Positions 1 to 58,989 of a DNA stretch of 58,989 nucleotides are shown here, piece by piece. The DNA is taken from IMG/VR virus record IMGVR_UViG_3300046777_001542, positions 1 through 58,989 of that record, one strand, 5' to 3'. The position numbers and the translations under genes are program-made. Numbering within the stretch: the first letter of the stretch is position 1; the number at the start of each line of letters is the position of its first letter. The stretch is from a virus. The notes under the pieces were generated by a model. The model was not told the origin of the DNA. It did no database searches and worked only from the letters and a program-made list of their open reading frames with translations.

Positions 1-556
1 TTATATTAAAGTCATAGTATCTTCCTGAATTAAGTCCAGTAATTACCATATCTTGAACTGCGGTTCCAGTAGTATTTCTTTCAGTTATTGGGGTAGTGTT
101 TTCAACAGCAAATGAAAATGTATTTAATGTGGTTGCTACTACTCTTTTTCTTGTAACATTAAATCTTGTAAATGTATTATTAATTGTAACGTAATCACCA
201 ACAGAATAGTTGTGATATTCTGAAGTAAATGTTAATACGTTATTTGCACATACTATTTTAGTAACTGGGTGCTTATAGAATATAAGCTTTCTTGTTGTAC
301 TTCCTGGCCAAAGATCTTTTAAATCTCCGTCTGGGGTAGTTCCGTCTGGGCCAAACATTTGGTACTGAACTAGATATCCATCTGGGTCTACGCCCATGTC
401 TATTTCTTTTACAGAAATTTGTACATTTATATTTGAGTTCTCAGAAATACCTAGATCTGAATTTGATATCTCATGTATTGAAGACGCATACAGAATATCT
501 AATCCTGGAAATGCTCCTGTTGAACCGCCATCTATATTAGCCGCTGCAAGTCTCAT
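1..556 (-). CDS. minor tail / fibre protein, N-terminal part (cut by window edge)
   Basis: Open minus-strand frame running off the left edge; at least 185 residues are visible. The ATG at 556 overlaps the stop of the preceding tail gene (ATGA), so translation is probably coupled. It begins MRLAAANIDGGSTGAFPG and has a beta-rich, Thr/Asn-rich composition with no catalytic motif. Its place directly after the tail-tip gene, at the end of the tail operon, suggests a minor tail or receptor-binding protein. The C-terminus is outside the window, so its family cannot be judged. Confidence 0.7.
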   Translation of the reverse strand, partial: MRLAAANIDGGSTGAFPGLDILYASSIHEISNSDLGISENSNINVQISVKEIDMGVDPDGYLVQYQMFGPDGTTPDGDLKDLWPGSTTRKLIFYKHPVTKIVCANNVLTFTSEYHNYSVGDYVTINNTFTRFNVTRKRVVATTLNTFSFAVENTTPITERNTTGTAVQDMVITGLNSGRYYDFNI

Positions 557-2820
557 ACCCAATCAACCCCTCTTTGTTCCCAACCGCCATCAACAATTGC
601 ATTCATTGGTGTTGATTTATGATCTGCTGGGGTTGTCCCAAGAGCTCCACGTGTTTTAACACGGTACCTTCCAGTAGGCTTGAAGTAGGCTGTTGCCAAA
701 ATATTATTTACATCAATTGACCCTGGTTTAGCAAGAGCAACATATTTATTTATGTCATTTTGTGACGCTATCCAAACAATGTTTTCATCTTCATTAAAAT
801 CAATAAACTGGTACTCAATGGCATCAAACTCTATTACTTCTGAATCAATTAAAAAGTAGCCATTAAAAGCAAAACCACTTTGATATTGGCTATAAGAGTC
901 TCCGCTTGTATTGTTATTAATAACAAGCACTGTATTATCTGCTGGGGTGTCTTTTGAAATGTTTAACTTCAAACCGCCTGCACTTAAAAATGCTGTTGGT
1001 GCTTGAGCCAATTTAGTAGCGTCACCAGTATACTGTGTTGGCACAATTGAATTCCATATAACCTTAACGTTATTTCCAGAAGCAATTTCTTCCTGATTTA
1101 AAGAAATTATATTAGGCAAAACTGATCCTTCTGGCTTTTCATAAAAATTCCATACAGGCGATGTCTGTGAATAAATCTTATCTCTTGTATAAAATTGTAG
1201 TGTATTATTTTGATCAAAAAATGCATTCATCTGTATGTCTCTGCATAAGTCCTGCAGGTGCTCCCAAACTGTTTTTGAATCAGTTGTCCACCAATATCCT
1301 ATTGTTGGAATAGAAGTATCTTTAACTGTTACGACGCCCTTGCTAGATGTTTCAGTAACCATGTTTATATTATAGTTTGTAAATCCAACTGAATCTAGAA
1401 GCCGTCTTATAATCGCAGTTGCAGAATATCCTTCGCATAAAGTATCTGGAGCAACTGACTCCATTAAATACTTTGCTCCATCAAGTGCAATTATTTCTGT
1501 ATCTCCAAAATTATCAATTCTCCAGCTATCCATATAATATGAACCTTGTGGAATCTTATACTCAGTGGCTCCATCATATATTTTAAAATGAGGTCTCATC
1601 TCTGCATTTTTAAATGTATATAAGAAATCAAAATCGGAAGGCCCTCCAATAATAGTTGTCCATGGCTTTTCTCTATTGTATGATCTAATCATAACCTGGT
1701 TTTGATTATAGTTGGATAAAGATATAGTAAGTATATTAGCAGATATCTTTCCTACTGGAAGTATATCAGATGATGAAGAGTTTGAAGATTCTTGAGAAAC
1801 ATTGAATGAAGCAACTGCTGAAGATACATCTTTTACCCAACGTGCAGATATTTCTATTAGACCCATAACACTGTTTCCGCCAGGATTTTTTGCTGTTAAC
1901 GTAATTGATTTAATATACTTTGGAGCTCTATATAAATTATCAGTTGTTGCTCCCCAGTTTGTATCTGTTGCCGTTGGATATAATGATATGTCTCCTCCTG
2001 GGAAGTTTGTATTAAAATTAGGGAATGTAGTAGACTTAGCTGTTCCATCCTTATATGTTATACTGACAGTAATCTCAGTTGGTAGTGCATGATTTTTATC
2101 AAATCTAATTACCACCTTGTTTGCAATAGCTGCTTTTGTTTCAGCAATAGTAGCAGTGCCAGCAGATGTTAGGTAGCCAATTTTTCCTATATTTTTTTCT
2201 ATAATAAACGATGTGCTTGAAGGAACCTCAATTACTGTTCCATTAGTGTTATATGCTGTGTCTGACATACCAGTTATTGTTATTGAATTACCAGTTACAA
2301 ATCCATGTGGTACAGATGTTGTATACTTAACCTTATATCTAGTTCCAGTATTAGAGGCTTCAGCTTTTGTAATTGTAACTGTTGTCTGTACATACTTAAC
2401 TGTTATTGTTGAATCTTTGCCTTCTGGTGATAACCAATACTTATAGAATGTTGAAGGCCCTGGGTAATAAACTCTTGGTGTTGATAAATTATAATAGCTT
2501 GCCTTTGGATCTTTGTATATAAAATTACTTCCGTCTGGCGGTATAACAAAATATTTAACACCAGAAGCCAGTGGTCTAAATGGTTTAATTATTGAATCTA
2601 CTGGGAATAGTTTTTTAAACGGATTAGTTGAGCCCTGCTTAAATCCAGTTATTCCAGCAGTATATTCAGCATCAGTATTAGATGAATAGACAGATATATT
2701 GTCTATCATTGTATTCATGTTATACTCTACTTCACAGCCAGCGCCTATTTGAATTGATGATCTATTTTTTAAAAGGCTTGTAACTGCATCTGTCTCTGCC
2801 TGTGTAGAAAGCGATATCAC
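553..2820 (-). CDS. minor tail protein (tail-tip associated)
   Basis: A 755-residue beta-rich protein. I chose a GTG start at 2820: it overlaps the upstream stop (TAGTG) and has GGAGGA about 8 nt upstream. A longer reading from ATG 2853 would run 34 nt into the upstream gene and lacks a binding site. The middle part (roughly residues 400-560) has a tail-associated look, with segments such as SYYMDSWRIDNFGDTEII. It lies just downstream of the tape measure and the 158-residue tail protein, where siphoviruses encode Dit and Tal/minor tail proteins. Function is inferred mainly from position. No peptidase or lysin motif was seen. Confidence 0.7.
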   Translation of the reverse strand: MISLSTQAETDAVTSLLKNRSSIQIGAGCEVEYNMNTMIDNISVYSSNTDAEYTAGITGFKQGSTNPFKKLFPVDSIIKPFRPLASGVKYFVIPPDGSNFIYKDPKASYYNLSTPRVYYPGPSTFYKYWLSPEGKDSTITVKYVQTTVTITKAEASNTGTRYKVKYTTSVPHGFVTGNSITITGMSDTAYNTNGTVIEVPSSTSFIIEKNIGKIGYLTSAGTATIAETKAAIANKVVIRFDKNHALPTEITVSITYKDGTAKSTTFPNFNTNFPGGDISLYPTATDTNWGATTDNLYRAPKYIKSITLTAKNPGGNSVMGLIEISARWVKDVSSAVASFNVSQESSNSSSSDILPVGKISANILTISLSNYNQNQVMIRSYNREKPWTTIIGGPSDFDFLYTFKNAEMRPHFKIYDGATEYKIPQGSYYMDSWRIDNFGDTEIIALDGAKYLMESVAPDTLCEGYSATAIIRRLLDSVGFTNYNINMVTETSSKGVVTVKDTSIPTIGYWWTTDSKTVWEHLQDLCRDIQMNAFFDQNNTLQFYTRDKIYSQTSPVWNFYEKPEGSVLPNIISLNQEEIASGNNVKVIWNSIVPTQYTGDATKLAQAPTAFLSAGGLKLNISKDTPADNTVLVINNNTSGDSYSQYQSGFAFNGYFLIDSEVIEFDAIEYQFIDFNEDENIVWIASQNDINKYVALAKPGSIDVNNILATAYFKPTGRYRVKTRGALGTTPADHKSTPMNAIVDGGWEQRGVDWV

Positions 2821-3296
2821 TATACTTCCTCCATTGACATTGATATGGTCCAAAAAGAATTAATTCCACGCTTTTGTAGCACTGCGGAAAATTCTGTAAA
2901 TGAAACTGTATAAACTTCTCCTGTTGAAATTGTGTCTTGTGCTGTGCCGTCTTTTGCAAAGTTTAATAATATTCTAAATGTACCTTTGCCTTCATCGCTA
3001 GCGTAAAATCTTCTTAGATCTTCAGCTCCTAGGTTTCCGTCTGCAGTTTGAATTCTTGTGGCTGGAAGCATGTTCCAGGAAACGCTAAATGTCTTTTTAT
3101 CTGCCACAAAGAATTTTCTAAGAGTTCCATTAGCCATTCTTTGAACTTGCTGAATTCTATTTGAGCCTACTGTTATTTCTGATCTATTGTGGTCAGAGAT
3201 TTTAAGCCATGATAATGTGGTGCCTGGGACGGTGGCAAGAACATCTTTTCCCTCTATCTGTAAACCTACACCTTTAGGCAATACTGTATACCCCAT
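2820..3296 (-). CDS. small tail protein downstream of tape measure (Dit-like candidate)
   Basis: A 158-residue protein starting at ATG 3296, overlapping the tape-measure stop by one base (TAATG). It is beta-rich, with aromatic segments such as WLKISDHNRSEITVG and FSVSWNMLPATRIQTADG. Size and location just after the tape measure fit a distal-tail or tail-tip component that caps the tube, but no distinctive motif proves this. Translation is probably coupled to the tape measure upstream and to the minor tail protein downstream. I am confident it is a tail gene, less so of the exact part. Confidence 0.7.
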   Translation of the reverse strand: MGYTVLPKGVGLQIEGKDVLATVPGTTLSWLKISDHNRSEITVGSNRIQQVQRMANGTLRKFFVADKKTFSVSWNMLPATRIQTADGNLGAEDLRRFYASDEGKGTFRILLNFAKDGTAQDTISTGEVYTVSFTEFSAVLQKRGINSFWTISMSMEEV

Positions 3297-6200
3297 TAGA
3301 CTCTAACCTCCAATCCACTTCCTAGTGATCTACTTTCTCCCATGGACTTAACAGATATCTTGTTAAGAGTCTTCATAGAGTCAATAGTCTTTCTAGTTAC
3401 TATATCTGACAATTCATTTATGTCGCAGTCTGCGCCATTTATATTGTTAGTAATATTATATACTGCTCCACCCATTGTAGCATTATTAGCATTAGGATTA
3501 AAGGGGTTCATATTTGCAGGAACAACTGCTTCATTCTTATGTAGCATTGCAAGCATATCTGCTGGAACCATATTTATGCCATTTTCAAATTTAGGTAGAC
3601 TCATCTTTCCTACATATCCACCATTTGCAAAACCATCATCTGAATCTTCTTTAATTCTGCCAAGCATTTCTTTAAGCTTCTTAATGGTCATTGGCTTTAT
3701 TTGTGTATCGCCATGCTTATATGCAACAGCTTGTCTTGCCCATTCAGAAATAATCTTTTTTGTTCTATCTTGCTCACCAAGAGTGTAGTGTGCTGGGTAT
3801 GCGTCTGTTCCAATTTTTCCAAAATATCCATGCATCAATATAGAAGCAAGAGCTCCTTCTTTTGATTTTACTCCGCCGTGAGTTAAAAGTGTTAAGAATG
3901 GATTGCTATCTCCGCCTAATTTTTCACCCCATGCTAAAGAGGTGTTTCCATGCTGCCCAAGGTTTTGTATTCCAGTTAAATTTGAAATAGCTTTTATAGT
4001 GTTTGGGCTTAATGTTTCTGCGGCGCCTCTTTGCATTTCTCTAAATGGCTGATCAATTCCAACTTGTACTTGAGCTTTTCTCATAGCAAGCATGTGTAGT
4101 GCTCTCTGCCCAGTATATGCATCTGTGCCGCCCCAAGTCTCTGCCTCAAAATGCATTTTTTCTCCATCAGTTGTTGTAGCAGGAGCATCCGACTTTTTGA
4201 GTGCTGGCATATTACTGCCTTCTAGTTCATACATAGCAAGAATTTCATCAATTTCAGCATTTGTGTACTCTGGCTTGTTGAGATAAAGAACTTCTTTTGT
4301 TTCAGGAATTTCTGTAATTAATTTTACTTTATCTCCTTCTTTATATAAGCCTCTTTCTTTTAATGCCGCTATATAGTCTTTCTTTGTTCTAAAACCACTA
4401 ATAACACTTGCATCTTTTCTAATAACGGTATGCGGTTTTGAAAATGGTGAAGTTCTCCAAGAATCAAAAGAGCTAAGGGATTCAAAGTCACTTGTTTTAA
4501 GTAAATTGCTCAATGGTGTAACTACTGTTGTATCAGATTTAGACCAGCTTGACCCTCCTCGATGGAACATGCCAGCTCTTACTGCATCCCAAATAGCCCA
4601 GTGTTCTGTAACTCTACCAGACCTGTTCTCATCAACATTTTCCATAGCGCCAGATTTAATAGAATCTTTTATTGGGAAACCAGCATTTGGAGAAACAATG
4701 TTTCCAAACTCATCATATTGAAAACCATAATTGTATTCTCTTACCATTGGTATTTGTGAAAGATCTACGTCTGCGTCTATTCCTCTAGCCTGTGCTCCTT
4801 CTGCAAATTTGTCTGCGTAGGCCTTTTGTATTTTAGTAAGGTATGGACCAAATAGTTTTGTTTTTGCATCTACTGTTGCTGCTGCGGTTTTATCACCAAG
4901 CATAGAGGCTATTAGTGTAGTCACTCCCTTAATGTCAGGGGTTGGATTTAAACCAAGATCAGGATCTTTACTGCTACTTACTTTAGGTAGACCAGCTCTT
5001 AAAGATGCTACTCTAAATGCCTGATCTTCAAGACTTTGCTTGAGAGTAAGTAATTCTTCTAAAGTTTCTTTTGGAAGCTGATCTACTCTCTGACCTGCAA
5101 AACTATATCCTAATGGAAGATCTTTAGCTTTCATTAAGTCTAGGTAAGGTTGTGGTAACTCAGAAACAAGCCCTCTCATATCAAAGCTTTTTGGACCAAA
5201 GCTAGTGGCTGCTGCCCATTTTGTTAAATATTGTATTTCCTCTGGACCCATGTTTTCATATCCACCAGCTTCAAAATTAGCTAACATTGCTGCAAGCTTT
5301 TTGTCTTTTGGCCTCTGTGAAACTAAAAACCCTAGTATTCCTTCTGGTGATGTAGGGATAACTTGACCTACTCTTCCCATAGTAACAAGCTCACTAAAGT
5401 CTTCGCCTGGTCCTTGGTATACTGTGCTTGTTCCTTTAAATGGTCCACCAGTATAAACAGGTATCTTTTTGCCGTTATACTCTAGCCAATCTTCTGTTAC
5501 TGCTTTTGCCAACTGATCAGATACATCTGCTGTTACTTTTATCTTTGGCTTTGACAATACTGATGAGAATTTCTTTTGAGCAAATGGAGCACCAAAACCA
5601 AGTAACGCTGCAGTAATAGCATTTGTAGAATTAGTTTTTAATTTTTTAAGTAGTGGAGCAAACTTTGCACCAATTTTTGGCATAGCCCAATCACCTAATG
5701 GGCCAAATGGTGCAGATACAGCTCCAGTTCCTACAGAGTTTAGAAGTGTTTTCTTTAAACTCATATCAGCTAATGCTTTTTCTGGATCAAATCCCTTTTC
5801 AGTTGCTTTAGAGCCGCCCTTTACTCCGTACTGTGAGCCGTCTCTTATTAAACCAATAAGTCCTTCAGTAAGACCAAGAGCTAATCCAACATATCCAGGT
5901 TTGCCAAGTCCTTTAGCATAAGGTGATCCTGCAAGAGTTCCTTGTAAAGCATTCCATGCTACTCTTCCAATTGCTGCGTTCCATTTATCATAACCAGAAG
6001 CATCTTGATCTGCGCCCCACTTTAATGACATTGCTGTTTCTGCATCTTCCATTAGTTGCCATATAAAACCAGATGCGCCAGCTTTTCCGCCGCTTGCAAA
6101 CATCTTCTTAAATGATGCAAGCCCTCCAAAACCAAATTTAGGAATTTCTACTAAGCCACCATTTGCAAACTTCTTACCGCCTCCAGACAAATACTGCTGA

Positions 6201-9200
6201 AGCATATCTCTAAGGAATATGTTGTCTACGGAATTTCCTCCAAGCAATGATCTAGTTACTTGAGATGCTGCATCTATTTGATGCGGAGCAAGTGGATTAA
6301 ATGCATGCTGTGTTCCTGGAATCCATGGATTTAAAGCTCTTTCAAGATGCTCTGTACTAGTATTTGCTTGACCATATGCCCATGCAAATGGATTGCCAGT
6401 ATTATCTATGCTTGATGCTTCTTTTGATGGAACCTTTATTAAGTCTTTTAAATTCTTTTGTGAAACTAGGCTTGCTAATCGTTCTGCATAAACTGATCTG
6501 TCTGATGAAAGAACTAGTCTATTATTTCGTTTCATTGATTCAAGCAATGCAATTCCAAACAAAGCAGATTTATTTGAACCTGGCAAACCAAATACGGAGT
6601 CTATTGTAGTTTCTCCAGCTAATGGGTTGTGGAATAGTGATGCCTCTCCAGCAACAGCACGGGGACCTCTTGGTGCGTAAGGAATATTAAATATCGATGC
6701 ATACTGATCAGATAATACTGGGGAATGATTACCAATAATAAAGTCTGATCCAAAATCATCTAATGTTTTTCTTGTTACAGTTGATGGCATTGTTTTTGGA
6801 ACCACAGCAGATGCTGCTTTTTTGCCAAACAATGAGCTAATCCATTTTGAAAACTTAGAAGATATTCCTGACAATAATCCGCCAAAGCGATATCCTGGAA
6901 TCATTCCGCCAAGATTTAAGTATCCTGAGTTTAGTGGTATTGAAGAATTTACTCCGACTGCTCCACCATTTGCAAATTTTTGCTGGTTTAGCCCATCAAA
7001 AAAATCTTTACCGTATTGGTTTACAGCAGATGCTCTTATTACATACTCTCCATTTGAAAGGTATGCGGGAATAGAATCAGATGTTCCAGTTCCTGGACCA
7101 GTAACTGACCCTCCTGGCTCAAAGTGTTTTACAGAGCCTCCTCTATTGTATGAAACTACTGTTCCATCTGTGTGATTAGCATTTGCCCAAAGACCAATTG
7201 TGTTTCCAGTTTTATCTATTACAGTGCCATTTGGCATAAATCTATTGCCAGTAGATTGATCAACATGCTCTTTATAAATTGGTTGCCCCATGCTGTCATA
7301 AATCATTTTGCCACCACGAGGTTTTGCTAATGGGTGCTTAAATGATTTATATGATGGCCTTGTGTCTTCTGCTGGTTTTGCTATCGACCATGCTTGAGCA
7401 GTAGTATATGTTTTTCCTTCACCATCTGTATATCTGTTAGGGTCGCCTTCTTTTGGAATTAATTTTACTGGTGCACCTGAAGCATTTGCAAACTTTTTAG
7501 CTGACCCAACTTCTGGCAAGCCAAGAAGTTTTTTGACATACATTCCAAATGAATCTACGTGTGTTCCAAAAGAATCAAAATATTTCTTAGCATATTCTAC
7601 TGCTGAGTTGTTTCCTCCTCCTGGATCATTAACAAGCTTCTTTAAATAGCCTAACCAGTCTGCTGAGCCTGGTTGTGATATCCTCACCCCGCCTGGGCCC
7701 TCCATGTATGTTGCAGCTGTTTTTGGAACACCCTTTGTTAACGAAGCTGCTGCTTTTGCTCCATCTGCATTTATTGCTGCAAGTGCTGAAACATCTGAAC
7801 GTAGGCCCTCTGAAAGAGTTTTAAGCACTCCTTCATCGGTTGTCATGCCAGCTTTTGAAATAGTTGCTGCGATGCTCTGTTGGAGGGATTGAATCTGTGC
7901 GTACTCTTTTTGCCTTCTATTTGCCTCTTCTTGTAATTTATTAGCTCTTTCTTGAAGCTTAACAAGCCTTTCTTGCACAGAAGCTTTTTGAGCTTCAAGC
8001 TTTTTAAGATCAGCATCTCTTTTTTCGTTAATAGAATCTATAGCTAAAGTTTTTTGTCTTTCATTTGTAAGGCTTTGAATATTTAATTGAGACTGTGCGG
8101 CCCTTGACATATCTCCAGCCAAAAGTGCTTGCTGATAATTTAGCTGCTCTTTTTGTACTTCAGTTAAATAGTCTTGCTTATCAGATTGAGACTCAATGGC
8201 TTTAATTCTTGCATCTGCTTCTTCATTAATTTTATCTATCTTTTTATCAATAGCTTTTATTTCTGCGTCGGCATTTTTTTGTGCATTCTTAGTTGCTGCG
8301 TCTGAGGCTTCTTTTGCTTTGTCATAAGCAATTTTAGCTGCGGTACCATAATCTGCAATTGCATCAAGAGGGTTGTTCATTAAGTTTGCATTAGTGGTCA
8401 TTTCAGTAGCAGCTTGTGAAATTGCTGTTACTACCTGCAATAGGTCTTGGGCTTCTTGTCCGCTTAAATCAGATAGGTTGGCTGTAACACCGTTTGTGTA
8501 TAGCTGTATCTTTGCCCATGCATCAACCATACTATCATTTGAACTCAATATATCTTTATATAAAGGATTTTCTTTTACCAAAGTATTTAGTATGTCATCC
8601 CCAATTTCTGTTTGGTTAGACTTAAGAGCGTTCATCTTTTCAATGGTTTCATTTAATGCTTCAATTTGGGTCTTTGCTTTTCCGCCATTCTCTTTTAGTC
8701 CAACTAAGCTTTGGTAGTATAGCTGTATTGCATCAAGACCTCCGCTAAATGATGCAGCTATTTCTTTTTTATCTACATCATCTGCCTTCATTGACTTAAC
8801 AAATGTATCTATTGCTACTCTTGCAGCAGTTGCTCCGTCTACAACCTTTAAGAAGTCTGCTGACGATACGGCTTCTGTAGCCTGTGCAGCTTTATTAGAA
8901 ACAGATATAATGCTATAAATCTCTCTTGCTGCATCTTGTGCAGATTTGCCTGCTGCTACTAACTGAACTTTTAGTGCTGTTGCTGCTTTAGTAACATCAT
9001 TTTTATCAAGATTATTAAACATCTGTACGATGTCGCCCTGCGTTTCTTTAGCCTTTTTCTGTAGGGCATTTAGCTCCTTAACAGACATATTGATTCCGCC
9101 ACCAATAGCTGTAGATCCAGCAGCTTTAACCTTTGCTAACTGGCTTTGTGCTTTTGCCGCATCGGTAGCTTTTTTAATTTTATCTGTAAGGCTTGTATAG

Positions 9201-9733
9201 GCTATTCCAAGCTGCTTTGCTTGTGCTTCATTTACATCAAAAGCTTCTTGAGATGCAAGTCTTGCTTTTCTTGCATTTTCCCATGCTCCATAAGACACTG
9301 TCGCTAATGTTGTTAGCGTGAATATTGCAACTTTACCCCAACCAGGAATTGCCTTTCCTGCAACCTTTAGCTTAGCAAGTGTTTGTCCAAACTTGCCAAT
9401 GTTTTTTTCTGCGGCTGCTACTGCTGTTACTCCGTCTACAACATCATCTGCTGCTGTTGCTGCTTTAGCTGCCTTGGCTGCTTTAGCAACTTTTACTCCT
9501 TTGTAAATTGATCCAGCTGTCATAGCAAGGAATATTGCATTTAAAATAGAATTTGATTTTTCGCTAGCTATTCCTAATTTTTCTAAAGCTTTTGGTAATA
9601 GCATGAATAAAGCTAGGGGTATTGCTTGCTGTGCAACAACACTTCCAACTGGGCCTAGTGCTCCATAGTTATATTTACCTCCTCTAATCATTCCGCCTAA
9701 TGCATGATTAGGAACAATGCCACCACTATTCAT
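3296..9733 (-). CDS. tape measure protein, second (C-terminal) part
   Basis: A 2145-residue protein read from ATG 9733. Features: hydrophobic Ala-rich segments near residues 30-160, a long coiled coil (about 480-640, rich in Glu/Lys/Gln), many glycine hinges of the NGGxVxxFxxGG type, and a C-terminal section ending in Asn-rich sequence. The frame is open upstream of the ATG as far as a stop at 9806-9808. That upstream stretch encodes GGTPYIVGEKGPELFVP, a motif classically found inside tape measures. This suggests the protein is made as an extension of the 1786-residue gene upstream by a -1 frameshift, giving about 3,950 residues. The tape measure sets tail length and passes through the tube. 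Late in the protein there are globular segments I could not identify. Confidence 0.85.
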   Translation of the reverse strand: MNSGGIVPNHALGGMIRGGKYNYGALGPVGSVVAQQAIPLALFMLLPKALEKLGIASEKSNSILNAIFLAMTAGSIYKGVKVAKAAKAAKAATAADDVVDGVTAVAAAEKNIGKFGQTLAKLKVAGKAIPGWGKVAIFTLTTLATVSYGAWENARKARLASQEAFDVNEAQAKQLGIAYTSLTDKIKKATDAAKAQSQLAKVKAAGSTAIGGGINMSVKELNALQKKAKETQGDIVQMFNNLDKNDVTKAATALKVQLVAAGKSAQDAAREIYSIISVSNKAAQATEAVSSADFLKVVDGATAARVAIDTFVKSMKADDVDKKEIAASFSGGLDAIQLYYQSLVGLKENGGKAKTQIEALNETIEKMNALKSNQTEIGDDILNTLVKENPLYKDILSSNDSMVDAWAKIQLYTNGVTANLSDLSGQEAQDLLQVVTAISQAATEMTTNANLMNNPLDAIADYGTAAKIAYDKAKEASDAATKNAQKNADAEIKAIDKKIDKINEEADARIKAIESQSDKQDYLTEVQKEQLNYQQALLAGDMSRAAQSQLNIQSLTNERQKTLAIDSINEKRDADLKKLEAQKASVQERLVKLQERANKLQEEANRRQKEYAQIQSLQQSIAATISKAGMTTDEGVLKTLSEGLRSDVSALAAINADGAKAAASLTKGVPKTAATYMEGPGGVRISQPGSADWLGYLKKLVNDPGGGNNSAVEYAKKYFDSFGTHVDSFGMYVKKLLGLPEVGSAKKFANASGAPVKLIPKEGDPNRYTDGEGKTYTTAQAWSIAKPAEDTRPSYKSFKHPLAKPRGGKMIYDSMGQPIYKEHVDQSTGNRFMPNGTVIDKTGNTIGLWANANHTDGTVVSYNRGGSVKHFEPGGSVTGPGTGTSDSIPAYLSNGEYVIRASAVNQYGKDFFDGLNQQKFANGGAVGVNSSIPLNSGYLNLGGMIPGYRFGGLLSGISSKFSKWISSLFGKKAASAVVPKTMPSTVTRKTLDDFGSDFIIGNHSPVLSDQYASIFNIPYAPRGPRAVAGEASLFHNPLAGETTIDSVFGLPGSNKSALFGIALLESMKRNNRLVLSSDRSVYAERLASLVSQKNLKDLIKVPSKEASSIDNTGNPFAWAYGQANTSTEHLERALNPWIPGTQHAFNPLAPHQIDAASQVTRSLLGGNSVDNIFLRDMLQQYLSGGGKKFANGGLVEIPKFGFGGLASFKKMFASGGKAGASGFIWQLMEDAETAMSLKWGADQDASGYDKWNAAIGRVAWNALQGTLAGSPYAKGLGKPGYVGLALGLTEGLIGLIRDGSQYGVKGGSKATEKGFDPEKALADMSLKKTLLNSVGTGAVSAPFGPLGDWAMPKIGAKFAPLLKKLKTNSTNAITAALLGFGAPFAQKKFSSVLSKPKIKVTADVSDQLAKAVTEDWLEYNGKKIPVYTGGPFKGTSTVYQGPGEDFSELVTMGRVGQVIPTSPEGILGFLVSQRPKDKKLAAMLANFEAGGYENMGPEEIQYLTKWAAATSFGPKSFDMRGLVSELPQPYLDLMKAKDLPLGYSFAGQRVDQLPKETLEELLTLKQSLEDQAFRVASLRAGLPKVSSSKDPDLGLNPTPDIKGVTTLIASMLGDKTAAATVDAKTKLFGPYLTKIQKAYADKFAEGAQARGIDADVDLSQIPMVREYNYGFQYDEFGNIVSPNAGFPIKDSIKSGAMENVDENRSGRVTEHWAIWDAVRAGMFHRGGSSWSKSDTTVVTPLSNLLKTSDFESLSSFDSWRTSPFSKPHTVIRKDASVISGFRTKKDYIAALKERGLYKEGDKVKLITEIPETKEVLYLNKPEYTNAEIDEILAMYELEGSNMPALKKSDAPATTTDGEKMHFEAETWGGTDAYTGQRALHMLAMRKAQVQVGIDQPFREMQRGAAETLSPNTIKAISNLTGIQNLGQHGNTSLAWGEKLGGDSNPFLTLLTHGGVKSKEGALASILMHGYFGKIGTDAYPAHYTLGEQDRTKKIISEWARQAVAYKHGDTQIKPMTIKKLKEMLGRIKEDSDDGFANGGYVGKMSLPKFENGINMVPADMLAMLHKNEAVVPANMNPFNPNANNATMGGAVYNITNNINGADCDINELSDIVTRKTIDSMKTLNKISVKSMGESRSLGSGLEVRV

Positions 9734-9765
9734 TGGTACAAATAGTTCTGGTCCTTTTTCTCCAA

Positions 9766-12700
9766 CTATATAAGGAGTGCCTCCAGATACAGGTCCGCCT
9801 TTTCTCTACCCTCTAAACCAAATATTAATTCTTTTAGCTCTTTTGTTAGAGGCGCATCTTTCTTAGACTCCCAGTTTGTGTATCTCTTTCTAAGGATATC
9901 TCTATCTATTGCAGAAAGTATTCTTCTCCCCTCTGGTGCAGATAAAGTAGATGACGCTGCTGATCTCAAGACTGAGTCCATAATATCTGGCTCTAGAGCT
10001 TTTATTAAATGTCCCTGTGCATTCTTGGTGTAGCCATATGGCATTTCTTTAGCAAGTGCTTCTGCAAACTTATCATAAAGTATTTTTTGTGTTCTCTTAG
10101 TTAATCCGCTAGAGGCAAAAAGTTTTTCTGCCATTCCTATTTCTAGTGATGTTACTCCCCATCCGCCAGTTGTATTTTTTCCAAAACCTGCGCCGATTCT
10201 ACGCATAGCAAGAGACTTAATAATATTAATTAGCCCTCCGCCATTAAATCCATTAGCATCAGATTTAAATTCTATATCGCTTAAACTTGCAGCATGACCC
10301 TTTTGTCTTCTCTTTAATGCTTCGGCTTCTTCTATTTTAGCAAGAGCTGCTGGTGTCAGGGCCTTTGCAGGAGTTGGTTTAACTGCGGAATGTATGCCGT
10401 GGAACTCTTTCCAGTTTACATGTCTTGCATCTTCAAGTCTTTGAATCATTGCTGCGTAAATAGCAGATTCTTCTTCATTTAAATCAAATTTAGAAATAGT
10501 GTCTTTTAGTCTTGGTAGCACATCATCAATTTCAGCTATCATTCTGCTATGATATTGTGTTGGTGACATTCCCTTTGGAATATCTACTGTTGCTTCTGCA
10601 AAAAATCTTCTAGCCCCGCCCTTAACTCCAAGCAAATTAATTCTTGCTTGCTCTGCCATTGATGGCATAATGTCTGCATAATCTCTGAGTCCAGATGCCA
10701 TCTTAAATACACCAGCTGTGCCTACATCTGCAAGAACTCTTCCAGATAAATTATCTGGTGACAGATCTTTATCTCCTCTAAGTGCTGAAGCAACTAGCTG
10801 CTTAAAGTAATCATCTTCACTAAACTTAGCATCTTTAATTGCAAAAGCATCATCAAACTTAGACTCAAGAACAATAACTTTTCTTCTGCCTTGTGGGTCA
10901 GTAGGGTCTAGCATAACCTTAATCTGTTGCTCTGGGGCTTTTAAACCATGTGCTTCTCTTGCAATTATTGTTGCACGTTGTTCTGCTAAAGCTGCTTTTT
11001 CATCTAAGACTGGTTTAACAAATACCTGTGTTCCATCTGGTTTTTTGTAAACTCCACCAATTCCTGGTACTGGAAAACTTCTTCCTGTGCTAGGGGATAC
11101 CAGCTCGCCAAAGTTTTCTGGCTCTTGTTTTGCAAGGCGGCTATTATTTACTGCCTCTGTGGTTTCTTCCATAACTTTCTTAAGTCTTCTTTGTTCCTGA
11201 ACCTGTTTGATAGATCTTGGCATTCCAAGGAATAATCTTCCATAGTTAGCTTTATTCTTACCAATGATTCCGCCCATTGCGTATTCGTCAAGCATCATGT
11301 GTGCAAATGCGCCCTTTTCACCTTGGACTTTACCTACGCCAAATGTTTCGTAAGATCCCATAAAGTTTGTGCCAAACTCTGCATTTTTTGCCATCAAGAC
11401 ATCAATATCAGTTGTGCTATAAGGGTTTATTGCGGTGGCGGCCTTAAATCCAGACTTACTATCACCTTCTGGCCTAAATGCTCTTCTCTGTCCAGGAACA
11501 TTTAGTGAGTCTAAGTATTTCTTTCTTAATCCAAGAGACTCTGCTATTTCTAAATATACTGGGTGCTGTGCTTTTGAAAATCTTAGCTCACTAATTATAT
11601 CGTCTCCATGAGACAATAGATTTGATGATATTCTATCTCTGGCTTCAGAAACTAAAGCTGCTGCCGCTTGATCATCTATTCCATTAACTTTTAAAAATCT
11701 TGTAAGGGCTGGCAGTGCTTCTGTTGGAGATAGTGACATAATGTCGTCTACAATCTCTTGTGCTTTTGCTGTTCCTCCAGCTAATTTTGTGTTAGTTCTA
11801 TCTCTTACAGCAAGGCCCCAGTTTCCAACAAAGAAGTATCCATCTGGGTTTCCAAGCTTTCTTCTCTTTGGTGCGGCTGCACCTAATGTTTCATCTACAT
11901 ATTGTCCTGCGTCATCAGCTGACACTTTTGTCTTTCTTCCAAGTTTCATTATTGGAGACAAGTTTGCAAGATCATCTGCAGATGCTGTTGCTTTTCTTCT
12001 AAACAAACTCTTTAATAAATCAAATCTTCCATAATTCTTTTTTGATGGAACAATTGGTCCTCCTAAAATTCCACCAGAATTTCTAAACTGAATTCTTTGT
12101 CCACTATTTGCTGCCTCTAGTATAGGCAACATTTCTTGTGTTTGTTCTGGTGTAAATACTGTCTCATAAGGAGTCAGCATTGCATCAATCATTCCACCAC
12201 GATTGTATGGCTTACTCTTTTTTGCGTATTCTACTAACTGTGGATTATTTCTTGTTGCATCTTGATTTAATACAAATCCGCCAACTGGAATTTTTGCCAT
12301 TGTATTGTCATAGTTTACACTCTTATCTCCAGGGACAACTGGACCGTCTGCTAACGTATATACGTATCCGCCATCATTAAATCCTCTAAGTGGACCTCTC
12401 TTTGGAAGTATAATTCTTGGCTTAGTCGTTTCTATACTATAACCACCGCCAGAAGTTCTAACACCTAATCCTTCTGCAACCTTATCGACAAGAGCTGCTG
12501 TCTCTGGTTTATGGAACATTTCTTTCATGTTAGACTTACCAGTTACTGGGTCGACTGTTGGCTGACTAGTAAATGGGACTGTTGTTAGATTTATTCCTCT
12601 TCCCATACCTGCTGCAACCTGTGCAGCTGTCTCTGCCATCATAACTTCAATAGTTGCATTTAATGAAATAATTTTTGCTCTTGCTTGATCTACAGTAATT

Positions 12701-15126
12701 ACGCCTTGTTGTAGCTGTCTTACAATCATAGCTCCTTCATCTGCAGCTAGCTGTGTAAGCTGTTGCATTTGTGGAAGCATTGCTTGATAAACTGAAGACA
12801 GCTCATGTGTGACTGTGCCAGTTGCAGCTACTTCAGTCTTTAATAATGAAAGCTCTGCCTGTGATTGTGTGGCAATTGCTGCTGTCATAGCATGCCATTT
12901 AGCAGCTTCTCCAGCTACGATTCCAGTTGAAACGCCACTGATAGATGTAACTCCAGGAACTCTTGGAAGATCCTGATCCATATACATTTGTGGGTTATTG
13001 CTTACTCTAACATTTACTGGACCTGGGTTTGGAACAACACCAAAGATTGTTCCTGGCTGTTCTATAGCAGAAGGAATTGTGTGTGCAAATTGTCTGCTAT
13101 AAGGAGCTCCTATAAACTTACTGTCTTTGTCTGCAACTCTATCTGCATTTGCTGCAGATCCCGCTGGAGACAATATAGTTGATCCGCCCATTGTGCTTAT
13201 GCTTGAGCTTGTTGCAACCGCTGAATTTAATGCGCTTGCCTTTAATCTATCAAATGATGCTGCAAGATTATTAACAGCAGTCTCTAGTGCTATTGCAGCT
13301 TGAGCATCGCTAAAGAATGAGTTTTCTACAACTTTGCCAGCTTCGGCTGCTGCAAGCATTTCAGGAGTTAATAATTTAAATCCTGATCCACCCTTAAATA
13401 ATTGCTTTAGATGAAATACACCCTTAATAATATATCCAAGGAAGTTACCAAGTACACCAGTAAGCATAATAAGTGGACCAGCAAATGCTGTTAGTCCACC
13501 AAGGAATGTTAACAATGATTTAATTGGGCCTGGCAGGTTGTCAACAAATTTAAGTATGCCGCTTATTGTATTTAATACAAATGTGCTTATCTTGAGGAAT
13601 TGATCTCCTACGCCAGCAAGCTCTGCTTTAATTGTTTCAAGAGCTCTTTTATATTGTCCAGAAGCAGACTCTGTCATCTGCTTTAATTCTCGTGAAGCTA
13701 CATTAGCAAGCTCTTCTGAGCTTGCCTTCATTAAATCTAGTACTTGAAGTGTCTGTGACCCTTGCTTGCCCAAGTTGGCAAACAAAGCATTCATACGTGC
13801 AAACTGGAACTTACCAAATAGCTGCTCAATTGCCTGTGATTTCTTTAATGGGTCAAGCTTATCTAAAGCACCTTGTAATTCTAATATTGTACCTGTTACA
13901 TTTCCAGCATTTCTCTTTACTATTCCCTCAAGATCAATACCAAAGCCTTGAAACATTTCTTTTGCAACTTTAGTTGGATTAATAAGAGATGCAAGAGATG
14001 ACTTAATGGCGTTAGCACCTTCTGATGCATTTACTCCGCCTTCTTTCATTGCTGTTAAATAAAGAGCAAGATCTTGAATGTCTCCGCCAAGAGATTCAAT
14101 TACTGGACCTGCTTTTGGAATTGCTTCAATTAAATCAGCAAGAGATGTTGATGTCTGGTTTTCAACTGCGTTGAGGAAGTTAATTGACTTGGCTAATTCA
14201 TCATTGCTTTGCTTAAATGCATTTTGAATGGCAAGTGTTGCCTTCATTGCATCTTGTCTATCTACTTCACCAAGAATTGCAAGTCTTGTTGTTTCTTTTG
14301 TTGATACTAATAAATCATTTCCTGTTTTACCAGTTGCAGCAATATCTGCAGATAAAGCAATTGTATCTTTGTAAGATGCTCCATATATAGATGCAAGCTC
14401 TTTTGCTGTCTTAGCTACATCTTCTCTTACTTGTTTTAGCTCTGCCGCTGATGTGTCACCTAATCCGCCATAAACCTTTGTTAATCTAACTAGCTGCTGG
14501 TCTGCTTCTAAGAATGCTTTTTGTGCTGCCGCCCCAAATGCCATCATAGGAACGGTTAATCCAACTGTTAACTGACGACCAGCCCACTGTGTATTTTTAC
14601 CCCAGTTAATAAGCTGGTTAGATCCGTCAAGCATAACCTTGTTAAGGATTGCTGCTTCTTGTCTTAGTAATGCTGTTCTATTCTTTAAAACATCTAGTCC
14701 ATTTGCTACATGGACATTGTATTGCATTTGCCCCTGGGCATTTCTTCCCAGGGGTTGCAATACAGCATTTTCCATTAATACTTGCTGCTTAGCAAGATCT
14801 TTAATTAATGTACTGGTTTTTCTTGCGTGTCCTTGCCAGACTCCATAGTACTCGCCAAGTTTCATTCGGCCAGTATCTAGCCTCTTTCCAAACTTCTGTA
14901 CATCAGATTCAAGGGTTACAAAGTGTGTAGAAAACTGTCCAGTTGCTCTCATTGTTTCGGCAAATGAACGATTCATTCTGCCTACTTCATTAGACAGATT
15001 TCTATCTAATCCAATAGTTGTAGCTTGAAGTTTAATTAACTCGGCGGTGACGGCTCTTAACTGCGCTGTTAAACTTGAAAAGTTTGCCGTCGCAGTTATG
15101 TTCGTGTAAATATTTTGTTCAGCCAA
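9766..15126 (-). CDS. tape measure protein, first part (TP901-like core)
   Basis: A 1786-residue protein starting at TTG 15126, with AGGGAG about 8 nt upstream. The region around residues 180-530 looks like the phage tape-measure core of the TP901 family, with segments such as AIPKAGPVIESLGGDIQDL and LAGVGDQFLKISTFV. Hydrophobic segments follow near 560-600. Gly-rich hinges (NRGGMIDAML, GGIIGKNKANYG) are scattered later. Around residues 1330-1480 a segment GGVYKKPDGTQVFVKP followed by Glu/Ala-rich helices recalls HipA/kinase-like folds; this is a weak impression. It lies immediately after the frameshifted chaperone, as expected for a siphovirus. Confidence 0.9.
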   Translation of the reverse strand: MAEQNIYTNITATANFSSLTAQLRAVTAELIKLQATTIGLDRNLSNEVGRMNRSFAETMRATGQFSTHFVTLESDVQKFGKRLDTGRMKLGEYYGVWQGHARKTSTLIKDLAKQQVLMENAVLQPLGRNAQGQMQYNVHVANGLDVLKNRTALLRQEAAILNKVMLDGSNQLINWGKNTQWAGRQLTVGLTVPMMAFGAAAQKAFLEADQQLVRLTKVYGGLGDTSAAELKQVREDVAKTAKELASIYGASYKDTIALSADIAATGKTGNDLLVSTKETTRLAILGEVDRQDAMKATLAIQNAFKQSNDELAKSINFLNAVENQTSTSLADLIEAIPKAGPVIESLGGDIQDLALYLTAMKEGGVNASEGANAIKSSLASLINPTKVAKEMFQGFGIDLEGIVKRNAGNVTGTILELQGALDKLDPLKKSQAIEQLFGKFQFARMNALFANLGKQGSQTLQVLDLMKASSEELANVASRELKQMTESASGQYKRALETIKAELAGVGDQFLKISTFVLNTISGILKFVDNLPGPIKSLLTFLGGLTAFAGPLIMLTGVLGNFLGYIIKGVFHLKQLFKGGSGFKLLTPEMLAAAEAGKVVENSFFSDAQAAIALETAVNNLAASFDRLKASALNSAVATSSSISTMGGSTILSPAGSAANADRVADKDSKFIGAPYSRQFAHTIPSAIEQPGTIFGVVPNPGPVNVRVSNNPQMYMDQDLPRVPGVTSISGVSTGIVAGEAAKWHAMTAAIATQSQAELSLLKTEVAATGTVTHELSSVYQAMLPQMQQLTQLAADEGAMIVRQLQQGVITVDQARAKIISLNATIEVMMAETAAQVAAGMGRGINLTTVPFTSQPTVDPVTGKSNMKEMFHKPETAALVDKVAEGLGVRTSGGGYSIETTKPRIILPKRGPLRGFNDGGYVYTLADGPVVPGDKSVNYDNTMAKIPVGGFVLNQDATRNNPQLVEYAKKSKPYNRGGMIDAMLTPYETVFTPEQTQEMLPILEAANSGQRIQFRNSGGILGGPIVPSKKNYGRFDLLKSLFRRKATASADDLANLSPIMKLGRKTKVSADDAGQYVDETLGAAAPKRRKLGNPDGYFFVGNWGLAVRDRTNTKLAGGTAKAQEIVDDIMSLSPTEALPALTRFLKVNGIDDQAAAALVSEARDRISSNLLSHGDDIISELRFSKAQHPVYLEIAESLGLRKKYLDSLNVPGQRRAFRPEGDSKSGFKAATAINPYSTTDIDVLMAKNAEFGTNFMGSYETFGVGKVQGEKGAFAHMMLDEYAMGGIIGKNKANYGRLFLGMPRSIKQVQEQRRLKKVMEETTEAVNNSRLAKQEPENFGELVSPSTGRSFPVPGIGGVYKKPDGTQVFVKPVLDEKAALAEQRATIIAREAHGLKAPEQQIKVMLDPTDPQGRRKVIVLESKFDDAFAIKDAKFSEDDYFKQLVASALRGDKDLSPDNLSGRVLADVGTAGVFKMASGLRDYADIMPSMAEQARINLLGVKGGARRFFAEATVDIPKGMSPTQYHSRMIAEIDDVLPRLKDTISKFDLNEEESAIYAAMIQRLEDARHVNWKEFHGIHSAVKPTPAKALTPAALAKIEEAEALKRRQKGHAASLSDIEFKSDANGFNGGGLINIIKSLAMRRIGAGFGKNTTGGWGVTSLEIGMAEKLFASSGLTKRTQKILYDKFAEALAKEMPYGYTKNAQGHLIKALEPDIMDSVLRSAASSTLSAPEGRRILSAIDRDILRKRYTNWESKKDAPLTKELKELIFGLEGREKADLYLEALLI
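9798..9804 (-). other. candidate -1 frameshift (or frame-breaking indel) joining the two tape-measure parts
   Basis: On the minus strand the site reads GAAAAGG. The first tape-measure frame continues ADLYLEALLI and stops at 9766. The -1 frame instead gives GGPVSGG followed by GGTPYIVGEKGPELFVP and runs straight into the second gene. An A-AAG slip is known from some insertion sequences. A one-base assembly or mutational error in the A4 run would look the same. Confidence 0.5.
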
Positions 15127-15131
15127 GTAAT

Positions 15132-15497
15132 CTACTCCCTAGAGTATCCTAATCCTGCTCCGACACCAAAGCCAGCTTCTGCTGCAAATGCACCTTGTAA
15201 TGAAACTACATCGTCTCCTGATGCTTCTATACCAAGTGCTCTTCTTTGTATATCTTCAAAGGTAGGACCTTTGTTTTCTTCTTCTTCACCATCTAACTCA
15301 ATGCCTTGAATTGCTGCTAGGAACTTTCTTTTCTCAGCTTCAGTCTTTTGCATTGACTTAAATGTTTGAACAAGTTCTGGCATTGAGAGGCTTTCTTCTA
15401 GTTCTTCGTAATTTTTCCAATTACCTAAAAGAAAAACTTCTCCTAATAAAGCGGCTAAGTCTAGTTCTGCCCAGCCAGAACCGCTGCCGCTAGAAGG
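15132..15497 (-). CDS. tail assembly chaperone, frameshifted C-terminal extension (T part)
   Basis: This frame is open from the slippery site at 15497-15503 to the stop at 15132 and is entered by a -1 shift from the upstream chaperone frame. The joint product is about 220 residues: 99 from the first frame and 121 from this one. It is acidic and helical (segments ELEESLSMPELVQTF, ELDGEEEENKGPTFED) and ends GAGLGYSRE. This is the lambda G/GT arrangement, in which the longer form recruits the tape measure to the tail tube subunits. An internal ATG at 15383 has no good ribosome binding site, which favours expression by frameshifting. It ends 5 nt before the tape-measure start. Confidence 0.85.
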   Translation of the reverse strand, partial: PSSGSGSGWAELDLAALLGEVFLLGNWKNYEELEESLSMPELVQTFKSMQKTEAEKRKFLAAIQGIELDGEEEENKGPTFEDIQRRALGIEASGDDVVSLQGAFAAEAGFGVGAGLGYSRE

Positions 15498-15793
15498 TTT
15501 GGGTCGTCCATCTTAATTCCACCGCAAACTTCTAGGATACGGTTAATTGTTGGTACGTCCAAAACGTCTTCAAAAGCATCTACATCTTTTACCAAATCTG
15601 GTAACTGCTTTTCTAAAGCTACTGCACATGCCTCAATGAGGATTGTTAATGTTTCATCTTCTGTAGTTACATCTGCTGTCTTCTGAATAACAACCATAAA
15701 CTTTCTAAGCTCTTTAATTGTTAAAGGCTTTAGCTTTACTGTTGTGCCATTTTGTAGAGTAATTTCTTCTACGTTATATACTGTTGTTGCCAA
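15461..15793 (-). CDS. tail assembly chaperone, short form (G part)
   Basis: A 110-residue protein starting with TTG at 15793, preceded by AGGAGG at ideal spacing. It begins MATTVYNVEEITLQNGTTVK and is helical, with an acidic middle (DLVKDVDAFEDVL). It sits between the tail tube and the tape measure, where siphoviruses keep the tail assembly chaperone. The slippery heptamer CCCAAAC lies 11 codons before its stop, so a fraction of ribosomes should make the extended form. A terminator and a promoter separate it from the tail tube gene, so chaperone and tape measure can be transcribed apart from the abundant tube protein. Confidence 0.88.
   Translation of the reverse strand: MATTVYNVEEITLQNGTTVKLKPLTIKELRKFMVVIQKTADVTTEDETLTILIEACAVALEKQLPDLVKDVDAFEDVLDVPTINRILEVCGGIKMDDPNLLAAAVLAGQN
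15497..15503 (-). promoter_or_regulatory. programmed -1 ribosomal frameshift site CCCAAAC
   Basis: In the zero frame the codons are GAC CCA AAC, i.e. the heptamer C CCA AAC, which re-pairs as CCC AAA after a -1 slip. The -1 frame then stays open for 121 codons through the small downstream frame. Heptamer type, gene position and frame direction all match tail-chaperone frameshifting in siphoviruses. Confidence 0.88.
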
Positions 15794-15823
15794 TTTTAAT
15801 CCTCCTAGGATCTAGTCTTAATT

Positions 15824-15852
15824 ATTGTATCATATAGATTTTATCAGCACAA
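15824..15852 (-). promoter_or_regulatory. promoter for chaperone / tape-measure operon
   Basis: The minus strand reads TTGTGC, 17 bp, TACAAT, followed by AATTA and then AGGAGG before the TTG start. It lies directly downstream of the tail-tube terminator. Confidence 0.6.
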
Positions 15853-15860
15853 ATAGAAAA

Positions 15861-15880
15861 TCCCCCCATTTCTGGGGGGA
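15861..15880 (-). terminator. terminator after tail tube gene
   Basis: A six-bp C/G stem (CCCCCC / GGGGGG, 6-nt loop) lies 25 nt after the tail-tube stop and is followed on the minus strand by TTTTC. It is a typical intrinsic terminator. Confidence 0.8.
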
Positions 15881-15904
15881 CTTACTATTAATTAATATAA
15901 TTAA

Positions 15905-16582
15905 TTATGATGCTGGTGTCCAGGTACGGTCAATAATCAAACCGTATTCCTTGCCAACATAGCTTGAACCACCGTCTGGAAGAAGACGGAAAGTTACTGG
16001 GAATGTTGTAGCTGCGTTACGTGCAAGTGAGAACTGTGACTGCTGTACAGAAAGAACTCTACGAGCATAGTATACACGCTCTGCACGTGTTGAAGATGTT
16101 GTTGGAGCCTGTCCAACTGCAATTAGCTGACGCTCTGTTGGAGCTACACCAAGTGCACCTGCCTCAAGACCAATTTGCTTTGAATCAGTTTCTGAACCAG
16201 CTACTGATGCGCCTCCCTGTCCAAATACAGCAAGAACGTTCTCAAGAGTACCTTCTGCCATTTCTGTTGCAATCATAACTTCCATTGACTCCTTGAACAG
16301 CTTAGCTGTATCAAGAAGCTGATCTACTGTTACTGAACCGTATGATGGGTTGTAAGTAATCTGAAGACCGTTGTTTGTGTAACCAACATTGCGGAACTTT
16401 GAACCGTCTGTTGCGTTAAGTGTATCGATGTAAGAAGCTGTTGCTACTGGAGCAACTCCTGATGTACCCAATACTGGCTGCATGTTTTCTACGTATGCTG
16501 AATTTGTTGAATCTTTTGCTGATAAGAATAGTGGTGAAGCACCAACGAGAATATTCTTAGCATTACCTGTGGCTTGTGCCAT
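15905..16582 (-). CDS. major tail (tube) protein
   Basis: A 225-residue protein with ATG at 16582 and a strong AGGAGGT site. It begins MAQATGNAKNILVGASPLFL and contains NVGYTNNGLQITYNPSYGSV and a C-terminal GKEYGLIIDRTWTPAS. Small Ala/Gly/Thr residues and beta-rich segments are typical of tail tube subunits, which stack as rings around the tape measure. It is flanked by its own AT-rich leader of about 110 bp and a strong terminator, as expected for a highly expressed single-gene unit. Its place between the tail terminator-like gene and the frameshifted chaperone supports the call. Confidence 0.85.
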   Translation of the reverse strand: MAQATGNAKNILVGASPLFLSAKDSTNSAYVENMQPVLGTSGVAPVATASYIDTLNATDGSKFRNVGYTNNGLQITYNPSYGSVTVDQLLDTAKLFKESMEVMIATEMAEGTLENVLAVFGQGGASVAGSETDSKQIGLEAGALGVAPTERQLIAVGQAPTTSSTRAERVYYARRVLSVQQSQFSLARNAATTFPVTFRLLPDGGSSYVGKEYGLIIDRTWTPAS

Positions 16583-16695
16583 GATTTACTACCTCCTGTT
16601 AAATAAATATATATATTGATTTATAAAAATCAAAAGTGCTGGCTAGGCTCTTTTCCTCTAGGATAATTCTAGAGTATAATATGCCCAAATGCAAC

Positions 16696-17202
16696 CTAAA
16701 TAAATCTTCCGCCTGGGCCTGTGACTCTAGAGTATTTTACCTCTATTATGACATCTGCTGAAAAGAAGCCCTGGAGCTCTTCTGAAGGGGCTGTTGGGGA
16801 TGACTCTACAATCATAGTATTATGGAATATAAGGCTATCCTCTGTTTTAGCCCCATTGATGTCCCTAGCGGAATCATCCATTCTTCTAAATACATCGTAC
16901 ATTAGATTCCTGATCTCATTTATATCTGATACATCCGTGGCATATATTGTGAATAGAAGTTTCTCACATGACAGTAGCCATATATCCTCATAAGTCATTC
17001 CAACCTTATCATAGACAATATGCTTCTTCCCGCTTAAAAATTGATTTAATTCTGGCTGTTGCTGGACAGGGATAATTGGGATAATTTCTTGACCAATATT
17101 ATCGCTATAATAATCATCAGGATCAAATACTCCAGACTCTGTTAGTTCCTTCCAGAGATGCTTGCGTATTTCATACATTGAATCTATTTTATATTTTGTC
17201 AT
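16696..17202 (-). CDS. tail terminator-like / neck protein
   Basis: A 168-residue protein starting at ATG 17202, overlapping the previous gene by four bases. It contains SCEKLLFTIYATDVSDINEIRNLM and YDVFRRMDDSARDIN and ends VKYSRVTGPGGRFI. A length of about 150-170 residues and its place just before the tail tube gene fit the tail terminator (lambda gpU / SPP1 gp17 position), which caps the tail and joins it to the head. Assignment rests on position and size. Confidence 0.6.
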   Translation of the reverse strand: MTKYKIDSMYEIRKHLWKELTESGVFDPDDYYSDNIGQEIIPIIPVQQQPELNQFLSGKKHIVYDKVGMTYEDIWLLSCEKLLFTIYATDVSDINEIRNLMYDVFRRMDDSARDINGAKTEDSLIFHNTMIVESSPTAPSEELQGFFSADVIIEVKYSRVTGPGGRFI

Positions 17203-17993
17203 AATACCCCTCCAAATGATTGTGTTAATGCTAGGTCTGCTTGTCGTCTTACTGCGCCTGGAGAAAAAGAATATTGAACTTTTTTAATATTAAGTGGTAC
17301 TGCTAAAGCTTTTGTTATTTTGGATCCAAATATTTGTTGGAAACCAGAATTCTTAATTGATTCATTAACTAACTGCCCGCTGAAAAATATACTATAGGCA
17401 AGTTTGAACTGGTTTGTGGAAGCCCTTCCTCCAGGGCTCTTGACGGTCACAGAGGCCCCTTTGGGCATAAAGACTACTCCACCATCCAACTCAAACACAA
17501 GCCTCTCAGAAGAGCTAGGACGGATTATTACGGGCATTCCTTCTTCCATCACTGCAGCTTTATTTTCAAATATATACTTTTTCTTTTGTCTTGGATTCTT
17601 TGATGGCACTGGTGACTTTGATAATTTAAAATCAAAATCTATTTTAAAAGATAATCCAGTTGTTTCAATTGTTCTTAATTTAAATAATCTTGCCGCTGGC
17701 TTTCCGCCTTTGCCCCATTCATAAACATGGTGAAATGCTTTTGGCTTTGTTCTTGCCAATGCATCTACATAAAATCCAAAATCTTTGTCTATCTGCTTAA
17801 ATAATGTATGTTTAAATAAAGCCTTAAATGCTTCATTTGCTTCAAGCTGTGCCATTACATTTGCTTCGTAATATAGGAATGCAGATATTTGTGCTACATT
17901 ACTATCTTTTACTCTTCCGCTTGTTGGTGTGCCAACCATCAATCTCTCTAGACCGCTAGCTGCCTGTAATAGTGCTACATTATTAGATGCCAA
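17199..17993 (-). CDS. neck / head-tail joining protein
   Basis: A 264-residue basic protein from ATG 17993, overlapping both neighbours. The N-terminal half is helical (FLYYEANVMAQLEANEAFKA), followed by a Lys-rich middle (SKNPRQKKKYIFENKAAV) and a C-terminus ending ADLALTQSFGGVL. It occupies the HK97 gp10 / minor tail position between the head-closure and tail-terminator candidates. No diagnostic motif was recognised, so the name is by position only. Confidence 0.55.
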   Translation of the reverse strand: MASNNVALLQAASGLERLMVGTPTSGRVKDSNVAQISAFLYYEANVMAQLEANEAFKALFKHTLFKQIDKDFGFYVDALARTKPKAFHHVYEWGKGGKPAARLFKLRTIETTGLSFKIDFDFKLSKSPVPSKNPRQKKKYIFENKAAVMEEGMPVIIRPSSSERLVFELDGGVVFMPKGASVTVKSPGGRASTNQFKLAYSIFFSGQLVNESIKNSGFQQIFGSKITKALAVPLNIKKVQYSFSPGAVRRQADLALTQSFGGVL

Positions 17994-18411
17994 TTTTCTG
18001 ATTCTCCGACCTTGTTAATGTAGTGTTATACCCTACTACATTTCCAAATGGATCAGTAATCGGAGTTGAACCAACAACCTCAAAAACCGTAGGTGTTTCT
18101 GTTGGGAAATCTATTTCTGTCCAAATTGATTTATTTTTTGCATCACGAATATTTGTAACCTTTTCTCTGTAGGTTATTCTCTCTGCAGTTCTAACCTGAA
18201 TCATTTGCTGGTTAGTATATTTATTTCCAAATGTTTGTCTATCATTTGTGCTGCTAGATGACGAGTTGCTAATGATTCCTTTAGCATGACAATCTAATGT
18301 TTTATAATACGCCCAAGATTTTAATATTGCGCCTGTGTTTGGATCTTGTGAGTCAGACTGTCTATATAGATCCAATCTCATTACTAGTATTGAGTCTATT
18401 AGATCTAACAT
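17983..18411 (-). CDS. head closure-like protein
   Basis: A 142-residue protein from ATG 18411, sharing one base with the stop of the connector upstream. It begins MLDLIDSILVMRLDLYRQSD and is beta-rich, with a Ser-rich loop (ISNSSSSSTND). Size and position match the head-closure (stopper) proteins, SPP1 gp16-like, that plug the portal until the tail docks. The call is positional. Confidence 0.6.
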   Translation of the reverse strand: MLDLIDSILVMRLDLYRQSDSQDPNTGAILKSWAYYKTLDCHAKGIISNSSSSSTNDRQTFGNKYTNQQMIQVRTAERITYREKVTNIRDAKNKSIWTEIDFPTETPTVFEVVGSTPITDPFGNVVGYNTTLTRSENQKIGI

Positions 18412-19397
18412 TATATAACAACCATGCTGCTTATGACATATGGATAGAGGAGCTGGTCTGCATATGCATTTCCTGTTCCTCTGTAAGCATCTGATGCGTA
18501 TTCAAACTGCCAGTCAAATGTCTTAATGTTCTTTAGGTATTTGTTTGTCCAGACTCTGTCCTTTGAGAAGTAGTCTCCAATTAATTGTATTGCTGCCTGC
18601 TCAACATTGTCTGGAACTTCCGACCAACCAAATTTTCCTTGAACACGGTACTTTACATCCTTTTGAAATGCGCCATGATATGTGTCATTAATTGATGGCG
18701 GAATTAAACCATTAGCACTATATGTGATATTATCAAGAGTATTAGTTCTATCAACTCTTAGTCCAAAACCAGTCTCAGAAATAATAGGATTGAAGATCCA
18801 ATTTGTTTCTTGATTAATGTTATCAACTAGCTTAATGTCATTGCCATATAATTCATGCAATGAATTAATCTTAAATGGCAGTGGGAGTACATCTGAGCCT
18901 GATCCGTATATTGATTCAGTTCCGTCATACAAATAAAATCTTTGCCCAGTATAGCTTTCAATTACCTTGCGGGCAAATTTTTCTGCCATAACAAGTTCAT
19001 GATAGCTTTTATACATTGGGTCAGATGGATCTGTTCCAAGACCAAGGTCTTCAATAACTTCAGCAAGAGAAGCATATGGAGTTACAACATCAACATATGT
19101 TTCGTGCTGAATATCATTTGACTCCATCTCATATTTCCAAACAAGCTTAAGATTCTTATCTCTATTTGTTATTGAGTAAGGAATATTAATTTGATATGAA
19201 CCATAATCAACTTCTGACTTAGATGCTACTAAATCTGTAAGGATTGGCTCTTGTGGATCTATTGATGGGACAACTGCTGGGTCTTGTGTGATGTCATATA
19301 TGTCTACAAGTACATCGCTTTCGGCATCAACAATAGCGCCACCCCAAAATATTTTAGTAGACGCTGGTGCGTTGCTGTTCTTATATACTTCTGCCAT
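18411..19397 (-). CDS. head-tail connector (adaptor) protein
   Basis: A 328-residue protein with a two-part structure. An N-terminal beta-rich half (to about 120) is followed by a helical region MYKSYHELVMAEKFARKVI and a C-terminal part with DNVEQAAIQLIGDYFSKDRVW. The helix-turn-helix arrangement followed by a conserved 'AA..L..DYFSKDR' segment is characteristic of the gp6/gp15 adaptor family that binds below the portal. It lies after the capsid and a SAP-like protein. The N-terminal extension makes it longer than minimal adaptors (about 100-200 residues). Confidence 0.7.
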   Translation of the reverse strand: MAEVYKNSNAPASTKIFWGGAIVDAESDVLVDIYDITQDPAVVPSIDPQEPILTDLVASKSEVDYGSYQINIPYSITNRDKNLKLVWKYEMESNDIQHETYVDVVTPYASLAEVIEDLGLGTDPSDPMYKSYHELVMAEKFARKVIESYTGQRFYLYDGTESIYGSGSDVLPLPFKINSLHELYGNDIKLVDNINQETNWIFNPIISETGFGLRVDRTNTLDNITYSANGLIPPSINDTYHGAFQKDVKYRVQGKFGWSEVPDNVEQAAIQLIGDYFSKDRVWTNKYLKNIKTFDWQFEYASDAYRGTGNAYADQLLYPYVISSMVVI

Positions 19398-19411
19398 ATA
19401 TAATGTTTCGC

Positions 19412-19804
19412 TTAGTTATAGAAGTCTTGAACTTCCTTTGGTGTGGCTAAACGAAAACCCTCCTCTGAGTCAAAGATTTTTTGAGCATCATCTTCAGACA
19501 TAGCTACGAATGGGTGATCATTTGTAAATGTGTATCCATGAATATCGTATCTGAAATTTGCTCTTGTCATGCGTACCAATACTGTATCTTCTGGCTGTGC
19601 CTTTGGATCAAACTTTGGTAAAACTTCAATTTCTTCTGCTGCCTCTTCTAGGTTCTGCAATGTTTTTGCATATACTGAATAGGTGACGCCCTCTTCCGCA
19701 AGTGCTGCTATGATGTCCTTTTTGTTTTTAAGGCCTTCTGTATCTACCGCAAAATCTTCGGCTATTGTTTTTAATTCGGCTACTTTTAATGTGTCAAACG
19801 ACAT
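19412..19804 (-). CDS. small head-region protein with SAP/Rho-N-like N-terminus
   Basis: A 130-residue protein from ATG 19804 with an AGGAG site. The N-terminus TLKVAELKTIAEDFAVDTEG followed by LKNKKDIIAALAEEG resembles the two-helix SAP / HeH / Rho N-terminal fold often found in small phage head proteins. The rest is acidic, with FRYDIHGYTFTNDHPFVAMS. It lies first in the neck operon, behind its own promoter and just after the capsid terminator. Such proteins occur between capsid and connector in many actinophages; the exact role is unknown. Confidence 0.6.
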   Translation of the reverse strand: MSFDTLKVAELKTIAEDFAVDTEGLKNKKDIIAALAEEGVTYSVYAKTLQNLEEAAEEIEVLPKFDPKAQPEDTVLVRMTRANFRYDIHGYTFTNDHPFVAMSEDDAQKIFDSEEGFRLATPKEVQDFYN

Positions 19805-19833
19805 ATCTATTTCTCCTTCTTGTAGGTCATTTA

Positions 19834-19842
19834 ATTATAGCA
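19834..19842 (-). promoter_or_regulatory. extended -10 promoter for neck operon
   Basis: The minus strand reads TGCTATAAT, with no good -35, between the capsid terminator and the ribosome binding site of the neck operon. Confidence 0.55.
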
Positions 19843-19862
19843 TTAGTCAATTAAAATGAAAA

Positions 19863-19884
19863 GCCCCCAAAATTAATTGGGGGC
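19863..19884 (-). terminator. terminator after major capsid gene
   Basis: The stem GCCCCC / GGGGGC has a 10-nt AT loop and is followed on the minus strand by TTTTCATTTT. It lies 27 nt after the capsid stop. Confidence 0.85.
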
Positions 19885-19911
19885 CTCTCTGTGGTTTAAT
19901 TCTTAAATTAA

Positions 19912-20982
19912 TTAAGAAGCAACCTTAACGTTCTTTACAACAACCCAAGCGTCTGCCTGCTCGATTTGAACGCCAACACGAGTATACATTGTGTACTCGA
20001 TTGAGTCCTTACGTGGCCAGAAGAATCGGTAAACTGTAACGTCACGCTTGATACCAATAACTACGTTATTTGGGAATGTCAAGTGGATATCACCGTGTGA
20101 ACCTGATGCTCCTGAGTAAGAGCCTGTCTGAATTTCTGGAAGAAGTGGAACTTCAACGATTGGAATACCAAATGCGTATGGAGCTACATATCCTGCAGGA
20201 CCAGAAACTGGTGCAACCTCACCACGGATGATGCCTGAAGCAATGTCCTGTGGGTTAACGTTCTGGATATTCTGTGATGTTGAGTATAAGTAATCCTGGA
20301 TCAAGTTTGAACCTGATAGGAAGCGGAGGTCTGTACGACGCTGCTTGTACTTACGTGGAAGAGCCTTAAGAGCTGAGTTAAATACAGCACGGGAGATGTT
20401 TGCTCCTGCTGCATCAACAACGTGACCGTTAGCCTTTGCCTTCTTAACTACACCGTCAAATGACTTATAAAGTGCATCTGATGTCTTTGTGGTATCACCA
20501 TTAAGGAGCAAGTCCTCAATGTCGTTACCTGCCTGTGTTGCCATCATTCTGGCAATGTGATCTTCGAGATCAGCACCTTCAATGTTGTCTTCTAGAGACT
20601 CAGTTGAAAGCTCCCAATCTAAACGAAGTTTCTTTGTTGTTAGAGAGATCTTTGAGAATGTCACTGGTGAGTTCTCACCTGTGTTCTCTGCTTCAGTTGC
20701 AAGACGAACAAGCTTCTCACCGACTGACATGCGGTCAATCTCTGTTGTGTCAGACTTCATTCGGACCGTTCTTGCAACCTTACCAATTACGGTAGCGTCG
20801 AACATATAATCTAAAAATCTTGCTGACTGCTCTGGGTTAAGAACACCACCGTTGCCATTTTCTGATGCAACGTGATCTCCTGTACCACCTGTTGCAGATG
20901 CGAAAGTACCGTTGACGGCCTGTGGGCCACCAGCAATAGTTGTACCTTCAGCTGCTGCTTTTGCTAATAATTCATTACTCAT
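19912..20982 (-). CDS. major capsid protein (HK97 fold)
   Basis: A 356-residue protein from ATG 20982 with AGGTAGGTG upstream. The arrangement is typical of HK97-type capsids: a flexible Gly/Ala-rich N-terminus, then LNPEQSARFLDYMFDATVIG, a long-helix/P-domain segment ESLEDNIEGADLEDHIARMM and a C-terminal FFWPRKDSIEYTMYTRVGVQ. It follows the protease-scaffold gene and is closed by a strong terminator. No long cleaved delta domain is visible at the N-terminus, which fits scaffold sequence being carried by the upstream gene. Confidence 0.92.
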   Translation of the reverse strand: MSNELLAKAAAEGTTIAGGPQAVNGTFASATGGTGDHVASENGNGGVLNPEQSARFLDYMFDATVIGKVARTVRMKSDTTEIDRMSVGEKLVRLATEAENTGENSPVTFSKISLTTKKLRLDWELSTESLEDNIEGADLEDHIARMMATQAGNDIEDLLLNGDTTKTSDALYKSFDGVVKKAKANGHVVDAAGANISRAVFNSALKALPRKYKQRRTDLRFLSGSNLIQDYLYSTSQNIQNVNPQDIASGIIRGEVAPVSGPAGYVAPYAFGIPIVEVPLLPEIQTGSYSGASGSHGDIHLTFPNNVVIGIKRDVTVYRFFWPRKDSIEYTMYTRVGVQIEQADAWVVVKNVKVAS

Positions 20983-20999
20983 TTATTTCACCTACCTTT

Positions 21000-22349
21000 T
21001 TAGTTAAAGATTTCATTTACGGAACCGAGGAAAGAACCGTTCCATTTTGATTTAGATTTTGTTACTACTTCAGACCCGCCAAGGTCAGAAGACTTCTTAA
21101 TTGCTGTTTCGCCTTCTACGGCATCTACACGCTTCTGGACGCCATCAATGGTGCCCTTTATTTCTGTTACTGCTGCGCTAAGTGCGCTGTGCTTCTCTGC
21201 TAACTCTGAAATTCTAACATCGACATTCTTGCTGAATGCTTCGACAGATTCTTTGATCTGTGAAACTTGTGCAGCATTTGCCTCCGTAGCCTTTGAAAGT
21301 GTGTCCGAGAAAAAGCCCTTTAGGTCGCCCAACATTTTTGCAAAATCAGGTGTATCAACCTCTGCTGTGGCTGCTTCTTCAACGGAGTCGGCAGGAGCGT
21401 CTACTACTGCAGCTTCTGCTACAGGAGCATCTTCTACAACAGTTTCTGCAACAGCTTCAACAGCTGGTGCTTCTTCTAGTACGTCTACAGATTTTTCAAT
21501 TACTGTCTCATTTTGTACGTCTGACACTTCATTACCTCCTTCTACGTTTGCCTGTTTTGCGATTTGAGTTTCAGGCAACGCTAATCTTGTCTTCTTGAAT
21601 GAAGCAAGAATCTTATCTATTTCTTTTGCTTTGTTTATATCTGATGACTCTACCCAGCCAATTAATGTTGCTGGCTTTCCAGATACTGGTGAGTCAAATG
21701 TTTTTTCTGTTGATATAAATACAGAATCACTTTCTTCACAATAAAAAATATTCTCAGCAACTACTTCTGTTGCTAAACCTTTGTAAACCATCTTGCCACC
21801 AACCTTTTCAATAGAAAAGATGTTGCATAGTTCGTTTGCTGGTGAGTCAACAATTGATAGCTCAATAAGATCATAGTCTTTAATAAATCTTACCTGTTCT
21901 CCTGTTGCTTTGTTAATCTCATTATCTGATTCATTAATTCTTCCGCCAATTGAAAAACCAGAAAGAGTGCCATCAAGAACTTTTTCCCAAGTATCCTGTG
22001 CACCCTTTGAAATATATGAAGTTACATAAACTCCATTGTAAAATGTTTGTGACTTTTGATCGTAGTATGTCTCTGGCTTAAAACCAATAACCTTGCCAAC
22101 TGCAATTGATTGATGCATCTCTCTAAGATTTCCACGGAAATTTTCAAATGCTTTCATGCTTGCTTCTGCAGTGACTACATCGCCTGTCTGGTCAATGTTG
22201 TCCAATGTAGCAAAACCAGAAACAGTTCTCTGTTCACGGTTTACTTTTGTAAATGGTACTGAGAGATGGAGTTTTTCTCCATCACTGGACCAATGAGACT
22301 TTTCGATAATCATATGCTTAATTTTATATGTATCTATATCAAAAGGCAA
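21000..22349 (-). CDS. prohead protease fused to scaffold-like coiled coil
   Basis: A 449-residue protein. Residues about 25-185 are an HK97-type (S78) prohead protease, with likely triad His79 (REMHQSIAVGK), Ser133 (LSGFSIGGRI) and Glu163 (DLIELSIVDSPANE). Residues about 290-330 are Ala/Glu/Val-rich linker, and about 335-420 is a coiled coil resembling scaffolding protein. The enzyme would process the prohead while its tail acts as internal scaffold, removed on maturation. Start is uncertain: TTG 22349 is 17 nt after the portal stop, while ATG 22313 lies 12 codons further in; neither has a clear ribosome binding site. Confidence 0.88.
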   Translation of the reverse strand: MPFDIDTYKIKHMIIEKSHWSSDGEKLHLSVPFTKVNREQRTVSGFATLDNIDQTGDVVTAEASMKAFENFRGNLREMHQSIAVGKVIGFKPETYYDQKSQTFYNGVYVTSYISKGAQDTWEKVLDGTLSGFSIGGRINESDNEINKATGEQVRFIKDYDLIELSIVDSPANELCNIFSIEKVGGKMVYKGLATEVVAENIFYCEESDSVFISTEKTFDSPVSGKPATLIGWVESSDINKAKEIDKILASFKKTRLALPETQIAKQANVEGGNEVSDVQNETVIEKSVDVLEEAPAVEAVAETVVEDAPVAEAAVVDAPADSVEEAATAEVDTPDFAKMLGDLKGFFSDTLSKATEANAAQVSQIKESVEAFSKNVDVRISELAEKHSALSAAVTEIKGTIDGVQKRVDAVEGETAIKKSSDLGGSEVVTKSKSKWNGSFLGSVNEIFN

Positions 22350-22366
22350 ATAGCAGTTGAGTAAAG

Positions 22367-23953
22367 TTATTTGACTTTTGGACCATCGCCTTTGGCATTT
22401 CTACCCTCCCCATTTTTATCTGGGGCATTCTTGGCACGTTCTTGGTCTCTAGTTTTATTACCAGTAGATTTAGCTCTCTGGTCTGCCTCTTGCTGTGGCT
22501 TTAATTCTATGACTTCGTCTCCTCCGTCTAGCGGGATCATACCCTTTCTAATTCTAACTTCGTTAGGGGTAAGCACCTGCATGCGTAGGTAAATTTCATC
22601 AATTTGGCTCTGTGAGATTTCGTCAGTAAGACTCAACTCGTTAAATTTAATTACTAGCGCATCTGTCTTTTCTTCAATAATTGCATTAATCTTTTTCTCA
22701 AGTTTCATTTGCGCTGGGCGACAGACCTGCTCTTTAAATGTCTTGTCTGCATCACGAGCAACAGCTAAATTAACTCCTGGAGGGGTACCAATTTTATTAA
22801 TTGGAACACGATGTGCCATTAATATTTCGTCTCTATTTGTTTCACGATATACATTAAATGAAGACTCTTGGGCTCCCGCCTCAATTGGTTCCATCTTAAA
22901 TTCAGTCTTAGAATCTGGTGTATCTGCTGGCAGTGGGATATATAGGGATCTATGATTCTTGCCCTTTAATCCAACCTGGAAGAACTCAAGTAATTTTCTT
23001 TCTGACTCTGGTGATAACTTTGCACCCTTGACTGTAATAATATATCTTGGTACCGCCTTGTTTTCAAAGTAGTCAAGATTGTATCTTCCTGAAAATTCAT
23101 TTCCAGTTAATGCCATCTGTGCAGCAATGATGTCTGGTATGCCATAGTAGTTATTCATTGGGGTGTACTTCTTTAAATGAATAATTTCGTTTGGTCTATC
23201 TTCTGCACCTGCTATTGGGTTTGGAGTTTCTGTATCTCCAAAGTTTCTAAAGAACACCGCCTTGCCATATAGCAATTGCATAAAGCCATCACGCAGTCTA
23301 CGAACACGCATTGTTTTTGACGGGATATGACCAATGTAACCAATATTTCCAGCTGTGGTTCTTCCAATTTCAATATAGCCATTACCAGTTGCCTCTAGGT
23401 CTGTATACACCTTAATTAAAGTCTCTGTAAATGTGTCTTCATCGTTAGTAGAATCAAGCCAGTCTTGTAGATCTTGCTTTAGTTTATTTATCTTTCTTCT
23501 TGCTCTTTCAAGCTGTTTCTCATCTGTAATCTCATCAATGGCGTCATTAGTTTTTCTTGTCTCCATAAAATTGTAGCCAAGACCAACAATGTTTGCAACC
23601 TTAGCATTAACTGCTGCGTAGTTGTATGTTGATATCTCATATACCTGTGATAAGTATTCTAAATTATATTGTGGCTGAATTAAGTCAAACATAGCATATC
23701 CGCTAATTGCTTGAGCCATTAAGTTCTGTTGTGTAGCCGCCCCATCTTGACCAGTAAACGATTTAGAAAAATCTCTATTTATTTTTCTTTTAAAGTTAGT
23801 GCCAAGACCTCTTACCTTTTTTAAGTCATCAATGCCTATTGCAAATGGATCAAAATGCTCTTTTTCTTTTTTAAATGAAAACCAATCAGCAGTATTTGAT
23901 ATATTAATTGTTGAAGAGTTATCGTCGCCATCTTCAATAAATTGTGCTGTCAT
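22367..23953 (-). CDS. portal protein
   Basis: A 528-residue protein from ATG 23953, overlapping the upstream gene by 4 bases. Portal hallmarks include YLSQVYEISTYNYAAVNAKV (N-terminal helix), LEATGNGYIEIGR, IIHLKKYTPMNNYYGIPDII and LEFFQVGLKGKNHRSLYIPL, consistent with the PBSX/SPP1-like portal families. The C-terminus is basic and Gln/Lys-rich. It forms the dodecameric DNA gate of the head. It is followed by protease, capsid and neck genes. Unusually, no terminase precedes it: the upstream genes are a small protein and a LamG-like fibre. Confidence 0.92.
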   Translation of the reverse strand: MTAQFIEDGDDNSSTINISNTADWFSFKKEKEHFDPFAIGIDDLKKVRGLGTNFKRKINRDFSKSFTGQDGAATQQNLMAQAISGYAMFDLIQPQYNLEYLSQVYEISTYNYAAVNAKVANIVGLGYNFMETRKTNDAIDEITDEKQLERARRKINKLKQDLQDWLDSTNDEDTFTETLIKVYTDLEATGNGYIEIGRTTAGNIGYIGHIPSKTMRVRRLRDGFMQLLYGKAVFFRNFGDTETPNPIAGAEDRPNEIIHLKKYTPMNNYYGIPDIIAAQMALTGNEFSGRYNLDYFENKAVPRYIITVKGAKLSPESERKLLEFFQVGLKGKNHRSLYIPLPADTPDSKTEFKMEPIEAGAQESSFNVYRETNRDEILMAHRVPINKIGTPPGVNLAVARDADKTFKEQVCRPAQMKLEKKINAIIEEKTDALVIKFNELSLTDEISQSQIDEIYLRMQVLTPNEVRIRKGMIPLDGGDEVIELKPQQEADQRAKSTGNKTRDQERAKNAPDKNGEGRNAKGDGPKVK

Positions 23954-24288
23954 TGTACTTTACCATTCCTTAAGGCACCATCTTTGTAGTTACCAATGTC
24001 TAGTGGATCTGGAACAAGACCCCACTGAAGTCTTTGTGACTGATGTTCAAATTCTTCATCATCAATTTTTCTGCGTCCTGCTAAAAACTTAGGCTGACCT
24101 ACGTCAATACCATATGAACGGACTTCTCTTGCAAGCTGGTCCATCTTTGATTTGTTGCCTTTCATTGATGTGACTGAAAGGAAGTTTCCATCGTCGTCAC
24201 CAATCCATCGTCCGTCTGGCATTTCCCATACATATATGCCAAGGCGTGTTTCTTCTACAATTGATGATTTTTGATTTAAGATGTCCAT
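23950..24288 (-). CDS. small conserved phage protein upstream of portal
   Basis: About 112 residues from ATG 24288. A TTG at 24348 would add 20 residues. The core reads VEETRLGIYVWEMPDGRWIG then DDDGNFLSV and ends RLQWGLVPDPLDIGNYKDGA. From memory, similar small proteins sit immediately before the portal in Streptomyces and other actinophages; their function is unknown. The sequence before ATG 24288 contains TGGTAAAAT 8 nt upstream, so a near-leaderless head-operon promoter is possible. It overlaps the portal gene by ATGA. Confidence 0.7.
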   Translation of the reverse strand: MDILNQKSSIVEETRLGIYVWEMPDGRWIGDDDGNFLSVTSMKGNKSKMDQLAREVRSYGIDVGQPKFLAGRRKIDDEEFEHQSQRLQWGLVPDPLDIGNYKDGALRNGKVQ

Positions 24289-24350
24289 AGTAATTAATTT
24301 TACCATTACTTGATGCCAAAGTCCAGATTTTGTCAAGTCTTTGTACAAAA

Positions 24351-26165
24351 TTATGAACTCTGGAGAACTATCCAGTCATTATCGTAGTACTCGACAGAAC
24401 TTTCGGTCATGCCGATGCCAGAATCATAGACCATGGCGGTATCTCTGCCTATATATAATGAATAATTATATAAGCATTCAGAAACATTAAACTGCTTTTC
24501 GTACAAGGTTATATTTTGATATATAGCGCTAGGTCCAGCACCATTAAATTCTATATCTCCAGATATTGGTGTCTTTAGCACAATAAGTATATGGTACATT
24601 TGGCCAGGCTCAAATATAGTAGATATGTTGGCATCAAATATCTTGTTTACACCATTCACATAGAATCTAAGAATATTGCTTCCTACTGTAAGCTGGCCTG
24701 TCTCATCCCATGAGACACCATCTATTATGGCGCCAGATGCAATCTCATTTGGAGTATAAAATGTTTCCACTGTATTTATCTGGCTAGAAGTATTTATAAA
24801 AAACCCTGATCCAGATTCAACCCTGACTCCGCTTCTTGAGTCTCTGTTTATTAGCGGGTATCGCCTGTTGCTTATTCCAATGTTATAGTCTCCTGGGTAA
24901 AGGTAGTCTTGTGAGTTGCTTGAATACTCTTTATTATCAGCATACATTTTTATTATTAGATACTCTAAGCATGGGATATATTTAGATGTGTCTGTAGATG
25001 TAAATACTATTTTTATGTATAGTTTTTTAGATTCGCTAAAATTAAGTTTTGTATATTGTGGTATTACAGAGTTGTTTTCACACTCTTCAAACACTATTCC
25101 ATCTGTACTTGAAAATACTGTTATTCCGTTATCTCCTGCCCACTCTATCTTTGAAGATGTAGGACTCAGTGAGTATGGCATGTAAATCATATCTACTACT
25201 TCTACAGTAGACTCTGCTGCTGTGTCTGTTTTTGATATTGATAATGTTTTTTTAGTTGTATTATGATCAAGTCCATCAACAGATATGTCCGCCCAGTCTT
25301 TATCTGCTGGGTATCTAAAAACAAAATCCGTCATGTAGTTGCTATCGTTAATTTCAAATGCTCTACCTTTGGCTGGACCATAGACATCTAGTGGTCTGAT
25401 TGAGGTTGCATTTATATAATGAGTTTTTATTTTAAGGTCATTAAGTGCATATCTATATATAGCTAAGCCGTTAACTAAAAAGTAGTTCCCCTCATTTTGT
25501 GTTGGGCCACATAGTAGAGATAGATTTGAATTTATAAACTGAAATCCACTAATACTTATGGAAGAAACCATTTCTCCATCTATATAAAGCATTGCGGAAT
25601 CCTTATTATAAACTGCAGCTACATAGTAAGACTTTCTTTTATATGGTAGAGTATATTCTATTTTGTATGAATTTAACTTAAAAACAATATTTCCATTGTC
25701 GTAAAAAAGACCAACGCTATTAGAAAGATCTCCAATAATAGGGATCATGATTGTTTCTTCTGAATCAATGACTGGGTATATGAATAGCTCAAGCGAGAAT
25801 GTGTTGTCAGAGAATCCAGATTTTCCAAACCCGCCTTTTACAATTTCTCCGTTGTAACCTCTTGCATTATTTATATTTATAGAAGCAACATTGTCTATTT
25901 TTAATGCGTATGGATCTCCGTATATAAGAGGGAATATGTCAGACTTAACCTCTCCTGAATAGAATCCATTATTCTGACACCCAGATATATCTACAACTGC
26001 ATTTCCAGAATCTAAAGAATAGTCTGTAAATGCTGCTTGAAATTCTTGGTATGTCTCGTAGTCATTAAGCAAATCTTGATAAGAAGGTACACTAAATGCT
26101 TCTGTTATTGCCCCGCTATAATATACTATTGGGTTGTCTGCTAAGACAGAGTATTTATATGACAT
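24351..26165 (-). CDS. LamG/concanavalin-like domain fibre or decoration protein
   Basis: A 604-residue protein from ATG 26165 with ACAGGGG upstream. It is beta-rich and Tyr/Asn/Ser-rich. Two lectin-like jelly-roll regions are suggested, one about residues 115-240 (FSLELFIYPVIDSEETIMIP, YVAAVYNKDSAMLYIDGEMV) and one about 455-590 (LRFYVNGVNKIFDANIST, MYHILIVLKTPISGDIEF). Such LamG-type folds bind glycans and are common in tail fibres and capsid decorations. It is placed between the collagen-like fibre and the portal operon, 2 bp from the former, so the two are probably one transcript. Confidence 0.65.
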   Translation of the reverse strand: MSYKYSVLADNPIVYYSGAITEAFSVPSYQDLLNDYETYQEFQAAFTDYSLDSGNAVVDISGCQNNGFYSGEVKSDIFPLIYGDPYALKIDNVASININNARGYNGEIVKGGFGKSGFSDNTFSLELFIYPVIDSEETIMIPIIGDLSNSVGLFYDNGNIVFKLNSYKIEYTLPYKRKSYYVAAVYNKDSAMLYIDGEMVSSISISGFQFINSNLSLLCGPTQNEGNYFLVNGLAIYRYALNDLKIKTHYINATSIRPLDVYGPAKGRAFEINDSNYMTDFVFRYPADKDWADISVDGLDHNTTKKTLSISKTDTAAESTVEVVDMIYMPYSLSPTSSKIEWAGDNGITVFSSTDGIVFEECENNSVIPQYTKLNFSESKKLYIKIVFTSTDTSKYIPCLEYLIIKMYADNKEYSSNSQDYLYPGDYNIGISNRRYPLINRDSRSGVRVESGSGFFINTSSQINTVETFYTPNEIASGAIIDGVSWDETGQLTVGSNILRFYVNGVNKIFDANISTIFEPGQMYHILIVLKTPISGDIEFNGAGPSAIYQNITLYEKQFNVSECLYNYSLYIGRDTAMVYDSGIGMTESSVEYYDNDWIVLQSS

Positions 26166-26167
26166 AA

Positions 26168-27148
26168 TTACCCCTGTTCTAGTTGTGCAACTCTTGTAGA
26201 TAATTCCTGTACGGCTTTTATAAGTGGAGCAATAAACTGCTCATATCTTAATGCTTGGCTTTCATCTTCTTTAAGAATCCATCCGCCAAAGTCTTCTACT
26301 CCAGATCCATCAACTGCTGCTTTAACTTCTTGAGCAATTAAACCATAATGTGTTCTTACACCAGCAACTGGTGTCTCAATCTGGTTTCCTTCTGGGTCAA
26401 ATGTTGTAACCGTGTCGCCAACAATATACTTATACTTTACTGGATTTAATGAGTTAATAAAGTTTAGTCCAAGATCAGATGCCTCTATGTTTGTTTTTAA
26501 ATTTAAATCAGAAGGAGTAATTAGTGATGCTGCATATACTGATCCCTGAAAGAACCCTCTCTTCCAGTTTTTTGCTGAAAATATTCCAGACAAAGAATCT
26601 ACTTCTTGGCCAATATCAAATAAGTTATTTGAAGATGGATACCAGTTTGAGTTAACTCCGTATGCAGAGGAAACTGCAAGATTTAAACTAATTCTATTAT
26701 CTAAAGGATCAATGTTTGCATTTTGTCCTGCTGGACCTTGTGGACCTGTAGCTCCAGTTGCTCCGTCTGCACCTCTTGGAATCGTAAAATTTAATTGTAC
26801 ATCAGAGCTTGTACCAGAGTTTGTTACAGATGCATTTGTTCCAGCTGCGCCAGTTGTTGTTGATTGAACTGTTACTGTTGCAGCAGCGTCACCTTTGTCG
26901 CCTTTTGGACCTGCTGGCCCCTGTATGCCCTGCTCACCTTGTGGGCCAGTTGCTCCAGTCAATCCCTGTGGACCTTCTGGGCCCTGGGCTCCTGTGGCTC
27001 CTGTGGGTCCTGCAGGCCCTACAGGGCCTGGGTGTGCGTCTAAGTACTGGTCAATGTCAAAAGCAAGCTGAGAGATATCCCTAGGTACGTCAGGGGTATC
27101 TGTATAGTCTGGATAACTAAAGCCTTTGTCATTTGGTACTGTTGCCAT
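26168..27148 (-). CDS. collagen-like tail fibre with C-terminal S74 chaperone domain
   Basis: A 326-residue protein. Residues about 40-88 and 128-142 are Gly-X-Y collagen repeats ([19 protein letters not shown], then [19 protein letters not shown]). Residues about 215-326 match the intramolecular chaperone of endosialidase-type fibres ([50 protein letters not shown]). That domain trimerises the fibre and then usually cuts itself off at a Ser near its N-terminus. All collagen prolines are in the X position of Gly-X-Y. The gene has TATAAT exactly 6 nt before its ATG and no ribosome binding site, so it may be leaderless. It directly follows the oxygenase array. Confidence 0.9.
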
Positions 27149-27154
27149 TTTTTA

Positions 27155-27163
27155 ATTATACCA
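27155..27163 (-). promoter_or_regulatory. -10 element (leaderless-type) before collagen-like fibre
   Basis: The minus strand has TATAAT at 27160-27155 followed by six bases and the ATG at 27148. The expected transcription start therefore falls on the start codon. Confidence 0.5.
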
Positions 27164-27169
27164 CCTAAA

Positions 27170-27778
27170 TTACCAAAGCCAAAACCCTGGTGCCATGTAT
27201 TTATTTCCAGACTTAAGCTCATTTGATCCATGAAGATATGGCTCTGAAGATGGGAATATTGCTATACTACCAGCTTGTGGCTTTATAACTACATTTTGAT
27301 TACTAAACGAAAGCTCTCCACCTTCATAATTATCGTTAAGATATGCAACTATAGAATATCTAAGCTTAGTATTCCCATCATACTGATCTGCATGTTGACC
27401 AAGTGTCTGGCCAGGGTTATATTTTTTAATTCCAAACTCTTTATCTAAGTTTACATCTCCATCAACATTATTGTATAGCTTATACTGTGTAGCACAAAAA
27501 TGCATACTAGACCTAATGCTGTTTATTATGTATAGCTCTCTTGCACTTGGTAGCGCTCCTGCTTTTTCATAATCAGCAGTTATATATTTTTCTAAACCAT
27601 AAATATCTTCTGGTCTATTGCTGGCCTTCCACAGTCTCCATTTTGATATAAGATTTGTATTTATTGATTCATCATCTTCTGTTTCTTCAATAAATTTTAC
27701 TAGCTTCTCTGGCTCAGATATTGCATTTGTAAAATAAAATATATTAGGAGCTAGTTCTTGAAAATTATACATTGCCAT
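27170..27778 (-). CDS. Fe(II)/2OG oxygenase, prolyl-4-hydroxylase type (array member 7)
   Basis: A 202-residue protein from ATG 27778 with AAGGA upstream. The double-stranded beta-helix core carries the iron triad HAD (His129, Asp131) and His183 (YLHG), and Lys193 in GNKYMAPGFW is the probable 2OG-carboxylate ligand. The family signature YLNDNYEGGELSF is intact, as is the PxxGSxxIFPS loop. Family knowledge: these enzymes couple 2OG decarboxylation to hydroxylation of proline or other residues. It overlaps the next oxygenase gene by 14 bp and is last in the array, just before the collagen-like fibre. The substrate is unknown; phage fibre proteins are an inference. Confidence 0.85.
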   Translation of the reverse strand: MAMYNFQELAPNIFYFTNAISEPEKLVKFIEETEDDESINTNLISKWRLWKASNRPEDIYGLEKYITADYEKAGALPSARELYIINSIRSSMHFCATQYKLYNNVDGDVNLDKEFGIKKYNPGQTLGQHADQYDGNTKLRYSIVAYLNDNYEGGELSFSNQNVVIKPQAGSIAIFPSSEPYLHGSNELKSGNKYMAPGFWLW

Positions 27779-28472
27779 GATTATCCTTATTCATCCAAAA
27801 CCCAGGTACCATATACTTATGACCACTCTTTACTAGATGGGCTGTGTGATTATAAGGTGAGGATGAAGGGAATATTAATACGCTTCCAGCCTCTGGCTTT
27901 AAATAGAAAGTTACTCTATCTGTGTCTTTGCTTAATTCTAAATCTTGATGTGGTTTATCGATAGAATCCATTATACCGTCTTTAATTGTAAATGATATTT
28001 CTCCGCCTTCATAGTCATCGTTTAAATACATTACTAAAGAATACTTTAGTCTTGTATCTCCTTCTTGTTGATCATAATGACCACCCATTGTGGTTCCAGC
28101 TGAATATCTGTTTATACCTATTGATGTCTGTAATAAAACATCGTCTTCTATTCCTTTTTCTTTTGCATAGTCTTTACATACTGACTGTAATCCATTTAGT
28201 ATTGTTTCTATAATTGTCTTAGCTTTTTCATATTGGTCTGGAGAGGCATTTTTTAATTCTTCTAAAGAGTCCAATGCTAGATTCTTTTTATTTCCATAAA
28301 CATACATTAATCCGCTGCAAGCAGACCACTCATCCCACTTTGGAACAACTTTAACTATTGGGTCGTTATCGTCATAATCCTCAGTAGAATTTATAAGGTC
28401 AATAAATTCTTTTGGATTTTCTATTACATTCTTGTAATAGTATACATTTTCTTCTAGTTTTTCTCTATTCAT
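27765..28472 (-). CDS. Fe(II)/2OG oxygenase, prolyl-4-hydroxylase type (array member 6)
   Basis: A 235-residue protein from ATG 28472 with AAGGAGAG upstream. The triad is HYD (His132, Asp134) and His209 (PYNHTAH), with Lys219 (GHKYMVPGFW) as the 2OG ligand. The signature YLNDDYEGGEISF is followed by an insert of about 23 residues (DGIMDSIDKPHQDLELS region) not present in its neighbours, which may shape a different substrate cleft. It is most like array members 5 and 7 at the C-terminus, suggesting tandem duplication. All catalytic residues are present. Confidence 0.85.
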   Translation of the reverse strand: MNREKLEENVYYYKNVIENPKEFIDLINSTEDYDDNDPIVKVVPKWDEWSACSGLMYVYGNKKNLALDSLEELKNASPDQYEKAKTIIETILNGLQSVCKDYAKEKGIEDDVLLQTSIGINRYSAGTTMGGHYDQQEGDTRLKYSLVMYLNDDYEGGEISFTIKDGIMDSIDKPHQDLELSKDTDRVTFYLKPEAGSVLIFPSSSPYNHTAHLVKSGHKYMVPGFWMNKDNHGNV

Positions 28473-28481
28473 TATCTCTCC

Positions 28482-29078
28482 TTAGTGAACTATAGTTCCA
28501 TTTTGCCAAAAATGAGGTATAAATATTTTTCTCCCAGACTTTAATGCTAATGAACCGTGATAGTATGGTTCTTTTGAAGGGAACAATATTATGCTACCTG
28601 CTTTTGGCTTTATTTTAACGTCTTGCTTTCCAAAATAAATTTCTCCGCCTTCATAGTCATCGTTTAAATAAACTACAAAAGAATATTCTAATGTATTTTG
28701 ATCTTCGTTCCAATCTGTATGCTGGCCCATCTCTTCATTTTCACGATACTTATTTAAAACAAAAATTTTGCCTATGTTGATTTTATCTTCAATGCTATAT
28801 ATTTCAGCATATTTTTCGGCACATGCATACATAGCATCTATAATTTCCATAATAATTTCTTCTGACTCTGGGTCTATTGGATTATTTTTATCTTCTTTTA
28901 CTCCAACAAACTTTCTTTCTCCGTAAACATATTTTTGTTCAGAGTTTGCTTCCCATGGCAGCCATGCTGATATAAATGAATTATCCACGCTGTCTATCTT
29001 AGAAAGCCATTCTTTTGGATTCTGAATAGCATCTTCAAAGTAAACTATTTTGTCGTATACTATTTCATGCTTCATCAT
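28482..29078 (-). CDS. Fe(II)/2OG oxygenase, prolyl-4-hydroxylase type (array member 5)
   Basis: A 198-residue protein from ATG 29078, overlapping the upstream gene by 14 bp. The triad is HTD (His120, Asp122) and His174 (PYYHGS), with Lys184 in the SGRKIFIPHFW segment as the probable 2OG-binding residue. The signature VYLNDDYEGGEIYF is present. The N-terminal half (SAWLPWEANSEQKYVYGERK) parallels the corresponding part of members 6 and 7. It is probably a soluble cytoplasmic enzyme, as no signal peptide is visible. Confidence 0.85.
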   Translation of the reverse strand: MMKHEIVYDKIVYFEDAIQNPKEWLSKIDSVDNSFISAWLPWEANSEQKYVYGERKFVGVKEDKNNPIDPESEEIIMEIIDAMYACAEKYAEIYSIEDKINIGKIFVLNKYRENEEMGQHTDWNEDQNTLEYSFVVYLNDDYEGGEIYFGKQDVKIKPKAGSIILFPSKEPYYHGSLALKSGRKIFIPHFWQNGTIVH

Positions 29079-29823
29079 TCATATATTCTTTTGCTGGTTT
29101 ACTTGAAACTCCTGGACCAGGCAAAAGCCTTTCTCCTCTTTCTCTCATTTTTGCCCACTCTTCTGCATCTTTTGCCTGCTGGACTCTTGCTTCAGAAATT
29201 TCTGTTTCCCATCTTGCTCTAGTTTCATCTGAGTACTCGACTTCTTCAAAATCCCAAAACGAACCAATTGTGTATCTAGTTCCTTTTTCTATAACAAGAA
29301 CTTCGTGTATATTATGGTGTCCTCCTTCAAAGGCTGCTAGCAGGCCTTTTCTAGGTTTAATTCTTATATCATGATCTCTAAAGTTTAATTCTCCACCTTC
29401 AAAATCATCATTTAAATAAAGGAAGGTTGCCATCTTACTTCTTTCAAAAGCATTGTAGTCTGGAGTATCCAGTGGGCTATTGTCTGAGTGGAATCCAGCA
29501 AATGCGCCTTCAATCCACTTTTGTGCATGGTAGCTAACCTTTCTAACTGGCTTGCCTCTGGTATCTGCTGTTGCTTCCTGTATTCCCTTTTCTAACTCTG
29601 CAAAAAAGTTTTCTGGTAGTCCAAATTCAAGCATGTCGCTATCTTCTGGGAGGTTTGATGAAAATGACTCATAAAAAGAAATGGGTCCCCAAGACAGTGT
29701 ACCTTTTTCTGTTGAGTGCTCCCAATACTTTAATATTGCGTCACAATGTTCTGGTGATATAAAATTTTCATATATAACTATATCATTTTTTAAAACTTTT
29801 TTACCATCAAGATTATACATCAT
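29065..29823 (-). CDS. Fe(II)/2OG oxygenase, prolyl-4-hydroxylase type (array member 4)
   Basis: A 252-residue protein from ATG 29823. The triad is HSD (His112, Asp114) and His173 (HHNIHEV), with Arg183 (GTRYTIGSFW) binding 2OG. The signature YLNDDFEGGELNF is present. It differs from its neighbours by a charged C-terminal extension of about 55 residues (EWAKMRERGERLLPGPG region), which may bind a partner. From memory, an N-terminal FISPEHCDAI segment is typical of P4H-domain proteins of aquatic phages. It overlaps both neighbours, consistent with one polycistronic message. Confidence 0.85.
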   Translation of the reverse strand: MMYNLDGKKVLKNDIVIYENFISPEHCDAILKYWEHSTEKGTLSWGPISFYESFSSNLPEDSDMLEFGLPENFFAELEKGIQEATADTRGKPVRKVSYHAQKWIEGAFAGFHSDNSPLDTPDYNAFERSKMATFLYLNDDFEGGELNFRDHDIRIKPRKGLLAAFEGGHHNIHEVLVIEKGTRYTIGSFWDFEEVEYSDETRARWETEISEARVQQAKDAEEWAKMRERGERLLPGPGVSSKPAKEYMNDEA

Positions 29824-30658
29824 TTAGTCTTCTCGCTTTCGATACTGTTTCTCTAGTTATCTGTTGATAAACTCCATTTGCTCTGTCCCGCTTCCATCTT
29901 TCTCTTTCCATCTGTGCCCATATTTCTTCTCCATAAAGTTGCTGATTTTTGATCCATTCTTCAGTACCCTCATTAAATCTGAGCATATTATTTCTTATAA
30001 AGTATTTTGGCGAACCAATAATTTTTCTAACTCCGTGATGATATAGCTCATCCCCTTCTGTTAAAAATCCAGGATCTCCCGCTGGGAAAACAATTACGTC
30101 TCCAGCTTTTGGCTTGTAATAAAATAATTTATCGTTTATATAAAAATCAATTCCGCCACCTTCGTAATCATCATTAAGATACATTGTTACAGTTACAGAA
30201 AAATTATATCCTCTAGCATCTTTTTTTTCTACTTGGTAGTCTGTATGGTAATGCATTGCAAGGTCTAATGCTACTTCAGTCTCTGGGTTATACTTACATA
30301 TTGAAGGCCCCATTTTTTGCCATTTATTTTTTGTTTTACCGTCAACTGTATCTACAAATGTATCAAATGAATATTCAACATTATGTTTTTCAAAATAATG
30401 ATCAACTACTGTAAAAAATACTCTTTCTATTTCTTCTAGGGCTTCTTTTTCTTTTATAACTCTTGGAGTATCTTCGGCATCACGAATAAAGTTGTCTGCC
30501 TCTAAACCAAATGTATACCAATCCTCCCAAGGAAAGATCATTGATCCTTCAGGATTTTTTTCTGACTCTACTATTACATTTAGAAAAGAGTCTAGGTCTT
30601 TAAATATATTGCTATATACAAAAACTTTTGGATAAACTTCTCTATATTCTATTTCCAT
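29813..30658 (-). CDS. Fe(II)/2OG oxygenase, prolyl-4-hydroxylase type (array member 3)
   Basis: A 281-residue protein, the longest of the array, from ATG 30658 (TAATG overlap with the upstream gene). The triad is HTD (His138, Asp140) and His208 (LYHHGV), with Lys218 (SPKYFIRNN) as 2OG ligand. The signature MYLNDDYEGGGIDFY is present. It has its own C-terminal tail of about 60 residues, rich in Trp/Arg/Glu (WAQMERERWKRDRANG). The different loops and tails across the array suggest separate substrates rather than simple gene dosage. Confidence 0.85.
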   Translation of the reverse strand: MEIEYREVYPKVFVYSNIFKDLDSFLNVIVESEKNPEGSMIFPWEDWYTFGLEADNFIRDAEDTPRVIKEKEALEEIERVFFTVVDHYFEKHNVEYSFDTFVDTVDGKTKNKWQKMGPSICKYNPETEVALDLAMHYHTDYQVEKKDARGYNFSVTVTMYLNDDYEGGGIDFYINDKLFYYKPKAGDVIVFPAGDPGFLTEGDELYHHGVRKIIGSPKYFIRNNMLRFNEGTEEWIKNQQLYGEEIWAQMERERWKRDRANGVYQQITRETVSKARRLNDV

Positions 30659-31347
30659 TATGGCTGTCTCTCTCCAGTATGCTTTAATATATTCCAGAAG
30701 AATGGTGAGGTGTATCTGTTTCCAGAAATAATTGGCCTTACTCCATGAACATAATGTCTGTCTCCTGGAAAAAAGTATGCGGATCCAGCATTTGGCTTAA
30801 ATTCTATTCCTTGTATTGGAAAGAATAATTCTCCGCCTTCATAGTCATCATTAAAATAAAATATTGATGCAATATCATAATGAGGGAAATCATTAGGTGT
30901 TCCAGCATCTGGACCCTCGTGAAGTTCTTTATCTGCATGAGGATCTTGTCTAGTTCCAACTGGCCATCTTACAATAGCTGGGCCCGTTGCTTGTACATCA
31001 ACATCAAAAAATTTATCAACTTCTACTTTAAGTCTTGTAATAAGACCTTCTACTATATGAACAATTGATGGATCATGAGATATTTCCATTGAGCGTCTTG
31101 TACATACTCTATCAGCCCATACGCCAGCATCATATATAACTGTACCGTTTTCATTAAAATGTGACTCTGTTATGTCCCATGTCTTGTTGTTGAATGCAAA
31201 CTCAGTTAATCTTTGTTTTTCTTCTTCAGTTAAGAAGTTTTTTAGCTCAACAATATTGTCTACAGAATCACCAAAAAAACCAGAAGGCGTAATTGATGTA
31301 AGCTCTTTATAATTATGCTCTTTGTTTGTGTTTACTTGTTTTTGCAT
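30658..31347 (-). CDS. Fe(II)/2OG oxygenase, prolyl-4-hydroxylase type (array member 2)
   Basis: A 229-residue protein. ATG 31347 is chosen because AGGAGAAG lies directly upstream and the preceding gene ends 8 nt before it; a TTG at 31380 would add 11 residues but overlap that gene. The triad is HAD (His137, Asp139) and His201 (YVHGV), with Arg211 (GNRYTSPFFW) binding 2OG. The signature FYFNDDYEGGELFF is present. The motif RQDPHADKELHEGPD gives a longer loop after the HxD than in its neighbours. Confidence 0.85.
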   Translation of the reverse strand: MQKQVNTNKEHNYKELTSITPSGFFGDSVDNIVELKNFLTEEEKQRLTEFAFNNKTWDITESHFNENGTVIYDAGVWADRVCTRRSMEISHDPSIVHIVEGLITRLKVEVDKFFDVDVQATGPAIVRWPVGTRQDPHADKELHEGPDAGTPNDFPHYDIASIFYFNDDYEGGELFFPIQGIEFKPNAGSAYFFPGDRHYVHGVRPIISGNRYTSPFFWNILKHTGERQP

Positions 31348-31355
31348 TTCTTCTC

Positions 31356-32105
31356 CTATTGGTATTTTCTTTTTGACCAAAACTTCTTCTTATAGACTCC
31401 ACCATCTGGTGATCTAAATGTATCTGCTGTCTCTTTGTGCTTTTGTAAAATTTCTTCTGCTGTCCTAAAAACAAGATCCATTTCCCAATCATCTCTTTTA
31501 AAAGGAATTATTTGCATGTATGGTGTGCCTGCTGGCACTACGCCTGTAAACCCTTTTTGTAAGAAAAACGGAATAAGTCCTGAGTTTGTTACCTTATCAC
31601 TATCTATTATACCAGCCACCGTTAAAAATGGTAAATCAAATCTATTAACTGGTGACAGATAAATTGCACTATATCCTTCTGGAAGGACTGGTGCCCAGTT
31701 TGCATACCAATGAAAATGGTCATCATCATAACCTGCTGGGGTTACAAACCCTTCCATCTTTGCTCGTTCTCCAACAAAATCTTCAAAGCCAACATCTGTC
31801 TTTACTTTTGTTCTTCCACGCTTTTCATAAAATTCAATATCGCATGGGGTAAGTAATGCGTAACCAGTTGTAAATATATCAAGAAGTGCTGGGCAGGATT
31901 TGTAGGACATAACCTTTGTTATGCCGTCTGGATTAATATATGGGTTTCCATTTGGATCTTTTATGTAAATACTTGCATCTTGCCACCACGTTGCAAGTGA
32001 TTTGCTCATTGGTGATGGCGCATGAGTTCCATCTTTTTTGTTATATATCTTATTAGAATGAAATGTTATTTTATTTGTCACTGCAGGCCACTGGCTTTCC
32101 GTCAT
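31356..32105 (-). CDS. unknown protein of oxygenase cluster (paralogue of the gene upstream)
   Basis: A 249-residue protein from ATG 32105, overlapping the upstream gene by 35 bp. It lacks the HxD...H triad. Segments such as YANWAPVLPEGYSAIYLSPV and VVPAGTPYMQIIPFKRDDWE look like a beta-barrel, possibly cupin-like, core. The upstream 240-residue protein has a matching layout (IKAGTPVISIMPISLQEL), so the two are distant paralogues. I recall an uncharacterised family (possibly annotated DUF6065) with this look, but cannot confirm the number. Placement inside the oxygenase array suggests a shared substrate or pathway. Confidence 0.6.
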   Translation of the reverse strand: MTESQWPAVTNKITFHSNKIYNKKDGTHAPSPMSKSLATWWQDASIYIKDPNGNPYINPDGITKVMSYKSCPALLDIFTTGYALLTPCDIEFYEKRGRTKVKTDVGFEDFVGERAKMEGFVTPAGYDDDHFHWYANWAPVLPEGYSAIYLSPVNRFDLPFLTVAGIIDSDKVTNSGLIPFFLQKGFTGVVPAGTPYMQIIPFKRDDWEMDLVFRTAEEILQKHKETADTFRSPDGGVYKKKFWSKRKYQ

Positions 32106-32793
32106 TAACCTTTAACCTTAAAGCTTTTACTTCATGGTCACCTATTTTATTTCCATAATGATCTACACCATCCCTATAGAAGTTTGTCCATTTACCAGCT
32201 TTATTTATTTCATAAACAATATCTCCATATTTTTCATCTGGAAAAAACCCTGGTGGTAGTTCAAATAAATCACGCATTACTGCCTCTGAATTATTTAGTT
32301 CTTGTAAAGATATTGGCATTATAGATATCACTGGGGTACCAGCTTTGATTGTAATTACAGTATCTGGTCTAGTGACTCTCCATGCTACTGGGAATTCCCC
32401 TTTAAAAAATGAAGTTGATATTAAACTAGTAAATGGGTGTGCCCCATCTATAAATTGATTAGGTACTGGCATTCCCATTATACTAAGATTTTCTTCTGTT
32501 CTAAATAATAGGCCAGTATTAAAACTTATTGTTGCATTTCCTCTTGTATTATGTGCATACTTTTCACCTGAAAGAATTTTTACATGGTCTGACTGTGAGT
32601 CAGAAATTCCGTCCCATATAAAACTAATATCCTCTGGGAAAGATATCCCCCAACCAAGACCATTTGAAAGACTTACTGGAAAACATTTATATGCATGTGC
32701 ATTAAAGGTTTCATCCATCCAGGATCTTTTTATTCCTAGAGGTTCAAGTTTTCCATAGTTTGGTCTTGTTTGGTAGACATCAAATGTGTGCAT
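32071..32793 (-). CDS. unknown protein of oxygenase cluster (paralogue pair, first copy)
   Basis: A 240-residue protein from ATG 32793, sharing a base with the stop of the first P4H-type gene. It contains SNGLGWGISFPEDISFIWDG, then GLLFRTEENLSIMGMPVPN and TVITIKAGTPVISIMPIS. The last segment matches the AGTP..QIIPF segment of the next gene. No catalytic metal triad was recognised. It is probably soluble. The pair lies between array members 1 and 2, so co-expression with the hydroxylases is likely. Function is unknown. Confidence 0.6.
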   Translation of the reverse strand: MHTFDVYQTRPNYGKLEPLGIKRSWMDETFNAHAYKCFPVSLSNGLGWGISFPEDISFIWDGISDSQSDHVKILSGEKYAHNTRGNATISFNTGLLFRTEENLSIMGMPVPNQFIDGAHPFTSLISTSFFKGEFPVAWRVTRPDTVITIKAGTPVISIMPISLQELNNSEAVMRDLFELPPGFFPDEKYGDIVYEINKAGKWTNFYRDGVDHYGNKIGDHEVKALRLKVNDGKPVACSDK

Positions 32794-33470
32794 TAGTACT
32801 CGTCATCTTTTAATGAAAGATTTGTGGCATGCTGTCTATAAAATTCTGGCGAATGTGCGGCATCATTATAATCAGTCATTGTTACTAAGGAATATTTTGT
32901 TCCAGTTAAAACTGGCATAGCTCTATGTGAGAATAAATATGTTGATGGGAAGATAAATAAATCACCAGCATTTGGCTTTACCTCAATGCCAATTTTTCCA
33001 AAGCTTAGGCCTCCGCCCTCATAATCATCATTTAAATATCCAACCATTGAGACTGTAGCAATATACGACCAGCCATGATCAGCATGCTCAGCAAAATGTT
33101 GTCCTGGACCATACTTAATAAAGTTCATGGCTTCCCAATATTTCATATCAATATTGTAAAACTTTGAATAGTCGTCCAAAGCAACTTTTTGAGCATCATA
33201 AAGATCTTGCCAGACGCTATCAAATTCAGTCATGTATTTGTCTTTGCCTGGGTAGTCCATCTTTTTTAATTTAAAATCGTAGCAATCACGATACTCTGGA
33301 ATTTTTTCCCTGTATCCTACAGTTGCTTCTTTCCAGTTATAAAGTCCATTACTTTCTTTTAGAGTATTTTCAACTCTTTCAATAGCATTAATTTCTGGCT
33401 TTAAAACATCACGATATAGCCATAATCCAGGAAATAGCTCTTCTTTTGAAGAGTATCCAATATTTGACAT
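32793..33470 (-). CDS. Fe(II)/2OG oxygenase, prolyl-4-hydroxylase type (array member 1)
   Basis: A 225-residue protein from ATG 33470 with a purine-rich AGAAAGAAG upstream. The triad is HAD (His129, Asp131) and His182 (LFSHRA), with Lys192 (GTKYSLVTMTD) as 2OG ligand. The signature GYLNDDYEGGGLSF and KPNAGDLFIFPST are intact. It is first in transcription order of the nine-gene oxygenase cluster. The N-terminal half (YREKIPEYRDCYDFKLKKMD) differs from the rest. The call to the P4H superfamily is secure; substrate is unknown. Confidence 0.87.
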   Translation of the reverse strand: MSNIGYSSKEELFPGLWLYRDVLKPEINAIERVENTLKESNGLYNWKEATVGYREKIPEYRDCYDFKLKKMDYPGKDKYMTEFDSVWQDLYDAQKVALDDYSKFYNIDMKYWEAMNFIKYGPGQHFAEHADHGWSYIATVSMVGYLNDDYEGGGLSFGKIGIEVKPNAGDLFIFPSTYLFSHRAMPVLTGTKYSLVTMTDYNDAAHSPEFYRQHATNLSLKDDEY

Positions 33471-33515
33471 TAATTACTTCTTTCTACTATTAGTTAAATT
33501 AATAAAAAAATTAAT

Positions 33516-33908
33516 TTAGTTCCAAGCACTTCCAATTTCTGGGAGTGCCTCAGATGTTATTGGGTGAACTGAGATTCCGTCATTTGTAGCCTTTAAAAAT
33601 GCTTGTATTGTTCCTTGTCCTACATACATAACTCTTTTAATAAAAAAGATTTTATTGTCAGAAATAAAAGCAAATCTATGCTGTCCCTCTACTATATGTG
33701 CTGGTTCGCTGTCATCATGTGTAAATGATGTGCCATCCCATGTTGAGCCAATTCTTGCCTCTTCATTATCTGTTATATCAATAACACAAGTTGTATTTTC
33801 AAAGCCAGCCTTTTTTCTATCGTAAGAAGGTGCTTCTGGATCTAATGTAACTGTTCCTATAACAATATTATTTGAAACGAAAGCATATGAATTTTCTGCA
33901 ATTGCCAT
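33516..33908 (-). CDS. hypothetical protein between fibre and oxygenase genes
   Basis: A 130-residue beta-rich protein from ATG 33908 with AGGAG upstream. It begins MAIAENSYAFVSNNIVIGTV and contains IGSTWDGTSFTHDDSEPA, a phrase often seen in short fibre or virion-associated proteins of aquatic phages. It lies alone between the FPP-repeat fibre and the oxygenase array, behind its own -10 element and a terminator hairpin, so it heads the transcription unit that includes the array. No family is assigned. Confidence 0.55.
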   Translation of the reverse strand: MAIAENSYAFVSNNIVIGTVTLDPEAPSYDRKKAGFENTTCVIDITDNEEARIGSTWDGTSFTHDDSEPAHIVEGQHRFAFISDNKIFFIKRVMYVGQGTIQAFLKATNDGISVHPITSEALPEIGSAWN

Positions 33909-33926
33909 TTTTTTCTCCTGTCAATA

Positions 33927-33932
33927 ATTATA
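33927..33932 (-). promoter_or_regulatory. -10 element for oxygenase-array unit
   Basis: TATAAT on the minus strand, 18 bp before the start codon of the 130-residue gene and directly after a terminator hairpin; AGGAG follows it. There is no clear -35. Confidence 0.45.
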
Positions 33933-33934
33933 TC

Positions 33935-33968
33935 ATTTAAGTGGGGCTGTTGCCAGCCCCACTTAAAT
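33935..33968 (-). terminator. terminator hairpin after FPP-repeat fibre gene
   Basis: A perfect 14-bp inverted repeat (arms 33935-33948 and 33955-33968, 6-nt loop) lies 5 nt after the fibre stop. The GC core AGTGGGGCT is flanked by AT pairs that take the place of a U-tract. Confidence 0.7.
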
Positions 33969-33973
33969 TTATT

Positions 33974-34924
33974 TTAGTATCTGAATCCGAACCGTGGTGG
34001 TGCGAAGTATGGTGGGAAGTACGGTGGTGTGAATGCGAAGTATGGGTATCCGCTAAAGTACGGTGGGAAGTACGGTGGTGTGAATGCGAAGTACGGTGGG
34101 AAGAATGGTGGGAAGTGTGGTGGGAAGAATGGTGGGAAATACGGTGGGAAGAATGGTGGGAAGAATGGTGGGAAGTGTGGTGGGAAGAATGGTGGGAAAT
34201 ACGGTGGGAAGAATGGTGGGAAGAATGGTGGGAAGTGTGGTGGGAAGAATGGTGGGAAATACGGTGGGAAGAATGGTGGGAAGAATGGTGGGAAGTGAGG
34301 CGGGAAGAATGGTGGGAAGTACGGCGGCGTAAATGTAGTAACGCTATTAGTACTAGCACCAAGTGATGTTCCGTTTGCGTTTAATGCATAAATTGTATAA
34401 CTCTGAGTTGTATTACCTGTTTCTGGAATATCTTTTGGAGATACAGAGTTTGTGTAAGAAGGTCCATCTGTAGAAACTACTGTGTAGCTTGATACAGCTT
34501 TTCCTCCATCTGATGCAGGTGCATCCCAGACAACTCTATCTGAGTTGTTTGATGGGCTTGATGCGCTTGCATTTCTTGGAGAAGATGGAACTGTTGTAGC
34601 TGTTGCGCTAGCAGTTGCTGGTAAAGAATTTCCAGCAGCGTTGCTTGCAATAACTGTAAATGTATAAGCTGTACCAGACGCTAAACCTTGAAATAAAAAT
34701 GTTTTATTTGCTGTTGTTTGAGTAGTCGTGGTTGGACTTGTTGTGATTGTGTATAAGGTTGCTGGTGGAGATGCTGCTGGTAGATCCCAAGATAGGTTAA
34801 CTGCACCATCATTATAGGCACGGTTTGTACCTACATCTGTTGCGGCAAGGTTTATTACTGCATTTGGCTCTAGGAAGTTGTCCTGCGCTGAAGACTTAAT
34901 TCCTTTTCTTTTACTTGTTGCCAT
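33974..34924 (-). CDS. FN3-type fibre protein ending in aromatic-Pro-Pro repeats
   Basis: A 316-residue protein from ATG 34924 with AGGGGAT upstream. Two FN3-like domains span about 20-110 and 110-195 ([38 protein letters not shown]). From about 196 to the end the protein is almost only Phe, Pro, Tyr and His in units such as FFPPYFPP and FFPPHFPP, then [13 protein letters not shown], ending PPRFGFRY. The repeat is coded by 60-bp DNA units that are nearly identical. FN3 domains in phages decorate the virion and bind surfaces. The aromatic diproline tract is not a fold I recognise; it could be an adhesive or a polyproline-like stalk. Confidence 0.8.
34081..34325 (-). repeat. 60-bp tandem repeat coding FPP units
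   Basis: About four tandem units of exactly 60 bp; the lines starting at 34141 and 34201 are identical over 60 bases and the one at 34261 differs at a few bases. Each unit codes 20 residues in the pattern [20 protein letters not shown]. Near-perfect DNA identity implies recent expansion or ongoing recombination. Confidence 0.9.
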
Positions 34925-34942
34925 TTATTTATCCCCTATTCC

Positions 34943-37132
34943 TTACGCAGTCAAATCGCCCATGAGAACCCAAGTATTAGCTGCTCTCTTAAATAATGTT
35001 GCTGATGACCAACGTGCTCTTAATGTTAAGCCTGGTGTTGCGTTTACTGTTGCTCCAGAACCAGCAATTGTTACTGCTCCTGTGTTTGTTCTTAATATAT
35101 CAATAGAGGTTCCTACTGGGTATGTGATGCCATTTGTGCCGTCTTCAGTAACTGTAATTGTAACTGCTGATCCGCCTGTGTGGTTTACCTCTAGCATTTG
35201 ATCTCTGTAGTTTGCATCTGTTATATTGAATGCTGAAGTCTTTTCAACAATTGATGTCTGTGAAGGAACTCCTTGCTTTGTCTGTGTTCCGTCTGTAAAG
35301 ACTACTCCTGCTGCTGTTAAGTTATTCACGGCAAGGTCATCTAATGATCCCTGTGTAAAATCAACTGTTGTTGCTGGCTCTGAAGTTACATCTTTAAAGA
35401 GCTTCCACTTAGAATCAGATACATCCCTTACAATACCTGCATGGTATCCTGTCTGACCATCATTATAAGCAACTACAAGACCAAGGTCTACTGAGTTACC
35501 TGAATTTTGGTGAGCAAGCTGTACTAAGTTATCTTCAATTGTAATAGATGTCGCTGATGCATTAAATGTTGTACCATTTACAGTAAGGTTACCCTGAACT
35601 GTTAATGCTCCGTCTAATGTTGTAGACTGTGCATCTGTTGTTACAAGCTTTGATGTGTCAGCAATTCCATGAACAGATGTTGTGGCATTATTATGTGTAC
35701 CAACTTCTGCTGTTGCTGTTCCAGCTGCATCATAATTTGATGCTAATCCATCTGCGTAGTTTTCTGATGCCACTGCTGCTGCATCAATTGCCTCTTGCTT
35801 TGCTGTAGCAACATTTGCTGTAGTTGCAAGAAGTGCTGTATTTGCAATTCCATGGACACCTGTTGTGTCAAGATTATGTGTATTTACTGCTGCATCTGCA
35901 TAATCTTTTGTTGCTAATGCTGCTGTATCTGCAATTCCATGGACTGTTGTTGTAGCAGATTCGTGTGATGTAAAATCTCCAGCATCTGCCTTTAAGTCTA
36001 ATGCGCTTTGTGTGGCTGTTGAGATTGGCTTATTTGCATCTGATGTATTGTCTGCATTTGCTAATCCAACCATATCTTTTGTTATTCCAGATACTGTGCC
36101 AGTAAAAGTTGGGCTTTCAATTGGAGCTTTATCATCAATTTGTGTCTGTATACCAGATGTAACTCCATTTAAATAACCAATTTCATTGCTAGCAACATCA
36201 CCTATTGATGTTGTAGAAGGCAAGCCTACTGTGCCAGTAAATATTGGTGATTCAATTGGAGCTTTATCATCTAATTGTACTTGTATTGATGATGTTACTC
36301 CATTTAAGTATCCAATTTCAGTTGATCCTACGTCGCCTATTGTTGTATTTGATGGTAGCGCTACTGATGTAGTAAATACTGGTGAGTCTATAGGGGCTTT
36401 ATCGTCTAGCTGAACTTGTATATTTGATGTTACGCCATTTACATATCCAATTTCAGTCTCTGATACGCTTCCAATTGTTGTTGTTGAAGGAAGAATAACT
36501 CCTCCAGTAAATGTTGGTGAATTTAATGGAGCCTTAAGATCTAAATCTTCTAATGCTCCCTGTACAACAGAAGCATCAGCTTTTGCTGCCAATGATGTTG
36601 CAACTGTAGATGCAAAGTTTTCATCATCATTAAGTGCTGCTGAAAGCTCTTCTAGTGTATTTAGGACTGATGGTGCTGCACCAACAATCTGAGCAAATGC
36701 TTGATCTGTGTATGACTCTGCATACATTTTTGTTGCAAGAACTGATGTATCTGCTGATACTGTAATTGTATTAGATGCATCGTTGTATGCTTTTGTAATA
36801 CCTGTTCCTGCTGTTAATGCTGTATTTACAGCATCCTGTGAAAGTTCTGTAATATCTAATTGAGCTGCTGGTACCTTACCGTTGCTATCAAGTGAAGCTA
36901 CACCATTAGGCTGTCCAAGTAGGTTATCTTCAAGATAAGCACCTACTCTATTCTCTAAATCAGATAATGGTTCGTTTGCATAAGGAAGTGCATTCCATGC
37001 TGTGCTTCCAGTTCCAAACTTAAAATAATTTGTGTCGGACTCAAGTCCAACTTCTCCTGCTGCTAGAATTGGGTTAACTAGAGCCCATTGAGCTTCTGTA
37101 CCTCTTCTTACTTGAATTCTTACTGTTGACAT
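34943..37132 (-). CDS. long tail fibre with repeated beta modules
   Basis: A 729-residue protein. I use ATG 37132; a GTG three codons upstream lies inside the ribosome binding site. The N-terminal ~60 residues (RIQVRRGTEAQWALVNPIL, GEVGLESDTNYFKFG) are the virion-anchoring module seen in many phage fibres. Residues about 215-390 hold three to four repeats of about 46 residues built on DDKAPIESPxFTGT...IGYLNGVTS. Later HGIADTA-type repeats continue the shaft, and the C-terminal ~120 residues look like a head domain. It is probably trimeric and receptor-facing. Confidence 0.8.
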   Translation of the reverse strand: MSTVRIQVRRGTEAQWALVNPILAAGEVGLESDTNYFKFGTGSTAWNALPYANEPLSDLENRVGAYLEDNLLGQPNGVASLDSNGKVPAAQLDITELSQDAVNTALTAGTGITKAYNDASNTITVSADTSVLATKMYAESYTDQAFAQIVGAAPSVLNTLEELSAALNDDENFASTVATSLAAKADASVVQGALEDLDLKAPLNSPTFTGGVILPSTTTIGSVSETEIGYVNGVTSNIQVQLDDKAPIDSPVFTTSVALPSNTTIGDVGSTEIGYLNGVTSSIQVQLDDKAPIESPIFTGTVGLPSTTSIGDVASNEIGYLNGVTSGIQTQIDDKAPIESPTFTGTVSGITKDMVGLANADNTSDANKPISTATQSALDLKADAGDFTSHESATTTVHGIADTAALATKDYADAAVNTHNLDTTGVHGIANTALLATTANVATAKQEAIDAAAVASENYADGLASNYDAAGTATAEVGTHNNATTSVHGIADTSKLVTTDAQSTTLDGALTVQGNLTVNGTTFNASATSITIEDNLVQLAHQNSGNSVDLGLVVAYNDGQTGYHAGIVRDVSDSKWKLFKDVTSEPATTVDFTQGSLDDLAVNNLTAAGVVFTDGTQTKQGVPSQTSIVEKTSAFNITDANYRDQMLEVNHTGGSAVTITVTEDGTNGITYPVGTSIDILRTNTGAVTIAGSGATVNATPGLTLRARWSSATLFKRAANTWVLMGDLTA

Positions 37133-37164
37133 ATTTGCCACCCCTAATTTAGACTTATTTTGTA

Positions 37165-37173
37165 ATTATAGCA
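37165..37173 (-). promoter_or_regulatory. extended -10 promoter for long tail fibre
   Basis: The minus strand reads TGCTATAAT, followed by TACAAAATAAG and the ribosome binding site AGGGGTGG. There is no -35 match. Confidence 0.5.
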
Positions 37174-37193
37174 TCATAAAAATTCAAAAACAA

Positions 37194-37583
37194 TTAAGCA
37201 ATTGTTCCTGAATCAAAAGTCATGCTATAGTTGGTAGTGCTTGTATCTCCACCGTCTGCAAATTTTGTAGCTGTATTATTGACTCCATTTGCATAGACTG
37301 TGTATATTGGCTGACCATCGAAATCTATGGCTAAACCAATATCCATAAATGTTAATGCTCCTGTATCTTCAAGGGCATCTTCTAAAAGAGCAATCTCTTT
37401 CCAAACTCCGCCAACCTGGATCTTTAATCGTCCAGTTGAGGAATCATAAGCTAGGGGTGTTGAATTAATGACAAGATTGTCTACATTTACTTCAGAAGCA
37501 AATGTTGCTGCTCCTGCAATTGTTGCCGTGCCTGCGACATTTAAGCCGTTTTTTACTCTAAAGTTTTTATCTACTGTTGCCAT
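37194..37583 (-). CDS. short fibre-like structural protein
   Basis: A 129-residue protein from ATG 37583. It begins MATVDKNFRVKNGLNVAGTA, the same opening as the 604-residue fibre upstream (MATVNKNFRIKQGLVVEG), so it shares that protein's N-terminal anchor. The rest (YDSSTGRLKIQVGGVWKEIA) is beta-rich. It is probably a short accessory fibre or a truncated paralogue lacking the shaft. Confidence 0.65.
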   Translation of the reverse strand: MATVDKNFRVKNGLNVAGTATIAGAATFASEVNVDNLVINSTPLAYDSSTGRLKIQVGGVWKEIALLEDALEDTGALTFMDIGLAIDFDGQPIYTVYANGVNNTATKFADGGDTSTTNYSMTFDSGTIA

Positions 37584-37649
37584 TTAAGTTCACATATCCC
37601 CTAATGTTATTTGGTGGGGTTTTGAAAGGACCCCTTACCTTTTATTCAA

Positions 37650-39464
37650 TTATGCGTTAAAGACTGTACCAGCTACAGTAATTGTTGAATCGTCTACTGG
37701 AGTTACTCTGATTCGGCAATGAGTTGCATCTACATCTGCTGTAATTGTTCCTCTTGAACCATTTGTTCCAACGATTGCATATTCTGTAATTGCTACGTTG
37801 CCAGATGAATCTAGTGTTACTAGAATCTCTGAAATTTCATTGTGTGTTCCGTTGTCAATCTTAACCAAGAACTTACCTGATTTAAATGATGACTTATTGA
37901 ATTGGTATGCTGTTACAGGGACTGAGCCTAGAGAAGTTACTCTAGATGCCACCTGCTTTGCAACATCATTTATGTTTAGATCTGTAAATGGTGTTGTTGC
38001 ATTTAGAACATTATCGAGTGCTGTCTGAGCTGTTGCTTCTGCATCTGCCTGTGCATCGTCTACATAACCCTGTGTTGCAACTCTTTCTGAATCTACATAT
38101 TGAAGGTTTGTTCCAGCATAGATATTTGAACCTTCAAGGCGGAGGCTTCCAGTATCTGTAGTTAGTACAACATCGCCACCTACACCTGCAGTAAGTCTAA
38201 CATCATCTTGTGCATAGAGTCTAATGTCGTCAGCATTAATTGTAACGTCATCTCCATCAATATTCTCAATAACAAGAGTGCCGCCATCATCATAAATTCG
38301 ACCTATTGAGCCAATGCTAATTTCATTTGCTGTAATATCATTAGCAGCAAAATTACCATCGACATTACGCTTTACAACTGTATCTGGTGTGTTATCTGAT
38401 GTTGCGGAACCACCAACTGCATCAATTGCACGTTGGTTAGTAAAGTAAAGATTTGATCCTTCTGCTACATCATCTGTATCTAGGCCAGTTACGGAAATGG
38501 TTGATCCTGTAATATCAATGTTTGCGCCTGCAGTTAATGTATCCTGCTTTCCTGCAGCGACATCTTGAAGGTCTTGAATAACATCTGGATTTGACTGAAG
38601 TGCATCTGCCAATTCCTTAAGTGTGTCAAGAGTTGAAGGTGCTGAATTTACTAAATCTGCAACTGCTTCATCAGTATAAGTATTTGCTCTTCCTTCTGCA
38701 AGGCCGATTTCTGTATTTGTCTTGTATGCTGACCAAGACTTGTCTGTAGCGGTTGAAGTGTCATCAATCTTGTTGTCTGCATAAGTTTCTGCATTAGACT
38801 GTGCCAAACCAATTTCTGTGTTTGTTTTGTATGCTGACCAAACCTGTGTTGAAGAGTTTGAGGAATCATTTATTAATGCATCTGCATATGTCTGAGCATC
38901 TTCTAACGCTCCTGCTGCAGCATTATCTGCATATGTTTCTGTTGCGTATCCTGCAAGATCTGCTGACTTAAGGTAGCCATAACCACCAACTGTTGTGTCT
39001 AATGATGATGTTGGTGTGTATGACTGCAATGCAGTGTCTGTGTAGTCTTCTGCATTTCCCTGTGCTGCTAATGCAGAGCCTGCTGTATCATAGGCAATAT
39101 TTGCACGAGCTACTTCATCTGCAATTGCATCTGAAATATTTGTTGTTGTTGCAAATCCATAAGAACCAGTTAAATCTGTTGCAATTCCTTCAACATCAAC
39201 ATTAAGGTTATCATCACCGTTTGTGAATAAATAATCTCCTGCCATTTCTCCAGCAAGCAAGTTTTGATTAAGAGATAAAGCTCCTGCACTATTTACGGAA
39301 AGGTTTCCTAATACGGACTTTACAAGTGTTTCTCCACCAATGAGGTTGAGAATATATTGATCTCCACCTGTCTCTGTAAGTATGTTTTGGCCACCGATTG
39401 TACCTGTTGAGCCTTCAACAACGAGACCTTGTTTAATTCTAAAATTCTTATTTACTGTTGCCAT
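37650..39464 (-). CDS. tail fibre protein with coiled/beta repeats
   Basis: A 604-residue protein from ATG 39464 with AAGGGGG upstream; a TTG two codons earlier lies within that site. After the MATVNKNFRIKQGL anchor come Ala/Asp/Thr-rich shaft segments. These include two copies of SAYKTNTEIGLA followed by AETYAD or ANTYTD, and a DLVNSAPSTLDTLKELADAL segment shared with other fibres in this region. C-terminally there is a beta-helix-like stretch (GDVTINADDIRLYAQDDVRL) and a terminal domain. This composition is typical of trimeric tail fibres. Confidence 0.78.
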   Translation of the reverse strand: MATVNKNFRIKQGLVVEGSTGTIGGQNILTETGGDQYILNLIGGETLVKSVLGNLSVNSAGALSLNQNLLAGEMAGDYLFTNGDDNLNVDVEGIATDLTGSYGFATTTNISDAIADEVARANIAYDTAGSALAAQGNAEDYTDTALQSYTPTSSLDTTVGGYGYLKSADLAGYATETYADNAAAGALEDAQTYADALINDSSNSSTQVWSAYKTNTEIGLAQSNAETYADNKIDDTSTATDKSWSAYKTNTEIGLAEGRANTYTDEAVADLVNSAPSTLDTLKELADALQSNPDVIQDLQDVAAGKQDTLTAGANIDITGSTISVTGLDTDDVAEGSNLYFTNQRAIDAVGGSATSDNTPDTVVKRNVDGNFAANDITANEISIGSIGRIYDDGGTLVIENIDGDDVTINADDIRLYAQDDVRLTAGVGGDVVLTTDTGSLRLEGSNIYAGTNLQYVDSERVATQGYVDDAQADAEATAQTALDNVLNATTPFTDLNINDVAKQVASRVTSLGSVPVTAYQFNKSSFKSGKFLVKIDNGTHNEISEILVTLDSSGNVAITEYAIVGTNGSRGTITADVDATHCRIRVTPVDDSTITVAGTVFNA

Positions 39465-39478
39465 TTGCAACCCCCTTG

Positions 39479-40030
39479 TTAAGCCTTAAGCGCTGTTCTG
39501 TAGTATCTGACTGTTACCTCAGATGTTACAGGAGTAACGCATAGACTAATTATACCTGAATTTTCTTCAAATGTGACTGAGGCTATGTTATTATCTGTGT
39601 TTGAGATAATGTTAGACTCTGCTACATTTATGTTGCTACCATCATTTAAAACAACAAGAGATGAAGAAATATATTCGTTACCTCTTGAAATCTGTAGTTC
39701 GTACTTTACTGTTCTATACAAAGTTTTTGAAAAATCATCAATTACCGTCTTGTTCTCTATGCCATTGATAACAAGATCATTGTTACCTTCTAGGCCAAGG
39801 AGAACATCTCCAGCATCTGTTGAGTTTTCAAGAGATGTAATAGCGGCGGCTACTGCTGATACTCTGTATTCTAGTGAATCAGGATCTGTTGAGCCATCTA
39901 TTCCGACTTTTGTTTGAATTGCTTCAAGAGCATCATTGATGTCTGTGTGAAGCTGTGCGTGACCAGATAAAGAATCTGTTGCTGCTGGGTTTGATAAATT
40001 ATCTAGACTTTCTGGAAAATCTGTTGCCAT
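39479..40030 (-). CDS. fibre/baseplate protein with common N-terminal anchor
   Basis: A 183-residue protein from ATG 40030 with GGAGG upstream. It begins MATDFPESLDNLSNPAATDS and continues HAQLHTDINDALEAIQTKVG, an N-terminal module often seen on phage fibre proteins. The remainder is a small beta-rich domain ending VTVRYYRTALKA. It probably attaches to, or is a short fibre of, the tail tip. Confidence 0.65.
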   Translation of the reverse strand: MATDFPESLDNLSNPAATDSLSGHAQLHTDINDALEAIQTKVGIDGSTDPDSLEYRVSAVAAAITSLENSTDAGDVLLGLEGNNDLVINGIENKTVIDDFSKTLYRTVKYELQISRGNEYISSSLVVLNDGSNINVAESNIISNTDNNIASVTFEENSGIISLCVTPVTSEVTVRYYRTALKA

Positions 40031-40059
40031 GTTGCCTCCATGCGGTGTAACCTTATCTA

Positions 40060-40065
40060 ATTATA
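40060..40065 (-). promoter_or_regulatory. -10 element before 183-residue fibre gene
   Basis: TATAAT on the minus strand in the gap between two genes, about 30 nt before the ATG and upstream of GGAGG. It is part of a recurring GATATAATTA pattern. Confidence 0.4.
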
Positions 40066-40083
40066 TCGTATATTTTATTAGGG

Positions 40084-40308
40084 CTACCACTTTTTTAGTG
40101 GACATTCCGCATATTTTATTTTTGTTTTAGCTTTCATTACACAGCCACACTCTTTGCATTGTGTTGTAAGACTTATGAATCTTGGACACTCTTTGCATAT
40201 AGACAGTTTTGCAGCCGCTTCTTCATCAGAGACATATTCGGTTCTAGGATTTAATATATCCCATGGCCTTGTGTCTCCAAGCTTTTCTTTGTAGCTTTCC
40301 CATGTCAT
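40084..40308 (-). CDS. small zinc-ribbon-like protein
   Basis: A 74-residue protein from ATG 40308, sharing one base with the stop of the Hint fibre gene. Six cysteines in the pattern CKECP...CKECGC...CP are arranged as a treble-clef or ribbon (SICKECPRFISLTTQCKECG, then AECPLKKW). From memory, similar small Cys proteins occur beside fibre genes in aquatic phages. It may be a folding or assembly helper. No catalytic role is implied. Confidence 0.7.
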   Translation of the reverse strand: MTWESYKEKLGDTRPWDILNPRTEYVSDEEAAAKLSICKECPRFISLTTQCKECGCVMKAKTKIKYAECPLKKW

Positions 40309-43112
40309 TATGTAACATTTGCCTTTACGTTGTGAGTTAACATATTCTCTGTGAATAGTACATCTTGGTCTTCTGTATCAAATAGGTATACTGTTGCTGC
40401 TTCTTCAATTGTATCCTTTTGAATAACATCTACCCATGCTAGATTTTCAACAGAATCTCCAGTTCTCTTAAGCACCTTCCATCCAATTTGAATATCTCCA
40501 GCTACAGCAAATCTCTTTGTAGATCCATCATCAACCAAAATGTGGTGTTCTGATGTGTACTTATCTCCATTTATAACAATTAGTGTAGAAACATTTCTCA
40601 TGGCTCTGGCTGATGTCACAACTGTATTTAGCATTTCAACTGGAGTTAATGTATCTGCGCTCCATGCGTCTAGTGTGTATGCAGTTTCATCTGTAGTTAG
40701 CTCATTAAATCTTATTGAGTGTACTATATCTCCAACTATAATTTCTTCCGCTGGTACTGGACCATTAGGTGTAGATATTAATGTTGAAGCTGCTATACAG
40801 CCTCCGCCACCGCCACTAGCAAAGTATGGCGGGAAGAATGGTGGGAAGTGAGGTGGTGTAAACGCAAAGTATGGGTATCCGCTAAAGTATGGCGGGAAGA
40901 ATGGTGGGAAGTGAGGTGGGAAGAATGGTGGGAAGTGAGGTGGGAAGAATGGCGGGAAGAATGGTGGGAAGTGAGGTGGGAAGAATGGCGGGAAGAATGG
41001 TGGGAAGTGAGGTGGTGTAAACGCAACTGTTGCACATGCAGCATTAGCGGCGGCGGCAAGAGCGCCAGCTTCAGTTTCTCTATAAACTGTATATGTAGAT
41101 GTTCTTGAACCAGTAGAGAATGTATCTGTTGGCATTGTTGATGCAGTAAATGGGCCAGTTACTTGTGGTGAAGTAACATAATATCCATTTTGAACATCGC
41201 ATACAGAATATCCTCTATAATATGTGACTGTTGTTGGTTCAACATATCCACAATCTGCTGAATTCCATGTCCAATAAATTGTTGACTGATAAACTTTATC
41301 GCCATAGGTTGGTGATCCAGTACAATCTCTATAAATACCTTGAGCAATTCCATTTAAATAATATTCTTCTCTGTATCCATAAATTGGTCTTGACCAAGGC
41401 ATTTTTGTTGTTCCAGTACAATCATATCCATAATCAGTTCCGTTGTTATATTGAGTACATGCACCCCAAGTTGCTACTGGGGCTGGTGCTGAAGGATATA
41501 CGGTATTAGATGTTACTGGTCCTGCTGATCCAGCACTATTGCTTGCAGTAACTTTACATCTTAATCCTCTTCCATCTGCCCAAGAAGCAGTTGTTATAGA
41601 TGAATCACTACCAACATTTATCCAAACTGATCCTTGATCGTTATATTCCCAGTTATATGAGTAAGATGTAGGATTATTATTCCATGTTCCAACACTTGAA
41701 ACAGACCAACTTCTTTCAGATCCTGAAATTACAGGGTATCCTCCAGCCCATGTTGGTGCAATAACTGTAGGCGGCTTAACAACTGATTGAGCTGAGTTGC
41801 TGCTTGCTACTGGTGTGGTTAATGTTAAATCAGTTAATAAAAGCTGAACTGTACATGATATTGCTTTATTATCATAAGCGGTTGTATCGTAAAGATTAAT
41901 TGTATCTGATTCATATATGAATATATCGTCTATTGGTGAACCGTCTGCAAACCATTCATATATATATGAATATATTGATGAAGTATTTGTCCATGTTCCT
42001 GTTGTTGCAGAGAATGATCTGCCATCAGATGTTGATACTGATGGAGCTACTGTATTTACTGGCTTTGCCACAGCTGGATATGTAATTGTAAGTCCTGGTG
42101 TTGAGCTCCAAGATGTTTCATCAAATCTAGGTGCTGTTCCATTAACAGTTATAGTAAATGAACCATATGTTGTTCCGCCAATTCCAATTTGGTCAATATC
42201 ATAAGATGTTTGAGTTGGGCTATTTAATGTTGAGCTTGCATATACTTCTGATCCATTATATATTATCCATGATGTAGGCTGTATTAGGTTTAATGACCAA
42301 CTTAATCTTCCTCCCCAAGAGAAAGATTCCATAGTTGTTGTAACACTTGGCTTATTTGGCTTTAGGTCATTAACTGATCCGTTTTTACCATAACCAGTTA
42401 CTGTCATTCCGCTTACATTTGATGTATTTAATGGATTAAGCAATAATCCAATAGTCCCATCAGCATTGCCAGTATCAAATGTATATGTATTGACATCTCC
42501 TAAACGGTTTACTTCAGTAAATTGAACTTCTGGTCCTTGATATTGTAGGTAAAAATCATTTGCTCCAACTGGCTTAACCCAATCCAGTTTGACAACACCG
42601 TTTTCTACAACTGTAACAGTTAAGCTTGTTAATTTTTGTGGGGCTATAAGAGGAGTGGCTAATGTATAAACTGGCTCTTTAGTATCTCCATATTGATTTG
42701 TTGCAGTAACTTTACATCTTACAACATATCCAACATATTTAAGTGTTTTATTTGAATCCCACTCATCTTCATTTAAGAATAATGAATTTTCTGTCTTGCC
42801 AGGAATATCGGACCAGCTTAATGTAGAGAAAGAATGTGGAGCTTTTTGCCATTGATATTTATATGATGTCGGACTATTTTCCCATGTTCCAGTTGAAACA
42901 GATATAGTTTCCTGAGCTCCATACAAATAGTTGTCTGGCTGTAAAGATATAGTTGGAAGAACTGTATTCTTAGGAGTTAAATCATTTACTGGCTTCCAGG
43001 CAGTGCCATCCCAAATAAATACAGCCTTACTATCCTTCCATGTAGTACCGTCATATACCTTGATCTTTTTAAACGGATTCCATGAGGAATTGTTCCAAAT
43101 ATTTAGTGGCAT
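40308..43112 (-). CDS. large fibre: Ig/FN3 modules, FPP repeats and C-terminal Hint domain
   Basis: A 934-residue protein from ATG 43112 with AGGAGA upstream. Residues ~1-45 are a WNGTAW-type anchor (VFIWDGTAWKPVNDL). About 45-560 is a chain of Ig/FN3-like modules with recurring GTWxNxPTSYxYxW. About 693-765 is an aromatic-Pro-Pro tract (HFPPFFPP units). A SGGGGG linker then leads to Cys ~772, which opens a Hint domain: CIAASTLISTPNGPVPAEE and VGDIV, the TSEHHILV motif, and C-terminal NMLTHN. The Hint domain has the Cys1, TxxH and HN marks of autoprocessing, but is followed by VKANVT instead of a Cys/Ser/Thr extein. Self-cleavage or transfer at the repeat/Hint junction is likely. Confidence 0.8.
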   Translation of the reverse strand: MPLNIWNNSSWNPFKKIKVYDGTTWKDSKAVFIWDGTAWKPVNDLTPKNTVLPTISLQPDNYLYGAQETISVSTGTWENSPTSYKYQWQKAPHSFSTLSWSDIPGKTENSLFLNEDEWDSNKTLKYVGYVVRCKVTATNQYGDTKEPVYTLATPLIAPQKLTSLTVTVVENGVVKLDWVKPVGANDFYLQYQGPEVQFTEVNRLGDVNTYTFDTGNADGTIGLLLNPLNTSNVSGMTVTGYGKNGSVNDLKPNKPSVTTTMESFSWGGRLSWSLNLIQPTSWIIYNGSEVYASSTLNSPTQTSYDIDQIGIGGTTYGSFTITVNGTAPRFDETSWSSTPGLTITYPAVAKPVNTVAPSVSTSDGRSFSATTGTWTNTSSIYSYIYEWFADGSPIDDIFIYESDTINLYDTTAYDNKAISCTVQLLLTDLTLTTPVASSNSAQSVVKPPTVIAPTWAGGYPVISGSERSWSVSSVGTWNNNPTSYSYNWEYNDQGSVWINVGSDSSITTASWADGRGLRCKVTASNSAGSAGPVTSNTVYPSAPAPVATWGACTQYNNGTDYGYDCTGTTKMPWSRPIYGYREEYYLNGIAQGIYRDCTGSPTYGDKVYQSTIYWTWNSADCGYVEPTTVTYYRGYSVCDVQNGYYVTSPQVTGPFTASTMPTDTFSTGSRTSTYTVYRETEAGALAAAANAACATVAFTPPHFPPFFPPFFPPHFPPFFPPFFPPHFPPFFPPHFPPFFPPYFSGYPYFAFTPPHFPPFFPPYFASGGGGGCIAASTLISTPNGPVPAEEIIVGDIVHSIRFNELTTDETAYTLDAWSADTLTPVEMLNTVVTSARAMRNVSTLIVINGDKYTSEHHILVDDGSTKRFAVAGDIQIGWKVLKRTGDSVENLAWVDVIQKDTIEEAATVYLFDTEDQDVLFTENMLTHNVKANVT
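40822..41031 (-). repeat. second FPP-repeat array, 30-60 bp units
   Basis: Tandem copies of a GGTGGGAAGAATGG-type unit (plus-strand view) code HFPPFFPP units. They share the [13 protein letters not shown] spacer and most bases with the array at 34,036-34,325. The two arrays are in different genes 6.5 kb apart, which suggests copying between them. Confidence 0.85.
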
Positions 43113-43121
43113 CTATATCTC

Positions 43122-45035
43122 CTAATACTGTATGTAAATATCTCCAGCTACGGGGCTCACTATAGAAGGTGTCTCTGATGTTCCGTATGCGATTTGATTT
43201 TGGCCACTTGTATTTGAAGAGTTCAAATATCCTGGTGTGTCAAAGGATGAACCTAATTGCTTATTAGTTCCATTAATTGTTATATAGTCATACTCTAAGT
43301 AAGATATTGGAAGCTTAGAGTTAACAACTCCATTTATTGCTGACAACTGGAATGAGTTATCAGGTACTATTGGTGCTGAATTAAATGTTACAGTGCCTGT
43401 GAATGTTGGTGCCTCTAGTGTGGCATATAAAGTCAGATCAAGAGTCTCCCATGTTGCAGATGTACCGTCTGTTTTTAAATACTTTCCAGAATTATTGACT
43501 TGCAAAGGAAGGGCATCTATTCCAGTTACAGTTGCTGTCGTAAAATCTACAGTACCTGTAAATATGGGATTTGATAGAGGTGCTTTAAGATCAAGTGCAG
43601 AAAGCATAGCTGTTGATACTGGCTTATCCATATCGGCAGTATTATCTACATTTGCAAGACCAACCATTGAGGCTGTTATACCAGAAACTGTTCCAGTAAA
43701 TGTAGGTGATTCAATTGGAGCTTTCAAAGCAACATTTGTTATTGTTTCATATGTTGTTTCTGCTGTGTGAGATGAAAGCTTTGTTCCAATCAATGTTGTT
43801 AAAGCATCAATTGCACTATCATCATTTCCTAATGCGGCAGATAGCTCGGCAATTGTGTTTAATGCCTCTGGAGCATTTCCAACTAGAGCTGCAACTGCAG
43901 CATCTGCATATTGTTTTGTAGCAATTGAGTCTGGTATTACTGACTCTAACAATTTAGTATTTGAGTCTAATCCAGCATATCCATTTTGCTGATTTCGGGT
44001 AGCGTCTAAGACATAATCACCCAAAGAGTTTTCTATAGTAGTAACATCTGTATTTGTGTCAGAGATCATATCCATTAAAAATATTCTTAGGTCATCATCT
44101 GCTGACTGAAGCGCAGCTACTCTATTATTAATTGTTGGAGTTAATGCAGTAATAGCTCTAGCATTAGTGAAGTAAAGATTTGTTCCCTCTGGAAGATTCG
44201 TGGTAGAAGTTATTATGCTTCCTCCGCTTCCAACTGGTATTGCATCTATAGCGGCCTGAATATCTGCAGCTACTGCATCTTTTGCTCTTTGATTTGTAAA
44301 ATATTTATTTGTGCCTTCTGGTATATCAGATGTTGTTAGCGCCATTATCTCTGATTCGATAGCAGTATTTCTATTTATTATCTCTGCGCTTATAGCTGTG
44401 CTTATGGCAGTATTTCTTGCCCCAATTTCAACATTGATTGCAGCTTCAATATCTTCTGCAATATCTGTAAGAGCTGCATTTACTTTGGAAGTTGCATCAT
44501 TTGATGCGGCTGAAATTGCCTGTGATTTAGCAGCAGCAATTTTAGACTCTGCATCAGATATTGCATTTGATTCAGCAATATTGGCTTTTGATGTTGCATC
44601 AATAGAAGCAGTATCTATTGCATTTTCTTCTGCTGCATTTGCTTTGGCTGTTGCGTCAGCTGCAGCTGTTGTAATTGCATTTGCAATTATTGATGCATTT
44701 GCTGTTATAGCTCTTGCATCCGTAAAGTATTTGTTTGTGCCTTCTGCAAGGCTAGTAGTTGTTAGAGCAGCTATTGCAGCAGCAACTTCACCAGAAACTG
44801 ATGTCTGATTTGGAAGCTGTGAGGTAGGAATTTTACCAGATGAGTCTAGTGTTGCTATACCGCTAGGTTCCCCTGGCTTAAATGCATAAGATGTAATTGC
44901 ATTCCATCTAGATCCGTTACCAATCTTAAATTTGTTTGTATCTGACTCTATTCCAATTTCTCCAGAAAGAAGAATTGGATTATTCAATACCCAGTTTGAT
45001 GCGGTATCTCTTCTAAGTAATATTCTGACTGCCAT
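43122..45035 (-). CDS. long tail fibre (anchor plus Ala-rich coiled shaft)
   Basis: A 637-residue protein from ATG 45035, overlapping the upstream stop (TAATG). The N-terminal anchor RILLRRDTASNWVLNNPILL with GEIGIESDTNKFKIGNG is the same module as in the 729-residue fibre. Residues about 90-250 are Ala-rich heptad-like repeats (DATAKANAAEENAIDTASID), a likely trimeric coiled coil. LAEGTNKYFTDARAI / LPEGTNLYFTNARAI motifs recur. A shared ESPTFTGTVSGITASMVGLA module follows. The C-terminal ~80 residues form a small head. Confidence 0.8.
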   Translation of the reverse strand: MAVRILLRRDTASNWVLNNPILLSGEIGIESDTNKFKIGNGSRWNAITSYAFKPGEPSGIATLDSSGKIPTSQLPNQTSVSGEVAAAIAALTTTSLAEGTNKYFTDARAITANASIIANAITTAAADATAKANAAEENAIDTASIDATSKANIAESNAISDAESKIAAAKSQAISAASNDATSKVNAALTDIAEDIEAAINVEIGARNTAISTAISAEIINRNTAIESEIMALTTSDIPEGTNKYFTNQRAKDAVAADIQAAIDAIPVGSGGSIITSTTNLPEGTNLYFTNARAITALTPTINNRVAALQSADDDLRIFLMDMISDTNTDVTTIENSLGDYVLDATRNQQNGYAGLDSNTKLLESVIPDSIATKQYADAAVAALVGNAPEALNTIAELSAALGNDDSAIDALTTLIGTKLSSHTAETTYETITNVALKAPIESPTFTGTVSGITASMVGLANVDNTADMDKPVSTAMLSALDLKAPLSNPIFTGTVDFTTATVTGIDALPLQVNNSGKYLKTDGTSATWETLDLTLYATLEAPTFTGTVTFNSAPIVPDNSFQLSAINGVVNSKLPISYLEYDYITINGTNKQLGSSFDTPGYLNSSNTSGQNQIAYGTSETPSIVSPVAGDIYIQY

Positions 45036-45487
45036 TAGTTTGATGCTCCTCCGTCAAGGATATCTCCAACAAAATCTGTTGAATCTCCTCCTATAATTAA
45101 TACGTCTTCAGATTCACCCTCTGGGGAACCGCCATCAAATAATGTCAGAGTTTCCCAGCTTGGGTTTTCGTTAGATAATGAAGGAGTTCCACCTTCTACA
45201 CCAACAACTTCAGGCAATATAACTGCGGGAGATGCAATTTCATTATACTCTAAGAATGTTATTGGATTTTGTATATCAATAGTATGGACTTCACCATCAA
45301 ATGCGTGAGTGTGTCTATAGAATGGGGTAGGGTCTGTGCTTGGCGGGGTCAATTCAATCCAAACAGAACCATTATGTATTCTTAAATTCTTTGTAAGAAT
45401 ATTAAAGTATACATCGCCCTCTTTACCAGACGCTGGATCTACATCCATTGTCAATAAGTTAAGGGCTACCTTCATCTGTCTAGACAT
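45035..45487 (-). CDS. small virion-associated protein with metal-binding-like His cluster
   Basis: A 150-residue acidic protein from ATG 45487. After a WNGSVW-like motif (NLRIHNGSVWIELTPPS) it has FYRHTHAFDGEVHTIDIQ, whose His residues may bind a metal or form a fibre joint. The C-terminus is Gly/Asp-rich (VGDILDGGASN). It is packed between two fibre genes with one-base overlaps. Probably a short adaptor or fibre component. Confidence 0.55.
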   Translation of the reverse strand: MSRQMKVALNLLTMDVDPASGKEGDVYFNILTKNLRIHNGSVWIELTPPSTDPTPFYRHTHAFDGEVHTIDIQNPITFLEYNEIASPAVILPEVVGVEGGTPSLSNENPSWETLTLFDGGSPEGESEDVLIIGGDSTDFVGDILDGGASN

Positions 45488-45488
45488 G

Positions 45489-46457
45489 CTATCCTACTAC
45501 CACTACCTTGAATTCACCAGCTGTTGGAGCAACTGCAAAATCTACCTTTACGTTATTATCATCGTGTAGCTTTATATCTGCTTCTACAAGTGATCCAGTT
45601 GCTGTATCAAATACTTGAACTGTAACCTCTGATGATCCTAACTTGTGATTAACTGTATACGATGTGGCTGACGTTGCAAGAGTAGTTACAAACTTTCTAG
45701 CAATGGCATGATAGTCTGTACCATTATTTGTCAGTGACCATTTATCTGTTGATTCATTCCATAGAATTTCAACATCTGCTTCATCTCCACGTTCAACAAG
45801 AATGCCAGCATTAGCTGTTGGGGCTCCTGTTGCATTGCTGTTTAATTTTACCTTATTATCTTCAATGTTAATCTGTGTTGTATTTACAGAATTAACAGTT
45901 CCAATAACATTCAGATTTCCGCCAACCTGCAAATTGCCAACAATTTCAACATCGTCTGGCAAGCCAATAGTTACTGCAGCATTTGAACCAGAATTAGGAG
46001 AGACATCAATCTGTCCCTCTGTTCCATTAATTGTTGCTACATAGTCTCCAGTTGTCTGTGTAGCTAAATTAATAACTATATCTGCATCACTTGCATCTGT
46101 AATTCTTCCTTGATTATCTACTGAGAAAGTTACAGTCTTTGATGTCGATCCATATGTACCAGCTGTAACATCTGTGTCGTCTAAATCAATTGTTGTTACG
46201 CCAGTTGAATCAGTATAGGTAGCTGTTAAACCTACTCCGCCTTCTACATACTGCCCAATAGCGTCTTGAATAACTTCTAGGGAACCAGATGTGGATATCC
46301 ACTGTGATCCATTCCAGAAGTACATAATGTTATCTTGTGAGTTGTAGTACAACTGACCAGATACAGGATTTGAAGGGGCTGCCCCTAAGTTTTGAATTCT
46401 AGCATTGAGTAACTCATTTTTGTTAAGATCAATACTAACTAAATATTTTTTTGCCAT
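45489..46457 (-). CDS. tail fibre / baseplate wedge-like protein
   Basis: A 322-residue protein from ATG 46457 with AAAGGGAGA upstream. The N-terminus NARIQNLGAAPSNPVSGQLY, NSQDNIMYFWNGSQWISTS is a module common at the start of phage fibres. The middle has beta-helix-like repeats (EIVGNLQVGGNLNVIGTVNS, INIEDNKVKLNSNATG). The C-terminal ~75 residues (VNHKLGSSEVTVQVFDTATG) resemble the beta domain found at the end of several T4-like fibre proteins. Probably part of the tail-tip fibre network. Confidence 0.75.
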   Translation of the reverse strand: MAKKYLVSIDLNKNELLNARIQNLGAAPSNPVSGQLYYNSQDNIMYFWNGSQWISTSGSLEVIQDAIGQYVEGGVGLTATYTDSTGVTTIDLDDTDVTAGTYGSTSKTVTFSVDNQGRITDASDADIVINLATQTTGDYVATINGTEGQIDVSPNSGSNAAVTIGLPDDVEIVGNLQVGGNLNVIGTVNSVNTTQINIEDNKVKLNSNATGAPTANAGILVERGDEADVEILWNESTDKWSLTNNGTDYHAIARKFVTTLATSATSYTVNHKLGSSEVTVQVFDTATGSLVEADIKLHDDNNVKVDFAVAPTAGEFKVVVVG

Positions 46458-46471
46458 TTGCTATCTCCCTT

Positions 46472-46912
46472 TTAGGACAGGTGCGCTGTCCCTGAAAATG
46501 GCTGTGCCATTGTCAATGTTATTTTATTAAAGCTGTTGTAATCTATTCCAACTTCCAGTATATCTCCTGCACTTGATTTTACAGTAACATTAGGATTATA
46601 TCCTAAATTATGAACTATCTCTACAGAATAAACACCATTAGTTGGTCCTTGGATTTGAGCAAGTTCCCAAGAGGTTGTTAGAGTTGAATTTGTTAGTATG
46701 ATGACTTTTGCATCTGCCCAAGATGAATCATTTGTCTTTGGGCCAATAAATCTATTTAATGTTACATCGTAGTAGAAATCTCCAGTTAACCCAAGATTGT
46801 TGGCAGGGTTTCCTGTTCCATTAAGGATTGTTCTACCTCTTGGTCCTTGAGGACCAGGTGTAGATATTATGAGATTATTTTTTTGTTCTTTAACTATTAC
46901 TTTGTCGACCAT
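46472..46912 (-). CDS. short collagen-like-linker fibre protein
   Basis: A 146-residue protein from ATG 46912, overlapping the upstream stop. After a short N-terminus comes STPGPQGPRGRTILNGTGNP, a few Gly-X-Y triplets followed by the NGTGNP motif that often follows collagen stretches in phage fibres. A compact beta domain ends VEIVHNLGYNPNVTVKSSAG and SGTAHLS. It may add a short trimeric stalk to the tail tip. Confidence 0.7.
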   Translation of the reverse strand: MVDKVIVKEQKNNLIISTPGPQGPRGRTILNGTGNPANNLGLTGDFYYDVTLNRFIGPKTNDSSWADAKVIILTNSTLTTSWELAQIQGPTNGVYSVEIVHNLGYNPNVTVKSSAGDILEVGIDYNSFNKITLTMAQPFSGTAHLS

Positions 46913-47262
46913 TATATAGTTACCGACCTACTGAGAGTCATAAACCCCTCTAGGAGTTTAATTTTATTCCCATTAGTATCAATAACCATAATGTCATATG
47001 CAGACTTTGGATAAAAGAGTTTGTTGGTTTGTGTAGGCGTCATTTTTACATCTAATGTACCAGTTGGCCCATCAATTGTAATACCACCCGCTGGTGATGT
47101 AAGTGTGAAAGCTAATTTATTTCCACCCTGTGTATCACGAACTTGTAGTTTTGCCGAAGCGCCTGTCAGATCAATAGGTGTTACTTCATCGTCTTCAGTA
47201 TATTGTATCTGAAAGTTGAATGTAGCATTTTGATCTACTTCGAAATTCTTTTTTACTGCCAT
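46912..47262 (-). CDS. BppU-like baseplate/fibre anchor protein
   Basis: A 116-residue protein from ATG 47262 with TAGGAGA upstream. It has the short beta-sandwich layout of baseplate upper protein N-terminal domains: FEVDQNATFNFQIQYTEDDE, then PIDLTGASAKLQVRDTQGG and DIMVIDTNGNKIKLLEG. It is first of the fibre gene run after the holin-like gene. Such domains anchor fibres to the tail. Assignment is by pattern; I am moderately sure. Confidence 0.65.
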   Translation of the reverse strand: MAVKKNFEVDQNATFNFQIQYTEDDEVTPIDLTGASAKLQVRDTQGGNKLAFTLTSPAGGITIDGPTGTLDVKMTPTQTNKLFYPKSAYDIMVIDTNGNKIKLLEGFMTLSRSVTI

Positions 47263-47284
47263 TTGCCATAGTCTCCTAAATAGG

Positions 47285-47318
47285 AATACTCCTGTACCAA
47301 TTTTAGCACAGGAGTATT
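47285..47318 (-). terminator. hairpin after EF-hand membrane protein gene
   Basis: An 11-bp inverted repeat AATACTCCTGT / ACAGGAGTATT with a 12-nt loop lies 14 nt after the stop of the 79-residue gene. There is no strong U-tract, so termination may be partial and let fibres be co-transcribed. Confidence 0.6.
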
Positions 47319-47331
47319 TCTAATCGACTAA

Positions 47332-47571
47332 TTACTTAGCTGGAGCCTTAAAACCAAATTCTTGGTTGCTTGGGCTTAATGCCTTTAGAATAACTGGAGC
47401 AACTGCTGCAACTCCACCCATCAAAAGGTCTCTTGGATTTGTATTTCCAGTCATGTACAAAGCAATTGCTGCTGAAAGGAATGCTCTTGCATATGTTCCA
47501 AGCGCTGCTAAAATTTGTTCTGTCATTGTTACCTTTCCATCTTTATTTAAATCGGCTTTATCGTGTGCCAT
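47332..47571 (-). CDS. small membrane protein with EF-hand loop (holin candidate)
   Basis: A 79-residue protein from ATG 47571 with GGAGAT upstream. The N-terminus DKADLNKDGKVTMTEQI is a textbook EF-hand/dockerin loop (D-x-N-x-D-G-x-V...E). It is followed by two hydrophobic segments, about residues 27-43 (ARAFLSAAIALYM) and 47-66 (RDLLMGGVAAVAPVILKAL), and a polar tail. Two short membrane helices, small size and a place beside late genes fit a holin. The calcium-binding loop would be unusual. It has its own promoter behind the reductase gene. Confidence 0.6.
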   Translation of the reverse strand: MAHDKADLNKDGKVTMTEQILAALGTYARAFLSAAIALYMTGNTNPRDLLMGGVAAVAPVILKALSPSNQEFGFKAPAK

Positions 47572-47630
47572 TTAATTATCTCCATTTCGGGGCGGGGTGC
47601 CCAGGAATTTTGGTTTTACCCAATACTATT

Positions 47631-47640
47631 ATTATACTAC
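47631..47640 (-). promoter_or_regulatory. -10 element before EF-hand membrane protein
   Basis: The minus strand reads TAGTATAATAATAG, beginning immediately after the stop of the reductase gene. It is similar to the -10 found in the divergent region at 50,690. Confidence 0.45.
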
Positions 47641-49571
47641 TAAGCAGATATATCCACAATCTCACAATTACCATCAGATGTGCATGCAAGAGTCTGTGTT
47701 CCGCTAGTTCCGTCTTCTGTCTCATAGAAAGATAAGTCTTCCCATCTAATGCTGGAAGGCATCTTTTCAACTAGAGCATCATATTCTTCTTTTGTGACCT
47801 CTTGATAAGGAGCCTGCTTATATGAATGGTCAGAATGAGGAAGGAATGAAATTCCAGATACTTCATCAAAGTGCTTATATACCCAAGCTCCTACTTCCAT
47901 CCATTCATGCTCTTTAACAGAAACAGTAATTGATGGCTTATGCTCACACCAAGCACGTTGGTAAACTAACCAGGTGTTAAGATGCTCAATAGCCGTAAGG
48001 TCATTTCTTGTGATTGCTCCCTCTGGTGCTTTTACTGGGAATGAGAAGACATATGTATCGTTTGGCTTCATAACATCGTCTTCAACAGGAATTCCAACTT
48101 CCTTTAAAAATGTTGATAGCGGATCTTTCTTGTCTCCACGAACTGTACGGATATAGTATGGTGAGTGCCATGCATGCATTCCAGATGAAACACCAACTAA
48201 TTGAGATACCGTTCCAGATGGCTTAACACAAGTAATAGCAGCAGATTCTTGAATACCAATACGTCCTGCTTCTTCTTTGTTAATCTCTCTTGCGTATTCA
48301 CGAAGTGATGTAAGAGTCTCTTCAAGTTTATTAATGTTTTCTTTTCCAGAGAAGAATTTGTTTCCAAACTGACCAGTTAAAGAAACGCCAAGCAGTCTTT
48401 CTTCTTCTGTGTTATCTTTCCAAATCTTTCTAAGATATTTAAAGTCTGTTAGTGTTGATTGCCATGTTCCAAGAATTGTAGCAAGGCGTACTTTTTCTGC
48501 AACAGTTGTAGGTGTATCCTTTTCACGTAGTACGACTTCTGAAAGATTACAAAACTGATAAGGACGGAGAATAATCTCTGAACATGGGTTCGTTCCATAA
48601 TGGATTTCAGGGTCTCTACGACCATATTTAGCTGCTTGCTTCTGCGCTGCAGCAACATTATAGATTCCACGTTCCCCAGACTTTGAGTCATAAAGAGATT
48701 TCCATTCTGCAATAAATTGCTCCATCTCTGGTTTGCGAGAATATGCAACAGAGTTATTTGACAATGCACGTTGTGAATTATTTTCCCACCAGTTGCCAGA
48801 TTTTGCCTGCGCCATTTCAATGTCATTAATATTTGAAAGAGAAATCATTGCTGACCTGCGGACACCGCCTACAACAACAACTTCACCAATCTTGCACATA
48901 ATATCATGAGCCTCAATAGGCTTTAGTTGACGTCCTGTTGCATTCTTAAACTTTGCAATAGTAAAATCAAAAAGATTTACTAGTGGTTGTGGACCAGATG
49001 ATCTTCCACCCATGGTCTTAAGTCTTGCTCCTGATGGGCGAACCTTTGAAACATCAATTGCTGGAATATGGCCTGTCCAAAGTAGTGCTAATAACTCACG
49101 ATATGCTTTAGCCCATCCTTGCTTTGAATCTTCTACAACAATAACTGTGTCTGACTTTTCTAATGTCTCTGGGACGGAAGGAAGCTTATTAACATACTTA
49201 TATTCAACTGAGAATCCTACTCCAGTACCACACATAAGAATATACATAGTCTCATCAAATGATCTTGGTGAATCAACTGGTACAAATGAACAGTTATATC
49301 CTGCAACATGATCTCTATCTAAAGCTGGTCCAGCTGTCATTACAGATCTCATTGAAGGCATAACATCTCTGTTATATACTGCTTCTCTTAATTGAGTAAC
49401 TGTCTTAGCATCTGGAACATAGTCCATAGTTTTGAGATGAGTCAGCATAAAGTCAAAATATCTATCTACAGTTTCACCCCATGTTTCACGACGATTATCT
49501 TCTTGTAACCATCTTGCATATCTTGACAATGCAATAAAGTTTTCATATGGGTTTTCAATAGTTCTTGACAT
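47640..49571 (-). CDS. nrdJ: adenosylcobalamin-dependent (class II) ribonucleotide reductase, monomeric type
   Basis: A 643-residue protein from ATG 49571. It reduces ribonucleotides to deoxyribonucleotides for phage DNA synthesis using a B12-derived radical. Key residues align with Lactobacillus RTPR: Cys94 (GYNCSFVPVD) and Cys341 (PYQFCNLSE) form the active-site pair; Cys330 in TNPCSEIIL is the thiyl site with Asn328 and Glu332. The spacing Cys330-Cys341 matches RTPR 408-419. The C-terminal CTSDGNC (630/636) is the re-reducing pair. PSGTVSQLVG binds phosphate. All catalytic residues are present. No thioredoxin or class I subunit is nearby. It depends on host B12. Confidence 0.93.
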   Translation of the reverse strand: MSRTIENPYENFIALSRYARWLQEDNRRETWGETVDRYFDFMLTHLKTMDYVPDAKTVTQLREAVYNRDVMPSMRSVMTAGPALDRDHVAGYNCSFVPVDSPRSFDETMYILMCGTGVGFSVEYKYVNKLPSVPETLEKSDTVIVVEDSKQGWAKAYRELLALLWTGHIPAIDVSKVRPSGARLKTMGGRSSGPQPLVNLFDFTIAKFKNATGRQLKPIEAHDIMCKIGEVVVVGGVRRSAMISLSNINDIEMAQAKSGNWWENNSQRALSNNSVAYSRKPEMEQFIAEWKSLYDSKSGERGIYNVAAAQKQAAKYGRRDPEIHYGTNPCSEIILRPYQFCNLSEVVLREKDTPTTVAEKVRLATILGTWQSTLTDFKYLRKIWKDNTEEERLLGVSLTGQFGNKFFSGKENINKLEETLTSLREYAREINKEEAGRIGIQESAAITCVKPSGTVSQLVGVSSGMHAWHSPYYIRTVRGDKKDPLSTFLKEVGIPVEDDVMKPNDTYVFSFPVKAPEGAITRNDLTAIEHLNTWLVYQRAWCEHKPSITVSVKEHEWMEVGAWVYKHFDEVSGISFLPHSDHSYKQAPYQEVTKEEYDALVEKMPSSIRWEDLSFYETEDGTSGTQTLACTSDGNCEIVDISA

Positions 49572-49651
49572 ATACGACCTTTTCTCCGCCCTGCGGTGTA
49601 ATTTTTGTGTGAATGTCTAGTGTATCAAACTTTTTTTTATAGGTCTAGGGT

Positions 49652-50641
49652 TTAAGAAAACTTTTTAAAAATATGATCAAAAGACTTTTCAGTTAACTGA
49701 ATCCAATTATAGTTTTGATGAATCTTAGTTGACTGAGCATAATAATATCCTGCATACGCTGGAAAGTCAATAGCAACTTCTCTCATAAGCTCAAGTAGAT
49801 GTTGATAGTCTGGTTCAAAAACTTTTCCTTCATGAGGATGTGGCCATGGAGAATCAATTAACTTTGATTTTAATTTTAGTGGGCCAAGAAAATTTTCATA
49901 ATGTGCCCAACCACTTGTACAGATTGTTGGCATACCAGTTGCTAAAGCCTGAAGCGGAATAAAACCAAATCCTTCTCCATAACTAGGATAAACTAAAACA
50001 TCATGATCATGATAAAGTTGAAGTAGTTGACTTTCTGAAAGTTCTTCTGTTATAATATTTATATTATTATATATAGTATTAGGTAAACCTATAATTTGTT
50101 TATCTATATAATTATTATATATTCTAGTAGTATTATCTTTATATGCTTTAATAGTTAAAGAATAAGCAGGGTTGTTTCCGTATAATTGTGTGAATGCGTC
50201 AACTACCATCTGTCCAGCTTTTCTTGGGGCTGGTTCACCAATGTGTAAAAATTTTATAACATTGCTTGATCTTCTTTTTACTGGTTTCCAGATATCAGAA
50301 ATACCATGTGGATAAACTTTAACATTCTTCAGTCCATTATCTTCAAAAACATTTGCACACCAATCAGATGTTGTCCAGATTTCATCACAAGCAAGCATTT
50401 TTAGTTTCCATGAATCTGGTACTTTAGTTGATTCCCAGGGTGTATATGAAATTTGATATTGATCTTTGTGCAGCTTAAAATTAGTTGGTTGCGAAAAGTT
50501 AAGTTGAACTGGGGCTTTAGGGTATGAATAAGGAACAGTGTGACCTAGTGATTTAAGAGATTCAACTATGTTTAATCCAGCATAACCATACCCATTTGAT
50601 GTTGTCAGGTTCATTGTTGGCGTATAAAACGATATTTGCAT
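49652..50641 (-). CDS. GT4-type glycosyltransferase
   Basis: A 329-residue protein. ATG 50641 is chosen because GAAAGGAAG precedes it; a longer frame to 50728 crosses the divergent promoter. GT-B fold marks: an N-terminal MQISFYTPTMNLTTSNGYGY with Gly-rich loop, ACDEIWTTSDWCANVFEDNG, then VIKFLHIGEPAPRKAGQMV and the C-terminal donor site DVLVYPSYGEGFGFIPLQAL. The usual E-x7-E ends in Gln here. It would transfer a sugar from a nucleotide sugar to phage DNA, a virion protein or the host envelope; which one cannot be told. It lies upstream of the reductase gene in the late direction. Confidence 0.85.
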   Translation of the reverse strand: MQISFYTPTMNLTTSNGYGYAGLNIVESLKSLGHTVPYSYPKAPVQLNFSQPTNFKLHKDQYQISYTPWESTKVPDSWKLKMLACDEIWTTSDWCANVFEDNGLKNVKVYPHGISDIWKPVKRRSSNVIKFLHIGEPAPRKAGQMVVDAFTQLYGNNPAYSLTIKAYKDNTTRIYNNYIDKQIIGLPNTIYNNINIITEELSESQLLQLYHDHDVLVYPSYGEGFGFIPLQALATGMPTICTSGWAHYENFLGPLKLKSKLIDSPWPHPHEGKVFEPDYQHLLELMREVAIDFPAYAGYYYAQSTKIHQNYNWIQLTEKSFDHIFKKFS

Positions 50642-50664
50642 CTCTTCCTTTCTAGTTGACTGAC

Positions 50665-50694
50665 TTGACAGTAACTTAATTACAATGCTATTAT
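50665..50694 (+). promoter_or_regulatory. divergent promoter region (plus-strand TTGACA / TATTAT)
   Basis: TTGACA, 18 bp, TATTAT on the plus strand drives the transglycosylase operon. The same bases read on the minus strand contain CTATAATAATAG, a possible -10 for the glycosyltransferase gene. Confidence 0.65.
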
Positions 50695-50727
50695 TATAGT
50701 TCGTTATCTCTAAAGGAGGAAATGCCA

Positions 50728-51291
50728 ATGGAGAATATAAAACAAAAGCTTAGTGATTTTGTTCATAGTACGACTGTTATAGTAATGATAACATTATTTC
50801 TATTCAGTAACAATACTGTGATCTCAATACAAAATTCAGAAGCTTTAATAGTAAAACCAAAGACAGAAGTACAACTTAAGAAAGAAACCTTAGAAAAGTA
50901 CAGCAATACTGTTTACAAGCCTTCTCAGGCTATGCCAGATGAAGATTTAAAAGATCTTCTTTGGGCAGTAGGTTTTGAAGGAAAAGCCCTTAAAACGGCT
51001 TGGGCCATTGCTAAGAGGGAGTCCAATGGACGACCAATGGCATATAATGGCAACAGGAATACTGGAGACAGTTCCTATGGAATTTTTCAGATTAATATGT
51101 TGGGCAACCTCGGAATTGATCGAAAAGAAAAGTTCGACCTGAAGTCAAATGTACTATTATTTGACCCAGTAATCAACGCAGAGATAACGTATTATATGAC
51201 CAAGGGCGGAGAAGATTGGTCAGCTTGGAAGGGTTTAACCCCAAGAGCTCAGGAATTTTATTTAAAGTTCCCAACCGACACGAAGAAGTAG
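50728..51291 (+). CDS. membrane-anchored or secreted lysozyme-like transglycosylase
   Basis: A 187-residue protein. ATG 50728 lies 8 nt after AAAGGAGG; an ATG at 50722 is too close to it. The N-terminal hydrophobic segment (VIVMITLFLFSN) is a signal or anchor helix. The C-terminal domain (about 75-187) has the SLT/lysozyme pattern: WAIAKRESNGRPMAYN with the catalytic Glu, then GDSSYGIFQINM and a C-terminal GGEDWSAWKGLTP. It would cut peptidoglycan, either at entry or lysis. It is read opposite to the structural genes and starts a five-gene plus-strand operon. Confidence 0.8.
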   Translation: MENIKQKLSDFVHSTTVIVMITLFLFSNNTVISIQNSEALIVKPKTEVQLKKETLEKYSNTVYKPSQAMPDEDLKDLLWAVGFEGKALKTAWAIAKRESNGRPMAYNGNRNTGDSSYGIFQINMLGNLGIDRKEKFDLKSNVLLFDPVINAEITYYMTKGGEDWSAWKGLTPRAQEFYLKFPTDTKK

Positions 51292-51297
51292 GAGACT

Positions 51298-51516
51298 ATG
51301 CAAAGGATACAGTATGTATCTAAATACATAGCAATGGCTGAAGAAGGCCTTGTTCCGCAATTGGAATGCCCAATGGACCAAGGTCTTCTTTATCCAAATC
51401 AAGATTTAGAAGATAATCTTTATCTATACTGCTTATCTTGCAAATATAAAAAATTTATAGGTTTTGGCTTTTACGATGATATTGTAAAGGCGGTTAAAAA
51501 AGGCGGTTCCAAATGA
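51298..51516 (+). CDS. small Cys-containing protein of lysis operon
   Basis: A 72-residue protein from ATG 51298, with GTAGGAGA upstream and 6 nt after the transglycosylase stop. One Cys (LECPMDQG) and a CxxC pair (YCLSCKYK) could bind zinc. The C-terminus is Lys/Gly-rich. It overlaps the next start by ATGA. Function is unknown. Confidence 0.65.
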   Translation: MQRIQYVSKYIAMAEEGLVPQLECPMDQGLLYPNQDLEDNLYLYCLSCKYKKFIGFGFYDDIVKAVKKGGSK

Positions 51517-51626
51517 CATGTGGAAGCAATGATTGCAAATGTCAAAATGAATCACAACCAATCCCCTTAACAGATGCTATGGGGCGAGAAATATTTTGGG
51601 AAGATTTAGGAAGACCAAATGAGTGA
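51513..51626 (+). CDS. 37-residue Cys-rich protein
   Basis: Frame from ATG 51513 (ATGA overlap with the upstream stop) to TGA 51626. It begins MTCGSNDCKCQNESQPIPLT, with Cys in a C-x4-C-x-C cluster, and ends FWEDLGRPNE. It overlaps the next start by 8 bp. The tight packing of this operon supports it being translated, but its size makes the call tentative. Confidence 0.5.
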   Translation: MTCGSNDCKCQNESQPIPLTDAMGREIFWEDLGRPNE

Positions 51627-51822
51627 AGAACAAAACAGTAATCTAGAAGATAATCTTCCTATGGTGACATACATTATGTTGCATAGGATTTACGACCTGC
51701 TTACACTAATTTCGAATAAAGTTGTAGGCGGAGAAGATACACAAAAGATGATAAATTATCACGAACAGGGCTATTTATTAGGTCCTGCCCCAGCGTATAC
51801 AACAGGAGAAGAAAATGGATAA
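51619..51822 (+). CDS. small acidic protein, paralogue of next gene
   Basis: A 67-residue protein from ATG 51619. The core NLPMVTYIMLHRIYDLLTLI parallels SLPSITYLMGLIFDKLDENN in the next gene, so the two are likely an old duplication. There is no signal peptide and no known domain. It overlaps both neighbours. Confidence 0.6.
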   Translation: MSEEQNSNLEDNLPMVTYIMLHRIYDLLTLISNKVVGGEDTQKMINYHEQGYLLGPAPAYTTGEENG

Positions 51823-52009
51823 AGATAGAGACTCAGTTGTCAACTTAATGACAAGAGTTTTCCAGAATGGAAACAAGATGATGTGCATTCAATCAGGCAT
51901 GTCTGAAGAAGAGACTGATCAGAAGATGCAGCAAAGCCTACCATCAATTACTTATCTTATGGGATTAATTTTTGATAAGCTTGATGAAAATAATCTTATT
52001 GTAGAATAA
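51815..52009 (+). CDS. small acidic protein, paralogue of previous gene
   Basis: A 64-residue protein from ATG 51815 with AGGAGAAG upstream, overlapping the previous gene by 8 bp. It contains MTRVFQNGNKMMCIQSGMSE and SLPSITYLMGLIFDKLDE. Last gene of the operon. A strong promoter begins 3 nt after its stop. Function is unknown. Confidence 0.6.
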   Translation: MDKDRDSVVNLMTRVFQNGNKMMCIQSGMSEEETDQKMQQSLPSITYLMGLIFDKLDENNLIVE

Positions 52010-52012
52010 TCC

Positions 52013-52041
52013 TTGACATAGGAAACAATCTATTTTACAAT
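52013..52041 (+). promoter_or_regulatory. consensus sigma-70-type promoter for candidate small RNA
   Basis: TTGACA, exactly 17 bp, TACAAT. It is the best -35/-10 match I found in the window, and no gene starts downstream on this strand before the terminator at 52,093. Confidence 0.75.
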
Positions 52042-52047
52042 AATATT

Positions 52048-52125
52048 GTGAGTCGAGCTTTCTAGTTCCTTACATGTGCTTATGCACAACAGAACCCAGT
52101 CGGATCCGCCTCTGACTGGGTTTTG
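52048..52125 (+). ncRNA. candidate small structured RNA
   Basis: About 78 nt between a near-consensus promoter and an intrinsic terminator, in the gap between converging genes. It contains a TGTGC-TTAT-GCACA hairpin (52,075-52,088) and a 9-bp terminator stem (AACCCAGTC / GACTGGGTT). A weaker GTGAG / CTTAC pairing may close the 5' part. No open frame of useful size with a ribosome binding site lies inside. I recognise no RNA family. It could act by base pairing or titrate a protein; or it could be only an attenuated leader. Confidence 0.6.
52093..52125 (+). terminator. intrinsic terminator of small RNA / lysis operon
   Basis: The stem 52,093-52,101 / 52,114-52,122 (9 bp) has a 12-nt loop followed by TTTTG. 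It ends just before the stop of the converging oxygenase gene. Confidence 0.82.
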
Positions 52126-52127
52126 TG

Positions 52128-52691
52128 CTATATGTCTCTTTTTAATGTTCCTTTTTTAAAAACAAAGCCAGTTATAAAGTACCTTGTTCCAGATGTTACA
52201 TGCGTTACTGCATGAGTATAGTCTTTGTATCCAGAGTGAACTAGTAGCCTGCCAGCTTTTGGTTTAAGTTTAATTCCTTTATTTATATAAATAGTTTCTC
52301 CGCCATCAAAATCATCATTAAAGTATAGGATGTATCCTTTAGTAACATTAACGCTTGACCCATCGCCATAGTCGTGATTGTCTGCATGAATTCCAAGTGC
52401 ATAATCTCTTCCGTTGTTAGTAGATACACGAAGTCTATTTACAAAAGCATTTATATTGCATTCTTCTTCATCATTATCTATCAAATCTTGTATACGGCTA
52501 TTTATCGCCAGCCTAAGTTCTCTAGAAGATGTGCATTCTTTAATATTGTTTTCCCAATCTCCTTCTGCACCAAACCATCCGTCTTTTTTAAGGCAGTCAG
52601 TCATCATGATTTCAATTTCGTTTGGGGTTAGAAAGTTATCAATATAATAGATACCATCATCGACCTTAGTTATGACATAATTATTTTCCAT
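52128..52691 (-). CDS. Fe(II)/2OG oxygenase, prolyl-4-hydroxylase type
   Basis: A 187-residue protein from ATG 52691. The triad is HAD (His102, Asp104) and His160 (DYTHAV), with Arg170 (GTRYFITGFV) binding 2OG. The signature YFNDDFDGGETIY is present. It belongs to the same superfamily as the seven-gene array 20 kb away but is closer to the 166-residue enzyme at 53,637 (both end RYxITGF). TAAAAT lies exactly 6 nt before the ATG, preceded by TGC, with no ribosome binding site: a likely leaderless message. Confidence 0.85.
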   Translation of the reverse strand: MENNYVITKVDDGIYYIDNFLTPNEIEIMMTDCLKKDGWFGAEGDWENNIKECTSSRELRLAINSRIQDLIDNDEEECNINAFVNRLRVSTNNGRDYALGIHADNHDYGDGSSVNVTKGYILYFNDDFDGGETIYINKGIKLKPKAGRLLVHSGYKDYTHAVTHVTSGTRYFITGFVFKKGTLKRDI

Positions 52692-52795
52692 ATATCCATT
52701 TTAGCATTTTGTAGAACATAGTGCGAAAAATAGTGCAAAAAAAGTGCTTCGGCGGCAGAAGAACCCTTTTATTAATTTGGGTGTATAATGGTTAT

Positions 52796-52957
52796 ATGAG
52801 TCCAAGACATTTTGCGAAGCGCATGTATGGTCCTTACTTTTTAAGTGATAACCATCCAGACCAACATCATGCAAAGATGGAGGCTAAAATAGAAGAGGGT
52901 GCCAAAAAGTTTTGGCATATACTCTTAAAGCCTTTCTCTAAGTTCTCCAAATCCTAA
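52796..52957 (+). CDS. 53-residue protein, probably leaderless
   Basis: From ATG 52796. TATAAT with a GTG extension ends exactly 6 nt before the ATG, so the transcript would begin at the start codon. The sequence is MSPRHFAKRMYGPYFLSDNH with a basic/aromatic C-terminus (KKFWHILLKPFSKFSKS) that could be an amphipathic helix. The 3' end overlaps the converging cupin gene by 33 bp. A longer frame to 52,721 has no start signal. Function is unknown. Confidence 0.5.
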   Translation: MSPRHFAKRMYGPYFLSDNHPDQHHAKMEAKIEEGAKKFWHILLKPFSKFSKS

Positions 52958-53479
52958 AGATACTCCAAAGCGGGGGGAAGAAGCAATAACATTATGCATT
53001 CTCCCATTAGGACAATATAGAACATCTCCTGGTCCAATTACTTTATCAAATTCAATTTCACTATTAGTCTTATCATATATCTGCCATCTAGAATATCCCT
53101 GAAGCTGCCAGAATATAACATTTTCATAATCTATATGTGGTCCACCATATGCTGATGGATCTGTAGTTAAAGACATATATATCTGATGATCACTTCCTAC
53201 TTCTTCAGCCAATGGAGATTCATGGAGTACCTCTAATAAATTCTCTAAGGCTTCTCTAACGGCTTTGATCCTATGTGCCTGTCTTATCTTATACCCGCCC
53301 AATTTAAATCGCTTCTGACCATGTTTTCTGCCGTTTTTCACATCATCATCTAAAAGAATAAATACTTCATCCCATGTGACTTCTGGCATATTTAGGTCAG
53401 TACGATGATCTATATGTCTGTTTTGTATGTTTTGTAGTAGTTTGATATCATTTTTAAAATCATGCATAATTTTAGTCAA
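52925..53479 (-). CDS. JmjC/cupin-type Fe(II)/2OG oxygenase-like protein
   Basis: About 184 residues from TTG 53479 (ATG 53467 is the alternative). It has the jelly-roll layout with HID (His115, Asp117) and His162 (CPNGRMHNV), plus the conserved tail SSPRFGVSLGFGEL. VIFWQLQGYSRWQIY is typical of JmjC/cupin_4-like enzymes such as ribosomal-protein hydroxylases. It is clearly paralogous to the 190-residue gene at 54,134. The substrate is unknown. It lies just downstream of the tRNA gene, possibly on the same transcript. Confidence 0.75.
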   Translation of the reverse strand: MTKIMHDFKNDIKLLQNIQNRHIDHRTDLNMPEVTWDEVFILLDDDVKNGRKHGQKRFKLGGYKIRQAHRIKAVREALENLLEVLHESPLAEEVGSDHQIYMSLTTDPSAYGGPHIDYENVIFWQLQGYSRWQIYDKTNSEIEFDKVIGPGDVLYCPNGRMHNVIASSPRFGVSLGFGELRERL

Positions 53480-53491
53480 CTGCTTTCATAG

Positions 53492-53566
53492 TAGGAGTAG
53501 TCAGATTTGAACTGACAGTCGATTGTATATAAGACAATTGCTTTCACCAGATTAAGCTATACTCCC
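53492..53566 (-). tRNA. tRNA-Ile (anticodon UAU)
   Basis: A full cloverleaf on the minus strand: acceptor GGGAGTA / TACTCCT (one G-U pair), D-arm GCTT...AAGC with GG in the loop, anticodon arm ATTGT-CTTATAT-ACAAT giving anticodon UAU, 5-nt variable loop, T-arm GTCAG-TTCAAAT-CTGAC, discriminator A. CCA is not encoded. Anticodon UAU reads AUA directly, without the lysidine modification of the usual bacterial tRNA-Ile2. AUA codons are frequent in these AT-rich phage genes, so it probably compensates for a scarce host tRNA. Confidence 0.88.
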
Positions 53567-53640
53567 GTAAATACCTGCAGCAATAAGCCACATATATGTA
53601 CGAGTATAGTTACAATTCCAACCCACAGTATTAACTTCAT
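53557..53640 (-). CDS. 27-residue membrane peptide overlapping tRNA 5' end
   Basis: ATG 53640 overlaps the stop of the oxygenase gene (ATGA), and the frame reads MKLILWVGIVTILVHICGLL to a TAG at 53557, inside the first 10 bases of the tRNA gene. It is one hydrophobic helix. Coupled translation is plausible, but a peptide this short can arise by chance. Confidence 0.35.
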   Translation of the reverse strand: MKLILWVGIVTILVHICGLLLQVFTGV

Positions 53641-54137
53641 GGAGTAAACTCCAGAGAATCATCTCCATATGCAAATCCAGTGATATAGTATCTACATCCT
53701 GAAGTAACTACTTGAACCTTATGTGGGATATCTCCTCTATGAATGAGCATTGATCCCATCTTTGGTTTAAATGCTAGATTAATATCTGGATACTCAATGT
53801 TCCCGCCTTCAAAATCACTATTTAGATAAAGTACAATACCCCATTTAATTCCTACTTGATTTTCATTTAATCCATATCCATCATCACGATGTAGATCCAT
53901 GCCCATATTGGTATCCCATCTTTGTACTAAGAATAATCCCGCCATTTTTTCTAAATTTTTAAACATAGGATAGATTCTGCTACGCAATTTACGAAACAGT
54001 GGAGCAAAGTCATTGTGCTCAATATTTGTAGTAAGACCATATACAGGATTTTCTTCTACAACACGCATAAATCTATCAATCTCTTCTTGAGATAAAAAAT
54101 TTTCGTATTCGTAGATGCCATCTGCTAGTAGATTCAT
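53637..54137 (-). CDS. Fe(II)/2OG oxygenase, prolyl-4-hydroxylase type
   Basis: A 166-residue protein, the smallest of the family here, from ATG 54137 (ATGA overlap with the upstream cupin gene). The triad is HRD (His83, Asp85) and His139 (DIPHKV), with Arg149 (GCRYYITGFAY). The signature YLNSDFEGGNIEY and KPKMGSMLIH are intact. It is coupled to a JmjC-type enzyme, suggesting the two act on the same target one after another. Confidence 0.83.
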   Translation of the reverse strand: MNLLADGIYEYENFLSQEEIDRFMRVVEENPVYGLTTNIEHNDFAPLFRKLRSRIYPMFKNLEKMAGLFLVQRWDTNMGMDLHRDDGYGLNENQVGIKWGIVLYLNSDFEGGNIEYPDINLAFKPKMGSMLIHRGDIPHKVQVVTSGCRYYITGFAYGDDSLEFTP

Positions 54138-54706
54138 TTTAGATCTCCAAATCCTAGTGATGCCCCAAATCTTGGAGTTATTGCCTCCACCTTATGAGGT
54201 CTTCCATATGGACAATAAAGAATGTCCCCTGGTTCTAGTATAACATCTACATCAATCAAATCATCTGGGACATTTTCTAGATCAAGGTACTCGCCCTCTT
54301 TATAAATTGTCCATCTGGATTTACCCTTGATATTCCAGAAGATCACATTCTCAGTATCCTGATGTAGCTTCCAGTATGTGCCCTCTTGTGTAGTAATATT
54401 CATGTAGAGATGTGTAGATCTACCCTCAACCTCAAGTTGATAGTTTGATTCTGTGAAAATTTCTAATAATTTTTTTTGTGCATCTGCAATTCCTGGAATA
54501 CGCATTGCATTTAGGATTCTAAATCCACCATTCTCATATCGCTTTTGTCCATATAGGTTTCCTGCCTTTACATCCTCATCTAAGAGTCTGAATGCATCAT
54601 CCCATTTGATATCTGGTAGCCCCGCCACATTTCTTGCAACATGTACCGTAGCATTGTTGAAAGCTGATCTAAAATCAGCATCATAAAAGATATCAAAAGT
54701 TGTCAT
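54134..54706 (-). CDS. JmjC/cupin-type Fe(II)/2OG oxygenase-like protein
   Basis: A 190-residue protein. ATG 54706 is chosen: TATACT with TGC ends 6 nt before it (leaderless type), while a longer reading from 54742 would translate the parS palindrome. The iron site is HQD (His115, Asp117) and His171 (YGRPHKV), with the conserved tail ITPRFGASLGFGDL. The FWNIKGKSRWTIY strand matches its paralogue at 52,925. It heads a run of four minus-strand oxygenase genes and a tRNA. Confidence 0.75.
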   Translation of the reverse strand: MTTFDIFYDADFRSAFNNATVHVARNVAGLPDIKWDDAFRLLDEDVKAGNLYGQKRYENGGFRILNAMRIPGIADAQKKLLEIFTESNYQLEVEGRSTHLYMNITTQEGTYWKLHQDTENVIFWNIKGKSRWTIYKEGEYLDLENVPDDLIDVDVILEPGDILYCPYGRPHKVEAITPRFGASLGFGDLK

Positions 54707-54712
54707 GTACCT

Positions 54713-54721
54713 AGTATAGCA
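54713..54721 (-). promoter_or_regulatory. extended -10 of leaderless oxygenase promoter
   Basis: The minus strand reads TGCTATACT, then six bases and the ATG at 54706. The -35 position falls on the left half of the parS palindrome (TTGTTT at 18-bp spacing). Confidence 0.6.
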
Positions 54722-54725
54722 TTTG

Positions 54726-54741
54726 TGTTTCACGTGAAACA
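54726..54741. promoter_or_regulatory. parS: perfect parS site
   Basis: TGTTTCACGTGAAACA is the 16-bp consensus bacterial ParB-binding palindrome, with no mismatch. It overlaps the -35 and spacer of the promoter at 54,713. No parA or parB gene is visible in the window, so any binding would come from host ParB or from a gene outside the window. Confidence 0.85.
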
Positions 54742-54742
54742 A

Positions 54743-54932
54743 GTTCTAGTCAACTACTATTTCAGATTTGAGAAAATGTTAATAATTTTTTTTCTTGTAT
54801 GATACACACCTATAAAAAGAAAGCAAAATCTTGATAGTCCGCCCATATTGTCCTCAATGTCCGATTTATACACTAAAAAAGTTGTGTGATGTGCCTCACA
54901 ATGTCCGAATTGCACCCTTTTTGACTTGCAAA
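54743..54932. other. intergenic switch region between divergent arms
   Basis: AT-rich, with no convincing gene. It contains a repeated AATGTCCGA (54,855 and 54,900 regions) and a nearby TTGTCC, resembling the TGTCAGA core of the early promoters, and a TTGTG/CACAA inverted repeat. Possibly regulator-binding half sites. Confidence 0.4.
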
Positions 54933-54955
54933 ATGTCAGACCCCCATGCAATAAT
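54933..54955 (+). promoter_or_regulatory. early promoter, TGTCAGACC class (copy 1)
   Basis: ATGTCA, then 11 bp starting GACCCCC, then AATAAT. It is followed by AAAGAAAGGAG and the ATG at 54988. Confidence 0.75.
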
Positions 54956-54987
54956 TAAGGTATAACAAAAAGAAAGGAGCAAAATAA

Positions 54988-55146
54988 ATGCTCACTCAAA
55001 AAACACTAGACGCAATCGTCTATGAATATCAACATGGTGGCGTAAAGTCTAACCACCCTGAATTAACTACATATGAGCGTAAAGCGTTGCTAAAGTATCT
55101 CTTTAGCCTACCTGCTCACTGTGTCTCATGTCACACACACGCATAA
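54988..55146 (+). CDS. 52-residue protein with CxxCH motif
   Basis: From ATG 54988 with GAAAGGAG upstream. It begins MLTQKTLDAIVYEYQHGGVK, then ELTTYERKALLKYLF, and ends AHCVSCHTHA. The C-terminal CVSCH could bind zinc. First gene of the early arm. Its 3' end forms a hairpin (ACACGC ataa GCGTGT) that may act as terminator. Function is unknown. Confidence 0.65.
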   Translation: MLTQKTLDAIVYEYQHGGVKSNHPELTTYERKALLKYLFSLPAHCVSCHTHA

Positions 55147-55162
55147 GCGTGTCGTGTTGATA

Positions 55163-55185
55163 TTGTCAGACCCATATGCTACCTT
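55163..55185 (+). promoter_or_regulatory. early promoter, TGTCAGACC class (copy 2, weak -10)
   Basis: TTGTCA, then 11 bp (GACCCATATGC), then TACCTT. Element and spacing are conserved but the -10 is poor. Confidence 0.6.
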
Positions 55186-55219
55186 TATCTTATTGAACTA
55201 CTAAAGAAAGAAGAAATAA

Positions 55220-55414
55220 ATGTCATACTCATTCGATAATCGTTCCGCCTCTAAGTGGGACACAATTCAAGAAGATGTTGCCGATATGTATATCGAAGAT
55301 GTCGAAGAAGAAACAGAAGATGAAGATTTCTTCGGTTTCGGTAAGTCAATCGAAATTGACCACTTAACAGATGAAGAAGTCGATACCGTTCTAGCAATGT
55401 TTGGAGATAACTAA
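55220..55414 (+). CDS. small acidic protein
   Basis: A 64-residue protein from ATG 55220 with a purine-rich AAAGAAAGAAG upstream. Strongly acidic middle (DVEEETEDEDFFGFG) and a helical end (LTDEEVDTVLAMFGD). Acidic proteins of this size are often DNA mimics or enzyme inhibitors in phages, but nothing here proves that. First of a five-gene run with TAATG-type overlaps. Confidence 0.65.
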   Translation: MSYSFDNRSASKWDTIQEDVADMYIEDVEEETEDEDFFGFGKSIEIDHLTDEEVDTVLAMFGDN

Positions 55415-55584
55415 TGACAATCACTTACTCAATCTGGCAAGGCTCTCGCTTATTGTCTATCGACAATGTAGCGCATGAGGTTAAGGCTATTGACCACCTA
55501 ATCAATTCGCTTAACGATAGCGACCTAGGCAAGAAAACAAAATTCACCGCTAACATTCAAAACATAAAGGTAGGGGCTAACTAA
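55414..55584 (+). CDS. 56-residue early protein
   Basis: From ATG 55414 (TAATG overlap) to TAA 55584. It begins MTITYSIWQGSRLLSIDNVA and ends IQNIKVGAN. Soluble, mixed alpha/beta; no known domain. The overlap on both sides supports translation. Confidence 0.6.
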   Translation: MTITYSIWQGSRLLSIDNVAHEVKAIDHLINSLNDSDLGKKTKFTANIQNIKVGAN

Positions 55585-55724
55585 TGACAATTGAACTAGA
55601 TAACTATGGTTTGATGATCGACCTAGGAGACTTTCTCTATGTATCTCTAGGATGGGCGTTTATCATCTTGTCGGTGGTAGGTGCTACACTTTATAAAGTA
55701 ATCAAGAGAAAGAAGAATAAGTAA
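55584..55724 (+). CDS. 46-residue single-pass membrane protein
   Basis: From ATG 55584 (TAATG overlap). An acidic N-terminus is followed by a membrane helix (YVSLGWAFIILSVVGATLY) and a basic tail VIKRKKNK, so the N-terminus probably lies outside. Function is unknown. Confidence 0.6.
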   Translation: MTIELDNYGLMIDLGDFLYVSLGWAFIILSVVGATLYKVIKRKKNK

Positions 55725-55844
55725 ATGAATAGACTACTAACTAGCCTCGTGCAATTGGCTATTGCTATTCCCGCCCTATACATGGGGCGCATGATGTGGC
55801 ATGAGATGAAAGAAGATTTTAGAGAACTAAGAAAGGGTAACTAA
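55725..55844 (+). CDS. 39-residue protein with hydrophobic N-terminus
   Basis: From ATG 55725 directly after the previous stop. MNRLLTSLVQLAIAIPALYM is a probable membrane or amphipathic helix, and HEMKEDFRELRKGN is a charged tail. It overlaps the next start (TAATG). Confidence 0.5.
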   Translation: MNRLLTSLVQLAIAIPALYMGRMMWHEMKEDFRELRKGN

Positions 55845-56032
55845 TGACTAAGAAAGACTATATGCGATTCGCTTATCTGCTTAACTCTATGCATAACGGC
55901 TTTCCCGCCGATATGTTTAGCATCGACGCTAAAAAGTTTCTAGTAAATAATATGTGCGAGATATTCGAAACGGATAACCCTCGTTTTGATCGTGCTAAGT
56001 TTAAAGAGGCGGTGTATGCTACATCACAGTAG
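55844..56032 (+). CDS. small early protein of the NPRFD family
   Basis: A 62-residue protein from ATG 55844. It begins MTKKDYMRFAYLLNSMHNGF and contains CEIFETDNPRFDRAKFKEAV. The same pattern (xKDY...FAxxxFxxDNPRFDxxxFxEA) is found in the gene at 57,152. From memory this small family is common in actinophage early regions and is uncharacterised. Last gene before a hairpin and DnaA-box region. Confidence 0.75.
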   Translation: MTKKDYMRFAYLLNSMHNGFPADMFSIDAKKFLVNNMCEIFETDNPRFDRAKFKEAVYATSQ

Positions 56033-56038
56033 CTACAC

Positions 56039-56073
56039 GGCGTGTCGACTTGACACGCCCACGCTTTTGTGGG
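56039..56073 (+). terminator. paired hairpins ending first early operon
   Basis: Stem GGCGTGTC (56,039-56,046) / GACACGCC (56,052-56,059) with a 5-nt loop, then CCCAC (56,058-56,062) / GTGGG (56,069-56,073) with loop GCTTTT. They start 7 nt after a stop codon, consistent with termination, though there is no U-tract. Confidence 0.55.
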
Positions 56074-56075
56074 GG

Positions 56076-56129
56076 TTATCCACAGGTTTATGAACAGGTG
56101 TGGAAAACCCCTGGAATTTCTGTGGATAA
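56076..56129. other. DnaA-box cluster 1
   Basis: TTATCCACA at 56,076-56,084, TTTTCCACA (inverted) at 56,099-56,107 and TTATCCACA (inverted) at 56,121-56,129, all within 54 bp between hairpins and a promoter. Possible replication start or DnaA-binding regulator site. Confidence 0.65.
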
Positions 56130-56234
56130 CTTACGGCGTGTCGATTTGACAGACAAAACGGACATTTTTATGTGATGTAAAACACACCCCTTGAGCGTCT
56201 CAAAGTATGGAATTACTGGCTAGTAAGTAGAGAA

Positions 56235-56257
56235 ATGTCAGACCCCTTTGGTACAAT
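56235..56257 (+). promoter_or_regulatory. early promoter, TGTCAGACC class (copy 3)
   Basis: ATGTCA, 11 bp (GACCCCTTTGG), TACAAT; leader with AACAACAACGAAAGAAGG before ATG 56289. Confidence 0.8.
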
Positions 56258-56288
56258 ACTACTATAACAACAACGAAAGAAGGTCACT

Positions 56289-56408
56289 ATGAACCTAGAT
56301 GAATTCAAGGCGTATGTAATCGCCACCCGTGAGGCAAGCAAGGCGGAAGCCTTGTCAGTGCTATCTGCTACAATGTCCGTATCAACAACAACGAAAGGTG
56401 ACAACTAA
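56289..56408 (+). CDS. 39-residue early peptide containing a second promoter
   Basis: From ATG 56289 after GAAAGAAGG. It begins MNLDEFKAYVIATREASKAE and ends TMSVSTTTKGDN. The last third overlaps a copy of the early promoter and its CAACAACGAAAGG leader, so part of this frame may be a by-product of promoter duplication. It overlaps the next start (TAATG). Confidence 0.5.
   Translation: MNLDEFKAYVIATREASKAEALSVLSATMSVSTTTKGDN
56352..56374 (+). promoter_or_regulatory. early promoter, TGTCAG class, inside a coding frame (copy 4)
   Basis: TTGTCA, 11 bp (GTGCTATCTGC), TACAAT, followed by the usual CAACAACAACGAAAGG leader and ATG 56408. It lacks GACCC but keeps the fixed spacing. Confidence 0.6.
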
Positions 56409-56608
56409 TGTCAGCAAATGTCTATAATGTCGAAAGCCTCTTAGTAGGTAAAATGTATTACTCTAATTCAGTAAAGGGCGAGATTATCTCAGCCGAAAAA
56501 AATAATGATGTATGGTATTCCGATTGCGATACTTACAAGGTGCAGGTGCGCCCAACTAATTCGATTAAAGATACATACCGCTATGTAGCGGTGAAGGTAG
56601 GTGACTAA
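56408..56608 (+). CDS. 66-residue early protein
   Basis: From ATG 56408 with GAAAGGTG upstream. It begins MSANVYNVESLLVGKMYYSN and contains VWYSDCDTYKVQVRPTNS; beta-rich, resembling a small SH3/OB-like barrel, but I recognise no family. It overlaps the next start (TAATG). Confidence 0.65.
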   Translation: MSANVYNVESLLVGKMYYSNSVKGEIISAEKNNDVWYSDCDTYKVQVRPTNSIKDTYRYVAVKVGD

Positions 56609-56772
56609 TGATGAACATAATTGATAAGACCGATTTCTATGAGGTCTCAGATGAAATGATTTTCTGCTGTGATGAAAGTCAGTTTAAGTATTACTGCATT
56701 GAGCACCTAGAGTTTATGGGTTGCTACTTCTGTGAGTTTGATTATTCTAAAGATTGCGAGGAACAACACTAA
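56608..56772 (+). CDS. 54-residue Cys-rich protein
   Basis: From ATG 56608 (or 56611). Six Cys: FCCDES, YYCIEH, GCYFCEF and KDCEE, consistent with one small zinc-binding knuckle. Acidic. It overlaps both neighbours. Function is unknown. Confidence 0.6.
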   Translation: MMNIIDKTDFYEVSDEMIFCCDESQFKYYCIEHLEFMGCYFCEFDYSKDCEEQH

Positions 56773-56894
56773 TGGGATACATTGAGATTTTTCGCCTTGA
56801 TGATGAAGGCGCAGGGTGGGTAGATTTGGATCAAGCCACCCCAGAGGAATTGCTAACTCTTGAGATAGGCTTATTTCAAGAGGGTGCCCTCTAA
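56772..56894 (+). CDS. 40-residue acidic protein
   Basis: From ATG 56772 (TAATG overlap) to TAA 56894. It begins MGYIEIFRLDDEGAGWVDLD and ends LEIGLFQEGAL. Last of this operon; the next promoter starts 2 nt after the stop. Confidence 0.55.
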   Translation: MGYIEIFRLDDEGAGWVDLDQATPEELLTLEIGLFQEGAL

Positions 56895-56895
56895 T

Positions 56896-56918
56896 TTGTC
56901 AGACCCCTACGCTATAAT
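56896..56918 (+). promoter_or_regulatory. early promoter, TGTCAGACC class (copy 5, best match)
   Basis: TTGTCA, 11 bp (GACCCCTACGC), TATAAT; then CAACAACAACGAAAGGA and ATG 56946. Confidence 0.85.
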
Positions 56919-56945
56919 TTAACCAACAACAACGAAAGGAAAACT

Positions 56946-57155
56946 ATGTATAAAATAACCCTAGCCTATGACGGCAACGCTCCACATTGGCAACAAGATT
57001 ACTCTAACGAGTTTGACGCTTGGAAAGATTTCTTTGCATTTGTCGATTGGGGATTTGCTAACGAATACTCAACTGTAAATCTTTATAATTCAGAAATGAA
57101 ATGTTTTACACGCCATTTTTATCGTGAGGAAAGAAAGGTCGTAACTGTAAAATGA
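56946..57155 (+). CDS. 69-residue early protein
   Basis: From ATG 56946 with GAAAGGA upstream. It begins MYKITLAYDGNAPHWQQDYS and has FDAWKDFFAFVDWGFANEYS; many aromatics. It overlaps the next gene by four bases. No family is recognised. Confidence 0.7.
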   Translation: MYKITLAYDGNAPHWQQDYSNEFDAWKDFFAFVDWGFANEYSTVNLYNSEMKCFTRHFYREERKVVTVK

Positions 57156-57337
57156 TGACTAGAAAAGACTATGTAGCAACTGCAGAAATTCTAAAGTATG
57201 CAAGCGATAAAGCACACCCAGCGTTATTTTCTAAAATGGTAAATGATTTTGCTGAGATGTTTGCAAAAGATAATCCTCGCTTTGATGTTGTGCGATTTCA
57301 CGAAGCAAGCAATTACAAAGTAAAGGTGGGTAAGTAA
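57152..57337 (+). CDS. small early protein of the NPRFD family (second copy)
   Basis: A 61-residue protein from ATG 57152 (ATG ATG). TRKDYVATAEILKYASDKA, then FAEMFAKDNPRFDVVRFHEA. It aligns along its length with the gene at 55,844, so it is a paralogue. Uncharacterised family. Confidence 0.75.
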   Translation: MMTRKDYVATAEILKYASDKAHPALFSKMVNDFAEMFAKDNPRFDVVRFHEASNYKVKVGK

Positions 57338-57456
57338 TGATTAACTCTGTAATGAATTTTAAATGTGATGAGTGTAATGGTTATGGATATTTATTTTTTG
57401 GTCAAGGAGAAGAATATCATGTTGAAAAATGCGACTGTGATTTTGAACAAGGTTAG
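57337..57456 (+). CDS. 39-residue zinc-ribbon-like protein
   Basis: From ATG 57337 (TAATG overlap). FKCDECNGYGYLFFG and VEKCDCDF form a CxxC...CxC arrangement like a half DnaJ zinc ribbon. It overlaps the next gene out of frame by 38 bp. Confidence 0.6.
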   Translation: MINSVMNFKCDECNGYGYLFFGQGEEYHVEKCDCDFEQG

Positions 57457-57565
57457 GCGTGTTCAGGAATTGCGGCGTTCTAATGCAGCAACTGCAATTC
57501 CATCAAAGAAAAAATATTCACGTAAGCAAAAACATAAAAAGCTAATGGATGAAAGGGACATCTAA
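57419..57565 (+). CDS. 48-residue basic protein
   Basis: ATG 57419 is chosen because AAGGAGA precedes it; a longer frame to 57,365 lacks a site. MLKNATVILNKVRRVQELRR is followed by SKKKYSRKQKHKKLMDERDI. Strongly basic, so possibly nucleic-acid binding. It overlaps the next start (TAATG). Confidence 0.6.
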   Translation: MLKNATVILNKVRRVQELRRSNAATAIPSKKKYSRKQKHKKLMDERDI

Positions 57566-57660
57566 TGCCTGATGTTATTGGTTCTATTATTGGCGCTATC
57601 ATTGTAATTTCATTACTGGTCCCGCTTCCAATAATTATTTATAAAATATTTAAACAATAA
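57565..57660 (+). CDS. 31-residue membrane peptide
   Basis: From ATG 57565 to TAA 57660. MPDVIGSIIGAIIVISLLVP continues hydrophobic to a short basic end. A single membrane helix; function is unknown. Confidence 0.5.
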   Translation: MPDVIGSIIGAIIVISLLVPLPIIIYKIFKQ

Positions 57661-57668
57661 CGACGTGT

Positions 57669-57708
57669 CGACTTGACAAGATCAAGTCGGCCCGCAAATA
57701 GGTGCGGG
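57669..57708 (+). terminator. paired hairpins ending second early operon
   Basis: CGACTTGA / TCAAGTCG (57,669-57,676 and 57,682-57,689), then CCCGCA / TGCGGG (57,691-57,696 and 57,703-57,708). The layout is the same as at 56,039: two hairpins, then DnaA boxes, then an early promoter. Confidence 0.55.
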
Positions 57709-57709
57709 G

Positions 57710-57739
57710 TTATCCACAGGCTTACGGAAGTTATCCACA
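57710..57739. other. DnaA-box cluster 2
   Basis: TTATCCACA at 57,710-57,718 and again at 57,731-57,739, same orientation, 21 bp apart (two helical turns). The block from 57,661 to 57,784 is bounded by CGACGTGTCG and a nearly complementary GCGACACGCCG. Confidence 0.65.
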
Positions 57740-57800
57740 ACCCCTGAAAATTTGTGATTAATCTCACAAAAGCTGCGACACGCCGAGGATGGATTATGAA

Positions 57801-57823
57801 ATGTCAGTGGCTTAGTGTAAAAT
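57801..57823 (+). promoter_or_regulatory. early promoter, TGTCAG class (copy 6)
   Basis: ATGTCA, 11 bp (GTGGCTTAGTG), TAAAAT; CCAACAACGAAAGGTAAC leader before ATG 57853. GACCC is replaced by GTGGC. Confidence 0.65.
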
Positions 57824-57852
57824 ACTCTTATTCCAACAACGAAAGGTAACAA

Positions 57853-58059
57853 ATGACTAAAGTAGAACACTCTCTCCGCTTCGTAACTGAGTTTGATGAA
57901 ACTCATCCAGTTGCACAACGCTTCCTAATGCTAGATAAGGAATCACAAATTGCTATGCTAGAAAGTATGCTAAAAGATTTAATTGCACCAACAATTCAAC
58001 CTGCACTAGATGAAATTAACGCAGGCGGTTCATACGCAATTCTAAAGGTGGCTAACTAA
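57853..58059 (+). CDS. 68-residue early protein
   Basis: From ATG 57853 with GAAAGGTAAC upstream. Helical: LRFVTEFDETHPVAQRFLML, then AMLESMLKDLIAPTIQPALD. It overlaps the next start (TAATG). No family is recognised. Confidence 0.68.
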   Translation: MTKVEHSLRFVTEFDETHPVAQRFLMLDKESQIAMLESMLKDLIAPTIQPALDEINAGGSYAILKVAN

Positions 58060-58334
58060 TGGGATACACAACAGCAGTAGGACTTTCAGAGGATTTATCA
58101 CTAGAGGCAGGACTTGCCTATCACTTACAGGGTAATCATTACCCACCCGTTCCAGTATCAATGGTGCAACCTTGCATAGATGCTATTGATGCATACTATG
58201 AGGAGGACTATTCCCGTGAGATTAATTTACCTGAAGGTATCTCTTGGCGTGGGCAGACTTCTTGCCCTGCGTCTGCAATAGTAGATGCTCACCACTTGGA
58301 TGCTTGGCTACCACAGGAGGACTATGATGAGTAA
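58059..58334 (+). CDS. 91-residue conserved early phage protein
   Basis: From ATG 58059. It contains LAYHLQGNHYPPVPVSMVQP and PEGISWRGQTSCPASAIVDA, a pattern I remember from actinophage early regions (YHLxxNHYPPVP). It is uncharacterised. Overlaps both neighbours. Confidence 0.72.
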   Translation: MGYTTAVGLSEDLSLEAGLAYHLQGNHYPPVPVSMVQPCIDAIDAYYEEDYSREINLPEGISWRGQTSCPASAIVDAHHLDAWLPQEDYDE

Positions 58335-58467
58335 TCTTTATTCTATCTTAGCTGAGTGGCATCCTGATGGTGACTTCACAGAATCTGATCTATGGGATGC
58401 AATTGCTGAGTCTGAGGGCGTGGATGTTTATTCTATTATGGATGGCGACCTAACAGACTACTTGTGA
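58327..58467 (+). CDS. 46-residue acidic protein
   Basis: ATG 58327 lies 6 nt after AGGAGG (58,315-58,320); ATG 58324 is possible. MSNLYSILAEWHPDGDFTES then LWDAIAESEG, ending GDLTDYL. Acidic; function is unknown. Confidence 0.6.
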   Translation: MSNLYSILAEWHPDGDFTESDLWDAIAESEGVDVYSIMDGDLTDYL

Positions 58468-58515
58468 TGTTAATCACACAATAATTTTCTCAAATACTGA
58501 GATAGGGCTAGACAG

Positions 58516-58538
58516 ATGTCAGACCCCAATGTTATACT
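58516..58538 (+). promoter_or_regulatory. early promoter, TGTCAGACC class (copy 7)
   Basis: ATGTCA, 11 bp (GACCCCAATGT), TATACT; CTAACAAAGAAAAGAGG leader before ATG 58567. Confidence 0.8.
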
Positions 58539-58566
58539 ACTCACCTAACAAAGAAAAGAGGCAATA

Positions 58567-58746
58567 ATGACAATACAAGACAAGTTGTATCAGGTTGGAG
58601 ATTTATTCACCACCCTCAAGTCAAAGAAAACAGGTGTGATTAAAGAAATCCACCCACAGGCATCTGGCTCGGTGCGTGTGCTACTAGAAATGCCAAACAA
58701 GGAAACACGCTGGACTTCGGTATCAGCCGAAACTTTGGCATCATAA
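58567..58746 (+). CDS. 59-residue small barrel-like protein
   Basis: From ATG 58567 with AAAGAGG upstream. LYQVGDLFTTLKSKKTGVIK, then VLLEMPNKETRWTSVSAET: a beta-rich, KOW/SH3-like pattern. A single-gene unit between two early promoters. Function is unknown. Confidence 0.65.
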   Translation: MTIQDKLYQVGDLFTTLKSKKTGVIKEIHPQASGSVRVLLEMPNKETRWTSVSAETLAS

Positions 58747-58821
58747 CTAAATAATGGAAACAGGTGCAGTTTCGGGAGTATCTCGCACAATGTCCTAAGT
58801 AAGAACTCCCACCCTACGGGG

Positions 58822-58844
58822 TTGTCAGACCCTAATGCTATACT
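58822..58844 (+). promoter_or_regulatory. early promoter, TGTCAGACC class (copy 8)
   Basis: TTGTCA, 11 bp (GACCCTAATGC), TATACT; CCACAACGAAAGG leader before ATG 58875. It overlaps the end of an ACCC-TACG-GGGT hairpin. Confidence 0.8.
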
Positions 58845-58874
58845 ATCCCACCAACCACAACGAAAGGTAACACA

Positions 58875-58989
58875 ATGTCAAGAGCAATCACAGTAAAGGT
58901 GGCAACACCAAAGGTAATCAAGGCACTAGAAACTCGCCTAGCACAACTAGAGAAGGACTACACTTCTCAATCAGCCAATGAAGCAAAGT
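58875..58989 (+). CDS. early protein, N-terminal part (cut by window edge)
   Basis: From ATG 58875 with GAAAGGTAAC upstream; 38 residues are visible, starting MSRAITVKVATPKVIKALET and continuing with a charged helix (RLAQLEKDYTSQ). Possibly a coiled coil. The C-terminus is outside the window. Confidence 0.6.
   Translation, partial: MSRAITVKVATPKVIKALETRLAQLEKDYTSQSANEAK

What the first reader, a model, noticed from the sequence alone, without database searches (positions are those of the whole stretch)
27170..33470. Seven prolyl-4-hydroxylase-type oxygenases in one late phage cluster
Seven genes each keep the HxD...H iron triad and a Lys/Arg for 2OG, yet differ in inserts and C-terminal tails, which suggests separate substrates. 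They sit between a fibre gene with extreme proline repeats and a collagen-like fibre. Inference: a virion-protein (or host-surface) hydroxylation system. Two more P4H-type and two JmjC-type enzymes lie at 52-55 kb, giving eleven in one phage window.
Basis: partly seen in the sequence, partly recalled or inferred. Interest (0 to 1): 0.82.

Follow-up and report, generated by a model that had tools for sequence, protein, structure and literature searches.

The report
Phage fibre-linked protein hydroxylase gene array
A group of abundant, mainly freshwater phages carries a row of five to eight different, intact prolyl-4-hydroxylase-type enzymes inside its tail-fibre/portal gene block, next to a fibre-like protein made of dozens of Pro-Pro-x-Phe repeats, which suggests (but does not prove) that the phage chemically modifies its own attachment proteins.

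Summary
Seven genes at 27170-33470 pass Pfam's cut-off for 2OG-FeII_Oxy_3 and keep HxD...H plus Lys/Arg at H+10. Two further genes in the interval are DUF6065-type, not oxygenases. Two P4H-type and two JmjC-type genes at 52-54.7 kb make eleven.

It is not a one-off. All 43 relatives selected by portal, with at least 7 kb upstream, carry 4-8 such genes there, in the order fibre - (PPxF)n protein - P7 - DUF6065 x2 - P6 - P5 - P4 - variable tail - (collagen) - LamG - portal. P4 and P5 are single clades; triads of P2-P7 are invariant.

PPxF-repeat proteins mark P4H-rich phages outside this lineage: 14/20 contigs against 2/30 random and 1/10 habitat-matched. One unrelated phage has sulfotransferase and Asp/Asn-hydroxylase genes there. 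Proximity within contigs was not significant.

Best reading: a late protein-modification locus for fibre/adhesin proteins, the PPxF repeat being the leading substrate. The collagen-like fibre is a poor classical P4H substrate (no Y-position Pro). A triad-less paralogue under purifying selection implies a non-catalytic role as well.

No substrate is shown. Cyanophages and HTVC008M carry 7-10 PF13640 genes without PPxF proteins, so multi-2OG phages are known; the ordered fibre-linked array is the new part.

The parts
27170..27778 (-). P1: P4H-type 2OG-Fe(II) oxygenase, HAD...H...K; variable end of array; related to the triad-less paralogue in relatives
   Evidence: PF13640 4e-13
27765..28472 (-). 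P2: P4H-type oxygenase with an insert of about 25 aa before the distal His
   Evidence: PF13640 1e-11; triad invariant in 19/19
28482..29078 (-). P3: P4H-type oxygenase
   Evidence: PF13640 2e-12; triad 6/6
29065..29823 (-). P4: P4H-type oxygenase with C-terminal helical tail; core array member
   Evidence: PF13640 2.5e-9; H2 and Arg 41/41; one clade
29813..30658 (-). P5: P4H-type oxygenase, longest, with C-terminal tail; core array member
   Evidence: PF13640 7e-7; triad 50/50; one clade
30658..31380 (-). P6: P4H-type oxygenase; core array member (start codon uncertain, TTG listed)
   Evidence: PF13640 2e-7; triad 21/21
31356..32105 (-). D65b: DUF6065 relative (phrog_7084), not an oxygenase
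   Evidence: phrog_7084 7e-30; alignment A2
32071..32793 (-). D65a: DUF6065, predicted dUTPase-like fold
   Evidence: PF19541 1.5e-32; AlphaFold pLDDT 85, dUTPase Z 11.7
32793..33470 (-). P7: P4H-type oxygenase, first of the array; core member
   Evidence: PF13640 8e-13; triad 40/40; nearest PDB sequences LH3 and bacterial P4H
33516..33908 (-). o130: small protein of unknown function between the PPxF gene and P7
   Evidence: phrog_14370 8e-7
33935..33968 (.). 15-bp perfect hairpin behind the PPxF gene, followed on the minus strand by TATAAT; likely boundary of the transcription unit
   Evidence: GC-rich hairpin at the same place in 28 of 51 relatives
33974..34924 (-). PPxF-repeat protein: two fn3 matches plus 24 PP[FHY]F units; leading candidate substrate
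   Evidence: fn3 3e-12; repeat counts
34943..37141 (-). Fibre with Mtd_N-type N-terminus (Mtd)
   Evidence: PF18454 1e-12
26168..27148 (-). Collagen-like fibre with S74 chaperone; prolines only in the X position
   Evidence: PF01391, PF13884
24351..26165 (-). LamG/ConA-type lectin-domain protein, probable adhesin
   Evidence: PF13385 3e-10
40308..43112 (-). Second PPxF-repeat protein (o934) with HINT/intein-like C-terminal domain
22367..23953 (-). Portal protein (lineage marker)
   Evidence: phrog_12 4e-57; about 56-58% to Stanwilliamsviridae
52128..52691 (-). Q1: P4H-type oxygenase outside the array
   Evidence: PF13640 1e-8
52925..53479 (-). J1: short JmjC_2-type oxygenase
   Evidence: PF08007 2e-11
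53637..54137 (-). Q2: P4H-type oxygenase, below Pfam cut-off
   Evidence: phrog_61 4e-15
54134..54742 (-). J2: short JmjC_2-type oxygenase
   Evidence: PF08007 1.5e-9; nearest PDB sequence is the L16 arginine hydroxylase, E 0.005

Best explanation
The array is a late-operon protein-modification locus. Several separately conserved P4H-family 2OG/Fe(II) oxygenases are made together with the fibre/adhesin proteins and hydroxylate them before or during assembly. The most likely substrate is the PPxF-repeat protein encoded directly upstream of the array (prolines, possibly the aromatic residues); the LamG or other adhesins are further candidates. Core enzymes (P7, P6, P5, P4) would do a conserved job and the variable P1/P2/P3 end a strain-specific one. 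Shown: family, intact catalytic residues, conserved order, purifying selection, co-occurrence with PPxF proteins. Inferred: late co-expression from position and overlapping ORFs, protein as substrate, PPxF as target, effect on adhesion or stability.
For: Placement between fibre and portal in 43/43 portal-selected relatives with at least 7 kb upstream. Overlapping or near-abutting ORFs from P7 to P1. Triads of P2-P7 invariant apart from one truncated P4; paralogue labels need 11 changes on the tree against 146 in shuffles. dN/dS at moderate divergence about 0.04-0.08 for the active genes tested, P2, P4, P5, P6 and P7. PPxF proteins mark P4H-rich phages outside the lineage: 15/38 loci against 0/120 random and 7/119 collagen loci; 14/20 contigs without the window-type portal against 2/30 random and 1/10 habitat-matched. 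Phages with no detectable portal kinship share the module of Mtd-type fibre, PPxF protein, P4H and DUF6065 but little else. One such phage adds a sulfotransferase and an Asp/Asn hydroxylase at that place. In 74 proteins, 1,506 of 1,540 PP dipeptides are followed by xF although the spacing switches between 4 and 6 residues. Nearest solved sequences are protein hydroxylases. The Streptomyces relatives examined lack both features.
Against: No substrate or expression data. Within contigs the PPxF gene is not significantly closer to P4H genes than random positions (combined p 0.70 outside the lineage). Cyanophages and HTVC008M carry 7-10 PF13640 genes without PPxF proteins, so the enzymes have other uses at least there. 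Hydroxyproline was not found in PBCV-1 virions although that virus has a P4H (PMC7019647). P4H-family sequence does not fix the substrate. Six of 20 PPxF contigs show no PF13640 gene, though they may be fragments.
Confidence: 0.52

Rival explanations
1. Metabolic or regulatory auxiliary genes: the oxygenases draw down 2-oxoglutarate or alter host nitrogen or energy metabolism, as proposed for cyanophages.
For: Proposed in the literature for multi-2OG cyanophages (PMC3037559) and repeated for SUP05 and lake phages. PHROGs file the family under auxiliary metabolic genes.
Against: Several deeply different paralogues kept separately with fixed order are not needed to consume 2OG; they sit in the structural block and not with the metabolic genes; the module travels with PPxF proteins.
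Confidence: 0.13
2. Modification of host proteins for take-over, for example ribosome or elongation-factor hydroxylation; this may hold for the 52-55 kb P4H/JmjC set in particular.
For: The nearest solved sequence to J2 is the ribosomal protein L16 arginine hydroxylase (E 0.005). A bacterial P4H in complex with EF-Tu is solved and the fold is shared (4iw3).
Against: The main array lies in the fibre/portal block and follows the PPxF protein across lineages; host targets would not require this.
Confidence: 0.15
3. The proteins are partly structural or chaperone-like: P4H-fold proteins bind fibre polypeptides and help folding or decorate the virion, catalysis being optional.
For: A triad-less P1 paralogue under purifying selection (dN/dS 0.065, maximum 0.10) keeps the fold (Z 14.2 to algal P4H) and lies just before LamG in arrays that lack the collagen fibre (31/50 against 1/66).
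Against: All other members keep every catalytic residue. The collagen/triad-less pattern may be a single event inherited by one clade.
Confidence: 0.12
4. Nucleic-acid oxidation or repair (AlkB- or TET-like).
For: Proposed for cyanophage copies (cited in PMC3037559). Weak sub-threshold Tet_JBP match for P1.
Against: PDB sequence matches of P3 and P7 are to protein prolyl or lysyl hydroxylases; location in the late structural block; no AlkB-family hit in Pfam above cut-off.
Confidence: 0.04

Closest known systems
Multi-copy 2OG-Fe(II) oxygenases of Kyanoviridae cyanophages and Pelagibacter phage HTVC008M
   Same: Same family; 7-10 PF13640 matches per genome, some beside tail-fibre or other virion genes; HTVC008M has a run of four annotated 2OG oxygenases within its structural region
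   Different: No PPxF protein; D65a finds no match in the annotated phage collection; no row of seven P4H-type genes was seen in the regions examined
HTVC023P-type pelagiphage 2OG-Fe(II) set (PMC9599517)
   Same: Eight non-orthologous members, often near one another
   Different: Described as not adjacent and linked to ferrochelatases
PBCV-1 prolyl 4-hydroxylase
   Same: Virus-encoded P4H acting on proline-containing peptides
   Different: The review describes one small P4H; virion hydroxyproline was not found (PMC7019647)
Stanwilliamsviridae (Streptomyces phages such as Muntaha, Enygma)
   Same: Portal about 56-58% identical, matching head and tail gene order
   Different: No PF13640 gene and no PPxF repeat in the two genomes searched; endolysin-type and hypothetical genes stand in the place of the array

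Membership tests
P4H-type 2OG-Fe(II) oxygenases (PF13640) | Profile match above the curated cut-off | tested here: met
   Seven of seven array genes and Q1; Q2 only below cut-off
P4H-type 2OG-Fe(II) oxygenases (PF13640) | HxD...H metal triad and Lys/Arg at H+10 | tested here: met
   All seven; invariant across relatives for P2-P7 apart from one truncated P4; the triad-less P1 paralogue of relatives fails
P4H-type 2OG-Fe(II) oxygenases (PF13640) | Double-stranded beta-helix fold | tested here: inconclusive
   Modelled only for the triad-less paralogue, which has it; active members not modelled
Prolyl 4-hydroxylase (enzyme activity) | 4-hydroxylation of peptidyl proline | not testable with these tools
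   Needs biochemistry
Collagen prolyl 4-hydroxylase | Y-position prolines in the neighbouring collagen-like protein | tested here: not met
   0 of 22 triplets in the window; 54 of 938 in relatives
DUF6065 (PF19541) | Profile match above cut-off | tested here: met
   D65a 113 bits against 26.6; D65b has no Pfam hit, only phrog_7084
dUTPase | dUTPase fold | tested here: met
   D65a model, Z 11.7, rmsd 2.6, 116 aligned
dUTPase | Catalytic motifs I-V | not tested
   No motif-by-motif comparison was run, so it is not filed as a dUTPase
JmjC ribosomal oxygenase (J1, J2) | JmjC_2 domain | tested here: met
   PF08007 2e-11 and 1.5e-9
JmjC ribosomal oxygenase (J1, J2) | Dimerisation and winged-helix domains | tested here: not met
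   Proteins of 184 and 202 aa leave no room for them after the JmjC match; the domain description is from PMC4295552
Stanwilliamsviridae | Homologous portal and head/tail gene order | tested here: met
   Portal about 56-58%, gene order; demarcation criteria not tested

The most novel reading that the evidence does not exclude
A transferable phage adhesin-decoration locus: a set of dedicated hydroxylases, with sulfotransferase and Asp/Asn hydroxylase in one other lineage, post-translationally edits a PPxF-repeat fibre, some copies of which end in a HINT self-processing domain, to give hydroxyproline-rich, extensin-like virion surfaces.
Probability: 0.25. Interest if true: 0.85.

Novelty: new variant of a known kind. 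Interest (0 to 1): 0.58.

Why it matters
Multi-copy 2OG oxygenases are among the most frequent unexplained genes of aquatic phages and have mostly been called auxiliary metabolic genes. An ordered array with intact catalytic residues, fixed to the fibre block and to PPxF proteins in several lineages, turns 'what do they do?' into a concrete test: look for +16 Da on the fibre proteins. If positive, phage adhesins would carry an enzyme-written chemical layer besides their sequence.

Tried and rejected
Collagen fibre as classical P4H substrate: rejected for the window, no Y-position Pro; collagen loci are P4H-linked in only 7/119. Proximity of PPxF to P4H inside contigs: not significant, so only presence/absence association is claimed. 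A count of F at position 4 was circular (the regex required it) and is not used; one search replaces it. dN/dS medians of 0.2-0.47 include saturated pairs, limited to dS 0.05-0.8, replaces them. The P4 'broken' list came from choosing the wrong His and was corrected. Cellular DUF6065 neighbours: the genome scan gave a single contig labelled Chitinophagaceae that carries the same phage module. D65b relatives in Hafunaviridae lie near RNR and virion genes; no oxygenase is annotated there. Nucleotide megablast against annotated phages: no match. Literature searches found no paper on fibre hydroxylation by phage 2OG enzymes; the library is open-access only.
Full report
WHAT IS THERE. The window is a 59-kb fragment of an uncultured phage. 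Its portal is about 56-58% identical to that of Stanwilliamsviridae of Streptomyces, and the head and tail genes follow the same order. Reading along the minus strand, the fibre block runs: Mtd_N-type fibre, fn3+PPxF-repeat protein, o130, P7, D65a, D65b, P6, P5, P4, P3, P2, P1, collagen+S74 fibre, LamG protein, o132, portal, protease, capsid. Seven genes are P4H-type oxygenases above Pfam's cut-off, each with HxD, a distal His and Lys/Arg at H+10. They are 21-40% identical. Neighbouring ORFs overlap or nearly abut from P7 to P1, as expected of one co-translated unit; this is inference, no expression data exist. The two interposed genes are not oxygenases: DUF6065 and a phrog_7084 relative. D65a is predicted with a dUTPase-like fold (Z 11.7 over 116 residues); what that fold does here is unknown.

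CONSERVATION. Two searches of IMG/VR, one by P7 and one by the portal, gave 80 loci each. Among portal-selected loci, which are not biased towards P4H, all 43 with at least 7 kb upstream of the portal carry 4-8 P4H-type genes there. Gene order is kept; the variation lies in P1/P2/P3, in DUF6065 copy number and in the collagen gene. In a tree of 231 representatives P4 and P5 are each one clade, and all labels together need 11 changes against 146 in shuffles (FastTree, many open branches). Triads of P2-P7 are invariant, apart from one truncated P4. At dS 0.05-0.8, median dN/dS is 0.04-0.08 for the active genes P2, P4, P5, P6 and P7 in the loci tested. These are therefore separate, old, maintained enzymes.

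A TRIAD-LESS MEMBER. In about 30 relatives the last gene before LamG is a P1 paralogue of about 180-190 aa that has lost both metal ligands of the first motif and the distal His but keeps the 2OG-anchoring Arg/Lys. It is under purifying selection (median dN/dS 0.065, maximum 0.10) and is predicted to keep the fold (pLDDT 90, Z 14.2 to algal P4H). It occurs in arrays without the collagen gene (31 of 50) and almost never with it (1 of 66), although shared ancestry could explain that. The filter used to recognise it was loose; one search uses a stricter one. A non-catalytic role, such as subunit, substrate binder or chaperone, is the plain inference.

THE PPxF PROTEINS. The window protein has 24 PP[FHY]F units in eight different DNA spellings, so the peptide and not only the DNA repeat is maintained. 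In 74 unique proteins directly upstream of arrays, 1,506 of 1,540 Pro-Pro pairs are followed by x-Phe, with spacing 4 in 49 proteins and 6 in 25. Some copies, including the second PPxF protein of the window (40308-43112), carry a HINT/intein-like C-terminal domain (Pfam matches weak, below cut-off; the region also matches a protein annotated as virion structural in Erwinia jumbo phages). Others have PASTA-like domains (also below cut-off).

A scan for PPxF DNA gave 120 loci, of which 78 belong to the window's lineage. Of 38 others, 15 carry P4H-type genes, against 0 of 120 random loci and 7 of 119 collagen-type loci (p 4e-11 and 2e-6). By contig, 14 of 20 PPxF contigs of at least 15 kb without the window-type portal have PF13640 genes, against 2 of 30 random contigs (p 4e-6) and 1 of 10 contigs from the same metagenomes (p 0.005). 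Cautions: loci are not independent, some portal-less fragments may still be kin, the control contigs differ in length, and the habitat-matched control was picked by hand from shared IMG dataset numbers. Inside contigs the PPxF gene is not nearer to P4H genes than a random position, because P4H genes are dense; adjacency alone proves nothing. Two other phage types share the module but little else with the window's lineage: one has fibre - PPxF - P4H - P7-like - DUF6065 - further P4H and TauD; the other has PPxF - DUF6065 x2 - sulfotransferase - Asp/Asn hydroxylase - P4H. The second is essentially one species.

WHAT SPEAKS AGAINST A SIMPLE STORY. The window's collagen-like fibre has prolines only in the X position (10 X, 0 Y of 22), so it is not a classical collagen-P4H substrate; relatives have 54 Y prolines in 938 triplets. 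Three cyanophages and HTVC008M have 7-10 PF13640 matches but no PPxF protein, and two Streptomyces relatives have neither. Earlier authors explained such genes by 2OG metabolism or DNA repair (PMC3037559); pelagiphages have eight non-orthologous but non-adjacent ones (PMC9599517). PBCV-1 has a P4H, yet hydroxyproline was not found in its virions (PMC7019647).

MECHANISM. Most likely (0.52): the enzymes are made with the fibre proteins and hydroxylate them, PPxF first in line. Family, active-site integrity, order and association are shown; timing, protein substrate, residue and purpose are inferred. The 52-55 kb P4H/JmjC set may differ: J2's nearest solved sequence is the ribosomal L16 arginine hydroxylase (E 0.005), though these proteins are too short to be complete ribosomal oxygenases (domain description from PMC4295552).

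VERDICT. The single enzymes are of a well-known phage kind; the ordered, fibre-linked array with DUF6065 and PPxF proteins is a new variant.

Noticed in passing
window 40308-43112, C-terminal ~165 aa; L079:8564-9895; L072:2550-3959: HINT/intein-like domain directly behind PPxF-type repeats (Pfam matches weak, below cut-off), possibly self-processing adhesins; the region also matches a virion structural protein of Erwinia jumbo phages.
   Followed up: partly
window 31356-32793: DUF6065 (D65a) is predicted with a dUTPase-like fold; D65b relatives occur in haloarchaeal Hafunaviridae.
   Followed up: partly
window 33935-33968; relatives: Perfect 15-bp hairpin behind the PPxF gene; a GC-rich hairpin of different sequence sits at the same place in 28 of 51 relatives, with TATAAT just behind it in the window.
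   Followed up: partly
window 52128-54742: P4H - JmjC - P4H - JmjC alternation with a tRNA-Ile (TAT) inside.
   Followed up: partly
L044:15984-16529 and about 30 relatives: Triad-less P4H-fold paralogue under purifying selection, nearly exclusive with the collagen gene.
   Followed up: yes
L188:3716-9900 (L558-L566): PPxF protein followed by DUF6065-type x2, sulfotransferase, Asp/Asn hydroxylase and P4H genes in a phage with no detected portal kinship.
   Followed up: partly
window 27001-33000: The array has lower GC (0.35) than its flanks (0.37-0.40).
   Followed up: no
L541 (genome contigs): A 5.3-kb contig labelled Chitinophagaceae MAG holds the phage module; probably a mis-binned phage fragment.
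   Followed up: no
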